DNA of 64,000 bases from Buttiauxella sp. B2. GTDB taxonomy: Bacteria; Pseudomonadota; Gammaproteobacteria; Enterobacterales; Enterobacteriaceae. Position numbers and translations under genes: made by a program. Within the stretch, counting starts at the first letter, position 1, and every line of letters begins with the position of its first letter. The stretch is from assembly GCF_006376615.1 (NCBI RefSeq), contig NZ_VEXQ01000011.1:62001-126000 (forward strand). Reading direction: 5' to 3'. Shown piece after piece: positions 1 through 64,000 of the stretch. A model generated the notes under the pieces. It was not told where the DNA came from. It saw only the letters and a list, made by a program, of their open reading frames with translations, and did no database searches.

Positions 1-10
1 CTTATGGGTT

Positions 11-940
11 TTACCCCGGCACACGCTCGCGGCAAACTTTCATCACCAGTTGCCGTAACCAGCGATGTGCCGGGTCAACTTCCGAGCGAGGATGCCACAT
101 CAACGACACTGTAATTTCATTGGTTTTTACCGGCAGCTCAAAAACATGGAGCCTGGCCTCACCAGAATTCCCATTCATACCCGGCTGATTTAACAGGAAA
201 GTTCCTGGCACCAACGCCACCAAATCGGACGCCTGAGCCACTGCCAATGCAGCAGGAAAACCGGGCACCATCGCCGCAATCTTGCGGGTTAGATTAAGTT
301 CTGACAGCAACACATCAACCGGGCCGGTGCCTCGTTCATGACGGGATACCACCACATGCCCTAACGCGGCATATTTCTCAGGGGTAATTTCCCCGTCTTG
401 CTCCAATGAATGGCCTTTTCTGACCACACCGACGAACCTGTCTCGGTAAAGCGCCGTTAACCGTATTTCTGGCCCCATTTCCCCAAGAACACCCACCTCA
501 AGATCAATCAAGCCTTCACGTAAATACTTCGCGGTTTTCTCCGGTTTTGGCATAAAACGCAGTTGTACCAAAGGCGCGACGACAGCAACGGCGGCAATCA
601 GCGCTGCACCGAAGATTTCGATAAACCCGGCGTTAGTTCGCAGGGTAAAACTGCGTTCAAGTGTCGCAAGATTCAGTGCATGTGAAGAAGGACGAAGAAT
701 GGCCCGAGCTTCAAAGGCCGCATTTTGCGCCCGCTCACGGATTTCCTCGGCATACGGTGTCAGCACCATATTACGCCCTGCCCGCACCAATAGCGGGTCG
801 CCAACCGTGGCGCGAAGGCGGCTTAGTGTCCGGCTCATCGCCGAAGCACTTAGCCCCAGGCGATGGGCAGCACCAACCACACTTCCTTCGGCAAGAAGCA
901 CATCAAGCGCAATGAGTAAGTTCAGATCGGGTTCAGTCAT
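11..940 (-). CDS. LysR-family transcriptional regulator
   Basis: This is a LysR-type regulator of about 309 residues, a normal length. The N-terminal winged helix-turn-helix spans roughly residues 1-65 (opening MTEPDLNLLIALD, with a recognition-helix segment around LSASAMSRTLSRLR). A type-2 periplasmic-binding-like effector domain follows from about residue 90. The start at 940 gives the usual LysR N-terminus; an in-frame ATG at 988 would add 16 residues. Neither has a clear Shine-Dalgarno sequence. It is transcribed divergently from the efflux gene at 1075, the classic arrangement for a LysR regulator and its target. The inducer cannot be told from sequence. Confidence 0.85.
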   Translation of the reverse strand: MTEPDLNLLIALDVLLAEGSVVGAAHRLGLSASAMSRTLSRLRATVGDPLLVRAGRNMVLTPYAEEIRERAQNAAFEARAILRPSSHALNLATLERSFTLRTNAGFIEIFGAALIAAVAVVAPLVQLRFMPKPEKTAKYLREGLIDLEVGVLGEMGPEIRLTALYRDRFVGVVRKGHSLEQDGEITPEKYAALGHVVVSRHERGTGPVDVLLSELNLTRKIAAMVPGFPAALAVAQASDLVALVPGTFLLNQPGMNGNSGEARLHVFELPVKTNEITVSLMWHPRSEVDPAHRWLRQLVMKVCRERVPG

Positions 941-1074
941 ACGGCATAGTAGCTTGCTCTTTAAAATCAGAGAAGGCGTTTCATGCATGTTATTAATGCA
1001 AATGCTGCGTCTTCCGCCACATCTCCAGCCCAGCTATATTTCTGGCACCCACCAGCGAAAAAGAGTTTGAACAG

Positions 1075-2469
1075 ATGGCACTATTTTCCGATAAGCCAGG
1101 CGATGAAGGATTACCGGGCCGCGAGCGCGGTTTAGCGATGGCAGCAGTCATGACAATGACAACAATGGCCGTGTTCGATGGCTCGATGATAAACATAGCA
1201 TTACCCCAAATCGCACGTTCGCTTGATGCCTCAGTGGGTGCCACCGTCTGGGTTTCAAATGGTTATCTGCTCTCTGCGGCGATGACACTTGCGATATTTG
1301 CCGCACTTTCCAGCCGCATCGGATTCCGTTCAATTTTCACCTTTGGCCTCAGCGTTTTCACACTGGCCTCCGTAGGCTGTGCGCTTTCAACATCGCTGGA
1401 TATGCTCATTATCATGCGTGTGTTGCAAGGCATTGGCGGCGCCGCCACATTGAGCATTGGCCCGGCAATCTTGCGCTCAGTTTTCCCCAACCGCCTGCTG
1501 GGGCGAATACTCGGGCTGAACGCATTGCTGATTGGCTCAAGCACCGCTATCGCCCCCATTCTTGGTGGAACAATACTCTCAACGATGAGCTGGCAATGGC
1601 TGTTTGCGATTAATATTCCGCTGGGCATTATTGCGGTTACCCTTACGCTGCGTGTTATCCCTGATAACCCAGCGTTAAAACGTGAACCATTCGATTTTGC
1701 AGGAGCCTTGTTATCTGCCATCGCCTTAGGTGCGCTGATCATGGCCGCTGATGCCTTTACCCATCCTGGCAACGGCGACCTGGCCACGGCGATAATTTAC
1801 GCCAGCACCGCCATTATCACGGGCATGGCTTTCGTCTGGGTTCAACGACGTGTGACGAAACCTTTACTGCCTCTCGACATCTTCGCTTCTTCGCGGTTTT
1901 CACTGGCAGCACTCACGTCACTGGCCTCTTTTGTCAGCCAGGGCATCACCTTCATCGCCTTACCGTTCCTGTTTCAAAGCGTATACGGCTACAGCGCACT
2001 GGTTTCAGCATTGCTTTTCACTCCGTGGCCGATAGGCATTATTTTGGCCGCACCGCATGCCGGGCGCCTCGCTGACCGCTATTCTGCGGCGATAATTTCT
2101 ACGATTGGATTGTGCATCTTCGCCATTGGTCTGGCATTGCTGGCGATGCTGCCAGAGCATGCGCAGGCCTGGGATATTTGCCTTCGTAGCTTGCTGTGCG
2201 GCATTGGTTTTGGCTGCTTTCAAAGCCCGAATAATAGAGAGATGTTGTCGAATGCCTCGCGGGAAAACAGCGGATATGCTTCAGGTGTGTTGGCAATCAT
2301 GCGCACCTTTGGGCAATGCCTGGGTGCCGCGTTTGTCGGTGTAATGATGTCGATTTATGCGCAGAACAGCGCAGTGCATTTAAGCTTGTGGATGGCGGTT
2401 ATCGCTACGGTTTTAGCGATTATCCTCAGCGTTAGTCGCTTGCGGGGGTATAAATTGTCAGAAGTGTAG
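1075..2469 (+). CDS. MFS efflux transporter, DHA2 (EmrB/QacA-like) type
   Basis: This is a 464-residue, very hydrophobic membrane protein with about 14 predicted helices. The short cytoplasmic N-terminus leads into a first helix carrying an FDGSMINIALPQIARSL segment, typical of DHA2 drug:proton antiporters. A motif-C-like region, ILGLNALLIGSSTAIAPILGG, lies near residues 145-165. Family members export dyes, quaternary ammonium compounds or antibiotics using the proton gradient. No membrane-fusion partner is adjacent, so it probably works alone in the inner membrane. Regulation by the divergent LysR gene is inferred from layout. The substrate is unknown. Confidence 0.85.
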   Translation: MALFSDKPGDEGLPGRERGLAMAAVMTMTTMAVFDGSMINIALPQIARSLDASVGATVWVSNGYLLSAAMTLAIFAALSSRIGFRSIFTFGLSVFTLASVGCALSTSLDMLIIMRVLQGIGGAATLSIGPAILRSVFPNRLLGRILGLNALLIGSSTAIAPILGGTILSTMSWQWLFAINIPLGIIAVTLTLRVIPDNPALKREPFDFAGALLSAIALGALIMAADAFTHPGNGDLATAIIYASTAIITGMAFVWVQRRVTKPLLPLDIFASSRFSLAALTSLASFVSQGITFIALPFLFQSVYGYSALVSALLFTPWPIGIILAAPHAGRLADRYSAAIISTIGLCIFAIGLALLAMLPEHAQAWDICLRSLLCGIGFGCFQSPNNREMLSNASRENSGYASGVLAIMRTFGQCLGAAFVGVMMSIYAQNSAVHLSLWMAVIATVLAIILSVSRLRGYKLSEV

Positions 2470-2492
2470 TTGCCAGAAATAAAGTGAGAAAA

Positions 2493-2523
2493 TGGCCAAC
2501 GATGTGTTTAGCGTTGGCCTTTA
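2493..2523 (+). terminator. Probable terminator after the MFS gene
   Basis: An 8-bp inverted repeat (GGCCAACG at 2494-2501, CGTTGGCC at 2512-2519) is followed by a short T stretch. It lies between the convergent MFS and agaR genes and could serve either. Confidence 0.55.
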
Positions 2524-2532
2524 AGAAATCAG

Positions 2533-3342
2533 TTACTCATCAACCAGCACCACTTCAATCCCACCTTTACGCAACCCATTGAGGCTTTCAGCTGGAATGC
2601 CTGCATCGGTTATAACCATATGAATCCGTTGGGTATCAATAATTTTATGCAGGCTGGACCGGTTAAACTTGCTGGAATCAGTCACGACAATAATACGTTC
2701 TGCGACTTCACACATCCGGCGGTTAAGGCGTGCTTCATCTTCATTGTGGGTGCTAACACCACGTTCAAGATCGATGGCGTCTACGCCAAGAAACAGCATG
2801 TCAAAGTGGTAATTTTGTAACGATTGATCAGCCTGGTCGCCATAGAACGAAAGCGATTGACGTCGCAAATGCCCACCGGTCATCAGCACCTCCACACCTT
2901 CCGCCTCGAGCAGTGCATTCGCTACGTTCAAGCCGTTGGTCATCGCAATCACTTCTTTATGGTTGCGCAGATGGCGAGCAATTTCGTAGGTGGTGGTGCC
3001 GGAGTCCAGAATCACACGGTGACCGGGCTTAATCAGGTCGGCCGCCGCACGTGCAATGCTGCGTTTCAACGACGTATTAAGCGAGCTTTTATCCTCGACC
3101 GTCGGTTCAACCGCCGCCATACCTGAATCACAAACTAATGCCCCGCCGTAAGCACGCACCGCAACACCCTGCTTTTCCAGAAAAGCCAGATCGTTACGAA
3201 TAGTCACCGTCGAAACACCAAAAAATGATGAGAGATCATTAACCTGTACGCTTCCTTGTTGACGAAGGCGCTGAATGATCTGCTCGCGCCTTTCACTTGT
3301 ACCCGTTATACGCTTATCCGTTGCTGCGTCGGTATTATTCAT
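2533..3342 (-). CDS. agaR: Aga operon repressor AgaR (DeoR family)
   Basis: This is a DeoR-family repressor of about 269 residues, matching E. coli AgaR over its whole length. A helix-turn-helix (roughly residues 17-65, with [20 protein letters not shown]) precedes the sugar-phosphate-sensing DeoR C domain (about 80-250), which carries a conserved ILDSGTTT motif. The start at 3342 (MNNTDAAT) has AGGA seven bases upstream and matches E. coli AgaR; an in-frame start at 3357 is less likely. It is divergent from kbaZ and lies beside an array of CTTTCGTTT-type boxes, its probable operators. It is expected to repress the kbaZ and agaS operons and probably its own gene. Confidence 0.95.
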
Positions 3343-3362
3343 AAATGATCCTTTCACAAAGC

Positions 3363-3560
3363 CTTTCGTTTCATTTCACTTCGCCTATTAACACCTTTCC
3401 TTTCACGAAAAGCAAGCCTTTGCATCGCGTACTGCATTCACTGCAACCGTGTCAAATAGCCTTTCATTATGTTTCTTTTGCGAAACAGATCTCAATTCTA
3501 TTATCTTTCGTTTTGTTTTTATAACACTATACACCACTATCAAATGAAACAAATCGAAAG
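3363..3560. promoter_or_regulatory. AgaR-type operator array between agaR and kbaZ
   Basis: At least four related boxes occur: CTTTCGTTTCATTTCACT at 3363-3380, CTTTCATTATGTTTCTTTTG at 3461-3480, CTTTCGTTTTGTTTTTAT at 3505-3522, and an inverted copy at 3541-3560 (CTTTCGATTTGTTTCATTTG on the minus strand). A weaker TTTC-rich element lies near 3394-3408. The pattern fits the T-rich TTTCRTTT-type consensus described for E. coli AgaR. The same boxes recur upstream of agaS, which supports a shared regulator. Exact -10 and -35 elements were not assigned. Confidence 0.75.
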
Positions 3561-3593
3561 ATAAAAACATAACCAACCCATACGGAGAGGAAA

Positions 3594-4886
3594 GTGAAAC
3601 ACTTAACCGCGTTTGTGGCAGACCATAAACAGGATTCACGATGTGGCATTTTTGCCGTTTGTTCTGCTCACCCGTTGGTTCTCGAAGCGGCAATGCGCCA
3701 TGCCCGGGATGCTAAATCACTCTTATTAATAGAAGCGACATCCAACCAGGTTGACCAGCACGGCGGCTACACCGGAATGACACCGGAAGATTTCCGCGGT
3801 TTTGCCGAGCAGATGGCTGATAAACACCACTTCCCGCGCAACCAGTTGATTTTGGGTGGCGACCACCTTGGCCCAAACCGTTGGCAAGCGCTGCCCGCTG
3901 AAGAAGCCATGTGCAATGCTGAAGAACTGATTCGTTGCTATGTCGCCGCTGGTTTTAAAAAAATCCACCTTGATTGCAGCATGTCTTGTGCTGATGACCC
4001 CGTTCCTCTAACCGATGCCATTGTTGCCATGCGTGCGGCAAGGCTTGCGAAAATTGCCGAGCAAACTGCTATTGAGAAGTTCGGTGAATCCGATTTGGTT
4101 TACATTATTGGTACCGAAGTGCCCGTCCCAGGCGGCGCACATGAAACGCTCTCAGAACTTGCGGTCACCACGCCACTGGCTGCAAAAGCAACGCTTGAAG
4201 CCCATCGCCATGCCTTTGAATTACAGGGTTTAAGCGAGCTGTGGCCACGTATTATCGGGCTGGTTGTCCAGCCCGGTGTTGAGTTCGACCACACTCACGT
4301 TATTGATTACCAACCTGAGAAAGCGCTATTCCTCAGCCAGATGATTGAAGCGTTTGACACCATGGTGTTTGAGGCGCACTCCACTGACTACCAAACCCCG
4401 CAAGCATTGCAGCAATTGGTTGCAAACCACTTCGCAATTCTAAAAGTTGGCCCAGCACTCACCTTTGCATTACGCGAAACGCTGTTTTCACTGGCTGCTA
4501 TCGAACGCGAATTACGCCCGGCACATAAATGCTCAGGACTGCGGGAAGTTCTGGAGAGCGTGATGCTTGAACATCCTGACTACTGGAAACATCACTACCA
4601 CGGCAGTGACAGCGACCGTCGTCTGGCTCGCGGATACAGCTATTCAGACCGAGTTCGTTACTACTGGCCGGATCAAGATATTGACGAGGCGTATTCCAAA
4701 CTTGTTAGCAATCTGGCTGATGAATCTATTCCTTTGCCGTTGATTAGCCAGTATCTGCCACTTCAATACGCTAAGGTCCGTGAAGGAAAAATCGCGGCAA
4801 TGCCGCATGAACTGATCATCGACCATATCCAGGATGTGTTGCGTCAGTACCACGCAGCCTGTCAGAGCTATGACTCAAATAACTAA
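3594..4886 (+). CDS. kbaZ: Tagatose-1,6-bisphosphate aldolase non-catalytic subunit KbaZ (AgaZ)
   Basis: The 430-residue protein matches the GatZ/KbaZ family (about 420-430 aa). These proteins stabilise and activate the catalytic class II aldolase KbaY, which splits tagatose 1,6-bisphosphate into dihydroxyacetone phosphate and glyceraldehyde 3-phosphate. Conserved segments include [17 protein letters not shown] near residues 46-62 and [11 protein letters not shown] near 86-96. It is the first gene of the kbaZ-agaVWEFA operon, behind GAGAGGAAAG as ribosome-binding site and downstream of the AgaR boxes. The start at 3594 agrees with E. coli. Confidence 0.95.
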
Positions 4887-4908
4887 CATAATGATAATCG
4901 GGGAAAAA

Positions 4909-5382
4909 ATGCCAAATATTGTATTAAGCCGCATTGATGAGCGATTGATCCACGGCCAGGTTGGCGTTCAATGGGTCGGTTTTGCCGGAGCAAATCTCGT
5001 GTTGGTTGCCAACGATGAAGTTGCAGAAGATCCGGTACAGCAAAATCTGATGGAGATGGTTCTGGCTGAAGGGATCGCCGTCCGTTTCTGGTCGCTGCAA
5101 AAAGTTATCGACAATATTCACCGCGCAGCCGACCGCCAGAAAATCCTGCTGGTTTGCAAAAACCCGGATGATTTTCTGACGCTGGTGAAAGGGGAAGTGC
5201 CTGTAACGCGAATTAACGTCGGCAACATGCACTACGCAGAAGGCAAACAACAAATAGCGAAAACCGTCTCTGTAAATGACCAGGATATTGCCGCTTTTAA
5301 TGGCCTACAAAAGGCCGGAGTGGAATGTTTTGTTCAGGGTGTGCCGACGGAATCCGCTCAGGATCTCTATAAACTCCTCTGA
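4909..5382 (+). CDS. agaV: N-acetylgalactosamine PTS enzyme IIB, AgaV
   Basis: This is a 157-residue mannose-family IIB protein, almost identical to E. coli AgaV as I recall it. The phosphorylated histidine is His15 in the RLIHGQVG motif. IIB takes phosphate from AgaF (IIA) and transfers it to GalNAc as the sugar passes the IIC/IID channel. The ATG at 4909 follows a GGGGAAAAA ribosome-binding site and gives the family N-terminus MPNIVLSRIDERL; the longer open frame upstream overlaps kbaZ and is not needed. Confidence 0.95.
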   Translation: MPNIVLSRIDERLIHGQVGVQWVGFAGANLVLVANDEVAEDPVQQNLMEMVLAEGIAVRFWSLQKVIDNIHRAADRQKILLVCKNPDDFLTLVKGEVPVTRINVGNMHYAEGKQQIAKTVSVNDQDIAAFNGLQKAGVECFVQGVPTESAQDLYKLL

Positions 5383-5392
5383 GGAATTTTCT

Positions 5393-6175
5393 ATGGAAAT
5401 TAGCTTATTACAGGCATTAGCGTTGGGTCTTCTGGCCTTTATTGCGGGCCTGGATATGTTCAACGGCCTGACGCATATGCACCGTCCGGTCGTGCTTGGG
5501 CCACTGGTTGGTTTCATTCTTGGCGATCTTCACACTGGGATTCTGACGGGCGGTACGCTGGAGTTAGTCTGGATGGGGCTTGCGCCTCTTGCTGGTGCAC
5601 AGCCACCTAACGTCATCATCGGCACCATTGTTGGCACCACTTTCGCTATCACTACCGGGGTAAAACCTGAAGTTGCCGTCGGCGTTGCTGTGCCGTTTGC
5701 TGTCGCCGTGCAAATGGGGATTACTTTCCTGTTCTCCATTATGTCAGGTGTGATGGCCCGCTGCGACCGCATGGCGGCCAACGCAGATACCGATGGCATT
5801 GAGCGTGTGAATTATCTGGCATTACTGGCGCTCGGCATCTTCTATTTCCTGTGCGCATTCCTGCCCATCTATTTTGGTGCAGAACATGCGAAAACCGCCA
5901 TCGATATGCTACCTGCTCGTCTGATTGACGGTCTGGGTGTCGCAGGCGGAATCATGCCAGCAATTGGTTTTGCCGTGCTGCTGAAAATCATGATGAAGAA
6001 TGTCTACATCCCTTATTTCATTCTCGGCTTTGTGGCTGCCGCCTGGCTGAAACTACCGGTGCTGGCGATTGCCGCTGCCGCGTTAGCAATGGCGCTGATT
6101 GATTTCTTACGCAAAGACCCGGCACCACAACAACCTACACACGTGAAGCAAGAGGAATTTGAAGATGGTATCTAA
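5393..6175 (+). CDS. agaW: N-acetylgalactosamine PTS enzyme IIC, AgaW
   Basis: This 260-residue integral membrane protein is the IIC component of the mannose-type AgaVWEF permease. It opens with MEISLLQALALGLLAFIAG and carries the IIC signature GLTHMHRPVVLGPLVG, followed by several hydrophobic helices. Together with AgaE it forms the inner-membrane pathway for GalNAc. The ATG at 5393 follows GAGGAATTTT ten bases after the agaV stop. The gene is full length here, whereas E. coli K-12 carries a deletion in this region. Its 3' end overlaps agaE by 11 bp, implying coupled translation. Confidence 0.94.
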   Translation: MEISLLQALALGLLAFIAGLDMFNGLTHMHRPVVLGPLVGFILGDLHTGILTGGTLELVWMGLAPLAGAQPPNVIIGTIVGTTFAITTGVKPEVAVGVAVPFAVAVQMGITFLFSIMSGVMARCDRMAANADTDGIERVNYLALLALGIFYFLCAFLPIYFGAEHAKTAIDMLPARLIDGLGVAGGIMPAIGFAVLLKIMMKNVYIPYFILGFVAAAWLKLPVLAIAAAALAMALIDFLRKDPAPQQPTHVKQEEFEDGI

Positions 6176-7040
6176 CGAACAGACTCTGCAATCCGTCAAT
6201 GTAACGGACACCGATACAGCCGATAAGAATGACAATATTTATGAAGATCAAAGTATTGGTGCGGAACTGACCAAACAAGATATTAACCGGGTAGCCTGGC
6301 GTTCCATGTTGTTACAAGCGTCATTCAACTATGAGCGTATGCAGGCATCTGGCTGGCTCTATGGCTTACTGCCCGCACTGAAAAAGATCCACACCAACAA
6401 AAATGATTTGGCACGAGCCATGAAAGGCCACATGGGGTTCTTCAACACTCACCCTTTCCTCGTGACTTTTGTCATCGGCATTATTCTGGCGATGGAGCGT
6501 TCAAAGCAGGATGTGAACAGCATCCAGAGCACTAAAATTGCTGTGGGTGCACCGCTGGGTGGGATTGGTGACGCCATGTTCTGGCTGACCTTGCTACCTA
6601 TTTGCGGCGGTATCGGGGCAAGTCTGGCACTTCAGGGATCAATTCTCGGTGCGGTGATTTTTATTGTACTGTTCAACGTAGTGCATCTCGGTTTGCGCTT
6701 CGGCCTTGCTCATTACGCTTATCGCATGGGTGTGGCGGCTATCCCGCTTATTAAAGCCAACACTCGCAAAGTGGGCCATGCCGCGTCTATTGTGGGGATG
6801 ACGGTAATTGGTGCGCTGGTTGCGACTTATGTTCGCCTTTCTACCACGCTGGAAATCACCGCGGGTGATGCGGTAGTGAAACTACAAACCGATGTTATCG
6901 ACAAGCTGATGCCAGCATTTTTACCCCTGGTTTATACCCTGTGCATGTACGCACTGGTGCGCCGTGGCTGGAGCCCTCTGCGTCTTATCGGTATCACGGT
7001 TGTGCTGGGTGTTGTCGGGAAGTTTGCCCACTTCCTGTAA
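6165..7040 (+). CDS. agaE: N-acetylgalactosamine PTS enzyme IID, AgaE
   Basis: This 291-residue protein is the IID component of the GalNAc permease. A polar N-terminal extension of about 40 residues precedes the core (ELTKQDINRVAWRSMLLQASFNYERMQ). The GAPLGGIGDAMFW loop and C-terminal helices are typical of the family. The ATG at 6165 lies behind AGAGGA; a TTG at 6159 in the same frame is possible but weaker. It sits between agaW and agaF in the operon. Confidence 0.94.
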   Translation: MVSNEQTLQSVNVTDTDTADKNDNIYEDQSIGAELTKQDINRVAWRSMLLQASFNYERMQASGWLYGLLPALKKIHTNKNDLARAMKGHMGFFNTHPFLVTFVIGIILAMERSKQDVNSIQSTKIAVGAPLGGIGDAMFWLTLLPICGGIGASLALQGSILGAVIFIVLFNVVHLGLRFGLAHYAYRMGVAAIPLIKANTRKVGHAASIVGMTVIGALVATYVRLSTTLEITAGDAVVKLQTDVIDKLMPAFLPLVYTLCMYALVRRGWSPLRLIGITVVLGVVGKFAHFL

Positions 7041-7055
7041 GCGAGAGAAAACAAT

Positions 7056-7490
7056 ATGTTAAGTATTATTCTTAGCGGTCACGGTGGCTTTGCCACCGGG
7101 CTGGAAAAAGCGATGAAGCAGATTCTTGGTGAGCAAGAGCAACTTATCGCCATTGATTTCCCCGAAACGTCTTCAACAGCACTTCTCACCCAACAGTTTG
7201 AAGAAGCAATCGGCGCATTAGATGAAAATGAAGGGCTAGTGTTTTTAACCGATTTACTCGGTGGCACACCGTTCCGCGTGGCATCAACCATGGCATTGCA
7301 GCAGCCTGGCCGCGAAGTTATCACCGGCATTAACCTGCAACTATTGCTGGAGATGGTGCTGGAGCGCGACGGGTTAAGCAGTCAAGAGTTTCGCCTCCAG
7401 GCACTGGAATGTGGCCATCGTGGGTTAACCAGCCTGGTCGATGAAATGGGGCGCTATCGTGAAACTGAGGCAGTCGAGGAAGGAATATGA
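7056..7490 (+). CDS. agaF: N-acetylgalactosamine PTS enzyme IIA, AgaF
   Basis: This 144-residue cytoplasmic protein is a mannose-family IIA domain. The phosphate-accepting histidine is His9 in ILSGHGGFATG, and a later LTDLLGGTPFRVAS segment is also characteristic. It receives phosphate from HPr and passes it to AgaV. The stop codon overlaps the agaA start in an ATGA junction, so the two are probably translationally coupled. Confidence 0.94.
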   Translation: MLSIILSGHGGFATGLEKAMKQILGEQEQLIAIDFPETSSTALLTQQFEEAIGALDENEGLVFLTDLLGGTPFRVASTMALQQPGREVITGINLQLLLEMVLERDGLSSQEFRLQALECGHRGLTSLVDEMGRYRETEAVEEGI

Positions 7491-8620
7491 CTACTCTGTT
7501 ACGAGCCAGGCGTGTGCTCACCGAACACGGCTGGTTAGACGACCATCAGTTACGCATTGATAACGAAACGATTGTCGCCATCGAACCTATTCCTGTGGGA
7601 ATAATGGCGCGAGATGCCGAGCTGTTAAGCCCGGCTTACATTGATATTCATGTTCATGGTGGCGACGGGGTTGACGTGATGGACGACGATCCCGGCGTCC
7701 TCGACAGACTCGCTCTGCACAAAGCTCGTGAAGGTGTAGGTGGTTGGTTGCCTACAACCGTCACCGCACCACTTGCCAACATTGAGCAGGCATTGCGGCG
7801 TATCGCCCAACGTTATTATCACGGCGGGTCGGGTGCCCGCGTGCTGGGAAGCTACCTTGAAGGGCCGTATTTCACGTCTCAAAACAAAGGTGCTCATCCG
7901 CCCGAGTTGTTCCGCGAGCTGAATATTGCCGAGCTAGACAGGCTGATAGAGATATCGCAAAACACTTTACGAGTTGTGGCCCTGGCGCCTGAAAAACCTG
8001 CAGCGCTGGAAACCATTAAGCATCTGAAAAACCGCGATGTACGCGTGATGCTCGGCCATAGCGCGGCAAGCTTCGAACAAACACTTCAGGCAATTGATGC
8101 CGGAGCAGACGGTCTGGTGCATTGCTTTAACGGGATGACGGGCCTACACCACCGCAATCCGGGTATGGTCGGAGCGGGTTTAACCGACAAACGCGCCTGG
8201 CTTGAGCTGATTGCCGATGAGCACCACGTTCATCCTGCTGTCATGAATATTTGTTGTAGCTGCGCTAAGTCCCGGACTCTGCTGATAACTGATGCCATGA
8301 GTGCTGCGGGAATGCCTGACGGCGACTATTCGATTTGCGGATATCAGGTAACAATGCACAACGGGATCGTACGAACGGAAAGCGGTGGGCTTGCCGGAAG
8401 TACCCTAACGCTTGATGCAGCAGTGCGAAATATGGTGAATCACGTTGGAGTCTGCGCGGAAGATGCCATCCATATGGCATCACTACATCCGGCAAAAATG
8501 CTTGGGTTAGACAAAGAGTTAGGCTCGTTAGCCGTGGGAAAACGTGCCAACTTGATTGCGCTAAACTCACAGTTACTGCTTCAAAACATCTGGGTTAATG
8601 GCCAGCCCCCCCCGTTGTAG
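7487..8620 (+). CDS. agaA: N-acetylgalactosamine-6-phosphate deacetylase AgaA
   Basis: The 377-residue amidohydrolase removes acetate from GalNAc 6-phosphate, giving galactosamine 6-phosphate. It belongs to the NagA family. The metal-binding HxH pair is at His55 and His57 (YIDIHVHGGDG), with LGHSAAS near 188 and LITDAMSAAGMPDG near 265-278 as further active-site segments. It is full length, unlike the truncated K-12 gene. NagA is the main alternative by similarity, but the position inside the aga operon settles the assignment. A run of eight C residues sits at 8606-8613, just before the stop. Confidence 0.94.
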   Translation: MTTLLRARRVLTEHGWLDDHQLRIDNETIVAIEPIPVGIMARDAELLSPAYIDIHVHGGDGVDVMDDDPGVLDRLALHKAREGVGGWLPTTVTAPLANIEQALRRIAQRYYHGGSGARVLGSYLEGPYFTSQNKGAHPPELFRELNIAELDRLIEISQNTLRVVALAPEKPAALETIKHLKNRDVRVMLGHSAASFEQTLQAIDAGADGLVHCFNGMTGLHHRNPGMVGAGLTDKRAWLELIADEHHVHPAVMNICCSCAKSRTLLITDAMSAAGMPDGDYSICGYQVTMHNGIVRTESGGLAGSTLTLDAAVRNMVNHVGVCAEDAIHMASLHPAKMLGLDKELGSLAVGKRANLIALNSQLLLQNIWVNGQPPPL

Positions 8621-8622
8621 TT

Positions 8623-8864
8623 CTTTCGTTACACTTCACTTTTGTCTGTCGCCCGCCTGCGGCAGACCTTTCCTTTCCTTTCGATTAACTTCGTACCAGT
8701 AATCCACTTATTAATAAAATTAAATTAAATCAATATGTTGAATGAATGTAACTATTCACTTGATCACATTTTTCGTTTTATTACTTTTCTTACATTGACC
8801 TTTCGTTTTCTTTTCTATAGATTTTATTTAAGCATGAAGTTGAGTAAATGAAACAAAACGAAAG
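8623..8864. promoter_or_regulatory. AgaR-type boxes and hairpin upstream of agaS
   Basis: The 302-bp gap between agaA and agaS contains no gene. It holds repeated CTTTCG boxes: CTTTCGTTACACTTCACT at 8623-8640, CTTTCGATTAACTTCG at 8678-8693, CTTTCGTTTTCTTTTCTA at 8800-8817, and an inverted copy AATGAAACAAAACGAAAG at 8847-8864. A hairpin at 8644-8667 (GTCTGTCGC against GCGGCAGAC) may attenuate or end the upstream operon. The layout implies a second AgaR-controlled promoter for agaS-kbaY, as in E. coli. Confidence 0.7.
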
Positions 8865-8922
8865 ATTGTCCTGTTCTGCTTTGTGCTACTTCCGATGATC
8901 TTGCACTGCTAAGGACTGAGTA

Positions 8923-10077
8923 ATGAGCGAAACCCAATCTGCCTGTCTTTCCGGCACATCCACCTGGACCGAAAAAGAGATCCGCCAACAGCCGGAAAGC
9001 TGGATCCGATCGTTAAAAAACATCAGTAACCAACGTAGCAGCATCGATGCGTTTCTCGAGCCTTTGCTGCAAAACACCTCTCTAAAAATTATCCTGACGG
9101 GTGCAGGAACCTCTGCTTTTATTGGCGATATTATTACGCCGTGGCTGTCACGCCACACCGGGAAAAACTTTGTTGCAGTACCAACCACCGACCTGGTCAC
9201 CAACCCACTGGATTACTTATCCCCGCAGGAACCAACGTTACTGGTTTCTTTTGCACGCTCTGGCAATAGCCCTGAAAGCGTTGCAGCAGTCGATTTGGTC
9301 AATCAGGTTATGGAACACTGCTACCATCTGATAATTACGTGTAACGAAGCCGGTTGCCTGTATCAGAACGCGGCAACAAGCAGTAATTCTCTGGCGCTAC
9401 TCATGCCGCCAGAAACGCACGATCGCGGCTTTGCCATGACCAGCAGCATCACCACCATGATGGCAAGCTGCCTTGCCGTATTTGCCCCTGATGTTATCAA
9501 CAGCACCACTTTCCAGGACGTAGCCAATCGCTGCGAACAAATCATTGCCTCACAGAGAGGGTTCAACGAAAGCGTGTTTGGCGATTTGCCATTCAGGCGT
9601 GTTGTCTATCTTGGCAGCGGCGGGTTGCAGGGAGTTGCACGTGAATCTGCACTGAAAGTGTTGGAGCTAACCGCCGGAAAACTGGCTGCGTTTTATGACT
9701 CGCCAACCGGATTCCGCCACGGCCCGAAATCGTTGGTCAACAACGAAACGTTAATCGTGGTCATGGTTTCAAACCACCCATACACCCGTCAGTATGACCT
9801 TGATTTACTGGCTGAATTGCGTCGTGACCAACAGGCCCTGCGCGTCGTGGCTATCTGTGCGTCACCCTGCCCGGAAGTCGAAACAGGGCCGCATATCTGG
9901 TTGCCACCTTCCCGTGAATTTATCGACGTTGAGCAAGCTTTCTGCTTCCTGATGTATGCACAGATTTTCGCGCTAACCGAATCAATCAAAGCAGGCATCA
10001 CCCCTGATACGCCTTCTGCCAGCGGCACGGTGAACCGTGTTGTGAAAGGTGTGATTATTCATCCGTGGAAAGGCTGA
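8923..10077 (+). CDS. agaS: Galactosamine-6-phosphate deaminase/isomerase AgaS
   Basis: This 384-residue SIS-domain protein matches E. coli AgaS in length and sequence. It converts galactosamine 6-phosphate to tagatose 6-phosphate with release of ammonia. Two SIS folds are visible: the first has LTGAGTSAFIGD and SFARSGNSPES, the second YLGSGGLQGVARESALK and a following DSPTGFRHGPKS. This architecture parallels the isomerase half of GlmS. It begins the second aga transcription unit, 12 bp upstream of kbaY, behind AAGGACTGAGTA. Confidence 0.93.
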   Translation: MSETQSACLSGTSTWTEKEIRQQPESWIRSLKNISNQRSSIDAFLEPLLQNTSLKIILTGAGTSAFIGDIITPWLSRHTGKNFVAVPTTDLVTNPLDYLSPQEPTLLVSFARSGNSPESVAAVDLVNQVMEHCYHLIITCNEAGCLYQNAATSSNSLALLMPPETHDRGFAMTSSITTMMASCLAVFAPDVINSTTFQDVANRCEQIIASQRGFNESVFGDLPFRRVVYLGSGGLQGVARESALKVLELTAGKLAAFYDSPTGFRHGPKSLVNNETLIVVMVSNHPYTRQYDLDLLAELRRDQQALRVVAICASPCPEVETGPHIWLPPSREFIDVEQAFCFLMYAQIFALTESIKAGITPDTPSASGTVNRVVKGVIIHPWKG

Positions 10078-10968
<891 letters not shown>

Positions 10969-10980
10969 ATCTCATGTTTT

Positions 10981-11012
10981 ACAGCGTTACCTGGAAAACC
11001 GGGTAACGCTGT
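10981..11012 (+). terminator. Hairpin after kbaY
   Basis: An 11-bp inverted repeat, ACAGCGTTACC (10981-10991) with GGTAACGCTGT (11002-11012), is followed by CAGTTT rather than a clean T tract. It could be a weak terminator or an mRNA-stabilising hairpin between kbaY and the downstream glycosidase gene. Confidence 0.5.
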
Positions 11013-11057
11013 CAGTTTGAATCTTGACCCGAAAATCTCGAATCACAAGGACAAACG

Positions 11058-12956
11058 ATGAAGAAAATCATAAAGAGCTCGGTATTATTACTTCTGGTTA
11101 GCAATGGCGCTTTCGCTTCCGAATATCTACTGAATAACAACAATATCTCTATTTCATTTGACGATACTAATTCTGCTGTAGTGGTGAAGGATAAACTTTC
11201 TCAGAGCAAACTCGCCCCCAAAGAATTGTTCTTTCTGACGCTACCGAATGAAGATGTTATTCACGCGGCTGACTTTAAAATTAAAAACGTCAGCCAAAAA
11301 GATGACGCTATTCATATCGATTACGACCATAAAGATTTCGCTGTCACCGTGGTATTGAATGTCCTCAAAGGCAAATACGCCAGCATCGACTACACGATTA
11401 AAGCGAAAGATAAAGCGCGGGAAGTTGCGAAAATAACCTTCTTCCCCACTAAGGGACAATCGCAAGCGCCTTACGTTGACGGCGCGATTAATAGCTCGCC
11501 GATTATTGCCGACAGCTTCTTTATTCTGCCGGAAAAACCTATCGTTAATACTTATGCATATGAAACGACAACCAATCTAAATGTCGAGCTAAAAACCCCG
11601 ATTAAAACAGATGCACCGGTTACCTTTACGACCTATTTCGGCACCTTTGAAGCAACTAATCAGCTGCGCCGTAACTTTAACCAATTCATTAATGCAATGC
11701 GCCCACGTCCTTATCAGCCATATCTGCATTACAACAGCTGGATGGATATTGGCTTCTTCACCACCTATACCGAAAAAGATGTACTGAACCGGATGGATAG
11801 CTATGCCAATGAGCTAATTAAAAAGCGCGGCGTCAAGCTCGACGGTTTCCTGCTGGATGACGGCTGGGATGACCGCACAGGAAAATGGCTATTTGGCCCG
11901 GCGTTCAGTAATGGCTTTGGTGTCGTGAAAGAGAAAGCTGACAGCCTGCATACTTCCGTTGGTTTGTGGTTGTCACCATGGGGTGGCTATAACAAACCAC
12001 GCGATATTCGTGTTTCTCATGCGAAAGAAAATGGCTTTGAAACCGTTGATGGGAAACTTGCTCTTTCCGGTCCAAATTACTTCCGTAACTTTAACGAGCA
12101 GATAATTAAATTAATCAAGAATGAACATATTACCTCGTTCAAACTTGATGGCATGGGAAATGCCAACAGCTGGATTAAAGGTAGCCAGTTTGCATCCGAC
12201 TTTGATGCATCGATTGAGCTTATCAAGAACATGCGTGAGGCAAATAAAGACTTGTTTATTAACCTCACCACCGGTACTGACGCCAGCCCTTCCTGGCTAT
12301 TTTACGCCGATTCTATTTGGCGCCAGGGCGATGATATTAATGTGTATGGCAAAGGCTCACCAGTTCAGCAATGGATGACCTACCGCGATGCCGAAACCTA
12401 TCGTTCTATTGTGCGTAAAGGCCCGCTGTTCCCGATAAACTCGCTTATGTATCACGGAATTGTTAGCGCTGAACATGCCTATTTCGGACTTGAGAAAGTG
12501 CAAACCGATAGCGATTTTGCCGACCAGGTCTGGAGTTATTTTGCGACTGGAACTCAGCTACAAGAGTTGTACATCACGCCATCCATGTTGAATAGCGCCA
12601 AATGGGACACACTGGCTGATGCTGCGAAATGGTCACGCGCAAATAGTACGGTGCTGGTCGATACCCACTGGATTGGCGGTGATCCGACAGCGCTGGAAGT
12701 GTATGGCTGGGCCTCCTGGAGTAAAGATAAAGCCATCTTTGGTTTACGTAACCCGTCAGACAAAGAACAAAGCTACTATCTGGATTTAACCAAGAGCTTT
12801 GAAATCCCGGATGGCGAAGCGACAAGCTTTACACTGAAATCCATCTATGGCACGAATACGACGCTGCCAGGTGGCTACAGCAAGCCTGTGATTGTTACCT
12901 TGAAGCCGTTGGAAACACTGGTTATTGAAGCAACGCCGGGTACTGGCAAAAAATAA
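11058..12956 (+). CDS. Secreted clan GH-D glycoside hydrolase (alpha-galactosidase / alpha-N-acetylgalactosaminidase-like)
   Basis: The 632-residue protein starts with a Sec signal peptide (MKKIIKSSVLLLLVSNGAFA, cleavage near residue 20). A beta-rich N-terminal domain reaches about residue 215, then a TIM barrel, then a C-terminal beta domain from about 540. Clan GH-D features are visible: an acidic FLLDDGWDD strand (265-272), a FKLDGMGN strand whose Asp364 is the candidate nucleophile, and DSIWRQGDD (418-426) with a candidate acid/base Asp. AAGGA precedes the ATG. It follows the GalNAc operon on the same strand, so release of alpha-linked GalNAc or galactose in the periplasm is a reasonable inference. 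The exact family (GH36 or a relative) and substrate are not certain. Confidence 0.78.
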   Translation: MKKIIKSSVLLLLVSNGAFASEYLLNNNNISISFDDTNSAVVVKDKLSQSKLAPKELFFLTLPNEDVIHAADFKIKNVSQKDDAIHIDYDHKDFAVTVVLNVLKGKYASIDYTIKAKDKAREVAKITFFPTKGQSQAPYVDGAINSSPIIADSFFILPEKPIVNTYAYETTTNLNVELKTPIKTDAPVTFTTYFGTFEATNQLRRNFNQFINAMRPRPYQPYLHYNSWMDIGFFTTYTEKDVLNRMDSYANELIKKRGVKLDGFLLDDGWDDRTGKWLFGPAFSNGFGVVKEKADSLHTSVGLWLSPWGGYNKPRDIRVSHAKENGFETVDGKLALSGPNYFRNFNEQIIKLIKNEHITSFKLDGMGNANSWIKGSQFASDFDASIELIKNMREANKDLFINLTTGTDASPSWLFYADSIWRQGDDINVYGKGSPVQQWMTYRDAETYRSIVRKGPLFPINSLMYHGIVSAEHAYFGLEKVQTDSDFADQVWSYFATGTQLQELYITPSMLNSAKWDTLADAAKWSRANSTVLVDTHWIGGDPTALEVYGWASWSKDKAIFGLRNPSDKEQSYYLDLTKSFEIPDGEATSFTLKSIYGTNTTLPGGYSKPVIVTLKPLETLVIEATPGTGKK

Positions 12957-12979
12957 TCCCGTTTTCATTGATACATAAA

Positions 12980-13005
12980 CAAAAACCCGCGAAAGCGGGT
13001 TTTTG
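12980..13005. terminator. Bidirectional rho-independent terminator
   Basis: AAAAACCCGC (12981-12990), a GAAA tetraloop and GCGGGTTTTT (12995-13004) make a textbook terminator between the convergent glycosidase and rsmI genes. The A and T arms suit both directions. Confidence 0.9.
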
Positions 13006-13044
13006 TAAGATAAACACAGACAGAGTCCTATCGCTCGAAAAACG

Positions 13045-13911
13045 TTATTTCTCACTGTTTTCCAGAGCATATTTATACAGCGCATTTTTCTTCACACCAT
13101 GGATTTCGGCAGCCAGTGCAGCCGCTTTTTTCAATGGCAGTTCCGTTTGCAGCAGCGCCAGAGTGCGCAATGCATCGGCGGGAAGCGCGTCATCGGCAGG
13201 TGCTTTAAAGCCTTCGACAATCAGTACCATCTCACCTTTACGACGGTTTTCGTCTTCTTTCACCCATGCTGCCAATTCACCAATGGGTGCGCCGTGAATC
13301 GATTCCCAGGTTTTAGTCAGCTCACGCGCCAGCACCACATAACGTGATTCACCCAGCACTGCGCATATATCGTCTAAACTATCGAGCAGGCGATGCGTAG
13401 ACTCGTAAAATATGAGCGTACGCGGTTCTTGCTCGATTGCCTTGAGCGCGTCGCGGCGGCCTTTAGATTTGGCAGGCAAAAAACCTTCGTAGCAGAAGCG
13501 ATCGGAAGGTAAACCGGCGGCACTTAATGCAGCAATAGCAGCGCAAGGGCCCGGCAGCGGTACGACACGAATACCGGCTTCGCGACACGTGCGCACCAAA
13601 TGGTAACCAGGATCGTTAATTAATGGCGTTCCTGCATCAGAAACTAACGCGATACTTTGCCCTTCTTTAAGCTTAGCCAGCAAGGTTTCTGATTTTTGTT
13701 GCTCGTTATGATCGTGCAATGCGAACATTCGCGCATTAATGGCAAAATGTTGCAGCAGCAAACCGGTATGGCGAGTATCTTCGGCGGCAATCAGGTCAAC
13801 GCTTTGCAACACGGATAACGCCCGCTGTGTGATATCGCCCAAGTTACCGATGGGGGTCGGAACGATGTAGAGCGTGCTGGCAGAAATAGCCGCCGTTTCG
13901 AGTTGTTTCAT
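13045..13911 (-). CDS. rsmI: 16S rRNA 2'-O-ribose methyltransferase RsmI
   Basis: This 288-residue tetrapyrrole-methylase-fold enzyme methylates the 2'-OH of C1402 in 16S rRNA using S-adenosylmethionine. The SAM-binding signature [14 protein letters not shown] is near residues 15-28. [22 protein letters not shown] and LPGPCAA follow in the family order. It closely matches E. coli RsmI (286 aa). It is divergent from lpoA, the usual enterobacterial arrangement. Confidence 0.96.
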
Positions 13912-13973
13912 TGTTTCATCCGTATTGCCGATTTAATATTGAACACTGAGATAAAAATTACACTGGATACAGA

Positions 13974-16052
13974 ATGGTACCGTCTAAAATTATTCGTTCT
14001 AAAGCCGGGCGCTGTCTGCCTGTTGTGCTGGCCGCGCTTTTCTTCGCTGGCTGTACCACTAAAGCACCAGATCAGTCGACTGCGCATATGCAGGGCGAGG
14101 CCACTGCCGATTCCGCGTATTACCTGCAACAGATGCAGCAAAGCGGTGATGATAGCAAGACCACCTGGCAATTACTCGCCATTCATGCGCTGTTAAAAGA
14201 AGGCAAAACTCAGCAAGCTGTTGATCTCTACAATCAGCTGCCAAAAGAGATGGACGATACTCAGCGTCGCGAACAGGCCCTGCTGGCAGCCGAAGTGAAA
14301 GTCGCCCAGAAAGATTATGCCGATGCCAGTACGCGTCTGGGCAAAATCGATCCTTCCGCGCTTAACAAAAATCAGCAGAGTCGCTATTACCAGGCGGTTA
14401 TCGACGCCAACCAGAACCGCCCATCGCTTGAATTGCTGCGTGCCTATATCGCACAAGAACCAATGCTGACAGGCCCTGCGCATCAGAAGAATATCGACGG
14501 TACATGGCAGGCTTTATCTCAGATGACAGCCGCGCAAATGAATTCGTTAGTCATTAATGCAGATGAAAATACACTGCAAGGCTGGCTGGATCTGCAACGT
14601 GTCTGGAACGATAACCGTAACGATCCAGAAATGCTGAAAGCCGGGATCAAAGACTGGCAAACGCGTTATCCGCAAAATCCTGGTGCGAAAACACTGCCGA
14701 CTCAGTTAAGTAATATGCAGAATTATAAACCTGCCTCGACTGAGAAAATCGCGCTGCTGCTGCCATTAAGCGGCCAGGCTGCGGTGTTCGGCCGTACTAT
14801 CCAACAAGGTTTTGAAGCCGCGAAGAATATGGGTTCTGCACCAGTGGCGCAAACCACTGCATCTGCCCAAGCACCTGATGCGACCGCACAACCTGGTGAT
14901 ACCACGCAAGCGGCACTGCCACAGCCAGTAGATCCAAATGCGGTGGCAAGCCCTGCAGCGGCATCCGTTGAAGATTTAACGCAGCAGCCAGTTGCTGCAC
15001 CTGCGCCTGCGGAGCAGGCGCCAACATCGCAAACACAGCCGGCAGCTCCGCAAGCAGCAGCTCCAGCTAATCCATCAGCAGAAATTAAAGTCTACGACAC
15101 AACCACGCAGCCACTGGCGCAAATACTGGCACAAGCACAGCAAGATGGTGCAACGTTAGTCGTGGGGCCACTGCTTAAAAATAATGTCGATGAGCTGGCG
15201 AGCAGCACTTCTCCTCTGAACATTCTGGCGCTCAACCAGCCAGAAAACGTGCAGAACCGTGCAAATATCTGTTATTTCGCGCTCTCTCCTGAAGATGAAG
15301 CCCGTGATGCAGCAGGCCATATCTGGCAGCAAGGGCACCGCGCGCCGCTGTTATTGGTTCCACGTAGCGCACTGGGCGATCGTGTCACCAAAGCCTTTGC
15401 CGATGAGTGGGTGAAATTAGGTGGCGGAACAGTACTGCAACAGAAATTTGGAACAACAGCTGAACTGAAACAAGGGATTAACAGCGGTTCGGGTATCGCG
15501 CTAAGCGGCACCCCGGTTAACGCTGCATCAGCTCAACCGGCAGGCGTAACCATTGGTGGCCTAACGATTCCAGCACCGCCAACTGATGCACAAATTACCG
15601 CAGGGACTTCCGGTGGCGTTGACGCAGCGTACATTGTGGCAACCCCGGACGAAGTTGCGTTGATTAAACCGATGATCGCGATGCGTACCGGTAGCCGCAG
15701 CCCAGCACAACTGTACGCCAGCTCGCGCAGCTCTCAGGGTGTGAATGGCCCAGATTTCCGTCTGGAAATGGAAGGTTTGCAGTTCAGCGAAATTCCGATG
15801 CTTGCAGGCAACAACCCGTCGCTGATGCAGCAAGCGTTAAGCAATGTGCGTAACGACTACTCGTTGGCACGTTTGTACGCAATGGGCGTGGATGCCTGGT
15901 CACTGGCAAATCACTTCTCCCAAATCCGCCAGGTGCCTGGTTATCAGGTGAATGGCAACACCGGCACGCTCTCTGCAACCCAAGATTGCGTCATTAACAG
16001 GAAGTTAAATTGGCTGCAATTCAGTCAGGGTCAAATCGTTCCAGTGTCCTGA
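13974..16052 (+). CDS. lpoA: Penicillin-binding protein activator LpoA
   Basis: LpoA is an outer-membrane lipoprotein that reaches through the peptidoglycan to stimulate the transpeptidase activity of PBP1A. The lipobox FAGC places the acylated cysteine at residue 27. An N-terminal helical (TPR-like) domain, residues about 30-255, is followed by a periplasmic-binding-like domain from about 258 ([20 protein letters not shown]). An Ala/Pro/Gln-rich insert spans roughly residues 285-365 and explains the length of 692 against 678 in E. coli. The 3' end overlaps yraN. Confidence 0.95.
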
Positions 16053-16405
16053 CCCGTCAACAAGCCGGCGCGCATTATGAGTTAGAAGCGCGCCGCTTTC
16101 TTGAGCGCAAAGGACTGCGCTTTATTGCTGCCAACGTCCATTCCCGCGGTGGCGAAATCGACCTCATCATGAAACATGCGAAGGTTATCGTCTTTGTAGA
16201 AGTTCGATATCGACGCACCAATCACTTCGGTGATGCTGCCGCCAGCGTCACACGCCGCAAGCAACAAAAATTGTTACATGCGGCTTCGTATTGGTTAGCC
16301 CGCACATCAGGAAGTTTTGATACTGTGGATTGCCGTTTCGATGTGTTAGCCTTCACCGGCAATGAAATAGAGTGGTTAACCAACGCGTTCACCGCAGATG
16401 TTTAA
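16010..16405 (+). CDS. yraN: UPF0102 family protein YraN (TTG start)
   Basis: This 131-residue protein of the YraN/UPF0102 family has a predicted restriction-endonuclease-like fold. The core motif is in [13 protein letters not shown] followed by [10 protein letters not shown], an E-x-D...E-x-K/R-type nuclease arrangement. The start is TTG at 16010, supported by AGGAAG six bases upstream and by exact agreement with the family length; no in-frame ATG precedes the conserved core. It overlaps lpoA by 43 bp. The cellular role is not established. Confidence 0.88.
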
Positions 16406-16424
16406 AGTAACCAGGTAAATAAAC

Positions 16425-17015
16425 GTGCTCGAAAGAATCAAAGTCTGCTTCACGGAAAGTATTCAAACCCAGATTGCTGCAGCTGAAGCCCTGCCAGATG
16501 CTATCTCCCGTGCAGCAATGACACTGGTTCAGTCGCTGCTTAACGGCAATAAAATTCTTTGCTGTGGTAATGGCACCTCTGCCGCTAACGCCCAGCATTT
16601 TGCCGCCAGTATGATCAACCGCTTTGAAACTGAGCGCCCGAGTTTACCTGCCATTGCACTTAATGCTGACAATGTCGTCTTAACCGCGATCGCAAACGAT
16701 CGTTTACACGAAGAAGTGTATGCCAAACAAGTACGTGCGCTAGGTCATGCCGGTGATGTGTTGCTCGCCATTTCGACCCGTGGCAACAGTCGTGATATTG
16801 TCAAAGCGGTAGAAGCTGCCGTGACACGTGACATGACTATCGTTGCACTGACTGGCTATGATGGCGGGGAATTGGCTGGATTATTAGGGCCGCAGGATGT
16901 TGAAATCCGCATTCCTTCTCACCGCAGCGCGCGCATTCAGGAAATGCATATGCTGACGGTAAACTGCTTATGCGATCTGATTGATAATACGTTATTCCCT
17001 CACCAGGACAATTAA
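16425..17015 (+). CDS. diaA: DnaA initiator-associating protein DiaA (GTG start)
   Basis: This 196-residue SIS-domain protein binds DnaA as a tetramer and promotes timely initiation at oriC. The SIS motifs are [16 protein letters not shown] (about 47-62) and [16 protein letters not shown] (about 108-123). It also resembles sedoheptulose-7-phosphate isomerase GmhA, but the position between yraN and dolP and the length identify DiaA. Translation starts at GTG 16425, as in E. coli. Confidence 0.94.
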
Positions 17016-17024
17016 GGAGTACAG

Positions 17025-17600
17025 ATGAAGGCATATAAGCCACTTGCAGTCCTTATTACTGCGTTACTGCTACAAGGTTGTGTTGCTGCCGCAGTAGTGG
17101 GTACCGCGGCTGTCGCCACCAAAACCGCGACAGACCCACGTTCCGTCGGTACTCAGGTTGATGATGGTACTCTGGAATTACGCGTAAATAGCGCATTGAA
17201 TAAAGACGAACAAATCAAGAAAGAAGCGCGTATTAACGTCAGCGCATATCAGGGTAAAGTACTGCTGGTAGGCCAGGCGCCTAACACCGAGCTTGCATCC
17301 AGGGCCAAACAAATCGCGTTGGGCGTTGAGGGCACCACCGAGGTGTACAACGAAATCCGTATCATGGCACCCATTGGTCTGGGCACGGCGTCATCAGACA
17401 CCTGGATAACCACCAAAGTGCGTTCGCAATTGCTGGCAAGCGATCAGGTGAAATCGACCAGTGTGAAAGTCACGACCGAGAATAGCGAAGTATTCTTGTT
17501 AGGTTTAGTGACAGACAGAGAAGCCAAAGCAGCGGCAGATATTACCAGCCGGGTCAGTGGCGTGAAGCATGTGACCACAGCGTTTACGCTTCTGAAGTAA
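17025..17600 (+). CDS. dolP: Division- and outer-membrane-associated lipoprotein DolP (YraP)
   Basis: This is a 191-residue lipoprotein with lipobox LQGC (Cys19) and two BON domains, about residues 45-110 and 120-190. DolP sits in the outer membrane, binds anionic phospholipid and supports envelope integrity at the division site. The AAGGAGT ribosome-binding site is ideal and lies nine bases after diaA. A hairpin at 17612-17630 (CCCTCTC against GAGAGGG) follows the gene. Confidence 0.95.
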   Translation: MKAYKPLAVLITALLLQGCVAAAVVGTAAVATKTATDPRSVGTQVDDGTLELRVNSALNKDEQIKKEARINVSAYQGKVLLVGQAPNTELASRAKQIALGVEGTTEVYNEIRIMAPIGLGTASSDTWITTKVRSQLLASDQVKSTSVKVTTENSEVFLLGLVTDREAKAAADITSRVSGVKHVTTAFTLLK

Positions 17601-17611
17601 TTTCGAAATAT

Positions 17612-17630
17612 CCCTCTCTTCTGGAGAGGG
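17612..17630 (+). terminator. Hairpin between dolP and the PRD regulator gene
   Basis: CCCTCTC and GAGAGGG flank a five-base loop between the convergent genes. There is no clear T tract, so termination is tentative. Confidence 0.4.
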
Positions 17631-17638
17631 CTCGCCCC

Positions 17639-19555
17639 TTAAAACCGACTCAAACAATCCATTGCCACCATTTTAAACTCCTCGAAGCTCTGGCTGTCGC
17701 GTAAACGTGGCATCGCCCTTTCGCGCAGGAAAGTGACAAACAAATCGTAAATTGCCATCGCTTCTTCGTACTCGCTTTTGCTGATTGCCAGCAAGAAGAT
17801 GACATGCGCCGTTTCATCACCCCAACTTATCCCCTGCGGTGCAAGAACGGTGTATACCACGGTTTTATTCGCCATTAACCCCAATGAGTGAGGCAGCGCA
17901 ATGCCCTCGCCCAACACGGTGCCGACAATTGCCTCACGCTCAACCACTGATGGATAAAAATCCGCACCAACATACCCTTCCTGCTCAAGCTGCTGGCAGA
18001 GCGCACTGAACAATTCCTGCTGTGTCATCGGTTTATCAATTACCCGGAAATGGCTGGCATCAAAGAATTTTTCCAGCATGTACGGGCGTGTTCTATCCAC
18101 CAATACCAGCTTCCCTAGCTGTTCGAGTTGATACTCCGTTGGGAAGGGTGCGACCACCACTGTCGGTTTTTGTTTATCGCTGACGCGAGCCGTGGAGATA
18201 ACAAAATCTTCATCCACGCAGTCTAACTGTTCATAGTCACGCAGCGAGATAATGCGCGTGACCTCAATTTGTGGGTACTTGCGCAGCAGCATGGCCTGAA
18301 TCATACGTACAGTTGAATTACCGGTATCGCACACCAGCAGCACGCGCGGATGGCGTTGGTAGCCGATGTTGTAATGCCGTTCCAACCCGACACCAATATG
18401 CAGCACCAGGAAACCAATTTCGTTTTCGCTGATGACATAAGGCGTGTATTTCCCCCAGCTCGACACCGCTGCCAGCGTCATGTCATAAGCCATTGGATAG
18501 TGCTGTTTGATATTGTTGAGCAAAGGATTGGGGATATTTATCTGATAACGCACGCGGGTGATCATGGTTTTGATATGCGTAAGCAAATCCGCATGCAACT
18601 GCTTATCTGTCAGCAAGTTATAGTTATAGTTGCTGTTGATAAAACTCAGAATGTAGTTCACCAACGCCTCGTCATCGTCGGCGCTAATAGCGCTTGCGGC
18701 TACCTGTTGTACCTGGCGTGACGCGATATGAACTTGCAGCCACTGTTCTTCCGCTTCAGATAGCGGTTTTCCGGCCAGTATCTGCAATAACACCGCTATT
18801 TGCCGTGCGGCTTCGCGCACCGCCTCGTCAACATTGTCGGCGCTAAACTCCGGCAGTGGATAGCCCTCGCTAATACGGCGAACCGCGACGGCACAGTACA
18901 AACGGATGAACTGTTCCCCCTCGTCAGTCAGGCGGATTCGGCAACGAGTGAAACAGTTATGCAGTTCAGCCGCCAGTTGTTCCGGCACGCCTGCGTTAAG
19001 CACTTCTTCGGTCAATAACGGGTTTTCGCTGTCTTCTTGTGTCAATTGCCAAAGCAATTCAGTCAGGCAGGCACGAACGGACATTTCGCTGCCGAATAGC
19101 TTCATACCGTGACGGGGACGGGTTTCAATTGTCAGGTTATATCGAGCAAGCCAGTCGCGCACTTCGGCCATATCACTTTGCAATGTCGCACGGCTAACAA
19201 ACCACTCTTCCGCCAGATCTTCGAGTTTTATAGAGAAAGCAGATGTCAGAAAGCGCACGACCAGATAATGCACACGTTCCGGGGAGTTCCGTGGGATGCG
19301 CAGCTGGCGTGAAGGTTGCTGCACAAGAGCCTGGTAAAGAGCGGGATCCTCAATATTGAGCTGATAACCCGCGCCGCGACTAAGAATAAATTGCGCACCA
19401 TGCCCAGCCATCAACGCATTTAAAGCAGTAATATCCGTGCGCACCGTGCGGGTAGAAACGGATAAACGCCGCGCCAGTTCATCCTGGGGCAGCGTCTCGT
19501 TTTGTAGCATCTCAAACAACTGGGCCAGCCGAAGGTTGGGTAATCTCACTGACAT
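17639..19555 (-). CDS. PRD-containing transcriptional regulator with EIIB and EIIA domains (MtlR/BglG type)
   Basis: The 638-residue regulator has, in order: an HTH_11 domain (about 1-60), an Mga-like HTH (about 95-170), PRD1 (about 190-290), PRD2 (about 300-400), a GatB-like IIB domain (about 404-490) with Cys409 in LLVCDTGNST, and a mannitol/fructose-type IIA domain (about 500-638) with His556 in GIALPHSLG. Such proteins are DNA-binding activators whose activity is set by PTS phosphorylation. It lies at the downstream end of the same-strand cluster that reaches 26309 and is its likely regulator. No standard PTS permease is encoded in that cluster. Confidence 0.88.
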   Translation of the reverse strand: MSVRLPNLRLAQLFEMLQNETLPQDELARRLSVSTRTVRTDITALNALMAGHGAQFILSRGAGYQLNIEDPALYQALVQQPSRQLRIPRNSPERVHYLVVRFLTSAFSIKLEDLAEEWFVSRATLQSDMAEVRDWLARYNLTIETRPRHGMKLFGSEMSVRACLTELLWQLTQEDSENPLLTEEVLNAGVPEQLAAELHNCFTRCRIRLTDEGEQFIRLYCAVAVRRISEGYPLPEFSADNVDEAVREAARQIAVLLQILAGKPLSEAEEQWLQVHIASRQVQQVAASAISADDDEALVNYILSFINSNYNYNLLTDKQLHADLLTHIKTMITRVRYQINIPNPLLNNIKQHYPMAYDMTLAAVSSWGKYTPYVISENEIGFLVLHIGVGLERHYNIGYQRHPRVLLVCDTGNSTVRMIQAMLLRKYPQIEVTRIISLRDYEQLDCVDEDFVISTARVSDKQKPTVVVAPFPTEYQLEQLGKLVLVDRTRPYMLEKFFDASHFRVIDKPMTQQELFSALCQQLEQEGYVGADFYPSVVEREAIVGTVLGEGIALPHSLGLMANKTVVYTVLAPQGISWGDETAHVIFLLAISKSEYEEAMAIYDLFVTFLRERAMPRLRDSQSFEEFKMVAMDCLSRF

Positions 19556-19597
19556 TTCCTTTCGTTAAACGGGCGCAGAAAGCGCCCGGCACAACAA

Positions 19598-20749
19598 CTA
19601 CTTAGCAGGTGTGAAGATCATCTGTGACGGGCTTCCTGCCGCACTGTAATCCTCAACAAAAGTCAGTTTTCCACTCTCAGGTGCCACACTAAAACGAGTA
19701 ATGTTGTCGCTGCGCTGATTCATGACATACAGGTACTTACCATTATTTCCAAGAGTTACACTGCGCGGGTAATCACCACGCGTCCAGATATCGTCCTGAT
19801 GAGTCAGTTTGCCGTTCGCTGTAACGCTAAAGTGCCCAATGCTGTTATGCAAACGGTTAGCAACATACAGCTGTTTCCCGTCCAGGCTTTGCACCAGACC
19901 CGCAGCAAAGTTGGTTCCCCTGAAGCCTTTCGGGAGCGAAGAAATACTCTCGCCTTCAGTTAACGTCCCTTTACTAACATCAAGCTGATAGTGGGTAAGC
20001 GTAGAAGCCTCTTCGTTGATTAACCATAAACCATCGCCTTTTGGCGTGAAAATAAAGTGGCGTGGACCGGCACCTTTCGATGAGGCATCAATAAAGGGAG
20101 GATCGTTCGGCGTGAGTTTGCCAGTGGCATCATCGAAACGATATTGGTAGATCCTGTCCAGGCCAAGATCGGTGGTGAAAACAAACTTCCCACTCGGATC
20201 GGCGGCGATCATATGCGCATGCGGGCCATTATGATCACTTGCCGCAAAACTGCCTTCCACGGCAGCTTCAGGTTTTGCTGCACCCGCAGGTCCAGAATCT
20301 TGTCGAGTATCGGTAGCTTCACCAAGGCTGCCGTCCTCTTTCACCGGTAATACCGCAACGGAACCGCTAATGTAATTAGCCACCAGCAAATGACGTTCGT
20401 TTGGCGTAAGCGACAAATAAACCGGCCCTGCACCGCTCGATGAAACCTGGTTTAGTTCTTTCAGGCTCCCATCATCCTCTACACGCAAGGCAGCAATAAC
20501 GCCTTTTTCTACTTCACTTGCCACATACAGCGTTTTGCCATCTTTCGATGCCGTCAACTGAGCTGCATTTGGCAATGCACTGACTAACGTTTTATTGCTC
20601 AGTGCGCCCGTTTTTGTATCAACCTGAAAACGGTACACCCCTTCACCGTTGGGATTATAGGTGCCAACCCAAGCGAATTGCGTTTGTGCCGCAGCTGAAC
20701 CGGCAAGCAGAGCAAGTGAAGCGATAAGAAGATTACGTGTTGCAGGCAT
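19598..20749 (-). CDS. Secreted beta-propeller lactonase (YbhE/6-phosphogluconolactonase family)
   Basis: The 383-residue protein is a seven-bladed beta-propeller of the lactonase/3-carboxymuconate cyclase family. Repeating blades such as LYVASEVEKGVIAALRV, HLLVANYISGSVAVLPV and LYVANRLHNSIGHFSV are visible. Cytoplasmic Pgl (YbhE) is about 331 aa and lacks a signal. This protein starts with a Sec signal peptide, MPATRNLLIASLALLAGSAAA, so it should act in the periplasm. AGGATCTCCG precedes the ATG. It is same-strand with, and 79 bp after, the aldolase gene, suggesting hydrolysis of an aldonolactone before uptake. The substrate is unknown. Confidence 0.75.
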   Translation of the reverse strand: MPATRNLLIASLALLAGSAAAQTQFAWVGTYNPNGEGVYRFQVDTKTGALSNKTLVSALPNAAQLTASKDGKTLYVASEVEKGVIAALRVEDDGSLKELNQVSSSGAGPVYLSLTPNERHLLVANYISGSVAVLPVKEDGSLGEATDTRQDSGPAGAAKPEAAVEGSFAASDHNGPHAHMIAADPSGKFVFTTDLGLDRIYQYRFDDATGKLTPNDPPFIDASSKGAGPRHFIFTPKGDGLWLINEEASTLTHYQLDVSKGTLTEGESISSLPKGFRGTNFAAGLVQSLDGKQLYVANRLHNSIGHFSVTANGKLTHQDDIWTRGDYPRSVTLGNNGKYLYVMNQRSDNITRFSVAPESGKLTFVEDYSAAGSPSQMIFTPAK

Positions 20750-20780
20750 CGGAGATCCTCATCGTTTATATGATTTGTCG

Positions 20781-20823
20781 CCCTCACCCAACCCCTCTAT
20801 CCAGGAGAAGATCGGGGTGAGGG
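20781..20823. repeat. Extragenic inverted repeat (CCCTCACCC type)
   Basis: CCCTCACCC (20781-20789) pairs with GGGTGAGGG (20815-20823) in the gap between the aldolase and lactonase genes. Dispersed extragenic elements of this kind are common in enterobacteria. It may modulate expression between the two genes. Confidence 0.5.
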
Positions 20824-20828
20824 TTATT

Positions 20829-21569
20829 TCAACCAACCAACTTCTTCGTCATATCCAGCAAAATACGCACATCTTCCGGACGCGTATTGCCGCTCGCTGG
20901 ATCAATAATCGAGCTATAAATGTGCGGAATGACTTTGCTTACTCCAGCGTCCAGAGCGATCTTCAGAATGTCTTCGTAGTTTTCCAGGTCGATCCCGCCG
21001 GTTGGTTCAAGCCAGAAATCGTGTTTCGCGCAAGCAAGTGCGACCGCACGGAATTCGTCCTGGCATTTCAAGCCGCCCATCGGGAAGTATTTGATTGAGC
21101 TACCGCCCATATCTTTCAGCAACTTGACCGCAGTTTCGACCGGCACGATGCCATCTGGTGCGCCAGAACTCAATGGCCCGGTAGAGATTTTCACCATCCC
21201 CACCATCCCTGTAGGGGAAACGAGGCCATTCACCACTGTATCTTTTTGCCCAAGTAACGCGCGGCTTGTGCCAACACCCGTAAATACCTGATTTACATGC
21301 TGTGGCTGCACCTGGGCCGAGATTTCGCTAACCATCGCTGACTGGTTCGGATCGCCCGCCCCCAAACCCACAGACAGCGCGTTATCAATTAACGCGGCAT
21401 ACTCGCGCATATCCGCCACCGCGCTGGCAACATCGGGATAGTTTTTTGACAGCACACCAACCAGCACATGGCCTTCCGCTGCTTCATAAATCTCTTTGGC
21501 ATTCTGTTTGGAGCCCGCCAGCACATTCAGGCACACACGGTCACGGTAAAAATTGGGGGTCAGTTTCAT
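20829..21569 (-). CDS. dagF: 2-dehydro-3-deoxy-phosphogluconate aldolase, DagF/EF_0839 family
   Basis: This 246-residue TIM-barrel protein belongs to the aldolase family named after Salmonella DgaF/DagF and Enterococcus EF_0839. That family cleaves 2-keto-3-deoxy-6-phosphogluconate to pyruvate and glyceraldehyde 3-phosphate. The predicted Schiff-base lysine is Lys160 in GGSSIKYFPMGGL; LEPTGGIDLENY (188-199) forms the phosphate site. It overlaps the upstream PLP-enzyme gene by four bases, so the two steps are translationally coupled. It is distinct from the classical Eda. Confidence 0.85.
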   Translation of the reverse strand: MKLTPNFYRDRVCLNVLAGSKQNAKEIYEAAEGHVLVGVLSKNYPDVASAVADMREYAALIDNALSVGLGAGDPNQSAMVSEISAQVQPQHVNQVFTGVGTSRALLGQKDTVVNGLVSPTGMVGMVKISTGPLSSGAPDGIVPVETAVKLLKDMGGSSIKYFPMGGLKCQDEFRAVALACAKHDFWLEPTGGIDLENYEDILKIALDAGVSKVIPHIYSSIIDPASGNTRPEDVRILLDMTKKLVG

Positions 21570-22684
21570 GCCTGTTGCTCCTTGCAGGTGTTTGCTTTAA
21601 TGCAGCGGTAAATAATGTCGAGTTGTTCTGGGCTTACACTGCGCACATCGGCTTCGATAATCCCTTCGTTGGCCTTATAGCCACGGAAGTAAATTGCGTA
21701 TTCGCCTTGTTTTAGGGCGCTGACCAACTCGCCCGTGCTGATACCAATAATCGCTTCGTCGAATTTGATTTCACTACGGGCGATGTCACGACCTGCGGCA
21801 TCCCACACTACACGGGCGCTCACGCCATCAAGCGTGTTCAGGCTGGTGATAAACGGTGCCATTTTTTCGGCCATCTGAGCACCGCTTTCTTTCGCCGCAG
21901 TAAGGTAGTGTTCGATAGCACAAGTCAGCCCAAGAATGCCCTCTTTACCCACTTTCATCGCACGGCCAATGCCGCCGGTTTGTAGTTTCACCCACTCGAC
22001 GTACTGCTCTTTACCTATTACCAGCCCGCTGGTTGGCCCTTCAATGGCTTTTGCGCCACTGTAAATCACCAGTTCCGCGCCTGCACGGTAGTAGCACTGC
22101 AAATCTTCTTCAGCCGCAGCATCCACAATCAGCGGTAAATTATGTTTCCGCGCGACCACTACAGCCTGCTCGACACTGAGCATGCTTTTCTGTACCGAGT
22201 GGTGCGATTTGATATACAAAATGGCGGCGGTACGTGGGGAAATCGCCGCAGCCAATTGGTCTGCTGAACATTCGTTGGCGTAACCGGCTTCCACGACTTT
22301 ACCGCCACCGAGATTCACCATGGTGCCAACCGGCGCGCCAAAGTTCACGTTATGGCCTTTCGGCAACACGATTTCGTTGTTCTCAAGCGGGGCGGCGTGA
22401 AGGTTTTCAATCAGCCAGGCGTTATCTTTTACCAGCACCGCAGCCACCGATTGTGCGATGCCAGAAGATGCACAAGACACTACAGTCGCCGCTTCAACGT
22501 CCAGCAGTTTTGCAATGTATTCCCCGGTTTTGTTCACCAGGTCTTTCATTTCAAAGTAATGATTCATTCCGGTCGTCACGGCTTCAACCACTTCCGGGCG
22601 GGGGGTAGAAACACCAAGCGCCGTCATGCGACCAGAAGCGTTAATCACTTGTTTTAAATTGTATTTTTCATAAATCGAAGGCAT
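21566..22684 (-). CDS. PLP-dependent ammonia-lyase, DgaE/SelA-like
   Basis: This 372-residue fold-type I PLP enzyme has its probable PLP lysine at Lys212 in IYSGAKAIEGPTSGL and the cofactor aspartate in LPLIVDAAAEED (about Asp188). It resembles the N-terminal half of SelA but is not selenocysteine synthase: it is shorter and lies in a sugar-acid cluster. The closest characterised relative is DgaE, which converts D-glucosaminate 6-phosphate to 2-keto-3-deoxygluconate 6-phosphate and ammonia. The start at 22684 (MPSIYEKYNLKQ) has a GGGAAAGAAG ribosome-binding site and overlaps the amidohydrolase gene by 17 bp. Longer starts run deep into that gene. Confidence 0.83.
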   Translation of the reverse strand: MPSIYEKYNLKQVINASGRMTALGVSTPRPEVVEAVTTGMNHYFEMKDLVNKTGEYIAKLLDVEAATVVSCASSGIAQSVAAVLVKDNAWLIENLHAAPLENNEIVLPKGHNVNFGAPVGTMVNLGGGKVVEAGYANECSADQLAAAISPRTAAILYIKSHHSVQKSMLSVEQAVVVARKHNLPLIVDAAAEEDLQCYYRAGAELVIYSGAKAIEGPTSGLVIGKEQYVEWVKLQTGGIGRAMKVGKEGILGLTCAIEHYLTAAKESGAQMAEKMAPFITSLNTLDGVSARVVWDAAGRDIARSEIKFDEAIIGISTGELVSALKQGEYAIYFRGYKANEGIIEADVRSVSPEQLDIIYRCIKANTCKEQQA

Positions 22685-23801
22685 GTTCTTCTTTCCCTTG
22701 TTCGGTTGTAAACCACTTCCCGGCACGAACCGCGGCGAGCGCGACCAGCAACTGCTCACCCGTGAGCGTCTGAAGTTCTGAATCGGTAAATACTGTCGGC
22801 TGTTGGCGCAAAGCAAAAATGGTCAGGTCACCGTCAAGGCCAACGGACAAACGTCCTTTATTTGCCAGACGCAAGCCATCGGCTGCTTGCTCAGTAACGC
22901 AATCAATCACTTGTGGCATAGACATGCCAATCGACAGGAATTTGGACATCACCGCACCAAGACTGTGAACCGGGCCATTTATGCGGTTACGGCAATAAAT
23001 ATCGGAGCTGATGGTGTGAGGTAAAATACCCTGACTGATAGCGACTTTCGCCACGTCAAAACTGAAACTAGCGCTACCGTGGCCGACATCAAGACGCACG
23101 CCACGAGCAATAGCATTGGAAATCGACGCTCGTAATTCACCGCCTGGCGTAAGAATGCGGTTCGGTTTACCGTTATAGCAGTGGGTAATAATGTCGCCGC
23201 TCGTCAGTAAATCGGCAATCTCGTCAAGGTCAGGCGGGTTGTTGCCGATGTGAACCATCAGCGGTAACTCACCGTTTTCACGCTGGATTTCTTTGGCACT
23301 TTCCAGCGGTTTAATACCGTTGGCACCTACAACGCTGCTGCTCATACGCGCTTTAATGCCGACGATAAAGCCTGGGTGGCGCTTTATAGCGCCGGACACC
23401 GCGGCTTTGTCGATATTTGCCATATCAGACAGTTCATTCTGTGCAATCAGCCCAACGCGAGAGATGTTCAGTAACGCGTAAACATCTGTTCTGGCTTTGC
23501 GAGTTATCTCGTAAAACTCGTCAATGTCGTCAGCGCCAGTGCTTCCGGCATCCACCACGGTTGTCACGCCCGTATTGATGCCGATGCTGTCAGGCTCATC
23601 ATGATAAATCGGGGATTTTTGGTAACAGTGAACGTGAGAATCAATCCAGCCTGCGCTTACATAGTATTCGCCATTAAGCTGGCGTTCTTCTTTTGCCTCG
23701 CCGGTTACTTCACCCAACGCGGCAATTTTTCCGTCTTTCAGCGCGATATCGATAACCGTTTCGTCCACCAGACATGCGTTGCGCAGGATTAAGTCGAACA
23801 T
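22668..23801 (-). CDS. Putative amidohydrolase, EF_0837 family
   Basis: The 377-residue protein belongs to the amidohydrolase superfamily (dihydroorotase-like; EF_0837/AHA_3915 type). HxH metal ligands are His56 and His58 in WIDSHVHCY, a candidate carboxylated lysine is Lys150 in FIVGIKARM, and LDVGHGSASF supplies a further histidine. In this setting it may strip an N-acyl or N-carbamoyl group before the ammonia-lyase acts, but the substrate is unproven. The ATG at 23801 follows GAAGGAGAAAAAC, a strong ribosome-binding site; the frame extends 16 codons further without support. Confidence 0.82.
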   Translation of the reverse strand: MFDLILRNACLVDETVIDIALKDGKIAALGEVTGEAKEERQLNGEYYVSAGWIDSHVHCYQKSPIYHDEPDSIGINTGVTTVVDAGSTGADDIDEFYEITRKARTDVYALLNISRVGLIAQNELSDMANIDKAAVSGAIKRHPGFIVGIKARMSSSVVGANGIKPLESAKEIQRENGELPLMVHIGNNPPDLDEIADLLTSGDIITHCYNGKPNRILTPGGELRASISNAIARGVRLDVGHGSASFSFDVAKVAISQGILPHTISSDIYCRNRINGPVHSLGAVMSKFLSIGMSMPQVIDCVTEQAADGLRLANKGRLSVGLDGDLTIFALRQQPTVFTDSELQTLTGEQLLVALAAVRAGKWFTTEQGKEEHAFDL

Positions 23802-23858
23802 GTTTTTCTCCTTCAGGGACAGAGGGTGGAGAAGCGCGAAGCTTTCCACCCATCCGTG

Positions 23859-24503
23859 CTACAGAGCAATCGGGAAGAATGCCCCAAAGATCATTGCGCC
23901 AAGAATTGCGCCACCAGTAATCGGTTTGTTCCACAGGTAAAACAGCAGCGAACCAATCAGCGAGCCGATACCAATCGGAATGGAAGCGGTCATGGCGCTC
24001 AGGATAATCAACGGCCCAAGGAACCGGCCCGATGCGTTACCCGCGCCCATCATTACGTCTGCACCGTAAGTGGAGTCGCTCTGGTTGATGGTGAATTTAC
24101 GCGCCAGGATTATCAGGTAGCCAATCGCCACGCCAATCACCAGGCCGGTAGCCAAGGAAGCTGCAAAGTTCGCCACCGGGAAGACATAGCCAGCACCCAG
24201 CAGCAGCGCCGGAACACCAAGCCCTACGCCGGTTTGAATCGCACCACCGATATCCAGAATCCCGACCAGCGAGCCTTCAATGATGCGCGCAAACAGGAAG
24301 CTGGCACCAAACGCCGCGACTGCCCCGTAAACTCCGGTATCCATCCCGGCACGCAACATGGAAACAAAAGCCACTTCGTTAAACGCACCAATGCCGTACA
24401 GGTAGTACATGTGTGTCCCAGCGAATACGCCGGAAGAAAGCAGGCCAACAAAAATCGGGAATGACCAGTCGGCGTACCAAAAACCTTTATTCTCTTCCAT
24501 CAC
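23859..24503 (-). CDS. DUF4310 family membrane protein (EF_0833 type)
   Basis: The 214-residue protein is strongly hydrophobic, with about six transmembrane segments and many Gly/Ala-rich helices (GTHMYYLYGIG, TGVGLGVPALLLGAG). It belongs to DUF4310, known only from EF_0829-EF_0839-like clusters. Paired with the DUF4311 protein eight bases upstream, it probably forms a membrane channel or carrier. Function has not been shown as far as I know. A PTS IIC/IID-like role is my inference from the company of the two small cytoplasmic proteins and the PTS-controlled regulator. Confidence 0.8.
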   Translation of the reverse strand: MMEENKGFWYADWSFPIFVGLLSSGVFAGTHMYYLYGIGAFNEVAFVSMLRAGMDTGVYGAVAAFGASFLFARIIEGSLVGILDIGGAIQTGVGLGVPALLLGAGYVFPVANFAASLATGLVIGVAIGYLIILARKFTINQSDSTYGADVMMGAGNASGRFLGPLIILSAMTASIPIGIGSLIGSLLFYLWNKPITGGAILGAMIFGAFFPIAL

Positions 24504-24511
24504 AGGCTCCG

Positions 24512-25288
24512 TTATTTTCCGCTCAGCGAGTTATGAATCAGATCCAGCCAATTCGGCACGGTCAGATGGAAGGATTCGATCATTTTCATATCGAAGCCAC
24601 GGAAGAAGGCGCTCAGCACAAACAGCGCGATAATGGCGGCCATCATCACTTTCGTGACACGGTTCCAGCCACTTTCTTCCACACCTTTACCAATCAGGAT
24701 ACCGAGCACCAAACCAGGTACTGCGTTACCCATAATCAGTTGTGCGCAGCCACCGAAAATCGTGGCCCAGAAGCCTGATTTCTTACCGGCATCAATCGCC
24801 GCCAGCCAGAAAATAACCGGCATCACTGTGTTAACCAGCAAGTTAGCGGCAGGAACCAGAACTTTTACCGCGGTAACCTGTAATGCTGCCGGAACAGCGG
24901 AAGCAGTGGAGTTAAGGAAGGCAACAACAATCATGCCGATGACACCACAAGCGATGGCCATCTTTCTTGGGTCATGCAGGGTTTCAGCCACATTACGGTT
25001 TTTCACCATCAACGCGGCAGCACCCCAGTTTGGGATAATGCGGTGGTCAACGTCCTGGGTAAAAGCACCCGCTGCAACCGAGGAGGCCCAGGCGTTGAAG
25101 AAGAAACCAAGTCCAAAGGAGAAGTGTGAAGCAGGATCCCCTTCGCAGGAGTTCAGCTCACCCAGTGTACGGAAAGCGCCCATCCCTTGAGTGGTTGGCG
25201 CGTGAAACATACGTGCAGCCCCGGCGCCAACACCTACACCGACGAGCCCCCCGATTATTAGCGATTTTATTAGTATAATTAAGAACAT
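24512..25288 (-). CDS. DUF4311 family membrane protein (EF_0832 type)
   Basis: The 258-residue polytopic membrane protein has about six or seven hydrophobic segments. A polar loop ELNSCEGDPASHFSFG (about 45-60) and FFFNAWASSVAAGAFTQDVDH (about 62-82) look like conserved, possibly substrate-facing, regions. It belongs to DUF4311, again restricted to this cluster type. It is read just before the DUF4310 gene with an eight-base gap, so the two are very likely made together. I infer a transport role; there is no recognisable ATPase. Confidence 0.8.
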   Translation of the reverse strand: MFLIILIKSLIIGGLVGVGVGAGAARMFHAPTTQGMGAFRTLGELNSCEGDPASHFSFGLGFFFNAWASSVAAGAFTQDVDHRIIPNWGAAALMVKNRNVAETLHDPRKMAIACGVIGMIVVAFLNSTASAVPAALQVTAVKVLVPAANLLVNTVMPVIFWLAAIDAGKKSGFWATIFGGCAQLIMGNAVPGLVLGILIGKGVEESGWNRVTKVMMAAIIALFVLSAFFRGFDMKMIESFHLTVPNWLDLIHNSLSGK

Positions 25289-25312
25289 CTGTCTGTCCTT
25301 TCTGTGTGATTT

Positions 25313-25609
25313 TTAAGATGCGATGAAGTCTATTTTGTCCATATTGATGGCTGTAACGTTGACGCTAACATCCAGCTCTACGCTGAACATTCGCTTTTCG
25401 CGCTTCAGAAAGAAGAACAAAAATGCCTCTTTCTTTACCTGGACTCGAGCCTGAATGACCTGCACATCCTGTGGCTCGATACGCAGTAAAATGTGGGGAG
25501 AAGATTTCAGAACCGAGCCCTGAACATGATTCAGGGCGTCAGAAAATGCTTTGGCTTTGGTATCGCCACGCCCCTTCACTCTCACCGTTTCTGAGAAGTG
25601 TTCTTTCAT
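25313..25609 (-). CDS. DUF4312 family small cytoplasmic protein (EF_0831 type)
   Basis: This is a 98-residue soluble protein, basic and with alternating beta-strand pattern (LKSSPHILLRIEPQDVQVIQARV, EKRMFSVELDVSVNVTAI). It belongs to DUF4312. The ATG at 25609 comes two bases after the stop of the SFCGS gene, and GGAAAG is five bases upstream; a GTG at 25615 leaves no spacing and was not chosen. Role unknown; a partner of the membrane pair is likely. Confidence 0.8.
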   Translation of the reverse strand: MKEHFSETVRVKGRGDTKAKAFSDALNHVQGSVLKSSPHILLRIEPQDVQVIQARVQVKKEAFLFFFLKREKRMFSVELDVSVNVTAINMDKIDFIAS

Positions 25610-25611
25610 AC

Positions 25612-25974
25612 TCACTTTCCGTACTTCTTGGCCCAGGCCTGCACCAGACGCTCGCCCAGCTCTTCTTTGTCCATAAAGCCGAAGCCCAGAACATTGTTAC
25701 CTTCGTTAATTGCAGTAACACCTTCTTCCACTGAACGCATGCCGTACTTGGCTTTATAGCCGTGTTTGGTTTGTGCAGTAATGGCACCCGCACCGCCGCT
25801 TCCGCAGAAAGAAATACCAAAGGTGGCATTTTCTGCTTTCATCACATCGCCCAGTTTCATATCAGCGGCAACGCCTGCAATAACCACGGCGCGACCACCC
25901 GCTTTTTCAATCCCTGCGGCCACTTTCTGGCCTTTACCCAAACGGTCGCCAATAACTACGGTAATTTGTTCCAT
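25612..25974 (-). CDS. Glycine-rich SFCGS family protein (EF_0830 type)
   Basis: The 120-residue soluble protein has a Rossmann-like beginning (EQITVVIGDRLGKGQKVAAGI) and the family-defining glycine-rich segment FGISFCGSGGAGAIT (residues 52-66) with a single cysteine, Cys57. Size, fold pattern and a reactive-looking Cys/Ser near a Gly loop recall a PTS IIB protein, but the canonical CPTG motif is absent. It is translated directly before the DUF4312 gene. Confidence 0.8.
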   Translation of the reverse strand: MEQITVVIGDRLGKGQKVAAGIEKAGGRAVVIAGVAADMKLGDVMKAENATFGISFCGSGGAGAITAQTKHGYKAKYGMRSVEEGVTAINEGNNVLGFGFMDKEELGERLVQAWAKKYGK

Positions 25975-25991
25975 CTGAATCTCCTGATTAT

Positions 25992-26309
25992 TTAAAGATT
26001 GTCTTTCGCGACTTCAAAATGCACTGATAACAACCACGCCTCTTCAACCGGCAAATTGCCAAACTGCTCCACGACTTCTTTTGCCATCTCCAGAGAATCA
26101 TCAGAGATTTCCTCGAACAGACTCTCTTCAACTTCTGGCAACGGTTCACCGGTCAGTGACCGATGAGCCATGGCGCGAACGTGGGAAGTCAGCATCTGTT
26201 CTTGCACCGCATTCGGCGTGATGTTTCTGGTCTTTAGCAGCGCATTGATAAACGCCAGCACTCGTTCTGTGAGCTGTGCAGCCTCGGTACTCCCGGCTTC
26301 ATTAACCAT
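25992..26309 (-). CDS. Stand-alone PRD-domain protein (EF_0829 type)
   Basis: This is the first gene of the cluster and encodes a 105-residue, acidic, all-helical protein matching the small PRD-domain family EF_0829/AHA_3910. PRDs are the PTS-phosphorylated regulatory domains of BglG-type proteins, but here the domain stands alone, with no DNA- or RNA-binding part. Candidate phosphorylatable histidines are in TSHVRAMAHRSL (about 42-53) and LLSVHFEVA near the end. The ATG at 26309 has GGAG five bases upstream; a GTG at 26327 is less likely. Confidence 0.78.
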   Translation of the reverse strand: MVNEAGSTEAAQLTERVLAFINALLKTRNITPNAVQEQMLTSHVRAMAHRSLTGEPLPEVEESLFEEISDDSLEMAKEVVEQFGNLPVEEAWLLSVHFEVAKDNL

Positions 26310-26476
26310 TACCGCTCCGTTATTCACACTACGTACCTCTTCGCTGTCAGGCTTTTAAGGTATCGGGAGGGGATGAAGGTTTGTAGCGAGTTGTTTTCCA
26401 CTTTGAAGCGGAAATCCCAGAGGCAAGAGTGATATGCACCACAAAAAAGGGCTGAATCATGATAATTCGCTAGTTT

Positions 26477-26496
26477 AATGTGATTACTGTCACGGA
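26477..26496. promoter_or_regulatory. Candidate CRP site upstream of the EF_0829-like operon
   Basis: AATGTGATTACTGTCACGGA matches the CRP consensus TGTGA-N6-TCACA at nine of ten core positions (TGTGA at 26479, TCACG at 26490). It lies about 170 bp upstream of the first gene at 26309. This would suit catabolite control of a sugar-acid pathway. The -10 and -35 boxes were not assigned. Confidence 0.6.
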
Positions 26497-26626
26497 TTAA
26501 GGAGGCCGAAATCATTAACTACAGTGATAGTTTTTGATCGAAAGTGTGATTTGAGGAATGTTTTGGGGGAAATATTGGAAAGGCTTATGGTGGGGTTACG
26601 AAAACGGTCTTCAAGGTGAGGGCTAT

Positions 26627-26704
26627 GGTGGATGTCGCTTGCGCTAATCCACCCTACAAATCAGTTCGGCTTTTGTAGGTCGGGTAAGCATCGCGCAACC
26701 CGAC
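26627..26704. repeat. Two adjacent extragenic palindromes
   Basis: GGTGGAT...ATCCACC (26627-26653) and GTCGGGT...ACCCGAC (26679-26704) lie in the 433-bp gap between the cluster and the TRAP gene. Both have the inner 'gcttgcgc / gcatcgcgc' type core of dispersed enterobacterial extragenic repeats. A related element is at 41137-41220. The rest of the gap holds only the CRP-like site. Confidence 0.6.
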
Positions 26705-26742
26705 ACAATACAGAAAAAAGGTGACCTTCAAATCAGTCTGTC

Positions 26743-28050
26743 TTATTTCACCAGCCCCATGCTTTGTGGCAGCGCCATAGAGACTGCAGGTAAGTAAGTC
26801 ACCAACATCAAAACAATCGCAATCACCGCAAAGAAGGGCAACAGCGGTTTTATTACCCGTTCTATCTTAATATCGCCGACTTTACAGCCGGTAAATAAGA
26901 TAGGGCCAACCGGTGGCGTAATCGTCCCCAGCGACAAGTTAAACACCATCATGATACCGAAATGCACCGGGTCCATACCAAACTGCATGCAAATTGGCAG
27001 GAAGATTGGGGTGAATATTAATACCGCTGGAGTGGGGTCCATAAACGTTCCGACCAACAACAACACCAGGTTCATAATCAGCAAAATAACAATGAAGTTA
27101 TCTGTCGCGGAAAGTAAGCCAGAAGCAATCAGCGCAGGTATTTTGGTGAATGCCATTACCCAGGACATGATGGACGAAGCGGCTAGCATGAAAATAACAA
27201 TGGCCGTCATTTTGGCGGTTGCCAGGAAGATTTTCGGAATATCTTCTGCTTTGATATTGCGATAAATAATGCCGAGCACCAGGGAATAAACCACCGCGAT
27301 TGCCGATGCTTCTGTTGCTGTGAATATCCCACCCAGAATGCCGCCAATAACCACGACAATCATCATCAAGCTTGGAATCGCATCAAACAGAATACGTAAG
27401 GTCTGGCCTTTATTGGCTGAGCGGTCAGAAACATAACCGCGACGTTTAGCAATAAAACCGGCCACCAGCATAACGCCCAGACCCCACAAAATACCGGGAA
27501 CGTAACCCGCCATAAACAGCGCAGAGATAGAAACGCTGCCTGCTACGGTTGCGTAAACAATCAGTGAGTTGCTCGGTGGAATCAGCATACCCGTAGGTGC
27601 CGAAGCAATGTTAACCGCTGCGCTAAACGCCGGGTCGTACTGCTCTTTTTTCTGAATTGGCGACATAATCCCGCCGACAGCGGCAGCAGAAGCCACGCCT
27701 GAACCACTGATGGAGCCAAACAGCATATTGGCAACCACGTTAGTCTGGGCCAATGGACCTGGCAGGAAATTACTGACCATCTTCGCGCAGTTAATTAAAC
27801 GAATGGCTATTCCACCATTATTCATTAAATTCCCCGCCAGAATAAAGAAAGGAATGGCGAGTAACGCAAAGGAATCAAGGCCGACAAAAACGCGCTGTGC
27901 GGAAGTTAATATCGCACTATCAAACGGTAAAATAAGTAACATTGCAGCGAAAGACGAAATCCCGATGCTGATACTGATTGGCGCTCCGGCCAATAACAGG
28001 AACAGAACTCCGCTAAACATTACTAAGGCAACAATAATCGCAATATCCAT
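26743..28050 (-). CDS. TRAP transporter large permease subunit (DctM family)
   Basis: The 435-residue protein has about 12 hydrophobic helices and DctM signatures, including PFFILAGNLMNNGGIA, MLFGSISGSGVASAAAVGGIM and the C-terminal TPPVGPILFTGCKVG. It is the sodium-driven translocation subunit of a tripartite ATP-independent periplasmic transporter. The start is at 28050, 12 bp after the DctQ gene. No catabolic gene accompanies the transporter, so the substrate (usually an organic or sugar acid) cannot be named. Confidence 0.92.
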   Translation of the reverse strand: MDIAIIVALVMFSGVLFLLLAGAPISISIGISSFAAMLLILPFDSAILTSAQRVFVGLDSFALLAIPFFILAGNLMNNGGIAIRLINCAKMVSNFLPGPLAQTNVVANMLFGSISGSGVASAAAVGGIMSPIQKKEQYDPAFSAAVNIASAPTGMLIPPSNSLIVYATVAGSVSISALFMAGYVPGILWGLGVMLVAGFIAKRRGYVSDRSANKGQTLRILFDAIPSLMMIVVVIGGILGGIFTATEASAIAVVYSLVLGIIYRNIKAEDIPKIFLATAKMTAIVIFMLAASSIMSWVMAFTKIPALIASGLLSATDNFIVILLIMNLVLLLVGTFMDPTPAVLIFTPIFLPICMQFGMDPVHFGIMMVFNLSLGTITPPVGPILFTGCKVGDIKIERVIKPLLPFFAVIAIVLMLVTYLPAVSMALPQSMGLVK

Positions 28051-28062
28051 GTCGACACCTAA

Positions 28063-28605
28063 TCAATCTTGTTTCGAAGAAAATTTTCTGAACAGCCCAT
28101 ATTGGTTATACAGGCAATAGAACAGCGTCATTGCACCGCTCAATGGAATAGCAATGTAGATAATGCCGATTGGAATTTGTAATGCAGAATCAAGCTGCGC
28201 CATCTGGCGGCTCATACCGATATAACCCCCGAAGGTCAGTACCAGTAATGCAAATATTGAGGTGGCAAGTTCGCCGACTATCTCAAGCGACAGGCATATT
28301 TTTCGCGGCAACTTATCGCGCATAAACGTAATAGCCATATGCTCGCGTAGGCCGAAGACATAAGCCCCGCCAATAAGTACCAGCCAGATAAATAAATAAC
28401 GCGCCAGCACTTCACTGACCGCACTTGGGCTATTAAACAAATAACGGGAAGCAACCTGCCAGGTGACCAGCAAAGTCATTAAACCCACAAGCAGAATACA
28501 TAGCAAAGACGCAACTTTATCGACGGCCTGTTTTACTCGTGTGATGTACGAATAAAAATCAGATTTGGACACGGCGGCGGAGGGGACAGACTGAGAACTT
28601 TTCAT
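28063..28605 (-). CDS. TRAP transporter small permease subunit (DctQ family)
   Basis: The 180-residue, four-helix membrane protein has the DctQ pattern (LVTWQVASRYLFNSPSAVSEVLARYLFIWLV then GGAYVFGLREHMAI). It bridges the DctP binding protein and the DctM permease. It lies between the two other TRAP genes with short gaps, implying a dctP-dctQ-dctM operon. Confidence 0.9.
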   Translation of the reverse strand: MKSSQSVPSAAVSKSDFYSYITRVKQAVDKVASLLCILLVGLMTLLVTWQVASRYLFNSPSAVSEVLARYLFIWLVLIGGAYVFGLREHMAITFMRDKLPRKICLSLEIVGELATSIFALLVLTFGGYIGMSRQMAQLDSALQIPIGIIYIAIPLSGAMTLFYCLYNQYGLFRKFSSKQD

Positions 28606-28651
28606 AAAATCTCCACTGGGGGCCAGAAAGCCCCCTGACTTCTAAGCCGTA

Positions 28652-29665
28652 TTACTCGGCCAACTCACGAATTTTTTCGTACAACGTTTTTTGTTCAGGT
28701 GTGGTTAACATGGCAGATTGCAGCGGCTTGCAACGTTCCTGGAAAGGTTTGATATCCACATCCGTGAAGACTGCACCGTTATCTTTTGCAACCTTGCGTG
28801 CACCATCAAGCGCCTGATCCCACAGTTCAAACTGGGTTTGGGTGCTCTCTTTGGCCAGTTTACGGAACAGGTCTCGGTCGCTATCCGTCATTTTGGCGAG
28901 GAAACTTTCGTTAGCCACTAACAGGTCCGCTACCATCACGTGGCGGGTTGTAGAGAAGTAAGGTGCAACTTCGTATTGCTTGAGGTCAGCGTAGGTAATT
29001 TCGTTGTTTTCAGCGCCGTCCAGAACGCCCTGCTGAATTGCGGAATAGACCTCACCTTGCCCCATTGGGACACCGGTTCCCCCCATGCAATCCAACATTT
29101 TAATCATGGTGTCGGACTGCATGACACGAATTTTCTTGCCCTTCATATTTTCTGGGCTGGTGACAGCGGCACCTTTGGTGTAAATGCTGCGCGCACCGGC
29201 TGTATACGCGGTGACGACTTCAAAACCGGTGCCTTTAGTAGAAGCAAACAAACTGTCCAGCACACCGGAAGTAAACACTTTGCGCTGGTGCTCTGGGTTG
29301 TCGTACACATACGGCATTGCCAGCACAGAGAAGTTCTTATTAAAGTTTTCAACCAATGGGTTTGCGACAACCGCCATTTGAATTGCACCGGACTGAACCA
29401 GTTCCAGCGATGCACGCTGGTCACCCAACAGCTCGTTAGGATGGATTTCTAATTTGTAGCGGCCATCTGTCGCTGATTCCAGCTTATCGCTGAATGAGAC
29501 TAATGCTTTGTATTGTGGGTTATTTTCAGATTGGTTAAACGCTGTTTTCAGCGTTACAGCCCCTGTTGGAGCTTCGTCATCGCCACATCCGCTCAGTAAA
29601 ATCGTTGCCGCAACAGCGTTAGCAACCAGCGAAATTTTTGGCAAAACCTGTTTCAAATGCAGCAT
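28652..29665 (-). CDS. TRAP transporter substrate-binding protein (DctP family), lipoprotein
   Basis: This is a DctP-type binding protein of about 337 residues. Its signal peptide ends in a lipobox LSGC (Cys27 from the 29665 start), so it should be membrane-tethered; most DctP proteins are soluble. The family arginine region RSIYTKGAAVTSPENMKGKKIRVM and the following GAENNEITYADLK are clear. The ATG at 29665 gives a usual signal-peptide length with GGGAG eight bases upstream; an ATG at 29686 adds seven residues. It is the first gene of the operon. Confidence 0.88.
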   Translation of the reverse strand: MLHLKQVLPKISLVANAVAATILLSGCGDDEAPTGAVTLKTAFNQSENNPQYKALVSFSDKLESATDGRYKLEIHPNELLGDQRASLELVQSGAIQMAVVANPLVENFNKNFSVLAMPYVYDNPEHQRKVFTSGVLDSLFASTKGTGFEVVTAYTAGARSIYTKGAAVTSPENMKGKKIRVMQSDTMIKMLDCMGGTGVPMGQGEVYSAIQQGVLDGAENNEITYADLKQYEVAPYFSTTRHVMVADLLVANESFLAKMTDSDRDLFRKLAKESTQTQFELWDQALDGARKVAKDNGAVFTDVDIKPFQERCKPLQSAMLTTPEQKTLYEKIRELAE

Positions 29666-29783
29666 CCTTATGACTCCCTTATCCATAATCTCTGTGTGGC
29701 ACTAGTACGTTTTGATGCATTTACTCACTGAATGAATTAAAAATGAAACATTATTTTAATTAATAAGAAATTTTGATTCACTT

Positions 29784-29806
29784 TGTAATTGAGATCTCAA
29801 ATTACA
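29784..29806. promoter_or_regulatory. Palindromic candidate operator upstream of the TRAP operon
   Basis: TGTAATT, GAGATCTC and AAATTACA form a nearly perfect inverted repeat about 120 bp upstream of dctP. It looks like an operator for a dimeric repressor, but no regulator gene is nearby. The remainder of the 29666-30104 gap contains no gene I can support. Confidence 0.45.
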
Positions 29807-30058
29807 GAAAATCCTGGATAGAAAACTTACAATTTCTGACAGGTTTATTAGAAAGGAAAACTCACAAGCCGTGATGACATTGCAATTTTAGAGTGCTTTA
29901 TGGCAATCGTGCAGAGGTGAGGTAGATTTAGCCTTTCGCCGACTGGAGGAAATGAAGTATGAAACTCTCATGCGTTACGCTCGTGCATGCGGTGTTAATT
30001 TTAAACTGCAGCAAATATAAAAGCGGATACAAAGCCCAGTGACAGGTTTGGAACGAAT

Positions 30059-30089
30059 TCCCCCTTTCCCGCAGAGCAGAAAGGGGGAA
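30059..30089. terminator. Long GC-poor-flanked hairpin downstream of the 30105 gene
   Basis: CCCCCTTTC and GAAAGGGGG pair around an 11-base loop just after the stop of the minus-strand gene at 30105. There is no T tract, so it is a weak terminator candidate. Confidence 0.4.
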
Positions 30090-30104
30090 AAGCATTGGAA
30101 GGGA

Positions 30105-30686
30105 TTACTTAGCGGCGTTAGCCTTGATTTGAATAGAATCGGTATAAGTCACACGTACACTTTGGTTTACTTTCAGATCTTTCAAACGAGCCTGAACATC
30201 CGGGTCAACAACAGTGATTGTCTTCTGCTGGCCTTTAGGGCCTTCAAACGTAATTTCGTTATTTTTCAGATCAATGTGTTTGATTTTGAGCTGAACGTTT
30301 ACCTGGCGGAAAGCTTCATGCTCGCGGTCTGCTGGAGTGGCTTTCTCGATACCTTTGGTAGACGATGCAGTCGGTGCGGATTTATCAATATTCGTATCAA
30401 GAGCAACGGCTACGGAGCGCGTAACAGTGGTGTCGACAATATCACCCGCTTTCAAATTGGTCAGCGTACCAGCGTCTTCAGGAACGTTGAGTGACACTTT
30501 ATTCCCTTCAGTTCCTTCCAGCACCACAACATGGTTTTTTTGATCAACTGAAACCACTTTTGCGGAAAAGTGATCGGCCTGAAAATCACCGGAAATTGGC
30601 AGCAGCGCGGCGTTTGCGGCAAAAACACTGAACGCAAGCAGCGAAACGGTAGCGGCACTTTTGATAATCGTATGAATTGGTTTCAT
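30105..30686 (-). CDS. Periplasmic protein of unknown function with two internal repeats
   Basis: The 193-residue protein begins with a signal peptide (cleavage near ANA, residue 27). I recognise no named family. Two similar beta-rich units are visible: residues about 42-97 (AKVVSVDQKNHVVVLEG ... LKAGDIVDTTVTRSVAV) and about 132-189 (LKIKHIDLKNNEITFEG ... LKVNQSVRVTYTDSIQI). Each looks like a small beta-barrel, and a Ser/Thr/Lys-rich linker joins them. It lies between cybC and the TRAP operon, on the same strand as cybC but with its own ribosome-binding region (AAGGACATCTG). Confidence 0.7.
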   Translation of the reverse strand: MKPIHTIIKSAATVSLLAFSVFAANAALLPISGDFQADHFSAKVVSVDQKNHVVVLEGTEGNKVSLNVPEDAGTLTNLKAGDIVDTTVTRSVAVALDTNIDKSAPTASSTKGIEKATPADREHEAFRQVNVQLKIKHIDLKNNEITFEGPKGQQKTITVVDPDVQARLKDLKVNQSVRVTYTDSIQIKANAAK

Positions 30687-30750
30687 AAATCAGATGTCCT
30701 TATAAATTAAATGAAAATACACAAGCCCTGAAGGCAGAGCTAGTATCAGC

Positions 30751-31137
30751 TTAGCGGTATTTTTTATGGTAGGCATTGCGAGTGGTTTTAAACTCTTCTG
30801 CCGCCGCCTGTGCTTCTTTTACTTTACCTTCATTGGCAAGTTTCAGCGCACCGTCAATTTGCCCTACCAGCAACTCAAGGCCGTGGCGATAATCTTTCAT
30901 TTTTGCGCTGTCTGCTGCTTCGTTTTCAAGCTTAGCTGGAGCGCCTTTTTGCGCGTCCAGTGCTGCGGTGCGCATGTTGTTTAGCGAGGTTTTTAACTCA
31001 GCCGCGTTGTCAGTACTTAACACGGTTTTGTAATTCTCAGCGATGGTATCCATATCATCGCCAACTTCTTTTGCCATTACAGCACCTGTGAATAACACAG
31101 ATGATACTGCCAACATTGCAATTAGTTGCTTACGCAT
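30751..31137 (-). CDS. cybC: Soluble cytochrome b562
   Basis: The 128-residue precursor has a signal peptide ending in VMA and a mature four-helix bundle. The two axial haem ligands are conserved: Met7 of the mature protein (KEVGDDM) and the histidine near the C-terminus (NAYHKKYR, equivalent to His102). There is no CXXCH, so the haem is bound non-covalently. The C-terminal half is nearly identical to E. coli cytochrome b562. Its electron-transfer partner is unknown. The gene appears intact. Confidence 0.95.
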
Positions 31138-31194
31138 TACATCACCTTTTTATTATGTCGAAGAAGGGCGCTGCAGGACGCGCCCATTACCGTT

Positions 31195-32547
31195 CTACTG
31201 ACCGGCGATCTTCATCTCCGGTAACAGCACTGAACCACACTGAATATTACTACGCTTCTCAATATCACTGCCCACTGTGACAATTTCACGCCACATATCT
31301 TTTAAGTTACCGGCGATGGTGATTTCACTCACCGGATACTGAATTTCACCGTTCTCAACCCAGAAGCCAGATGCACCGCGTGAATAATCGCCCGTAATGC
31401 CGCTCACGCCTTGCCCCATCAGCTCTGTCACAACCAGACCGGTGCCCATCTCTTTAAGCATGCCGTCGAAGTCCAGACCGCGCCCTTCGATGCGCCAATT
31501 GTGGATACCGCCCGCATGACCGGTGCTTTTCAGGCCCAGTTTGCGTGCTGAATAGTTAGTCAGCAGCCATTGTTGCAAGATGCCATCTTTAATAATGTCA
31601 CGGCGTTCTGTACGCACACCTTCGCTATCAAATGGTGTAGAAGCTAACCCTTTGAGTAAATGCGGATGTTCTTCAATTGTTAGCCATTCAGGTAAAATTT
31701 GCGTGCCCAGAGAATCGAGCAGGAAAGTCGATTTACGGTAAACAGAACCACCCGCAATCGCGCCAACCAAGTGCCCGAACAGGCCAGTTGCCGCTTCGGC
31801 TGCAAAGATAACCGGCGCTTTCATAGTAGAAAGTTTACGTGGCGACAGGCGTGCAAGCGTGCGGCGTGCACACTCGATACCCACAGACTCCGGGCTATCC
31901 AGGTCTTCCATCGCGCGGCCAATGGTGTACGCGTAATCACGCTCCATTTCACCGTTCACTTCTGCAATCACGCAGCTTGAAAGCGAGTGGCGCGTTGAAC
32001 AATAGCTTTGCAGCATGCCATTGCTGTTACCGAAAACTTTAATACCGTAGTGGCTGTTAAAGCTGCCACCTTCGGTATTGTTGATGCGCTTATCCACATT
32101 CAACGACGCATTTTCAGCGCGAGCGGCCAGCTCAATAGCGCGATCGGCGTCCATTTCAGTCGGGTGGAAAAGATCCAAATCTGGTGCTTCGAAGGCCAGC
32201 AACTCTTTATCTGCCACACCGGCAAACGGGTCTGGGGATGTGTAACGGGCAATATCCAGCGCAGCCTGAACGGTACGCGCAACGGCGTCCGGGCTGAGAT
32301 CGGTCGTGGATGCACTACCTTTACGGTTTTGATGATAGACGGTGATGCCTAGTGCACCATCGCTGTTAAATTCGACGTTTTCCACCTCACCGTATCGCGT
32401 GCTTACGCTGATACCAGTGGTTTTACTGACGGCAACTTCTGCGCCGTCTGACTGAGCGGAAGCTAATTCCAGCGCCTGAGATACCGCTTGTTCCAGAACC
32501 TGACGTTGTTGTGCTACTTGCGTGTTTACTTTCATCGCTACTGCCAT
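31195..32547 (-). CDS. pmbA: Metalloprotease subunit PmbA (TldE)
   Basis: The 450-residue protein is the TldE/PmbA half of the TldD-TldE heterodimer, a zinc protease that completes microcin B17 maturation and degrades CcdA. The catalytic HExxxH motif belongs to TldD; PmbA lacks it, and it is absent here too. The sequence matches E. coli PmbA along its length, including [11 protein letters not shown] and the C-terminal [16 protein letters not shown]. The start MAVAMKV is like that of E. coli. It is divergent from darP. Confidence 0.96.
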
Positions 32548-32645
32548 AATGTAAGGTGAGTGATTTAAGTCTAACAGGATCAGAACAATTTCGCAGTGAA
32601 CAGGCTTTACTGGTAGAATTAGCCACTTTTTTTAAGGAGCCTAAT

Positions 32646-33197
32646 ATGACTAAGCAGCCCGATGACTGGCTCGACGACGTACCAGATAACGAAAATGAAG
32701 ACGAAGATGATGAGATTATCTGGGTCAGTAAAAGCGAAATTAAGCGTGATGCCGAGGAATTAAAACGCCTGGGTATGGAGCTGATGGAGTTGGGCAAGAA
32801 CGCGCTCGACAAAATCCCGCTTGATGAAGATTTGCGTGCAGCAATCGATCTGGCGCAGAAGATCAAGAAAGAAGGTCGCCGCCGTCAGGTGCAGTTGATT
32901 GGCAAAATGATGCGTTCGCGCGACATGGACCCTATCCGCCAGGCGCTCGACAAACTGAAAAACCGTCACAACCAGCAGGTTGCACTGTTCCATAAACTGG
33001 AAGCGCTGCGCGATCGTTTGGTTGAAGAAGGTGATGATGCGATGAGTGAAGTGTTAAGACTTTACCCTGAGGCCGATCGTCAGCAGTTACGCGTGTTGAT
33101 CCGCAATGCACAAAAAGAAAAAGCGACTAACAAGCCGCCAAAATCTTATCGCCTGATATTCTCGTATCTGCGCGAACTGGCTGAAAACCAGGTCTAA
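32646..33197 (+). CDS. darP: 50S ribosome-associated protein DarP (YjgA)
   Basis: This 183-residue DUF615 protein is a 50S assembly factor. An acidic N-terminus (about 1-27) leads into [16 protein letters not shown] and long helices with [17 protein letters not shown]. The length equals that of E. coli YjgA. The ATG at 32646 has AAGGAG nine bases upstream; the open frame further upstream overlaps the pmbA promoter and is not used. Confidence 0.95.
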
Positions 33198-33229
33198 AAA
33201 AATGCCCGCAAATCTGCGGGCATTTTTAT
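33195..33229. terminator. Bidirectional terminator between darP and mpl
   Basis: AATGCCCGCA (33201-33210) and TGCGGGCATT (33215-33224) are flanked by A and T runs on the proper sides for both convergent genes. Confidence 0.9.
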
Positions 33230-33263
33230 TGGTGCCTACCGCGTGAAAATGATTTAAAGCCGA

Positions 33264-34634
33264 TTACTGATTTGCAGCTTTCTTTTCCAACGCATCCAGC
33301 AATTTCTGATGAATACCACCGAAACCACCGTTGCTCATCACCAGAATGTGGTCGCCTGGTTGTGCGGTTTTTACCACCATATCAACCAGCGTATCGACAT
33401 CCGCACTCCAGTGCGCAGGCTGGATACACGCTTCTGCCACTTCTACTACTTGCCATGGAATGTGCGGAGGCTGAAGCAGGAAGACTTCATCTGCTCGGCC
33501 TAAAGATGGCGCGAGGTCATCTTTGCTCAGACCCATTTTCATGGTGTTTGAGCGTGGCTCAAGTACCGCAAGAATGCGTGCTGTACCGCCAACTTTGCCA
33601 CGCAATGCGGCAAGCGTTGCCAGAATCGCCGTTGGATGGTGAGCAAAATCGTCATACACCGTCACGCCATTCGCTTCGCCACGCAGCTCAAGGCGACGGC
33701 GAGCATTAACAAAGCTATCCAGTGATTTTGCTGCATCAGCAGGTGTCACACCTACATGGCGTGCGGCGGCAATTGCCATCAAGCCATTATGCATGTTGTG
33801 TTCGCCAACCAGTTGCCAGTGCACAACACCCACGCGCTCGCCATCCAGATACACTTCCCAGTTGGACGCATCCGGATTAAGTTTCTTCGCCTGCCAGTGG
33901 CCTTGTTCACCCACCAGCTCTTGCTCACTCCAGCAACCCATCGCCAGAGTTTGTTTAATGTTGGCGTCGTTTTCAGGCCAGATAATTTTCCCCTGCCCTG
34001 GTACGATGCGCACCAGATGGTGGAACTGTTTCTGAATCGCTTTCAGATCGTCAAAAATATCCGCGTGGTCGAACTCAAGGTTATTGAGGACCAGCGTGCG
34101 CGGGCAGTAATGCACGAATTTGGAACGCTTATCGAAGAACGCACAATCGTATTCATCGGCTTCAATCACGAAGAATGGGCTATCACCCAAACGCGCAGAA
34201 ACGTCGAAGTTACCCGGTACACCGCCGATCACAAAACCAGGCTTGTAACCGCAAGCTTCCAGAATCCAGGTTGCCATACCCGCAGTGGTGGTTTTGCCAT
34301 GCGTCCCCGCCACAGCAATCACCCAACGGTCACGCAGTACGAAATCATGCAGCCATTGCGGCCCAGACATATAAGGGATGCTTTTCTCCAGCACCGCTTC
34401 AACACATGGGTTCCCACGCGTCATCGCGTTACCGATGATTACCAGATCCGGTTGAGAATCGAGCTGGCTTGGGTCGTAACCTTGAATTAACTCAATACCC
34501 TGCTCTTCTAACAGAGTACTCATTGGTGGATACACGTTGGCATCCGAGCCTGTCACTTCATGGCCGAGTGAACGTGCCAGCATTGCCAGGCCGCCCATAA
34601 AGGTGCCGCAAATACCCAGAATATGAATGCGCAT
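33264..34634 (-). CDS. mpl: Murein peptide ligase Mpl
   Basis: The 456-residue Mur-ligase-family enzyme joins the recycled tripeptide L-Ala-D-Glu-mDAP to UDP-MurNAc using ATP. A Rossmann N-terminal domain (MRIHILGICGTFMGG) is followed by the P-loop AVAGTHGKTTTAGM (about 107-120), the central ATPase domain and the C-terminal domain with DDFAHHPTAI. The length fits the family (457 in E. coli). It serves cytoplasmic peptidoglycan recycling. It is divergent from fbp. Confidence 0.96.
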   Translation of the reverse strand: MRIHILGICGTFMGGLAMLARSLGHEVTGSDANVYPPMSTLLEEQGIELIQGYDPSQLDSQPDLVIIGNAMTRGNPCVEAVLEKSIPYMSGPQWLHDFVLRDRWVIAVAGTHGKTTTAGMATWILEACGYKPGFVIGGVPGNFDVSARLGDSPFFVIEADEYDCAFFDKRSKFVHYCPRTLVLNNLEFDHADIFDDLKAIQKQFHHLVRIVPGQGKIIWPENDANIKQTLAMGCWSEQELVGEQGHWQAKKLNPDASNWEVYLDGERVGVVHWQLVGEHNMHNGLMAIAAARHVGVTPADAAKSLDSFVNARRRLELRGEANGVTVYDDFAHHPTAILATLAALRGKVGGTARILAVLEPRSNTMKMGLSKDDLAPSLGRADEVFLLQPPHIPWQVVEVAEACIQPAHWSADVDTLVDMVVKTAQPGDHILVMSNGGFGGIHQKLLDALEKKAANQ

Positions 34635-34809
34635 AAAACTATCCTTTCATTATTTGGCGCACATTCTAACCGTATGTTGGAGGCTGGCAAATCGCATTTA
34701 AGTTAATTCTGCATTTTGCTGGCGCGATTCACCTGTACGCTACTATTTGAATCTTTGTTAGGATTGTTGCAATCGTTTTACTCAACTGACTGACTGCAGG
34801 GAAAGTGTT

Positions 34810-35808
34810 ATGAAAACGTTAGGTGAATTTATTGTCGAAAAGCAGCACGAGTTCTCGCACGCAACCGGTGAACTGACTGCATTGCTGTCGGCAATAAAGC
34901 TCGGCGCAAAAATCATCCACCGCGATATCAACAAAGCAGGTCTGGTTGATATTTTAGGTGCCAGCGGAGCTGAAAACATTCAGGGCGAAGTGCAGCAAAA
35001 GCTCGACCTGTTCGCAAACGAAAAACTGAAAGCAGCACTGAAAGCCCGAGGGATTGTGGCGGGTGTGGCTTCCGAAGAAGAAGATGACATTGTTATTTTC
35101 GACGGCGCGGAACATGCCAAGTATGTGGTGCTGATGGACCCGCTTGATGGCTCATCAAACATCGACGTTAACGTGTCAGTGGGTACGATTTTCTCTATCT
35201 ACCGTCGTATTACGCCGGTAGGCACGCCAGTAACCGAAGCTGATTTCCTTCAGCCTGGCAACCGTCAGGTCGCAGCAGGTTATGTGGTTTACGGCTCTTC
35301 GACCATGCTGGTTTATACCACCGGTTGTGGCGTGCATGCATTCACCTACGATCCCTCTCTTGGTGTATTCTGCCTGTGCCAGGAACGTATGCGCTTCCCG
35401 GAAAAAGGCAATACCTATTCCATCAACGAAGGGAATTACATCCGCTTCCCGACCGGTGTGAAAAAGTACATTAAGTTCTGTCAGGAAGAAGATGCCAACA
35501 CTCAGCGCCCTTACACTTCGCGCTACATTGGCTCTCTGGTTGCAGATTTCCACCGCAACCTGCTGAAAGGCGGCATTTATCTCTATCCAAGCACTGCCAG
35601 CCACCCGCAAGGGAAACTGCGTTTGCTGTATGAAGGTAACCCGATGGCGTTCCTGGCTGAACAAGCAGGCGGCAAAGCCAGCGACGGTAAAGAACGTATT
35701 CTGGATATCATCCCAGAAACCCTGCACCAGCGCCGTCCGTTCTTTGTCGGTAACGAACATATGGTTGAGGATGTAGAACGCTTTATCCGTGAGTATCCGG
35801 ACGCCTAA
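34810..35808 (+). CDS. fbp: Fructose-1,6-bisphosphatase class I
   Basis: The 332-residue enzyme hydrolyses fructose 1,6-bisphosphate in gluconeogenesis. The class I metal-binding motif is [11 protein letters not shown] (109-119), with the preceding EEEDD (about 89-93). Length and sequence match E. coli Fbp. AGGGAAAGTGTT precedes the ATG. It is followed by a 12-bp perfect inverted repeat. Confidence 0.97.
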
Positions 35809-35818
35809 GACTTTAAAA

Positions 35819-35844
35819 TAGCCTCTCCTTAAAAGGAGAGGCTA
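35819..35844. terminator. Hairpin between fbp and the chemoreceptor gene
   Basis: TAGCCTCTCCTT (35819-35830) and AAGGAGAGGCTA (35833-35844) form a perfect 12-bp stem between convergent genes. The T tract is short. Confidence 0.65.
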
Positions 35845-35849
35845 TACGG

Positions 35850-37403
35850 CTAGCAGCGAAACGTTGCCATTGCCGCCACGAGTTGTTGCGACTGATCTTC
35901 GAGCGAACGGGTCGCCGCTGTAGATTCTTGAACCAACGCCGCATTTTGCTGAGCGGCTTCGTCCATCTGACTAACAGCAATATTCACCTGCTCAATACCG
36001 TGACTCTGTTCATTTGAAGCGCTGGCGATTTCACGCACCAGACGCGTCATACGCATGACTTCTTCTGCGATTTCATCCATCGTCTCACCGGCTTGCTGCG
36101 CGAGTTCCCGGCCTTCACCAACGTGATTTTGCGAATCTGAAATCAGCGTGCGGATCTCTTTTGCCGCATCTGCACTGCGACTGGCCAATGTGCGAACTTC
36201 ACCCGCAACGACAGCAAACCCACGTCCTTGCTCACCGGCACGAGCCGCTTCTACCGAGGCGTTGAGCGCCAGAATATTGGTTTGGAAGGCAATACCGTCG
36301 ATAACGCTAAGAATGTCTGCAATGCGGTCAGAACTGCTGGAAATATCACGCATTTTTTCAATTACATAGCACACCATTTCGCTGCCACGGTCGGCAGTAT
36401 CAGAAACGTCTTTCGCTAATTTGTGCGCCTGTTCGGCGTTATCGGCATTCTGTTTTACCGTCGCAGTAATCTGTTCCATGCTGGCTGCAGTTTGTTCGAG
36501 CGACGTCGCGGTCGATTCGGTACGTTGCGCCAGATTCTGGTTACCCGCCGCCAGTTCACGGCTGCCAGTGTCAATTTGCGAGCTGGCATCACGCACGCGG
36601 CTCACAGATTCCATCAGGGAATCACGCATCACGGTAATTGCCGCGGCCAGGCGACCAAACTCGTTATTGCCCGCAGGTGGCAATGGCTGGGTTAAATCAC
36701 CTTTGGCGACAAACTCCAGTTGTTCAATCGACTGATTAAGCGGTTTGAGCAATAAATGACGCAGCGCCAGCCACACCAACACGATAATCCCTGCGGTGAG
36801 CAAGGCTGCAATAATGATAAGAGTCAGGACGATAGTTTTGTGTCTTTGCACCGCTTCAACTTCGTTGTTGCCGCGCTGTTCGCCCCACTGTTTGATAATA
36901 TCTACATCAGTATCAAACTTCTGCGCCTGTGGGATCAGCACATGCTCAAGCAAATCGTAATAATCATCGGGGCTTTGTTTGGTGAGTGCGACCAGCATCG
37001 GGTTAATACCTTTTGCGAGGTATTCCGCATAGCTTTGCGATAAGTTCTGAATGAGTCGGTTGCCCTCTTCATCACCTACGCCGCTGTCGATAAAATCTTT
37101 GAGCTGCTGCTGCGCTGAAGTGACGTCACTGGCTACGTAATCGGCGGATTTTGCCGCGTCTTCCAACATGCCGATTTCCATCTGCCGAACTGCCTGCCCT
37201 GCTCCGTTACGCGCGCGCAATAATGAAACATAACCATCAGACAAGCGCACCATCTGCTCGCCCTGTAATCGGTTGATTTTCTGGAGTGAAGTAGAGCTTT
37301 GTTGCAGAGCGTAAATGCCCATGCCGCTGACAAATAACAACAGAAAGGTCATGACTGCTAATAACGTCAGCAGCCCCGTGCGAATAGACAAATTTCTCAA
37401 CAT
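35850..37403 (-). CDS. Methyl-accepting chemotaxis protein
   Basis: The protein of about 517 residues has the Tar/Tsr layout: TM1 (about 12-32), a periplasmic four-helix sensor (about 33-190), TM2 (about 192-212), HAMP (about 213-265) and a signalling domain with the hairpin tip [30 protein letters not shown]. The C-terminus ends in ATFRC and lacks the NWETF pentapeptide that recruits CheR and CheB, so it probably relies on other receptors for adaptation. The ATG at 37403 has GGGAAAAGAG upstream; the open frame upstream to 37505 is not supported. E. coli has no gene here. Its neighbour is a sugar ABC operon, a possible ligand source. Confidence 0.92.
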
Positions 37404-37573
37404 GCTCTTTTCCCGGTGGCAGAACGATGGATCAGTTATCGGCCACCACCGGAAAAAATTTATATCCTTCATACTTCGAGCCGCATCTTTGTTGGCTACG
37501 TTCACTCGCCCAAATCACTTACTTTAGTCAGCTCATTGGGACTCGTTCTCTTACCGCCTCAATGCAACTCGAA

Positions 37574-38578
37574 TTATTTTGGATACGGGCTGCTTACGCT
37601 AATCCGCTTCACAGGTGAGCTTTGGCGGTTTTCCCACAGCACCGTCAGGCCGCGTTGTAGGGCAATAAAGATAAACAGCAAAATGCCGATGGCGATTTTC
37701 GTCCACCAGGAACTGAGCGTGCCGTCAAAGTTGATATACGTCTGGATAAGCCCCTGAATTGCCACGCCAAACAGCGTACCTAATACGGTTCCTACGCCGC
37801 CACTTAACAGAGTACCGCCAATCACCACTGAGGCAATGGCGTCTAACTCAACACCCATTCCGGCCAACGCATAACCCGCTGAGGTATAAAGTGAAAAGAC
37901 AATTCCAGCGAGTGTGGCAAGCCCAGTAGAAAGCATATAAATGCGGATGGTGGTGCTGCGCGTTGAAATCCCCATCAGGTTTGCCGAGATGGCGTTGCCA
38001 CCAATTGCGTAAACCTGGTTGCCAAAACGCGTTCGATGCGCCAGAAATATACCGATAACGACGACGGCTAACATCAGCAAGCCCATCGCGCTTAAACGCC
38101 CACCGCCAGGAATTCGCCAGGCCAGGTTTGAAAGCGTGTCGTAAATCGGGTGATCAATAGGAATAGACTCTTCTGAAACCAGATAGCTAACCCCACGCAG
38201 GAAGAACATCCCAGCAAGCGTGATGATAAAAGCAGGGATTTTTAGCGCGTCGATAAGCAATCCCATAAACGCCCCGAATGCACAGCCCATTACCAGGACT
38301 AGCGGGAAAGCGACAAGCGGCGATAATCCCCAAAAGCCAATCGCTTTAGCGAGAAATACGCCAGTAAATGCGATCACTGAGCCGACTGAAAGATCAATAC
38401 CACCGGAAAGGATCACAAAGGTCATGCCGACGGCGATAATCCCAAGAAAAGCGTTATCAGTCAGAATATTGCAAATCACTCGCGTTGACGCAAAACCAGG
38501 GAATTGCGTCAGGCAGTACAGATAACCCAGCACAAACACCGCCAGGGTAATCATCAACGGTAAGTTACGTTTGATCAT
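37574..38578 (-). CDS. yjfF: Galactofuranose ABC transporter permease YjfF
   Basis: This 334-residue inner-membrane permease of the RbsC/XylH type has about eight to ten helices and the family stretch GMTFVILSGGIDLSVGSV. With YtfT and YtfR it imports galactofuranose delivered by YtfQ. The ATG at 38578 gives the E. coli-like N-terminus MIKRNLPLMIT and overlaps ytfT by 14 bp; the longer frame to 38626 is not needed. Confidence 0.93.
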   Translation of the reverse strand: MIKRNLPLMITLAVFVLGYLYCLTQFPGFASTRVICNILTDNAFLGIIAVGMTFVILSGGIDLSVGSVIAFTGVFLAKAIGFWGLSPLVAFPLVLVMGCAFGAFMGLLIDALKIPAFIITLAGMFFLRGVSYLVSEESIPIDHPIYDTLSNLAWRIPGGGRLSAMGLLMLAVVVIGIFLAHRTRFGNQVYAIGGNAISANLMGISTRSTTIRIYMLSTGLATLAGIVFSLYTSAGYALAGMGVELDAIASVVIGGTLLSGGVGTVLGTLFGVAIQGLIQTYINFDGTLSSWWTKIAIGILLFIFIALQRGLTVLWENRQSSPVKRISVSSPYPK

Positions 38579-39596
38579 GGCGACGGAGTCCTTTGAGCAA
38601 AGCAATAAAACGCGGAGACTGAACAATCAGCACGCACATCACCACCACCGCTTTCACCACCTGGTTAAGTTCTGGTGGGAAGCCGGAAAGCAGGATACCG
38701 GTGTTCATTCCCTGGATAATTAGCGCGCCAATGATCGAAAGCGCGATGTTAAAACGCCCGCCCATCAGCGAGCCACCGCCAATAACAACCGCCAGAATGG
38801 CGTCCAATTCTAGCCACAATCCGGCGTTATTGGCATCAGCACCACGGATATCGGCGGTGACGATAATCCCGGCGATGGAGGCACACAGGCCGCTCAGCAC
38901 ATAAGTGAGCATCACGACGGTGCGGGTATTCACTCCAGCATTCTTCGCCGCTCGAATATTAATCCCCACCGATTCGATAAACAGACCAAGCGCCGTTTTG
39001 CGGGTGAACAGCCAGAAGATTAGCAGCGTTGCCAGCACAATAATCACTGGCGTCGGGAAGAAGAACAGCGAGCCGCTACCAAGATAAGAAAGCTTAGGTG
39101 AATCAAATGTCACGATTTGCCCGGCGGTAATCAGCTGAGCCACCCCGCGCCCGGCAACCATCAGAATAAGCGTTGCAACAAATGGCTGAATTTTCAGGAT
39201 TGCTACCAGCACACCGTTCCACAAACCCGCCAGAATCCCCACGCCAAGCGAAGCCAGGATCACCACCGCCAGGCTGTGCCCGTCAACGGTTAAGGTTGCC
39301 GCCGTGGCTCCGGCAATCGCCATCACTGCGCCAACAGAAAGATCGATACCACCAGTGGCAATCACCAGCGTCATACCAATCGCCAATAATGCGACCGGCG
39401 CTGCACGGTTAAGAATGTCTATCGGGCTGCCAAAAAAACGCCCATTCTGCACAACGATGTCAAAGAAGTGGCTGGCGACCAGGCTGTCGACCAGCAGCAC
39501 CAGCACTAATGCGACCAGCTGCGGTATGCCCGGCGGCCAGCGAAAACTGTGTTTTGGCTTTTCGGCGTCCGTCTGTGGCAATGAACGAGGCATCAC
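38565..39596 (-). CDS. ytfT: Galactofuranose ABC transporter permease YtfT
   Basis: The 343-residue permease is the paralogue of YjfF, with GMTLVIATGGIDLSVGAVMAI as the signature and a polar N-terminus of about 20 residues. The two permeases form a heterodimer. It is preceded by AAGGAGTTAAACGTG and lies ten bases after ytfR. Start M1 or the adjacent M2 are equally likely. Confidence 0.93.
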   Translation of the reverse strand: MMPRSLPQTDAEKPKHSFRWPPGIPQLVALVLVLLVDSLVASHFFDIVVQNGRFFGSPIDILNRAAPVALLAIGMTLVIATGGIDLSVGAVMAIAGATAATLTVDGHSLAVVILASLGVGILAGLWNGVLVAILKIQPFVATLILMVAGRGVAQLITAGQIVTFDSPKLSYLGSGSLFFFPTPVIIVLATLLIFWLFTRKTALGLFIESVGINIRAAKNAGVNTRTVVMLTYVLSGLCASIAGIIVTADIRGADANNAGLWLELDAILAVVIGGGSLMGGRFNIALSIIGALIIQGMNTGILLSGFPPELNQVVKAVVVMCVLIVQSPRFIALLKGLRRHDQT

Positions 39597-39606
39597 GTTT
39601 AACTCC

Positions 39607-41106
39607 TTATGCCGCTATGGCATTCATAATTGCCGATACGGAAAGCTCAGCGAGCGGGATCTCCGCCACCTGCTGCCTGTCGCGCATGATGATCACGCGA
39701 TCTGCGTAACCCACCAACTCCTCAAGTTCAGATGAGATAACCAGCAGCGCCAGGCCATCGGCGCAGAGCGTTTCGATCAAGCGGATAATTTCGGCGTGCG
39801 CGCCAACGTCGATCCCACGCGTGGGTTCATCGAGGATCAAGAATTGTGGTTTGGTCAGTAGCCAGCGTGAAAGCAGAACTTTTTGCTGATTGCCGCCAGA
39901 GAGAAATTCAATCGGCTGATCCGGGCTGGGCGTGCGGATCCCTAACTGGCGGATAAACCGTTCAGCTATCTGATATTGCTCGCGCTTCGGAATCGGTCTT
40001 AGCCAACCACGCTGGGCCTGCAAAGCGAGGATAATATTTTCACGCACCGAGGCGGCAGCAACGATCCCGTCTGTTTTCCTGTCTTCCGGGCAGAAACCAA
40101 TACCGAGCGACGAGGCTTTATGCGGCGAGCGCAGTGACTGCTGTTTGCCTTTGATCCACGCATTACCGCTATCTGACGGTTTGATCCCAAAAATAACTTC
40201 GGCGGTTTCGGTACGTCCGGATCCAAGCAAACCCGCCAGGCCGACGATCTCACCTGGGCGGACTTCAAGATCGAACGGGTTGATCACCCCTTTCTTGCCG
40301 AACTCTTTAAATGCGGCGATGGGTTTATCGCTCAATAATGTTCGGCCCGCACGGTTCAGGGCGTTTGTTTCGAGTTCGCGTCCCAGCATCATTTTTACCA
40401 GTTCGATCTGCGGGAGATCTTTCGTGTTGCGCGTGCCAACAAATGCACCGTTACGCAGCACAGTTATCCTGTCTGTGACTTCATAAACTTGATCGAGGAA
40501 GTGAGTGACAAAGATCAGGCTAACGCCCTGGGAGCTGAGCTGGCGCATCAGGGTGAAAAGCATCTCGACTTCTTTGGTATCAAGGCTGGCGGTAGGTTCA
40601 TCGAGGATCAACACTTTGGCTGAGAGATCAATGGCCCGGCAAATCGCCACGATCTGCTGCATCGCCACGGAATAGCGGTTGAGCGGTTCGGCAACATCCA
40701 GCGAAAATCCATAGGATTCCATCAATCTGGTGGCGCGCCTTTCCATTTCTTTGCGTTGTAAAAAACCAAAGCGGCGTGGTTCACGGCCAATAAACAGGTT
40801 ATCGGCCACCGACATATTCGGCAGTAGGTTCACTTCCTGATACACCGTACCGATGCCAAGCTGTTGGGCATGCGCGGTGTTTTTCGGTGAAATAAGCTCA
40901 CCTTCGAGGTAAATATTCCCGCTGTCGCGTTGATAGACGCCGGTAAGTGCTTTGATAAGCGTTGATTTTCCCGCGCCGTTTTCACCAAGCAGCGCCATGA
41001 TTTCGCCGCGATTCAGGCTGAAGTCGACTTTATCGAGCGCTTTGACCCCTGGGAAATGTTTCGATAAGCCTTCCGTGCGCAGAATTTCCTGATTGTTTGT
41101 GTTCAT
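39607..41106 (-). CDS. ytfR: Galactofuranose ABC transporter ATP-binding protein YtfR
   Basis: The 499-residue protein has two fused ATPase domains, as usual for carbohydrate importers of this class. The first Walker A is GENGAGKST (41-49), with Walker B VLILDEPTASLD. The second half keeps FLSGGNQQKVLLSRWL and FLILDEPTRGID, while its Walker A is degenerate (GLAGLLGSGRTETAE), the standard asymmetric pattern. The ATG at 41106 matches E. coli YtfR; upstream codons to 41175 fall in an extragenic repeat. Confidence 0.95.
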   Translation of the reverse strand: MNTNNQEILRTEGLSKHFPGVKALDKVDFSLNRGEIMALLGENGAGKSTLIKALTGVYQRDSGNIYLEGELISPKNTAHAQQLGIGTVYQEVNLLPNMSVADNLFIGREPRRFGFLQRKEMERRATRLMESYGFSLDVAEPLNRYSVAMQQIVAICRAIDLSAKVLILDEPTASLDTKEVEMLFTLMRQLSSQGVSLIFVTHFLDQVYEVTDRITVLRNGAFVGTRNTKDLPQIELVKMMLGRELETNALNRAGRTLLSDKPIAAFKEFGKKGVINPFDLEVRPGEIVGLAGLLGSGRTETAEVIFGIKPSDSGNAWIKGKQQSLRSPHKASSLGIGFCPEDRKTDGIVAAASVRENIILALQAQRGWLRPIPKREQYQIAERFIRQLGIRTPSPDQPIEFLSGGNQQKVLLSRWLLTKPQFLILDEPTRGIDVGAHAEIIRLIETLCADGLALLVISSELEELVGYADRVIIMRDRQQVAEIPLAELSVSAIMNAIAA

Positions 41107-41136
41107 CTGCGAGCTCCTGCCAACGTAAATCTGTAG

Positions 41137-41220
41137 GGGGATAAGCAACAGCGTCATCCACCTTTCGCCATTCACAGTGGGCTGCGCTTTGAATGGCGGA
41201 TGGCGCTACGCTTATCCGCC
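41137..41220. repeat. Extragenic palindromic repeats between ytfQ and ytfR
   Basis: GGCGGAT (41195-41201) pairs with ATCCGCC (41214-41220), and a less perfect copy runs from 41137 to about 41162. The core resembles the elements at 26627-26704. Placement after ytfQ could help set a higher level of the binding protein relative to the other subunits, as seen for other binding-protein operons. Confidence 0.6.
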
Positions 41221-41248
41221 CTACATAAAACCGGGGTGAGGGAAAAAA

Positions 41249-42205
41249 TCAATAACCCATTGATTTCTTCTTCTCGAGCTCTTCTTTTGCCGTATCCGGG
41301 AGGTATAAAGTGGACTTGGTAATAGTGACTTTTTCCGGCATGGTGCCATCTTTTTTGAATTTCTCGAGCGCGTCGAATGCTGGGCCCGCCATGTTTGGTG
41401 TTAGCTCAACGCTTGCATTCGCTTCGCCCTCCATCATCGCTTTGTAGATGTCAGGCACGCCATCAATAGAACCGGTTAGAATGTCTTTGCCAGGTTTCAG
41501 GCCTGCTTCTTTGATTGCCTGAATCGCACCAATCACCATGTCGTCGTTATGCGCGAAGACCATGCAGATGTTTTTGCCATTGTTCTCAGCTTTGATAAAA
41601 CTCTCCATCACTTCTTTACCCTTGCTGCGGGTAAAGTCGCCAGACTGAGAACGAATAATTTTCACGTTAGACGCTTTGGAAATGGCATCGGCAAACCCTT
41701 TCTTACGATCGATTGCCACGCTCGCACCCACAGTGCCTTGCAACTCAACCACATTACATTGCTTGCCATTCAACTCTTTAAGCAGCCACTCACCAATTAA
41801 CTGGCCTTCCAGCACGTTGTTGGCGGTAACTACAGTCATATATAGCGATTTGTCTTTTACATCGATATTACGATCAAGCAGGAATACCGGGATTTTTGCC
41901 TCTTTTGCTTCTTGTAATACAGGCTCCCAACCAGTGGCGACGATTGGCGCGATGAAGATAGCGTCAACGCCCTGGGCGATAAATGAACGTACGGCTTTAA
42001 TCTGGTTTTCTTGTTTTTGTTGGCCATCAGCGATCTTCAGCGTGATTCCACGCTTCTGAGCTTCGCTCTTCGCCACCGACGTTTCTGCTGCACGCCAGCC
42101 GGATTCAGAACCCACCTGCGAAAATCCGACGGTTAACGGAGCAGCTATCGCCATAAACGACATGGCTGCGGAGACAGCAGAGACCAAAAGTAAGCGCTTC
42201 CACAT
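41249..42205 (-). CDS. ytfQ: Galactofuranose-binding periplasmic protein YtfQ
   Basis: The 318-residue type-1 periplasmic sugar-binding protein has a signal peptide (MWKRLLLVSAVSAAMSFMAIA) and the family opening LTVGFSQVGSESGWRAAE. It delivers galactofuranose to YtfRT-YjfF. It leads the operon, with a GalR-like operator about 115 bp upstream. The adjacent chemoreceptor might also read the loaded protein, which is inference. Confidence 0.95.
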   Translation of the reverse strand: MWKRLLLVSAVSAAMSFMAIAAPLTVGFSQVGSESGWRAAETSVAKSEAQKRGITLKIADGQQKQENQIKAVRSFIAQGVDAIFIAPIVATGWEPVLQEAKEAKIPVFLLDRNIDVKDKSLYMTVVTANNVLEGQLIGEWLLKELNGKQCNVVELQGTVGASVAIDRKKGFADAISKASNVKIIRSQSGDFTRSKGKEVMESFIKAENNGKNICMVFAHNDDMVIGAIQAIKEAGLKPGKDILTGSIDGVPDIYKAMMEGEANASVELTPNMAGPAFDALEKFKKDGTMPEKVTITKSTLYLPDTAKEELEKKKSMGY

Positions 42206-42271
42206 AGGTACATCCTCGTAGGGTTATTGTTGGTTAAAAGCTGGGTATCGAAAAAACTATAGACGACGTGT

Positions 42272-42336
42272 GGTGTAACAGAATGAGTTACATCACAATT
42301 CAAACAAGTCGTATGCATGCTTGTAACCGCTTACAC
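42272..42336. promoter_or_regulatory. GalR/GalS-type operator (and possible CRP site) upstream of ytfQ
   Basis: TTGTAACCGCTTACAC at 42321-42336 matches the GalR/GalS consensus GTGTAANCGNTTACAC at all but the first base. A second element, TGTAAC...GTTACA (42274-42292) followed by TCACA, could be a degenerate GalR or CRP site. The 42206-42498 gap between ytfQ and ppa holds no gene. Confidence 0.7.
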
Positions 42337-42498
42337 AATTTTATAAAGAATACGGCTATGTTTATGGATTTTCGCGTTATCGGAGGGCTCTGAAAAAGAA
42401 ACCAGGTGCCGAGCGGGGAGAAAAACAGGTCAAGACATTTAAAGCCAGTTGGCTATAATACCGGGCACTTGAATGACACCAGTTTAAAGGAAAAAGAC

Positions 42499-43026
42499 AT
42501 GAGCTTACTCAACGTCCCTGCGGGCAAAGATCTGCCAGAAGACATCTATGTTGTTATCGAAATCCCAGCTAACGCTGATCCTATCAAATATGAAATTGAT
42601 AAAGACACCGGCGCGCTGTTCGTTGACCGTTTCATGTCTACTGCAATGTTCTACCCTTGCAACTACGGTTACATCAACCACACCCTGTCTTTAGACGGTG
42701 ACCCGGTTGACGTTCTGGTTCCAACTCCGTACCCACTGCAACCAGGTTCTGTAATTCGTTGCCGTCCAGTTGGCGTGCTGAAAATGACTGACGAAGCGGG
42801 CGAAGATGCCAAGCTGGTTGCAGTTCCACACACCAAACTGAGCAAAGAATACGATCACATCAAAGATGTGAACGACCTGCCAGAACTGCTGAAAGCGCAG
42901 ATCTCCCACTTCTTCGAGCAGTACAAAGCTCTCGAAAAAGGCAAATGGGTTAAAGTTGAAGGCTGGGCAGATGCTGCTGCGGCTAAAGCTGAAATCATTG
43001 CTTCATTCGAGCGCGCTAAGAAGTAA
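42499..43026 (+). CDS. ppa: Inorganic pyrophosphatase
   Basis: This is a 175-residue family I soluble pyrophosphatase. The metal-binding signature DGDPVDVLV (about 66-74) and FPCNYGYI-like YPCNYGYI (about 53-60) are intact. It hydrolyses PPi to drive biosynthetic reactions. It is nearly identical to E. coli Ppa, one residue shorter at the C-terminus. The ATG at 42499 follows AAAGGAAAAAGAC; the frame extends upstream without support. Confidence 0.97.
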
Positions 43027-43049
43027 TTCTCGCCTTGGAAGATGCTTGT

Positions 43050-43079
43050 AAAAACACCGCCCATTGGCGGTGTTTTTTT
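43050..43079 (+). terminator. ppa terminator
   Basis: AAAACACCGCC (43051-43061) and GGCGGTGTTTT (43066-43076) with trailing T residues form a strong rho-independent terminator. Confidence 0.92.
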
Positions 43080-43092
43080 ATGTTCGCAAGAG

Positions 43093-43120
43093 AAACGGCC
43101 ACTCATTCGAGTGGCCGTTT
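43093..43120 (-). terminator. ytfP terminator
   Basis: AAACGGCCACT (43093-43103) and AGTGGCCGTTT (43110-43120) form an 11-bp stem just downstream of ytfP on the minus strand. Confidence 0.75.
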
Positions 43121-43130
43121 TGGGAATGGT

Positions 43131-43475
43131 CTAGTACTTTTCTTTATCCAGCCAGTTTCCGCTGTCGATACGGGTCAACCCATCGACCGGCCTTTGATAA
43201 ACATACATCCATGCACCGCCGTACGGGGTCTGAATAAGCTGGCGCTTATATTCGCCACCTTTGGTGCGCAAAGCGTCGAGCTCAGAGAGTGTAGAAGCAT
43301 CAATACGATACACTTCACCCACCACTTTCCCTTCACCCGGCACTGCCCCCGGATAATGGCCGAGACTGTAGAGATCATAATTTTCAACATCATGATCCCC
43401 AAGCCACTGGGCGTTAGTCATCCAGTGGCTGTTACCTTGCTTGCGTCTTAAACTGCCGTAAACAAATATTCGCAT
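43131..43475 (-). CDS. ytfP: Gamma-glutamylcyclotransferase-like protein YtfP
   Basis: This 114-residue protein of the GGCT/AIG2-like fold starts with the fold's substrate loop, IFVYGSLRRKQGN (residues 2-14), and has the catalytic-type glutamate region in ELDALRTKGGEY. Its reaction in vivo is not established. It is the last gene of the tamA-tamB-ytfP operon, two bases after tamB. Confidence 0.92.
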   Translation of the reverse strand: MRIFVYGSLRRKQGNSHWMTNAQWLGDHDVENYDLYSLGHYPGAVPGEGKVVGEVYRIDASTLSELDALRTKGGEYKRQLIQTPYGGAWMYVYQRPVDGLTRIDSGNWLDKEKY

Positions 43476-43477
43476 TG

Positions 43478-46400
43478 CTAAAACTCAAACTGATAAAGCA
43501 GATCAAGTGCCTGATCGATACCAGACACCGCTTCCAGATACAGCTTGGGCATCAGGCGATAACGCAGTGTTAGTGTCGCCAATGAGTCAAAAATACCCAC
43601 TCCATATTTCACCTGGAGACCAGGCAGAACATAGCCACTGACCACCACTTGTGAGGAATCCCCCACCCCTGCGGTATCAAGCGCCAGATTGCTTACGCCA
43701 AACGTCTCGCCGATTTTACCCACAACCTGACCACTTTGTGCAACCCCCAAGCCAACAAGCATTGATGTCATGGCGTTACCATCGTCGCCAGAATTATCTA
43801 AACCTTGCCCGCGAAGCAGGTAGGACAAGGCTTCTTGCTGTGACATAGCCGGATCAGAAAATATTTCAGCTTTTGGCTCATCGGCCGATCCTGTGACGCG
43901 AACACCGGCAATTACGTCGTTTTCCGTCGATTCCGGGTTACGAATCGCTTCGATATTTAGCAAAGGTTGATCCGGTGGACCGGAAAATAGCAGCACACCT
44001 TTGCGCACGATCAGATCCTGTCCGTATGCATGGAAGCGTCCTTCCGGAATATTGATCTGCCCGTTCAGACCAAGACCCTGGCGGTCCTGCACCATTTTCA
44101 GATCGCCGTTCAAACGCGCTTTCAAACCAAACGCATCCAGACGCACGTTATTTCCGACGTGAATCACAAGGTTGCTGTTGATCGGAATACCCGCCGATTG
44201 CGGTTTAATCGGCTTCAGATTTTGATCCAGCATCACTTCGTCGCTGGAAACACCCACAGAGCTTTCCGGAACGTCATGCACCACGATACGCGCCCACGGA
44301 ATATCAACACTACCATCAAGCGTAAATAGGCTCGGTGTTGCGACAAACTCGACATCTGGCGAAACGTCCAGACGCACCATCGGCGGCACCGTAATGCGCA
44401 CCTTATTGCCTTTCGCCGCCACACGCGCACGCCAGTTGTCGATTTGCGTCCAATCCGCATCACCACTCAGAGCAATATCTCCCTGTTTGGTGCGCACAGT
44501 ACCGGCAAGCGTCGAGTTCATCCCGTTGAAGTTCATCGCCACCTGACTTGGCTGCATATCAAACGGCATAAAGTTGCCGTCGATATCCACGCCGTTTAGC
44601 TGCAATTGGCCGAACAACTGTGGCCGCTCCGCATTTCCCGCAAGACGTAAGTTAGCGTTGAGTTTCCCGGCAGCTTTTTCCCCGCGCGAGAAAATGGAGT
44701 TAGCGATAGCCAAATCAAAGTTACGCATATTCACGTTACCGCCAAGATTCCGGCGGCCTTGAGGATCGGTAATTTGAATCTGACCGTCGAGCTGGCCGTT
44801 CTTAGCAACACGAATCAGCCAGCCAATCTGCGCCTGATTATTTTTAAGCTCCGCATTCAGATTTAGCGTGTCGAATGCCACCGGCAACGGGCCGTCGTTG
44901 ACTATCTGGGTGACTTTCACGCCACTCCCTTGCAGTGTGACTGAACCCTGCGGCAAGCCTTTAGATTCACTATCCCAGCTAACATCCGCACGACCACTGA
45001 ATGTGCCTACTGCTTGTGTGTCTTCCGGCATAAACGGTTTTAGCATCGCCAAATCAAAGCGATTCAAGTTAACGACCGCACGCCCTTTCTTACCGGCATC
45101 AATCGGTTGTGGCACACAAAGCTCGGCATTCGGGTTCGTCCAGCAATGCGCACCAATATTGATTTTCTGTTCTTTATTGCGGTAATCCAGCGCCAGGTTA
45201 CGATTTAGCGACCATGGGCCAACTGGCGTTTCAAAGCGCGTGTTGCTGAGGCTTCCACGCCAGCGTTCTTCTGCACGATCAAAACTACCGCTCAAATCGA
45301 GCTGTCCGGATACCGGCTTACCCTGAATACGCAGTTGTAACTGGTGCTGCTTTTCTGAACCTTTTGCTGCCAGTGTAACAAGGTTGATATCCACACCTGG
45401 TTGAGAAATACGCTCGACGCGCAGATCCAGATTTCCGGCAATCTGATCGCTGGATTTCACATCCCCTTTCAGCAGCACCCGCGCAATAGACAGCTCCTGC
45501 CAGCGCAAATTATTCGCGGTGACATCTGCTAACAACTGCGGAGCTTTCACATCGCCACGCACCTTAATCGTGCCTTTCGCCGTGCCGCCAAGACCTGGCA
45601 AGGCATTGTCGAGTCCAGGTGCGTCGATGGTGGCATCTAACGCCAAATCTTTCTGGCCCAGTTCACCTTTTACATCAGCGCTGTTGCGCCCCAGCTCGAG
45701 GTGTAGGCCTGGGATTTTCCACTGCATATAACTGTTGCCGTTGAGCTTCCCGGCCACATTCACTTTGTTATTTTTAACGTTGCCCGCAAGTTTTAGCTCG
45801 GACACATCTACCTGCCAGCTCCCGCCATATAAACTGCCGCTAGTTTTCACCAGGCCGTCGAGTTTCGCAGGCCAATCAGGGAATTGCTTCGCCGTATTGA
45901 TGCCGTCGAGCTTCAGCTCTGCGCGCCAACTAATGGCTTTGCTCCAGTCAAGCACCGCTTTCAGATCGGTATTGCCCTGCAACGCAGCAACGCGCAGCTT
46001 ATCGAGATTGAGCTGTTGCTCATTGCCTTTAGCATCAAGCGTAATGGTAGCTGGCGGGATTTGTTCCCCTTTCACGTCGCCGCGTAATGACAGTTTGTAG
46101 TCCGTCATTTTGCCGCTAAATTTCAATTTGAGGTTATCGGCCTGATACTCTTTTTTCCCGGTAAACGGCCAATAAAGCTGCTTGCTGACCACTTCCAGAT
46201 TGAGCGGTAAACCAGCCTCGGCAAGCTGAGTCTGCGCGGTGAGTTCCATATCGACCGGGCCTGAAAGATTTATGCCGACTTTAAGCACATCCCGCAGTTC
46301 CCCACCGATCTTCATCTTCACCTTTTCGCCTTTAATAGGGTCGATGTTAAGCCGGGTGTTTAAAGTTAAATCGACCGGCCATTTGTCGCGAAGCTCAGCA

Positions 46401-47254
46401 CTACCGGTGGCGTTGACCAGGCCCTGTGAGGAATCGACATCCAGCGCATCGAGCTTAAGAGAGCCGTCGATACTGCTGACTTTCAGCAACAGGCTGCTGA
46501 CCAGTAGATCGGTATCCCCCGTCAAGCGCAGCTGTGAACCACGAAATTCCTGAATATTCAGGTTCAGTGGCAAATGCACGTCGGTCATTTCTGGCAAAAC
46601 AGGCTTTTCAAACAGCTGTTTGAGCGTTTCGCCTAACGGTAACTCTTCCGGTTTTGGATTTTGAATCTTCGGTTCGACAACCTCTTCCTGAGCAACTTTG
46701 GCGACTTTCGGCAAAGCAATCAGCAAACCTTCAAGGTTGGTTGGCGTGACAGTCAGGTTACGGTCTTGCCAATTCAGGCCAGAGGTAAACTCCATCACCG
46801 AAACCGTCGTGTTATCAATCTTGATATTGACGTTATTGAGCGCCACCCGGCTAAGCGTAATTGGGTATGGCGTGGTGAGGTTCAGCGGGCCGGTGTCTTC
46901 TTCCTGAACAGGCGCTGACGGTGGCATTTTTTTACTATCAATCACCACGTCGATATCTTTGAGCGAGAGATTATTCACGCACAGGCTGCTGTCGCGTAGG
47001 CAGCCAAGTTTTACCGCAAGGTTAATTTCACCGGCATTGACGTCCACGCCCGGCTGTTGGTAGCGCAAACCTTTGATGGTCAGATTGCGCCAACCACCGG
47101 TTACGCTTGTGATATCAAGCCCTGGCACCCAGCGGTTAGCTGCGTTAAAGAGTACGTGCAGCCCGGTCGTTGTCCCCACCAGGAAGCCCACTGCGCCAAT
47201 CAGCACCACCACAAAGATCAACACTGCGAGGCTTATTTTCTTCCAAAGACTCAT
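43478..47254 (-). CDS. tamB: Translocation and assembly module subunit TamB
   Basis: The 1258-residue protein has an N-terminal signal anchor (about 7-27), a long repetitive beta-taco body and the C-terminal DUF490 domain ending in FEF. It spans the periplasm between inner and outer membrane and works with TamA in autotransporter assembly and anterograde phospholipid transport. Length (1259 in E. coli) and the C-terminal [20 protein letters not shown] agree. Its start overlaps tamA by four bases. Confidence 0.96.
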
Positions 47255-48984
47255 AGCTCAGGCCCCAAACCGATGTAAAACTGTAAACCGTGCTCATCTT
47301 TATCACCCACCGGAACGGCAAGATCGAGCTTAATTGGCCCAACCGGTGACTGCCAGCGCACACCGAAACCTGCGCCAGTCTTGAAGTTGCTCTGTTTGAT
47401 ATCATTGACGGCTTCGCCGGAGTCGACGAACACCGCACCCCACCATTTCCCACTGACGTTGTACTGATACTCAAGCGAACCGGTAACCAATTTTGAGGCA
47501 CCAGTCAGCTTGCCGTCATCATTTTCAGGCGAAATAGATTTATAGGAATAGCCGCGAATACTACGGTCACCACCGGCAAAGAAGCGCAAATCTGGCGGCA
47601 CTTTTTCGAAGTCATTGGTTTCAATCCAGCCGAGATTACCGCGAACCACAAAGCGGTGTTTTTCCTGCAAAGTACGGATCCAAACTTGTTGCGCCTGGAA
47701 CACGCCAAAGTCGACATCAGAACCCCAGGTGGTATCAGACCAGTCAATGGAATAGCGCTGTGAATCGCCCCACGTAGGCATCAAACCGCCGCGTGAACGG
47801 GTGCGGTTGAGGCTCAAACCTGGATAAAGCAGCATCGTGGTGTTAGTAACGTCTGCCTGGGTAAAGTGATCGAGGCTCCAGCGCAAGTTAATCGCATGCT
47901 GCCAACCGCTGGATAAATCCCAGTAACGTGAGACAGCAAGCGTGCTGGAATCTGACTTGGTATCGTTAAGGTCGGTTCGTTTAAAACCGCCTTGCATCAG
48001 ATAATATTGTTCCAGCGGATTTTTCAGCAGTGGCACTTTGTAGCTGAAATCAAGAATTTGTTCGGGGGCAGAAAGGCTAACGCTGCTGGTCAAGCTGTGG
48101 CCGTAGGAGTTCATCCATGGCTTATTCCACGCCGCTTTTACGCGCGGTCCCACATCGGTGGAATAACCCACACCGGTTTCAATTGTGTTTTCAGTACGCG
48201 GCGAAACCACACCGTGTAACGGCAGCACTTTGGTTTTACGAGATTTATCAAACTCAGGTGCGACAACCACGGAATTAAACCAGCCTGTCGCTGAAAGGCG
48301 GCGGTTTAATTCCGCCAGGTCGTTCGACTGGTAATAATCGCCCTGCTTAAACGGCACCAGATTTTGCAGATATTCTTCACGAATTTGTGAGCCTTCAAAC
48401 GTGACGGCACCAAAACGGTAGCGCTCACCGCTGTTGTAATCGATATCCCAGAATGCCTGGCGGCGCTCCAGTGAAACACCCAACTGGCTTTTAAGGAATT
48501 CACTGTCGAAATACCCTTTACGTAGCGCAATGCTGGAAAGATCCTTCTTGAAACTTTCGTAATCCTGATGATTGAGAACAGTGCCAATCTTCGGGCGTTC
48601 GCCCAATAACGTGATGTAATCTTTATCGTCACGCGCGCCGCCACGCAGAATCACTTCGGTTCCGCCGATTAACACAGGCGGGCCGGGATCGACTTTGGCA
48701 ATCAAGACCTGGCGTCCTTTGGCTGGTGGTGGCCGCAGGTCGAAATCAATAGTTGGTTCGTAATAGCCGAGTGCTTTCAAGCCATTACGGATAGCGTCAT
48801 CCACGCGCGCGCGGAAACGCCTGTCAGGTGTTACTTCATCACTTTGGATAGTTGAAAGCTGGGCGCGGACATTTTTTTGCAATTCGCCCGTTAAGCCTTC
48901 AACTTGTAAACGTACGTTGGCCGCGTTAGCCCACGTACTGACCAGGCACAGACTAGCCGCGCAAAAAGTACGAATTCGTGGCAC
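47251..48984 (-). CDS. tamA: Translocation and assembly module subunit TamA (GTG start)
   Basis: This 577-residue Omp85-family outer-membrane protein has three POTRA domains (about 22-265) and a C-terminal 16-stranded barrel with the lid-lock motif [10 protein letters not shown] signal peptide ends near WANA. Translation starts at GTG 48984, behind AGGAGAAAAC; this gives exactly the E. coli length. The longer frame to 49092 has no support. It is divergent from msrA. Confidence 0.95.
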
Positions 48985-49211
48985 GTTTTCTCCTGAATAT
49001 CCTTGTTCCCACCCCTGGAAGGAAACGTTATAACCGCCCTTCGGCTTAACAAAACCCCAACAACTGGGGTTGAAAACTGCACAATAACCCAAATAATTCT
49101 TATATGTACTGTAGTCTCATAAAAGCGTGGTTATTGTCTGCAATTACACGCTTGGTTACAACCGCGTGACGGTTGTTGTTAAATTTTGCCTACATCGGGA
49201 GAGCATGACTG

Positions 49212-49850
49212 ATGAAATTATTTGAGAAAACCCACCCCGTGACACAGTCTGAAGCGTTGCCCGGCCGCAACACCCCGATGCCAGTCGCCACTTTGCACGC
49301 AGTTAACGAGCATTCAATGACAAATGTACCAGATGGCATGGAAATCGCTTATTTTGCGATGGGCTGTTTCTGGGGCGTTGAACGAATATTTTGGCAATTA
49401 CCAGGGGTTTACAGCACCGCCGCAGGTTATGCGGGTGGTTTTACGCCCAACCCAACCTACCGTGAAGTCTGTAGTGGAATGACAGGACACACCGAAGCCG
49501 TACGCGTGGTTTACGACCCACAAGTAGTGAGTTACGAACAATTGCTGCAAGTGTTCTGGGAAAATCACGATCCGGCCCAAGGTATGCGCCAGGGTGGAGA
49601 TGTCGGTACACAATATCGCTCTGCCATTTACCCGCTGACACCAGAGCAAGACACCTCCGCACGCGCCAGTTTTGAACGCTTCCAGGATGCTATGACGCTC
49701 GCCGGAGATGACCGAAAAGTCACTACCGAAATCGCCAATGCTGGCCCGTTCTATTATGCCGAGGATGACCACCAGCAGTATCTGCATAAAAATCCGTATG
49801 GATATTGCGGCATCGGTGGGATTGGCGTTTGTTTGCCACCACAAAACTAA
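49212..49850 (+). CDS. msrA: Peptide methionine-S-sulfoxide reductase MsrA
   Basis: The 212-residue enzyme reduces methionine-S-sulfoxide in proteins. The catalytic cysteine is Cys52 in [11 protein letters not shown]; resolving cysteines lie near the C-terminus in [14 protein letters not shown]. The length equals E. coli MsrA. It is divergent from tamA, as in E. coli. Confidence 0.96.
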
Positions 49851-49864
49851 CCTTTTGATTTAAC

Positions 49865-49898
49865 AAGCGGATTGGTCTTTTTTCCGTCCGCTTTTTTG
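49865..49898 (+). terminator. msrA terminator
   Basis: AAGCGGA (49865-49871) pairs with TCCGCTT (49887-49893) and is followed by a T run. Confidence 0.75.
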
Positions 49899-50039
49899 TT
49901 TTAAAATCTCCCCCTTTTCAGAAACTGTACAAACAGTTACCCGCGCTGCGTTTACGGGCAATTCGCGTTCATGATATGTTATATGGTAACAATTAAACCT
50001 CAATGACGCAGACGTCGTGCGCCTGAAAGTAATGACTCC

Positions 50040-52007
50040 ATGCAGCCCTCCCAAATTTCTGAACCTGCGCAACCTTCACCGCTAACCTCTCATGCTCGTT
50101 ACTCTTTGGCCAAAACCCAGGCCATGCTGACCGCAAGATTAGTCTTCGGGTTAAGCGCATCAATTTTTCTGATGATTGTTGTGGCATTGATTGTCAGCAT
50201 GTTCGAGTCATCATCGCGCTGGACTACTCTATTAAGCAGTAATGCAGCAGTGCTCATTTTGCTGGCTATCTCTTTCTATAATGCGCAGCGAATTTGCCAA
50301 TGGCGGGCAGAGGTTTACTCACCATCGCAAAAAATCGAAATTCCAGCTGATGAAGCCGAACCATTGCCGACGGTATATCAGCGGCTGGCAGCACTCATTC
50401 CCATCAACTTTAAACGCATCAATACGTTGCTCAAGAGTGATGGCATATGGCTGGGCTCGATGTCGGTATTTGTGTTGTTTGTCACACTGGTGAGTTGGGG
50501 TGAACATTATCTTCCCCTGGATGAAGGAAATCTGCGCTGGTTTGCCGTGGGCTGTATTGCAGCGGCGATGTTTGTCACATTGGTTGCCGAACGCCACTTA
50601 GCCGCAACAGTGAACGAAGCCTGGCCGGAAGCGAAATACCTTGCCCCCATAGTGCGCCTGACCCTCGCCGTCCAACTCCTCACGTTACCGCCGCTGATTT
50701 TTCCTGGCGCGAACATGTCACTGCTGGTCAATCTCCCAGCCATTCTTGTCGTGCTGGTGGCGATTGAATTCTTGTTGCGCGGGCTGTTTTCATTATTCAC
50801 ACCACCTCGTGAAGAAGGTGATGAACCCGCGTTTCTCGCACAAAGCCAGTTGGCGGCACAGCTTGTTTGGCCTCCGCGCCCCCTGCTTTTCTTGCAGCAT
50901 GAACTGCATCACCACTTTGGTATTGATTTGCGCCAGCTTTGGGCTTTCACGGTGCTGCGCCGCGCATTCTTGCCGGTGCTGGCGGTAATGATGCTTTGTG
51001 GTTGGTTACTGACTGGAATGCAGCAAATTTCTGCTACCCAACGGGGCATTTATGAGCGTTTTGGCAATCCGGTAGCCGTATTGTCTTCCGGACTGCATTA
51101 CGGGCTGCCGTGGCCTTTCGGGCAAGTCATGCTGACGGAAAATGGCCAAGTGCATGAGTTAGCCGCCGGAGAAGAATCCGATACCACGCCTGAACCGCTG
51201 ACCAGTGCCGAAGGTAAGGCACCCGCAAGTGCAGACCGCCTATGGGACGCCATCCATAGTTTTGATAAAGCACAGATTATTGCCAGCCAAAGCGGCAGCC
51301 AACAAAGCCTGCAAATCATTAACAGCGATGTGCGATTTATGTGGCGCATTGGCTTAACCGACGGCGCAGCACTGGCGGCAACGTATCACAGCATTAACCT
51401 CCCGGAACTGATTCGCAGCACCGCGAATCAGGTGTTGGTACATCAGTTTTCCTCACTGACACTTGAGCAATTGCTGGGTGAGCAGCGCAACGATTTAGCG
51501 CTGCAGATTAACCGGGCAGTGCAGCAAAAACTCGACGATCTTCACAGCGGTGTAGAACTGCTTTCGACCGTCGTCGAAGCTATCCATCCACCAGCAGGTG
51601 CGGCTGATGCATTCCATGGTGTGCAGGCGGCACAAATTTCTGCGCAGGCCCTGATTTCCCGCGAGCGGGGCCATGCGGCAGAACTGGCAGCCAGCGCACA
51701 AACTACCGCTACCACTCGCCAGAATCAGGCCCAGATGAATGCCACCGATGTGACCAGCATAGCGCAATCAACCGCCGTGCGTTTTGCCGCGCAGAAACAG
51801 GCAGTCGCGCAGTCGGGGCAGGTGTTTGTCGATGAATTATGGTTTAGCCAATTACGTCAAACGTTGGGCCACAGCCCGTTATTAATTATTGACCATCGCA
51901 TTGGTGCGGATTCGCCGCCGACTATCGACCTGCGCGAGTTTCCCTCATTGAACGAAGCAGCACGGCGCGATGCGCCTTCTAAATCTACACAGGAGTCTTC
52001 CCGTTGA
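50040..52007 (+). CDS. Polytopic SPFH-domain protein (HflK-like), first gene of the SPFH/P-ATPase operon
   Basis: The 655-residue protein has an unusual N-terminal half with about six hydrophobic segments (roughly 34-54, 65-80, 137-153, 167-183, 205-222, 226-250), then TM7 (310-328) and an SPFH/band-7 domain (about 328-560) of HflK type, starting TQRGIYERFGNPVAVLSSGLHYGLPWPFG-like. A Gln/Ala-rich helical tail follows. Ordinary HflK has a single TM and about 400 residues. No good ribosome-binding site precedes the ATG. Its stop overlaps the next start. A membrane scaffold role for the ATPase encoded downstream is inferred. Confidence 0.78.
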   Translation: MQPSQISEPAQPSPLTSHARYSLAKTQAMLTARLVFGLSASIFLMIVVALIVSMFESSSRWTTLLSSNAAVLILLAISFYNAQRICQWRAEVYSPSQKIEIPADEAEPLPTVYQRLAALIPINFKRINTLLKSDGIWLGSMSVFVLFVTLVSWGEHYLPLDEGNLRWFAVGCIAAAMFVTLVAERHLAATVNEAWPEAKYLAPIVRLTLAVQLLTLPPLIFPGANMSLLVNLPAILVVLVAIEFLLRGLFSLFTPPREEGDEPAFLAQSQLAAQLVWPPRPLLFLQHELHHHFGIDLRQLWAFTVLRRAFLPVLAVMMLCGWLLTGMQQISATQRGIYERFGNPVAVLSSGLHYGLPWPFGQVMLTENGQVHELAAGEESDTTPEPLTSAEGKAPASADRLWDAIHSFDKAQIIASQSGSQQSLQIINSDVRFMWRIGLTDGAALAATYHSINLPELIRSTANQVLVHQFSSLTLEQLLGEQRNDLALQINRAVQQKLDDLHSGVELLSTVVEAIHPPAGAADAFHGVQAAQISAQALISRERGHAAELAASAQTTATTRQNQAQMNATDVTSIAQSTAVRFAAQKQAVAQSGQVFVDELWFSQLRQTLGHSPLLIIDHRIGADSPPTIDLREFPSLNEAARRDAPSKSTQESSR

Positions 52008-52993
52008 GCCATTCCCATCATCATGGTTGCAGCAGCGGTTGCCATCACAGCCATCATTCTGCCTCTAAGGCCGCGAAAACGAAGGTCTGGAAACGCATTA
52101 CGGGCGCGGGATTGCTGGTTATTATTCTGGCGGCGGCTGCAAGTCTGGTTCAGGTGCGCTCGGGCGAATCGCTAATCATTACCCGCTTTGGTAATCCGGT
52201 GCGTGTGTTGCTTAATCCAGGTCTTGCCTGGCGATTGCCCGCACCTTTTGAAATGTCGACCGCCGTTGATTTGCGCCTGCGTACTACGTCGAGCGGCTTG
52301 CAGGATGTTGGCACGCGCGATGGCCTGCGAATTATTGTCCAGTCGTTTGCCGTCTGGCAGGTCGATAACACGCCGGAGCATGTGCAACGCTTTATGCGCG
52401 CAGTGCAAAACCAGCCTGATGAAGCGGCGCGGCAAATCCGTGCGTATCTGGGCTCGGCGCTGGAAACCACCGCCAGCGGTTTCACGCTCTCTCAACTGGT
52501 AAATACCGACAGCAAACAGGTGCAACTCAACCAGTTTGAATCGCATTTACAGGCGCAAATCAGCCAGCCACTGCTGGAAAGCTATGGTATCCGGCTAGTG
52601 CAAGTCGGAACCGAACGCCTGACACTACCGGCTGTAACGCTCAATGCCACCGTTGACAGAATGCGTGCCGAGCGCGAAACCATCGCCACAGAACGCACCG
52701 CTGAAGGCAAACGCGCTGCCGCAGAAATTCGCTCCGCAGCGCAACGAGATGCTCGTATTGTTGAAGCGCAGGCGCAGGTTCAGGCGGCTGATATTGAAGC
52801 GCAGTCTCAAGCACAGGCGGCAGAAATTTATGGCAAGGCGTACGCCAGTTCGCCACAACTCTATAGCCTGTTGCGCCAGCTTGATGCGCTCAGTGGCGTG
52901 GTGAACTCCAGCACTCGCTTAGTGTTACGCACCGACGCCGCCCCTTTCCGCCTGTTAGTGGAAGGGCCAAAGCTGGATAAAAACCATGAGTGA
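52004..52993 (+). CDS. SPFH-domain protein (HflC-like) with His/Cys-rich N-terminus, TTG start
   Basis: The 329-residue protein has a single TM (about 33-50) followed by an SPFH domain (VRSGESLIITRFGNPVRVLL onwards) and an Ala/Gln-rich coiled region (about 220-280). The cytoplasmic N-terminus is strikingly rich in metal-binding residues: SHSHHHGCSSGCHHSHH, with eight His and two Cys in residues 3-18. The start is TTG 52004, overlapping the previous stop, with AGGAG eight bases upstream. No ATG precedes the conserved core. Confidence 0.78.
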   Translation: MSHSHHHGCSSGCHHSHHSASKAAKTKVWKRITGAGLLVIILAAAASLVQVRSGESLIITRFGNPVRVLLNPGLAWRLPAPFEMSTAVDLRLRTTSSGLQDVGTRDGLRIIVQSFAVWQVDNTPEHVQRFMRAVQNQPDEAARQIRAYLGSALETTASGFTLSQLVNTDSKQVQLNQFESHLQAQISQPLLESYGIRLVQVGTERLTLPAVTLNATVDRMRAERETIATERTAEGKRAAAEIRSAAQRDARIVEAQAQVQAADIEAQSQAQAAEIYGKAYASSPQLYSLLRQLDALSGVVNSSTRLVLRTDAAPFRLLVEGPKLDKNHE

Positions 52994-54038
52994 TAATCGG
53001 ACAAAAAAGTCTGCTGGCCCATGGACGCAATCAATAGGCCTGGCGTTTTATGCGCTCTATGGGCTGACGTTGCTGGCAGCTGCGACATGGCTGTTCTCTA
53101 ACGTCCGCCAAATCCCCGCAGACAGCCGGGCGGTGGTGCTGCATTTCGGTGCCCAGCAACGCATTGCAGAACCGGGTTTGCTACTGACCTGGCCAAAACC
53201 GATTGATGATGTGGTGATGGTGCCTGCGCCAGACCGGGTTATCGAACGTCACGTAACCGCGCTATTGCGCTCCGCCGATGCGCTGCACGCGGATATGCGT
53301 GAAGATAACAGCAACGATGCGCTGGCGGGTTCTGGTTATCTGCTCACGGGCGATGCGGGCGTAGTGCAGTTGGATATCAGCGTATTTTACCGCGTCGCCA
53401 CGCCAATGGATTATGTGTTGCAGGGCGAGCATGTGCTGCCGGCTCTCGACCGCCTGGTTGAGCGTGCCGCCATCGCGGTTTGTGCATCCAGGGATCTCGA
53501 TACTATTTTGGTGGCGCGCCCGGAAATGGTCAGCGGTGATTTAAACGTTGCCCAACAGCGTGAACGCCTGCGTGCCGACGTACAGCACAACATCGAACAC
53601 AATCTACAACGCCTGGCACAATCGGGGAGCTCGCTGGGCATTACTCTTGAGCGGGTTACCGTGCAATCCACCTTGCCTGCAACGACGGCCACCGCTTTCA
53701 ATGCCGTGTTAACCGCAAGCCAGCAAGCATCGCAGGCCATCGCCACTGCGAATACAGATGCCTCTTTAATACGGCAAAAATCCACCCAGCTGGCCGACCA
53801 GTTACGCCAAACGGCACAAGCTCAGGCGCGAGAAAAAGTGGCCAAAGCCCAGTCCGATACGGCGATGGTGAATCGCCTGGCCAGTAGCCATAACGACCCC
53901 GACTTGTTAGCGCGAATTTACCGCGAACGGATTGCAGCAATTCTGGCACAGGCCGAAGCCGTCATCACTGTCTCACCACAAGATGATGCGCATCTGATAT
54001 TGCAAGCCGCCGGGCAAAAGGAACCTTCTAAACCATGA
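52986..54038 (+). CDS. SPFH-domain protein (HflK-like), second copy
   Basis: The 350-residue protein has one TM (about 17-37) and an SPFH domain beginning IPADSRAVVLHFGAQQRIAEPGLLLTWPKP, with a C-terminal coiled region rich in Ala and Gln. It overlaps the genes on both sides by a few bases, so all four proteins are probably made in a fixed ratio. HflK-like and HflC-like proteins form large ring cages around membrane partners; here the partner may be the ATPase rather than FtsH. Confidence 0.78.
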   Translation: MSDNRTKKSAGPWTQSIGLAFYALYGLTLLAAATWLFSNVRQIPADSRAVVLHFGAQQRIAEPGLLLTWPKPIDDVVMVPAPDRVIERHVTALLRSADALHADMREDNSNDALAGSGYLLTGDAGVVQLDISVFYRVATPMDYVLQGEHVLPALDRLVERAAIAVCASRDLDTILVARPEMVSGDLNVAQQRERLRADVQHNIEHNLQRLAQSGSSLGITLERVTVQSTLPATTATAFNAVLTASQQASQAIATANTDASLIRQKSTQLADQLRQTAQAQAREKVAKAQSDTAMVNRLASSHNDPDLLARIYRERIAAILAQAEAVITVSPQDDAHLILQAAGQKEPSKP

Positions 54039-55933
54039 GCACCCATTCAGTTAATCCTGGCAGTGCCTTGTCTCATCAGGAACAGCGACAAATTGCCCGC
54101 CAACTGATACTCGCGCTAGTTGCCAGCGGCACGTTAATTCTTGGTTTGCTGTGGCGATGGCTGGTACCGGGACAAGTCGCTGTCGCCGATATTTTACTGG
54201 GGGCTGCATCACTGATGGTTGGCATCCCCGTTTTGCGCCACGCCTTCTACAGCCTGCGTTACCCAAGCCTGCACGGGATTACCGATCAGTTGATTGCTTT
54301 AGCGCTGCTTGGTGCATGGGCGACGGGCGATTTGCTCACCGCCGCACTGTTACCGCTGATTATGATAGTGGGCCATATTCTCGAAGAACGTAGCGTGATT
54401 GGTTCCCAGGAAGCGATTGAAGCGCTGGGTAAACTTACCCGCAGCCGGGCACGTCGCTTTGATGCCGAGGGCAATCTGCATGACATCGACAACCATGAAC
54501 TGGTGGCGGGCGATATCGTAGAAGTGCGTGCAGGCGACCGACTACCCGCCGATGGACACGTGCTGGAAGGCCAGGCAAGTCTCGACACCGCGCCCATCAC
54601 TGGCGAATCCGTGCCGCTAGAAGTCAAACCCGGTATGAATGTTTATGGCGGGGCAATAAATCTGGATGGCCGTTTGCGCATTGAAGTGACTCGCACGGGC
54701 GAAACCTCAACACTGGGACGAGTTATCGCACTGATGCAGAGTGCCGAACAAGCCAGCCCACCGATTACGCGTTTGCTGGAACGCCACGCGGCACGTTATC
54801 TGCTGCTGGTTTTACTGATTGCCGCTAGCACCTGGTTTTTGACCCAGAATAACCAGGCCATGTTGGCGGTGCTGGTTGCCGCCTGCCCGTGTGCACTAGT
54901 GCTTTCTGCACCTGCGACATCCATCGCTGGGCTGACAGTCGCTGCGCGCCACGGAATTTTGATCCGCGGTGCGGCGTTCCTCGAAGAATTAGCTGAACTC
55001 AATGCCGTCATTATTGATAAAACCGGCACACTTACCCACGGCAAACTACAACTTCATGAATTGCTACCAGAAGACGGTGAATCACCAGCAGCGCTGTCTG
55101 CACTGGCGGCAAGCCTGGGTGCGACCAGTAACCATCCGGTAAGCTGCGCGTTGGCCCGTATCGCCCCGCAAAGCGAATGGCCTCTGCTTGAAAATGTGCA
55201 TGAGTATCAAGGATTAGGCGTCGCAGCAACTACCGCTGCGGGCGAAGCATTTCTTGGCAGGCATGAGCTATTAAAAACGCAGGACACGACGCTACCGGAA
55301 GAACCGCCACATGATGGGCCAATCGTTGGCCTGGTGCTGGCAGGCCGTTTTCGCGGCTGGTTTTTGCTGGCCGATAGCCTGCGGGACGAAGCCGAAAACG
55401 CAATGGCAGACCTACGCGAACTGGGCCTTAACCGGCAGATATTGTTGACTGGCGACCGTCAGGCCGTTGCTCAACGCATCGCCAAAATAGTGGGCATAAA
55501 CGATGTGATTGCTGGGGCACTTCCTGCCGATAAACTGCATCAGGTAAGCGTGCAAATCGACAATGGCTACCGGCCAATGGTCGTGGGCGATGGCATCAAT
55601 GATTCGCTGGCGCTAAAAGCGGGCGTGGTGGGAATAGCAATGGGCGCAGGCGGTTCAGATATCGCCATGGCGTCAGCCGATATTGTGTTGATTGGCGGGG
55701 ATTTGCGCCGCCTGGGAACCTGCGTGCGCCTAAGCCGCCTCTGCCGCAGGACACTACAGATGAACGTGCTGATAGGCCTGGGCTGGACGCTGGTGATTGT
55801 CGCCGCCGCCGCCTTCGGCTGGCTCGGTGCCTCGGGTGCCGTGATCGCTGCCATACTGCATAATCTGAGCACGCTACTGGTGCTAGGTAACGCCGGACGG
55901 TTATTGCGATTTGAGGAAAAAGTGAGTGGGTAA
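54035..55933 (+). CDS. P1B-type heavy-metal-transporting ATPase
   Basis: The 632-residue P-type ATPase has TGES (189-192), a membrane CPC motif (284-286), the phosphorylated Asp328 in DKTGTLT, the P1B-specific HP pair (367-368) and GDGIND (518-523). It therefore pumps a soft or transition metal, probably outwards. It has no N-terminal HMA domain. The last helix reads AAILHNLSTLLVLGNAG (605-621) and lacks the DxG of ZntA-type zinc/cadmium pumps, so the ion cannot be assigned with confidence. The ATGA junction with the preceding SPFH gene shows tight coupling. Confidence 0.85.
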   Translation: MSTHSVNPGSALSHQEQRQIARQLILALVASGTLILGLLWRWLVPGQVAVADILLGAASLMVGIPVLRHAFYSLRYPSLHGITDQLIALALLGAWATGDLLTAALLPLIMIVGHILEERSVIGSQEAIEALGKLTRSRARRFDAEGNLHDIDNHELVAGDIVEVRAGDRLPADGHVLEGQASLDTAPITGESVPLEVKPGMNVYGGAINLDGRLRIEVTRTGETSTLGRVIALMQSAEQASPPITRLLERHAARYLLLVLLIAASTWFLTQNNQAMLAVLVAACPCALVLSAPATSIAGLTVAARHGILIRGAAFLEELAELNAVIIDKTGTLTHGKLQLHELLPEDGESPAALSALAASLGATSNHPVSCALARIAPQSEWPLLENVHEYQGLGVAATTAAGEAFLGRHELLKTQDTTLPEEPPHDGPIVGLVLAGRFRGWFLLADSLRDEAENAMADLRELGLNRQILLTGDRQAVAQRIAKIVGINDVIAGALPADKLHQVSVQIDNGYRPMVVGDGINDSLALKAGVVGIAMGAGGSDIAMASADIVLIGGDLRRLGTCVRLSRLCRRTLQMNVLIGLGWTLVIVAAAAFGWLGASGAVIAAILHNLSTLLVLGNAGRLLRFEEKVSG

Positions 55934-56147
55934 GGATTGATAGCTTCTGCGCAAAATTAACCCTGGTGTATCACATGAAACGAAGCAAATAGCAGCCTGA
56001 AGTTACCCTCTAGCCCCCTCACGCACCCTTACGCTATACTACCCGTTGAAATTGCTGGCCCAACCTCCACGGACCAGCAGCCAACACGCTTTAACCCATG
56101 GATATTCAACTTCCCTTCCGAGGATTCGGCTTTTAGCTGAAAAAACT

Positions 56148-57485
56148 ATGTTAAACAGTATTTTATTAATACTTCTTCTTATTGCTATAAGTGCGTTCTT
56201 CTCAATTTCGGAGATCTCGCTGGCGGCGTCCCGTAAAATAAAACTCAAGCTGCTCGCTGATGAGGGCAACGTTAACGCGCAACGCGTACTGAAAATGCAA
56301 GAAAGCCCTGGCATGTTCTTTACCGTCGTGCAGATTGGCCTGAACGCAGTGGCGATTCTCGGCGGTATCGTCGGCGATGCTGCATTTTCACCGGCCTTTA
56401 AGGTACTTTTGGAGCGTTTCTTCTCACCAGAAATGTCTGACCAACTGAGCTTCATTATTTCGTTTACCCTTGTTACCAGCCTGTTCATTCTGTTTGCAGA
56501 CCTCACCCCGAAACGCATCGGTATGATTTCGCCTGAAACGGTTGCTTTGCGAATCATCAACCCGATGCGCTTCTGTCTGTTTATCTTCCGCCCGCTGGTG
56601 TGGGTCTTTAACGGCCTGGCAAACGTGATTTTCCGTATTTTCAAACTGCCAATGGTGCGTAACGATGACATCACGTCCGACGACGTGTATGCCGTATTTG
56701 AAGCCGGTGCGTTGGCTGGTGTGCTGCGTAAACAGGAACATGAGCTGATTGAAAACGTGTTTGAGCTGGAATCGCGTACCGTGCCGTCATCAATGACATC
56801 ACGTGAAAATGTTATCTGGTTTGATTTGCACGAAGACGAGCAGAGCCTGAAGAACAAAATCGCCGAGCATCCCCATTCCAAATTCCTGGTGTGTAATGGT
56901 GATATCGACCATATCGTGGGTTACGTTGATTCAAAAGAGCTGCTGAACCGCGTGTTGGGCAACCAAAGCATGGCGCTCAACAGCGGTGTGCATCTGCGTA
57001 ACACGTTGATTGTGCCGGATACGCTGACGCTCTCCGAAGCGCTGGAAAGCTTCAAAACTGCGGGTGAAGACTTTGCGGTTATCATGAACGAATATGCATT
57101 GGTGGTGGGTATCATCACGCTAAATGATGTGATGACCACGCTGATGGGAGACCTGGTTGGCCAGGGAATGGAGGAGCAAATTGTTGCTCGTGATGAAAAC
57201 TCCTGGCTGGTTGAAGGCGGCACTCCGATTGACGATGTGATGCGCGTGCTGGATATCGACGAGTTCCCGCAGTCCGGCAACTACGAAACCATCGGCGGCT
57301 TTATGATGTTCATGCTGCGAAAAATCCCGAAACGCACCGATTCGGTGAAATTCTCAGGGTATAAGTTCGAAGTTGTGGATATCGATAACTACAGAATCGA
57401 CCAGTTGCTGGTAACGCGTATCGACAATAAACCGACACCGCTGACGCCAAAGCTGCCTGATTCTGAAGAGCAAACCACCGCGTAA
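56148..57485 (+). CDS. ytfL: Membrane protein YtfL (CNNM/CBS/CorC-HlyC domains)
   Basis: The 445-residue protein has a CNNM/DUF21 membrane domain (about 1-190, starting MLNSILLILLLIAISAFFSISE), a CBS pair (about 205-330) and a CorC_HlyC C-terminal domain. Relatives in this family are linked to magnesium or polyamine transport. ATG 56148 gives the E. coli-like start; the frame open from 56046 is not used. Confidence 0.93.
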   Translation: MLNSILLILLLIAISAFFSISEISLAASRKIKLKLLADEGNVNAQRVLKMQESPGMFFTVVQIGLNAVAILGGIVGDAAFSPAFKVLLERFFSPEMSDQLSFIISFTLVTSLFILFADLTPKRIGMISPETVALRIINPMRFCLFIFRPLVWVFNGLANVIFRIFKLPMVRNDDITSDDVYAVFEAGALAGVLRKQEHELIENVFELESRTVPSSMTSRENVIWFDLHEDEQSLKNKIAEHPHSKFLVCNGDIDHIVGYVDSKELLNRVLGNQSMALNSGVHLRNTLIVPDTLTLSEALESFKTAGEDFAVIMNEYALVVGIITLNDVMTTLMGDLVGQGMEEQIVARDENSWLVEGGTPIDDVMRVLDIDEFPQSGNYETIGGFMMFMLRKIPKRTDSVKFSGYKFEVVDIDNYRIDQLLVTRIDNKPTPLTPKLPDSEEQTTA

Positions 57486-57506
57486 CCGTCATACACCAGA
57501 AACACT

Positions 57507-57532
57507 AACGGCACCCATGGGTGCCGTTTTAT
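57507..57532. terminator. Terminator between ytfL and ytfK
   Basis: AACGGCACCC (57507-57516) and GGGTGCCGTT (57519-57528) flank a two-base centre and are followed by TTATTT. It lies between convergent genes. Confidence 0.85.
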
Positions 57533-57550
57533 TTGGTTCCGCTAATGGCT

Positions 57551-57757
57551 TTACGCCATTTCCGCCTGCATACGCAGAACCTGGCGGTTTACTTCAGACA
57601 TAACAGATAGATGCTGCTTATCTTTCACTTTTGGGATAAGAATTTTGCCCTTATCAAATTCAAAAGCGCCAACGTCCTTGATGTACAACCGTCCACGGAA
57701 CAGGATTTTCACGTACTTCGCCACCTGAAGCGGGTTGTACCGTTGGAAAATTTTCAT
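57551..57757 (-). CDS. ytfK: DUF1107 protein YtfK, stringent-response stimulator
   Basis: The 68-residue protein is almost identical to E. coli YtfK ([20 protein letters not shown] start). YtfK binds SpoT and tips it towards (p)ppGpp synthesis during phosphate or fatty-acid starvation. The ribosome-binding site GGAGAGAAAAAG is strong. Upstream frames to 57866 are not supported. Confidence 0.95.
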
Positions 57758-58085
57758 TCTTTTTCTCTCCTGCAGTGTTAACGCCCCTGCGGTTCCACAT
57801 TTGGTCCGACAAAACGAGGCGAAAAATTTGGTGCCTGGAAACTATAGTCCATATGCAAACCGACACCTAGTTTGCACAATCTTATTTACGGTTTAATTAC
57901 AATTTCTCAGAACATTCTTTTCAAATGTAACTAAATCTTAGTTTAAGCCTTCAAATTACAGGGATATGTGCGGTCACCCGCAAACTGGCATTGCTGTTGC
58001 GGGACAGAAAGCTATTCAGCACATATGCTTAAAACGTCACGACAAGTGGTCGGATCACCTGCCAATAAAATGAGAAGGAGTCATC
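57758..58085. other. Intergenic region between divergent ytfK and ytfJ
   Basis: This 328-bp, AT-rich stretch holds the ribosome-binding sites of both genes and presumably their promoters. I found no gene, RNA or clear operator in it. Confidence 0.5.
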
Positions 58086-58643
58086 ATGTCCCTACGTTCA
58101 ACTCTCGCACTTTCCTTGCTGCTGTTACCCCTCATGGCATCGGCCCATAATTTTGAGAATAATCAACGGGTCTCACCTATTGGTATTACAGATAAAGGTG
58201 AGTTGATGCTCGACAATGATAAGTTTAGCTATAAAAACTGGAATAGTGGGCAGTTGGTGGGAAAAGTGCGAGTGCTGCAGCATATTGCCGGTCGAACCAG
58301 CGCAAAAGAGAAAAATGCCGGGCTGATTGAGGCGATTAAAGCCGCCAAATTCCCACATGACCGCTACCAGACGACGACTATCGTGAATACTGATGACGCG
58401 ATAATTGGCACGGGAATGTTTGTGCGCAGCAGTCTTGAGAGCAACAAGACACAATATCCATGGTCGCAATTTATCGTCGACAGCAACGGTGTGGCACAAA
58501 AGTCCTGGCAGTTGGAAACCGGCAGTTCAGCGATTGTGGTGCTGGATAAAGAAGGCCGCGTGCAGTTTGCAAAAGATGGCCCACTCACTCAGAAAGAAGT
58601 GCAGCAGGTCATCAGCCTGCTGCGAGAACTGCTTAGTAAATAG
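58086..58643 (+). CDS. ytfJ: Periplasmic YtfJ family protein
   Basis: The 185-residue protein has a signal peptide (cleavage after ASA, residue 20) and a thioredoxin-like fold typical of YtfJ, without a CXXC motif. E. coli YtfJ is 184 residues. GAGAAGGAGTCATC is a strong ribosome-binding site. Function is unknown. Its end overlaps convergent cysQ by 11 bp. Confidence 0.93.
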
Positions 58644-59373
58644 AAACGCGGAAGCCTGGATTTAGGAATGATTCACGCGGGGTGTAGTCGAGAGGCTTAC
58701 CCTGCCAGTCATGCACATGCGCACCTGCCGCTGCCGCAACGGCATGGCCTGCTGCGGTATCCCAGATATTCGTTGGCCCAAAGCGCGGGTAAAGTTGCGC
58801 CTGCCCTTCTGCTACCAGGCAAAATTTTAATGATGAGCCAATAGATGTGGTTTGGTGTTCACCCAACTGATGCAGATACTCTTTCAGCTCATCATCGCTG
58901 TGCGAACGGCTAATCACCACCAGCGGTGGGCGAGCATCGCGTACGTGAATCTGGTTGCGTACACCATTTTCTTCTTTCCATGCTTTACCTTCTGCCGCGC
59001 TGTACATCACGTTCAGCACGGGTGCGTACACCACGCCCAACACCGCTTTGCCTTTTTCGATAAGGGCGATATTAACGGTGAATTCCCCGTTACGTTTGAG
59101 GAACTCTTTAGTGCCGTCCAGCGGGTCTACCAGCCAATAGCGCTGCCAGTTTTGGCGGGTCTCCCAGGACTGCGGATCTTCTTCTGAAAGCACCGGAATT
59201 TCCGGCGTGAGCGTTTGTAGCCCCTTCAGGATAATAGTATGAGCCGCAATGTCAGCCGCAGTCACCGGCGAGTCATCTGATTTTTGCGTCGCTTCCAGCG
59301 GTTTCTCCCCCTGGTAAACGTCCATAATGGCGGCTCCCGCCACCCGGGCTAGTTGGCAAATTTGCTCTAACAT
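58633..59373 (-). CDS. cysQ: 3'(2'),5'-bisphosphate nucleotidase CysQ
   Basis: The 246-residue phosphatase dephosphorylates 3'-phosphoadenosine 5'-phosphate, keeping sulfate assimilation and RNA turnover running. The lithium-sensitive phosphatase motif [11 protein letters not shown] (81-91) and [14 protein letters not shown] are intact, with SEEDP (63-67). The ATG at 59373 matches E. coli exactly; the four-codon extension to 59385 is not supported. It is divergent from cpdB. Confidence 0.96.
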
Positions 59374-59592
59374 TATCCACCTCATGTTGTGTCGCAGTGT
59401 TGCTTGTCCTGCGCGTAATTAACTTATTGTTTTGCGAGAGTTGTTTTTTATATCGCAAAGCGCCTGGTTGCGCTATCTGTGAAGCGATTCCGGTTTACCA
59501 AACCCCATTTCTGGCACACTTCACATTTTTGTAAGCAACAACGTTTATATACATAATCTTTTGTGGCCTACCTCGAAAAAGGACCTTTAATC

Positions 59593-61524
59593 ATGATTAA
59601 GTTTAGCGCAACGCTTGTTGCCATGCTGGTTGCTTCCAGCGTTCATGCGGCAACCGTTGACCTGCGTATCCTGGAAACCACCGATCTCCACAGTAATATG
59701 ATGGATTTCGATTATTACAAAGACACACCAACAGAGAAATTCGGACTGGTGCGTACGGCAAGCTTAATCAATGCCGCTCGTGGTGAGACAGTAAACAGCG
59801 TACTGGTGGATAATGGAGACCTGATTCAGGGTAGCCCACTTGGCGATTACATGGCGGCAAAGGGGCTGAAAAAAGGCGATATCCACCCAGTTTATAAGGC
59901 ACTCAATACCCTGGATTATGCCGTTGGCAACCTGGGTAATCACGAGTTTAACTATGGACTCGATTACCTGCATATGGCGCTGTCCGGCGCAAAATTCCCT
60001 TATGTGAATGCCAACGTTATTGATGCTAAAACCAATAAGCCACTATTCACGCCTTACGTGATTAAAGAAACCGCCGTCAAAGATAAAGACGGCAAAGAGC
60101 AGACGTTGCGCATCGGATATATCGGTTTTGTTCCACCGCAAATTATGACGTGGGATAAAACCAATCTGGAAGGCAAAGTCACGGTGGCAGATATTACTGA
60201 AACTGCCCGTCTTTATGTGCCGCAGATGCGTAAACAAGGCGCTGATTTAGTGGTGGTTATCGCCCACTCAGGCCTTTCCAGCGACCCATATCACGCTATG
60301 GCCGAAAACTCGGTTTATTACCTCAGCGAAGTTCCGGGTGTCGATGCCATTCTGTTTGGTCACGCCCACGCCGTTTTCCCTGGTAAAGATTTTGCCAATA
60401 TCAAAGGCGTAGATCTTGAGAAAGGCACGCTAAACGGGATCCCTGCGGTCATGCCTGGTATGTGGGGCGACCATCTTGGAGTGGTCGATTTAGTGCTGAA
60501 TAACGATAGCGGCACCTGGAAAGTGACAAGCAGCAAAGCCGAAGCGCGCCCAATTTACGACAGCGTAGCGAAGAAAGCTTTGGTGTCCGAAGATGCCAAA
60601 TTGGTAAAAGTGCTGAAGCACGACCATGACGCGACGCGTGAGTTTGTCAGCAAGCCTATCGGTAAGTCATCCGACAATATGTACAGCTATCTGGCACTGG
60701 TACAGGACGACCCGACCGTGCAGGTGGTGAATAACGCCCAGACCGCGTATGTAGAAAAATACATTCAGGGTGATCCGGATCTGGCTAATCTGCCGGTGCT
60801 TTCCGCCGCTGCGCCATTTAAGGTTGGCGGACGTAAGAATGATCCGGCCAGTTTTGTGGAAGTGGAAAAAGGCCAGTTAACCTTCCGTAATGCCGCCGAT
60901 TTGTATCTTTATCCCAATACGCTGGTCGTGGTGAAAACCACGGGCAAAGAGGTCAAAGAGTGGCTGGAATGTTCCGCAGGCCAGTTTAATCAGATTGATG
61001 TAAACAGCACGAAACCGCAGTCACTGATTAACTGGGATGGTTTCCGCACCTATAACTTTGATGTTATCGATGGCGTGGATTACCAGATTGATGTGTCACA
61101 ACCTGCGCGTTACGACGGCGAATGCCAGATGGTGAACCCGAAGGCCGAGCGTATCAAAGAGCTGACGTTCAAAGGTAAGCCAATCGATCCAAACGCGACC
61201 TTCCTGGTAGCAACCAACAACTATCGTGCTTACGGCGGTAAGTTTGCCGGTACTGGCGATAGTCATATCGCGTTCGCATCACCAGATGAAAACCGCTCAG
61301 TGCTGGCGAACTGGATTACCGCGAGCAAAGAGATCCACCCTGCCGTCGATAACAACTGGCGCCTGGCTCCGATTCACAGCAACCAAAAGTTAGATATTCG
61401 CTTTGAAACTTCACCGGGCGAAAAAGCCGCAGCCTTTATCAAAGATAAGGGCCAGTATCCGATGAAAAACGTCGGCAGCGATGAAATTGGCTTTGCGCTT
61501 TATCAGCTTGATTTGAGTAAGTAA
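59593..61524 (+). CDS. cpdB: 2',3'-cyclic-nucleotide 2'-phosphodiesterase / 3'-nucleotidase CpdB
   Basis: The 643-residue periplasmic enzyme hydrolyses 2',3'-cyclic nucleotides and 3'-AMP, letting cells use external nucleotides. A signal peptide ([19 protein letters not shown]) precedes the metallophosphatase domain, with [28 protein letters not shown] and [12 protein letters not shown]-terminal 5'-nucleotidase-type domain follows from about 360. The ATG at 59593 gives the usual signal peptide; the frame opens at 59563. Confidence 0.96.
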
Positions 61525-61528
61525 GATC

Positions 61529-61924
61529 TCAGGCGTCCCGTTCATTTCGGGACGCCATTACCTGCGGCAAATTCACTTCAACCCAATCGGCTAACGCCGC
61601 GACTTTTTCACTCACTTCATGACCCAATGGCGTCAGGCTGTACTCCACATGCGGCGGCACAACCGGGTACGATTTCCGATTTACAAAACCGTCGGCTTCG
61701 AGCCATTGCAGAGTTTGTGCGAGCATTTTTTCACTCACCCCGCCCATCTTGCGACGCAAATCGCTGAAGCGATGCGTCCCTCCCTGTAATGCCACCAAAA
61801 TCAACACGCCCCATCTGCTGGTGACATGCTTTAGCACATCCCGCGATGGACACTGTTCGGCGAACAAATTGCCGGTACGCATTTGCTCGGTTAACGACGG
61901 TACACGAGTTTCAATTTCACTCAT
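61529..61924 (-). CDS. ytfH: HxlR-family transcriptional regulator YtfH
   Basis: The 131-residue winged-helix regulator has the HxlR pattern: Cys in FAEQCPSRDVLKHVTSRW followed by HRFSDLRRKMGGVSEKMLAQTLQ. The single Cys may sense electrophiles or quinones. The start at 61924 matches E. coli YtfH; the open frame runs much further upstream into ytfG without support. It is divergent from ytfG, its likely target. Confidence 0.9.
   Translation of the reverse strand: MSEIETRVPSLTEQMRTGNLFAEQCPSRDVLKHVTSRWGVLILVALQGGTHRFSDLRRKMGGVSEKMLAQTLQWLEADGFVNRKSYPVVPPHVEYSLTPLGHEVSEKVAALADWVEVNLPQVMASRNERDA
61532..61556. terminator. Terminator between cpdB and ytfH
   Basis: GGCGTCCCG (61532-61540) pairs with CGGGACGCC (61548-61556). 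It also encodes the last residues of ytfH, so the hairpin lies partly inside that gene. Confidence 0.65.
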
Positions 61925-62014
61925 TTCATACTTACCTTTTTGTGCGTACTTACTAAAAGTTAGTGCTGGTGATAGTGTGACACAACTTAACCAGAACCTC
62001 CCAGGAGATTTACC

Positions 62015-62863
62015 ATGATCGCTATTACCGGCGCTTCTGGCCAACTTGGCCAACTCGTTATTGAAGACTTGCTGAAAACCGTTGCCGCCCTGCAACTGGT
62101 TGCCATTGTGCGTAACCCTGCAAAAGTGAGCCAGCTTGCTGAGCGTGGGGTTCAGGTCCGCGCTGCCAGTTATGAAGATAAAGCTGCACTGGTGCATGCT
62201 CTAACAGGCGTTGAAAAATTACTGCTGATTTCCTCAAGCGAAGTAGGACAACGTGCGATTCAACATCGCAATGTCATTGAAGCGGCTAAGGAAGCGGGTG
62301 TGAAGTTGATTGCCTACACCAGCCTGCTGCATGCAGATACTTCCCCACTAGGTCTCGCTGAAGAACACGTCGCCACCGAGAACATGCTCCAGCAATCAGG
62401 CATTCCATTTGTGTTGCTACGCAACGGCTGGTACACCGAAAACTACCTCGCCAGCGTACCGCCAGCTCTGCAACACGGCGCGTTTATTGGTAGTGCAGGC
62501 GAAGGAAAAATCGCTTCTGCAACACGTGCCGATTACGCAGCAGCCGCCGCAAAAGTGATGACGCAAGATAACCAGGCTGGCAAAGTTTATGAACTGGCAG
62601 GCGACAACGGTTGGACGCTAGCAGAACTGGCAGCTGAACTGACAAAACAAAGCGGCAAAACCGTGGTGTATCAACATCTACCAGAAGCAGATTTTAAAGC
62701 GGCATTGTTGGGTGCAGGACTGCCGGAAGGACTGGCTGCACTGTTGGCAAACTCCGATGTCGGTGCGTCAAAAGGTGGCTTATTTGATGACCGCCGCCAG
62801 TTAAGTGAGCTGATTGGCCGCCCAACCACCACGCTTGTTGATAGCCTTCGCACTGCGGTGTAA
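62015..62863 (+). CDS. ytfG: NAD(P)H:quinone oxidoreductase 2 YtfG (QorB)
   Basis: The 282-residue protein of the NmrA-like short-chain dehydrogenase family begins with the NADPH-binding loop MIAITGASGQLGQLV (1-15). It reduces quinones, protecting against redox stress. Length and sequence follow E. coli YtfG (286). CCAGGAGATTTACC precedes the ATG. Confidence 0.94.
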   Translation: MIAITGASGQLGQLVIEDLLKTVAALQLVAIVRNPAKVSQLAERGVQVRAASYEDKAALVHALTGVEKLLLISSSEVGQRAIQHRNVIEAAKEAGVKLIAYTSLLHADTSPLGLAEEHVATENMLQQSGIPFVLLRNGWYTENYLASVPPALQHGAFIGSAGEGKIASATRADYAAAAAKVMTQDNQAGKVYELAGDNGWTLAELAAELTKQSGKTVVYQHLPEADFKAALLGAGLPEGLAALLANSDVGASKGGLFDDRRQLSELIGRPTTTLVDSLRTAV

Positions 62864-62928
62864 TTGTTAACTTTCCGTTAAACATGGACATCCCTATACT
62901 CAACGGATGTCCTGACGGAGGTGATATC

Positions 62929-63753
62929 TTGCAAGGTGTTCCAGAACAGTTCAACGATGAAAAAGACAGCGCCCAGTTTCGGCATTTGCCGCAATTGCCT
63001 GGCATCGAGTTGTATCACGCCCATATCTCTCGTTATGCCTTCGAGCCGCACACCCACGAAGCCTTTGGCATTGGCACGGTAACCAGGGGCGCGGAGCGTT
63101 TTCGCTATCGTGGTGCCCAGCATGTGGCGGCACAAGATTCTCTGGTACTGATGAATCCCGATGAACTGCATACCGGGGAAGCAGCAACTGAAGACGGCTG
63201 GCAGTACCGCATGATTTACCTCGAACCAGAAATTCTCGAGACAGTTACCGGTTCGCGAAGCTGGTCGTTTAGTGAGGTGGTCAAGCACGATCCGCTACGT
63301 GCTGGCCGCATTTCGCAATTGATCAATGGGCTATGGCGCGAGAGCGATTCGCTGGCTCAGCAAGGACTGCTGCTTAATCTCATCGACACTTTCCGCCCCT
63401 ACGCTCGTCATTTGCCTTATAGGCCACAAGGATCAGCGCATCGTTTTGAGCAAATTCGGGACTATCTGCACGACAACTATATGCATCCGGTGACGCTTGA
63501 TGAGCTTGCTGCCGTCGTTTCGCTAAGTCCATATCACTTTCAACGGATGTTCAAAGCACATTTCCATGTAACCCCTCACCAAATGCTGATGGCAATTCGC
63601 CTGTGGCGTGCCAAGCAGTTTCTAACCGACGGTATGCCCGCAGTGCAAGTCGCGCTAGTGAGTGGATTAACCGATCAAGCCCACCTGACCCGCGCTTTTT
63701 CCCAACGTTATGGCATCACGCCTGTACGTTATCAGAAACAGGTTGCCCGCTAG
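62929..63753 (+). CDS. AraC-family transcriptional regulator with cupin domain (TTG start)
   Basis: The 274-residue regulator has an N-terminal AraC cupin (about residues 25-110) and a C-terminal double HTH (about 170-270) with VTLDELAAVVSLSPYHFQRMFK and VALVSGLTDQAHLTRAFSQRYG. The TTG at 62929 has a perfect GGAGGTGA seven bases upstream. An in-frame ATG at 62884 has no ribosome-binding site and would add 15 residues. It is followed 77 bp later by a DMT-type permease gene, a common AraC-EamA pairing in enterobacteria. The signal is unknown. Confidence 0.85.
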   Translation: MQGVPEQFNDEKDSAQFRHLPQLPGIELYHAHISRYAFEPHTHEAFGIGTVTRGAERFRYRGAQHVAAQDSLVLMNPDELHTGEAATEDGWQYRMIYLEPEILETVTGSRSWSFSEVVKHDPLRAGRISQLINGLWRESDSLAQQGLLLNLIDTFRPYARHLPYRPQGSAHRFEQIRDYLHDNYMHPVTLDELAAVVSLSPYHFQRMFKAHFHVTPHQMLMAIRLWRAKQFLTDGMPAVQVALVSGLTDQAHLTRAFSQRYGITPVRYQKQVAR

Positions 63754-63830
63754 CAATACCGCAAGCTGATACAATATTTCCCCCCGCACTCCATCTACAC
63801 TCTACGCAAAGAGTTAAGTGGAAGAAAAAG

Positions 63831-64000
63831 ATGCTAACTGGCGTGCTGTACGCTCTGCTCGCAGGGTTGATGTGGGGGTTGATTTTCGTTGGGCCACTGA
63901 TTGTGCCTGATTATCCGGCAGCAATGCAGTCCACCGGGCGCTATCTGGCGCTGGGATTAATTGCACTCCCTTTGGCCTGGTTTGGACGACAACGTCTGCG
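63831..64000 (+). CDS. DMT/EamA-family permease, 5' part only
   Basis: The window ends inside this gene. The first 56 or so residues show one helix (LTGVLYALLAGLMWGLIFVG) and the start of a second, as in EamA-type ten-helix transporters that export or import metabolites. The ATG at 63831 follows AAGTGGAAGAAAAAG. It is probably controlled by the AraC gene before it. Confidence 0.75.
   Translation, partial: MLTGVLYALLAGLMWGLIFVGPLIVPDYPAAMQSTGRYLALGLIALPLAWFGRQRL

Follow-up and report, generated by a model that had tools for sequence, protein, structure and literature searches.

A conserved operon in Buttiauxella and its proposed role as a new PTS-type importer linked to catabolism

Few bacterial uptake systems have been studied as thoroughly as the PTS, which comprises a small number of permease classes. 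In the Dga system of Salmonella (dgaABCDEF), which serves D-glucosaminate, the lyase and aldolase act on an aminoaldonate 6-phosphate made by the PTS, and relatives of DgaE and DagF act on 6-phosphates (excerpts of PMC9529869). In the ong pathway of Pseudoalteromonas (OngIT, OngB, OngC and KdgK), which serves GlcNAc1A, an N-acetyl aminoaldonate is deacetylated and then deaminated towards KDG-6-phosphate (excerpts of PMC9537276). A third set of genes is the cluster that NCBIfam/TIGRFAM calls EF_0829-EF_0839/AHA_3910-3917, conserved across distant bacteria without an assigned job. The locus that we analyse here is a member of this cluster, and the earlier note's word for it, undescribed, was only partly right because NCBIfam already lists its families by name, as a hypothetical but conserved group. 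No function is given there, but the word was still too strong, since amino-sugar import and processing around EF0839 had been suggested before (excerpts of PMC7701990).

The window (the whole stretch analysed, 64,000 nucleotides of Buttiauxella sp. B2) contains ten cluster genes, all on the minus strand at 17639-26327 according to its open reading frame list and profile scans. Adjacent genes overlap by 4-17 bases or are separated by at most 79 bases (first plausible ATG per gene), and because the spacing is so tight, one operon is the simplest reading of the ten same-strand genes that the earlier note had described. The first gene starts at a GTG at 26327, and position 26309, where that note had ended the cluster, is an in-frame ATG of the same gene. 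Eight of the ten proteins pass curated cut-offs (TIGR03581, TIGR01437, TIGR03583, TIGR03579, TIGR03580, TIGR03578, TIGR03577 and TIGR03582); the regulator and a lactonase were recognised through Pfam. A survey of gene neighbourhoods, which the earlier note had proposed, covered 80 loci from other genomes and found the eight core genes in identical order in 75 of them, so the gene set is not due to chance. By scores and gene order, the operon thus belongs to the EF_0829-EF_0839 cluster. The same families occur in the same order in Klebsiella and Salmonella, where the counterpart spans STM4440 to roughly STM4448 (4440-4443 and 4447 were read as locus tags, the others follow from order). The regulator accompanies the conserved eight; the lactonase (19598..20749; PF10282, 328 bits; an N-terminus that by eye resembles a signal peptide) is present in only 29 of the 80 loci and is accessory rather than core.

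The set of deacylase, DgaE-type lyase and KDGP aldolase is well supported by family, as is the route that the earlier note had drawn through these enzymes. The amidohydrolase/deacetylase of the EF_0837 family (22668..23801; TIGR03583, 556 bits), a proposed N-deacylase, matches PDB entries 8wzy (612 bits) and 2ics (368 bits), and its His-x-His pair is invariant (92/92). The DgaE-family PLP ammonia lyase (21566..22684; TIGR01437, 596 bits) retains the His-His and PLP-Lys motifs when aligned to 7lc0; the catalytic Lys and second His are present in 89 of 89 relatives and the first His in 87. Both proteins were scanned with two extra N-terminal codons. The DagF-type KDGP aldolase of the EF_0839 family (20829..21569; TIGR03581, 407 bits) matches 3m0z (467 bits). 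Measured against the Dga enzymes, TIGR01437 and NF047796 (393 bits, cut-off 300) are above cut-off, and the lyase misses the D-glucosaminate-6-P lyase equivalog NF047797 with 373 of 600 bits.

A Pfam scan of the ten proteins found no kinase family, no EIIB match and no known permease family, in agreement with the claim that the cluster holds no ABC, MFS, TRAP or canonical PTS permease. The DUF proteins are therefore the likely transporter. We propose that DUF4311 (24512..25288; EF_0832, TIGR03580, 517 bits) is an EIIC-like permease half and DUF4310 (23859..24503; EF_0833, TIGR03579, 389 bits) the second half; both are membrane proteins with hydrophobic segments. Neither showed profile similarity to AgaC, AgaD, SrlA, SrlE-C or one E. 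faecalis EIIC, the best EIIC/EIID profile score being 15% for DUF4311 with AgaD. PDB comparisons of their structure models gave no significant match, and because these models are weak (mean pLDDT 62 for DUF4311 and 73 for DUF4310), distant homology to EIIC/EIID is still conceivable. DUF4312 (25313..25615; EF_0831, TIGR03578, 126 bits) has no hydrophobic segment by hydrophobicity, its conserved residues include neither His nor Cys, and it has no PDB relative at E<=1.

Two small soluble proteins look like phosphoryl carriers. The stand-alone PRD protein (25992..26327; EF_0829 family, TIGR03582, 132 bits), a relative of the solved structure 3nuf, has two invariant histidines, His49 and His103, present in all 100 relatives aligned, and by eye both are kept in five divergent loci (L130, L131, L133, L134 and L135). 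In the SFCGS protein (25612..25974; EF_0830 family, TIGR03577, 218 bits), Cys57 and the motif CGSGGAGA are invariant in 99 of 99. We propose that the small PRD protein acts as a phosphoryl carrier between HPr and SFCGS, in a role like that of EIIA, and that SFCGS is an EIIB-like phospho-cysteine protein; known EIIBs carry their Cys elsewhere. In one genome (L134) PRD and SFCGS are fused as one protein. PRD domains are known as regulators, and a PRD that serves as a phosphocarrier en route to a sugar would be new.

Genes next to the cluster in other genomes point to the PTS. Two similar Bartonella plasmids carry an HPr-EI fusion gene directly behind the cluster, and in a Bacillota genome (G731), which has three EI matches overall, HPr and EI genes come after it on the same strand; the linkage was seen in these two unrelated settings only. 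EI was matched in all seven Bacillota genomes with SFCGS above the cut-off compared with 157 of 398 overall (hypergeometric 0.0014, kinship ignored), and in six of six without the centre genome, which was chosen for having the cluster. An eighth genome, G632, has an SFCGS match below the cut-off, perhaps RpiB, and no EI match. The earlier note had inferred a carrier that works without the PTS and had assigned uptake to the DUF and SFCGS proteins. The second idea survives for the DUF proteins; the first is at odds with the adjoining HPr and EI genes, the carrier-like PRD and SFCGS proteins, and the PRD and EIIA domains of the regulator.

That regulator (17639..19555) has an HTH_11/Mga-PRD-PRD-EIIA layout (PF08279, PF05043, two stretches of PF00874, and PF00359 EIIA_2). 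The His of its IALPHS motif, which we take to be the EIIA active site, is conserved in 73 of 73 aligned relatives. EIIA_2 is present in both full proteobacterial regulators scanned (window and Bartonella) and in none of seven from Bacillota, three of which have a weak PTS_IIB match; its lack in Bacillota leaves the small PRD protein as the shared carrier candidate. The HPr/EI linkage could serve the regulator alone. Upstream of the first gene is a candidate CRP site (26479..26494) with one mismatch to TGTGAN6TCACA. By itself such a match is not rare in the window; across relatives, sites with at most one mismatch are enriched upstream of the cluster, occurring in 17 of 78 loci against 2 of 780 control windows.

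We put the probability at about one half that the operon encodes an uptake system of PTS type, which phosphorylates its substrate, together with the enzymes that catabolise it. EI would charge HPr from PEP, HPr would phosphorylate a His of the small PRD protein, and the phosphoryl group would pass to SFCGS at Cys57, this RpiB-like protein serving as EIIB. SFCGS would then phosphorylate the substrate during its entry through DUF4311 and DUF4310, and DUF4312 would have an accessory part. The product would most likely be an N-acyl-2-amino-2-deoxy-aldonate 6-phosphate, which the amidohydrolase would deacylate, the DgaE-type lyase would deaminate to an acid like KDG-6-phosphate, and the DagF-type aldolase would cleave into pyruvate and a triose phosphate. 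Expression would be governed by the regulator with its PRD and EIIA domains, and probably by CRP as well. The sequences establish the gene set, its conservation and families, the HPr/EI linkage, the PRD-SFCGS fusion and remote homology; how phosphate moves at each step, which proteins form the permease, what the substrate is and in which order the enzymes act are our inferences.

A rather unlikely alternative is that the operon is regulated by the PTS but not driven by it. DUF4310 and DUF4311 would then be a secondary carrier, and HPr and EI would phosphorylate only the regulator and the small PRD protein, switching transcription or carrier activity; the substrate would gain its phosphate from a kinase elsewhere or arrive with it. 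PRD and EIIA are regulatory modules in other systems, DUF4310 and DUF4311 lack detectable EIIC similarity, and kinase genes do occur near the cluster: pfkB, together with a canonical EIIC, in E. faecalis and, by eye, a kinase-like ORF in L131 and L132. However, this leaves unexplained both the invariant Cys of SFCGS beside carrier genes and the PRD-SFCGS fusion, and the compact Bartonella operon brings its own HPr-EI with no kinase annotated.

For the substrate of a PTS-type importer, an N-acyl aminoaldonate is our best guess. One specific version, which fits either transport mechanism but which we consider improbable, is GlcNAc1A released by a chitin-active LPMO of the host, and the operon would then be a phosphorylation-first counterpart of the ong pathway. 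The chemistry fits, with C1-oxidised chitin ends being 1,5-lactones or aldonic acids (excerpts of PMC12017989), and Jiang et al. weighed a route in which phosphorylation comes first (excerpts of PMC9537276). OngB and OngC matches are distant or absent in A. rivuli and A. bestiarum (excerpts of PMC11653859), and the cluster occurs in loci of other Aeromonas species (L060 and L103). LPMO_10 was found in 11 of 13 named beta- and gammaproteobacterial hosts of the cluster, a set with no control group. Against this, the genome of the window itself (G000) has no LPMO_10 match. In its family LPMO_10 is present in 5 of 18 other cluster genomes versus 6 of 8 cluster-free genomes of at least 3 Mb (and 0 of 10 below 3 Mb); in Bacillota the counts are 0 of 7 versus 0 of 23. 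As a general rule, a host LPMO source thus failed the co-occurrence test.

SFCGS could instead act on the substrate as an RpiB/LacAB-type isomerase or epimerase, with transport by DUF4310-DUF4312 alone, which we regard as decidedly improbable. SFCGS does appear to be distantly related to RpiB/LacAB and to YhfU. Profile-profile comparison gave 91% for RpiB, with the Cys aligned, and 90% for YhfU, with a weak reciprocal match (E 0.04); nine of 14 members match LacAB_rpiB (best E 3.5e-5). The window protein misses both Pfam gathering scores (RpiB/LacAB, 15.6 bits against 24.7; DUF2620/YhfU, 12.6 against 25). However, the His-Asn stretch, which has a role in RpiB, is not conserved in the alignment, and by eye SFCGS is without the C-terminal tail of RpiB. 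Moreover, L130 retains regulator-PRD-SFCGS-DUF4312-DUF4311-DUF4310 without the enzymes, so that SFCGS there belongs with transport rather than catabolism, and the fusion in L134 joins it to PRD. That a TRAP-like transporter (26743-29686, recognised by eye from the ORF list) is the real importer, with DUF4310-DUF4312 and SFCGS doing something else, is barely credible: it is adjacent on the same strand but outside the cluster across a gap of about 0.4 kb, cybC/pmbA take its place in Klebsiella and Salmonella, and the annotation shows no TRAP gene next to the operon on the Bartonella plasmid.

Beyond the NCBIfam entries, the HPr/EI linkage, the PRD-SFCGS fusion and the kinship with YhfU and RpiB are new here. 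If the PTS-type reading is true, PRD, a 'regulatory' domain, can hand phosphate on to a nutrient in a further class of PTS, and the five families EF_0829 to EF_0833, which occur in Salmonella, Klebsiella, Vibrio, Aeromonas, Enterococcus and others, gain a job. 'Function unknown' becomes testable with PEP, EI, HPr and the two small soluble proteins. By family, the operon resembles Dga in its DgaE-type lyase and DagF-type aldolase; unlike Dga, it has no mannose-family EIIABCD among its ten proteins, has an extra deacylase, and has a DgaE below the equivalog cut-off. Its regulator differs from that of Dga as well. With ong it would share deacetylation followed by deamination, whereas the ong intermediates stay unphosphorylated until KDG and ong relies on an SSS carrier, on an enzyme resembling D-aminoacylase and on a kinase (excerpts of PMC9537276). 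The comparison with ong was of families only, and neither an SSS carrier nor a pfkB kinase is among the Pfam families of the ten proteins.

SrlA, SrlE (including SrlE-N against SFCGS) and SrlB showed no profile similarity to the DUF and SFCGS proteins. The glucitol (Srl/Gut) PTS nevertheless offers a likeness in design: its membrane part is two small proteins and its EIIB bears a Cys. The yhfSTUVWXYZ operon of enterobacteria has other enzymes, YhfT and YhfU are Pfam families of unknown function, and YhfT (three sequences) has no detectable similarity to DUF4310 or DUF4311. Yet in profile comparisons YhfU and YhfY are remotely like SFCGS and the small PRD protein, and YhfU adjoins the membrane protein YhfT. 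We tentatively suggest, with somewhat less confidence than in the PTS-type reading itself, a new class of PTS permease in which EIIA is a PRD protein, EIIB is an RpiB-like phospho-Cys protein and the membrane part is DUF4311/DUF4310. In that class yhfT/yhfU/yhfY would be a second branch, which, if true, offers a starting point for understanding the uncharacterised yhf genes.

The ten genes of the operon (minus strand, 17639-26327, from gene calls in the window) are transcribed in the order small PRD, SFCGS, DUF4312, DUF4311, DUF4310, amidohydrolase, DgaE-family lyase, DagF-type aldolase, lactonase and PRD/EIIA regulator. Adjacent genes either overlap by 4-17 bases or are separated by gaps of at most 79 bases. 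Eight of the ten proteins score over the cut-off for the NCBIfam models EF_0829 to EF_0839 or selA_rel, and thus the cluster is already catalogued, without a function. We found no paper on the DUF4310, DUF4311, DUF4312 or SFCGS families in open-licence PMC, where the letters SFCGS occur in seven papers and have other senses, going by titles. In the accessible portions of open-licence PMC papers, the Salmonella and E. faecalis locus tags appear as screen, expression, genome-difference and control-gene mentions, and one paper loosely ties EF0839 to amino sugars (PMC7701990). The window has no Rfam family at gathering score and no tRNA by tRNA scan.

We propose that the cluster encodes a PTS-type importer. 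HPr and EI, a histidine carrier (small PRD), a cysteine carrier (SFCGS) and two membrane proteins (DUF4311 and DUF4310) could together deliver phosphate while the substrate enters. The residues that would carry phosphate are conserved: SFCGS Cys57 lies inside an invariant CGSGGAGA in 99/99 aligned sequences (99 kept of 129 by a length and identity filter), and His49 and His103 of the small PRD are present in 100/100 (100 of 119, same filter) and, by eye, in divergent members. In one Bacillota locus (L134), PRD and SFCGS are fused in a single 254-residue reading frame, and one of 14 SFCGS members has a PRD match (E 1.9e-9). Another locus (L130) has only the regulator, PRD, SFCGS, DUF4312, DUF4311 and DUF4310 detected within 18 kb. 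In profile comparisons, SFCGS scored 91% with RpiB and 90% with YhfU, all other families tried giving at most 5%, and the small PRD scored 93% with YhfY; the RpiB, YhfU, YhfY and YhfT profiles were built from three sequences each. LacAB_rpiB is matched by 9/14 SFCGS members (best E 3.5e-5) and DUF2620 by 5/14 (best E 0.017), with weak matches to a few further families (best E 0.0032). A relationship of SFCGS to the glucitol EIIB was rejected for want of profile similarity, in a comparison of little power.

The cluster is conserved as a unit. A DUF4311-alignment scan of contigs gave 498 confirmed relatives, and the best 80 of these form a set of 80 loci. Of these best 80, 75 have the eight core genes in a single order; the regulator follows them in 61, precedes them in 14 and is not seen in five; and the lactonase is present in 29. 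Outside the 75 are two loci that start near a contig end (L058, L097), one with the SFCGS frame ahead of the PRD frame (L039), one without a detected DUF4312 (L063) and one without a detected DagF (L112). By Pfam SFCGS, 141 of 295 genomes in the window's family have the cluster, as does one of 274 drawn from its class, that one being the window's own. In the phylum to which Enterococcus viikkiensis belongs (Bacillota below), SFCGS passes the Pfam cut-off in 7 of 398 genomes. The squid symbiont Aliivibrio fischeri also has the cluster (L045). There was no match in the E. coli genome collection at megablast sensitivity. Second low-scoring PF14272 matches in two genomes (G305, G351) are RpiB-like ORFs by eye and were not counted as further clusters. 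SFCGS genes are also present, unannotated, in phage-collection records OR845273, OR850993, PQ520413, OR846593, OR847815 and OR848318; these are mostly under 9 kb, two are labelled Listeria, and they look like host DNA filed under phage.

The surroundings of the cluster vary. In Klebsiella and Salmonella it sits between cybC/pmbA and nrdG, with a toxin-antitoxin pair on the nrdG side. In the window, TRAP-like transporter genes (26743-29686) separate the cluster from the pmbA side; the regions inspected in Bartonella, E. faecalis, Klebsiella and Salmonella have none annotated next to it. Because a PmbA-family gene lies beyond the TRAP-like genes on one side (flank 26327-32547) and dolP/diaA/lpoA-like genes (by eye) on the other (17025-17639), unlike the Klebsiella and Salmonella nrdG side, the flanks suggest that the chromosome of the window's genome was rearranged here or that the assembly was joined at this place. 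We take a group of GatZ/KbaZ-like, EII-Sor, EIID-AGA, amidohydrolase and SIS genes (3594-10077), which stops about 7.6 kb short of the operon, to be an aga-type GalNAc PTS cluster.

Linkage to general PTS components was seen in two settings. Two Bartonella plasmids of about 55 kb have, just past the cluster, a 671-residue gene that combines HPr with the three EI domains (by Pfam in L032); the plasmids are alike, and we therefore scored them as a single linkage event. Both (L032, L036) also carry the type VI secretion genes tssA and tssM. In one Bacillota genome (G731), HPr and EI lie about 0.3 kb past a same-strand run of regulator, amidohydrolase, PRD, SFCGS, DUF4312, DUF4311, DUF4310, DgaE, DagF and HAD (the last by eye). 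This genome has three EI matches, so the cluster-side EI is an extra copy. Apart from these cases, EI matches never exceeded 36 bits in the 80-locus set and the Bacillota loci. Weak opposite-strand matches (21-36 bits) at 12 loci, by eye 11 NPr-like HPr reading frames and one longer frame (L116), were excluded from the EI count. Many cluster hosts come from groups that have a sugar PTS on the chromosome. EI is found in 157 of 398 Bacillota genomes and in 7/7 with an over-cut-off SFCGS (hypergeometric 0.0014, kinship ignored), or 6/6 minus the centre genome; judging from number and handles, the EI and SFCGS counts come from the same 398-genome draw. A further genome (G632), with a partial below-cut-off SFCGS match (E 4.8e-4) that is perhaps RpiB, has no EI match.

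EIIA_2 is present in the regulators of the window and Bartonella and in a fragment at L037, and its histidine is conserved in 73/73 aligned regulators. It was found in none of the seven Bacillota regulators scanned (L033, L086, L130, L131, L133, L134, L135), and it is therefore not the common donor. A CRP-like site with at most one mismatch lies upstream of the PRD gene in 17/78 loci versus 2/780 control windows downstream of that gene, the loci being related and the counts not independent. Such sites are not rare in the window (2 observed, 2.28 expected). A published table lists STM4441-2 under crp (PMC11000858).

The enzymes hint at what may be imported. The amidohydrolase passes the EF_0837 cut-off and matches PDB entries 8wzy (612 bits) and 2ics (368 bits), the latter presumably EF0837. 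Ornelas (2013) reportedly found COG3964 enzymes to remove the acetyl group from alpha-acetyl carboxylates with R configuration. Residues 4-361 of the lyase align with the D-glucosaminate-6-phosphate lyase structure 7lc0 and retain the His-His and PLP-lysine motifs; among 89 relatives the lysine and second histidine are invariant and the first histidine occurs in 87. Its score of 373 bits, against a cut-off of 600 for D-glucosaminate-6-phosphate lyase proper, is consistent with a substrate that is akin to that compound yet distinct from it. The aldolase is over the DagF cut-off. Behind DagF, four of the six Bacillota loci (L131, L132, L134, L135) have a HAD-family-like ORF of 267-277 residues (by eye), which is perhaps a pathway phosphatase.

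Relatives of DgaE and DagF act on 6-phosphates, according to PMC9529869. Kinase families are absent among the ten operon proteins, and the annotation of the compact Bartonella cluster likewise shows no kinase. Enzymes with such relatives, in a cluster without a kinase, make the case for group translocation, with phosphate added during uptake. The main rival is that the PTS only regulates, DUF4310 and DUF4311 being a secondary carrier and the substrate's phosphate coming from a kinase elsewhere or being already present; kinase genes near the cluster in E. faecalis and, by eye, in L131 and L132 favor it. The weak point of the PTS-type importer is its membrane part, which appears unlike the EIIC and EIID proteins tried, with structure models too weak to classify it. 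Foldseek against the PDB gave no match at E<=0.001 for the DUF4311 (mean pLDDT 62) or DUF4310 (73) models. DUF2232 is weakly matched by 40/40 DUF4311 members (best E 1.9e-4). Kinship of DUF4310 and DUF4311 to glucitol, mannose-type or YhfT proteins was rejected for lack of profile similarity, in a comparison of little power: the pair SrlA/SrlE-C scored none either, and the AgaC, AgaD and E. faecalis EIIC profiles were single sequences. DUF4311 reads as two pieces at L134:8105-8824 (Bacillota), either a sequencing error or a broken gene.

Our best guess for the substrate, judged from the enzymes, is an N-acyl aminoaldonate. N-acetyl-D-glucosaminate (GlcNAc1A) made by the host's own chitin-active LPMO fails as a general rule in a co-occurrence test on 80 genomes. 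The window's own genome has no LPMO match; in its family LPMO occurs in 5/18 genomes with the cluster versus 6/18 without (the latter 6/8 at 3 Mb or more, 0/10 smaller), and in Bacillota in 0/7 versus 0/23 comparison genomes with EI. Named beta- and gammaproteobacterial cluster hosts have it in 11/13, a count without controls. GlcNAc1A may instead be scavenged, or the substrate may be a different N-acyl aldonate. A canonical EIIC and a MupG-family protein are additional members of the E. faecalis locus and hint that its substrate may be a phosphorylated disaccharide.

We suggest that the cluster is a candidate class of PTS permease, one that fails homology tests of membership and is PTS-like in its wiring. 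At the search sensitivity applied, 3 of 5,426 E. coli genomes have DNA matches to yhfTU of the window's genome. The second PRD histidine of YhfY is seemingly lost in that genome and retained at two other loci (L151, L152; by eye). The yhf operon (L121, at 26000-40000 of contig C67 in the window's genome G000; also L156) resembles the cluster in both proposed carriers, with YhfU akin to SFCGS and YhfY to the small PRD.
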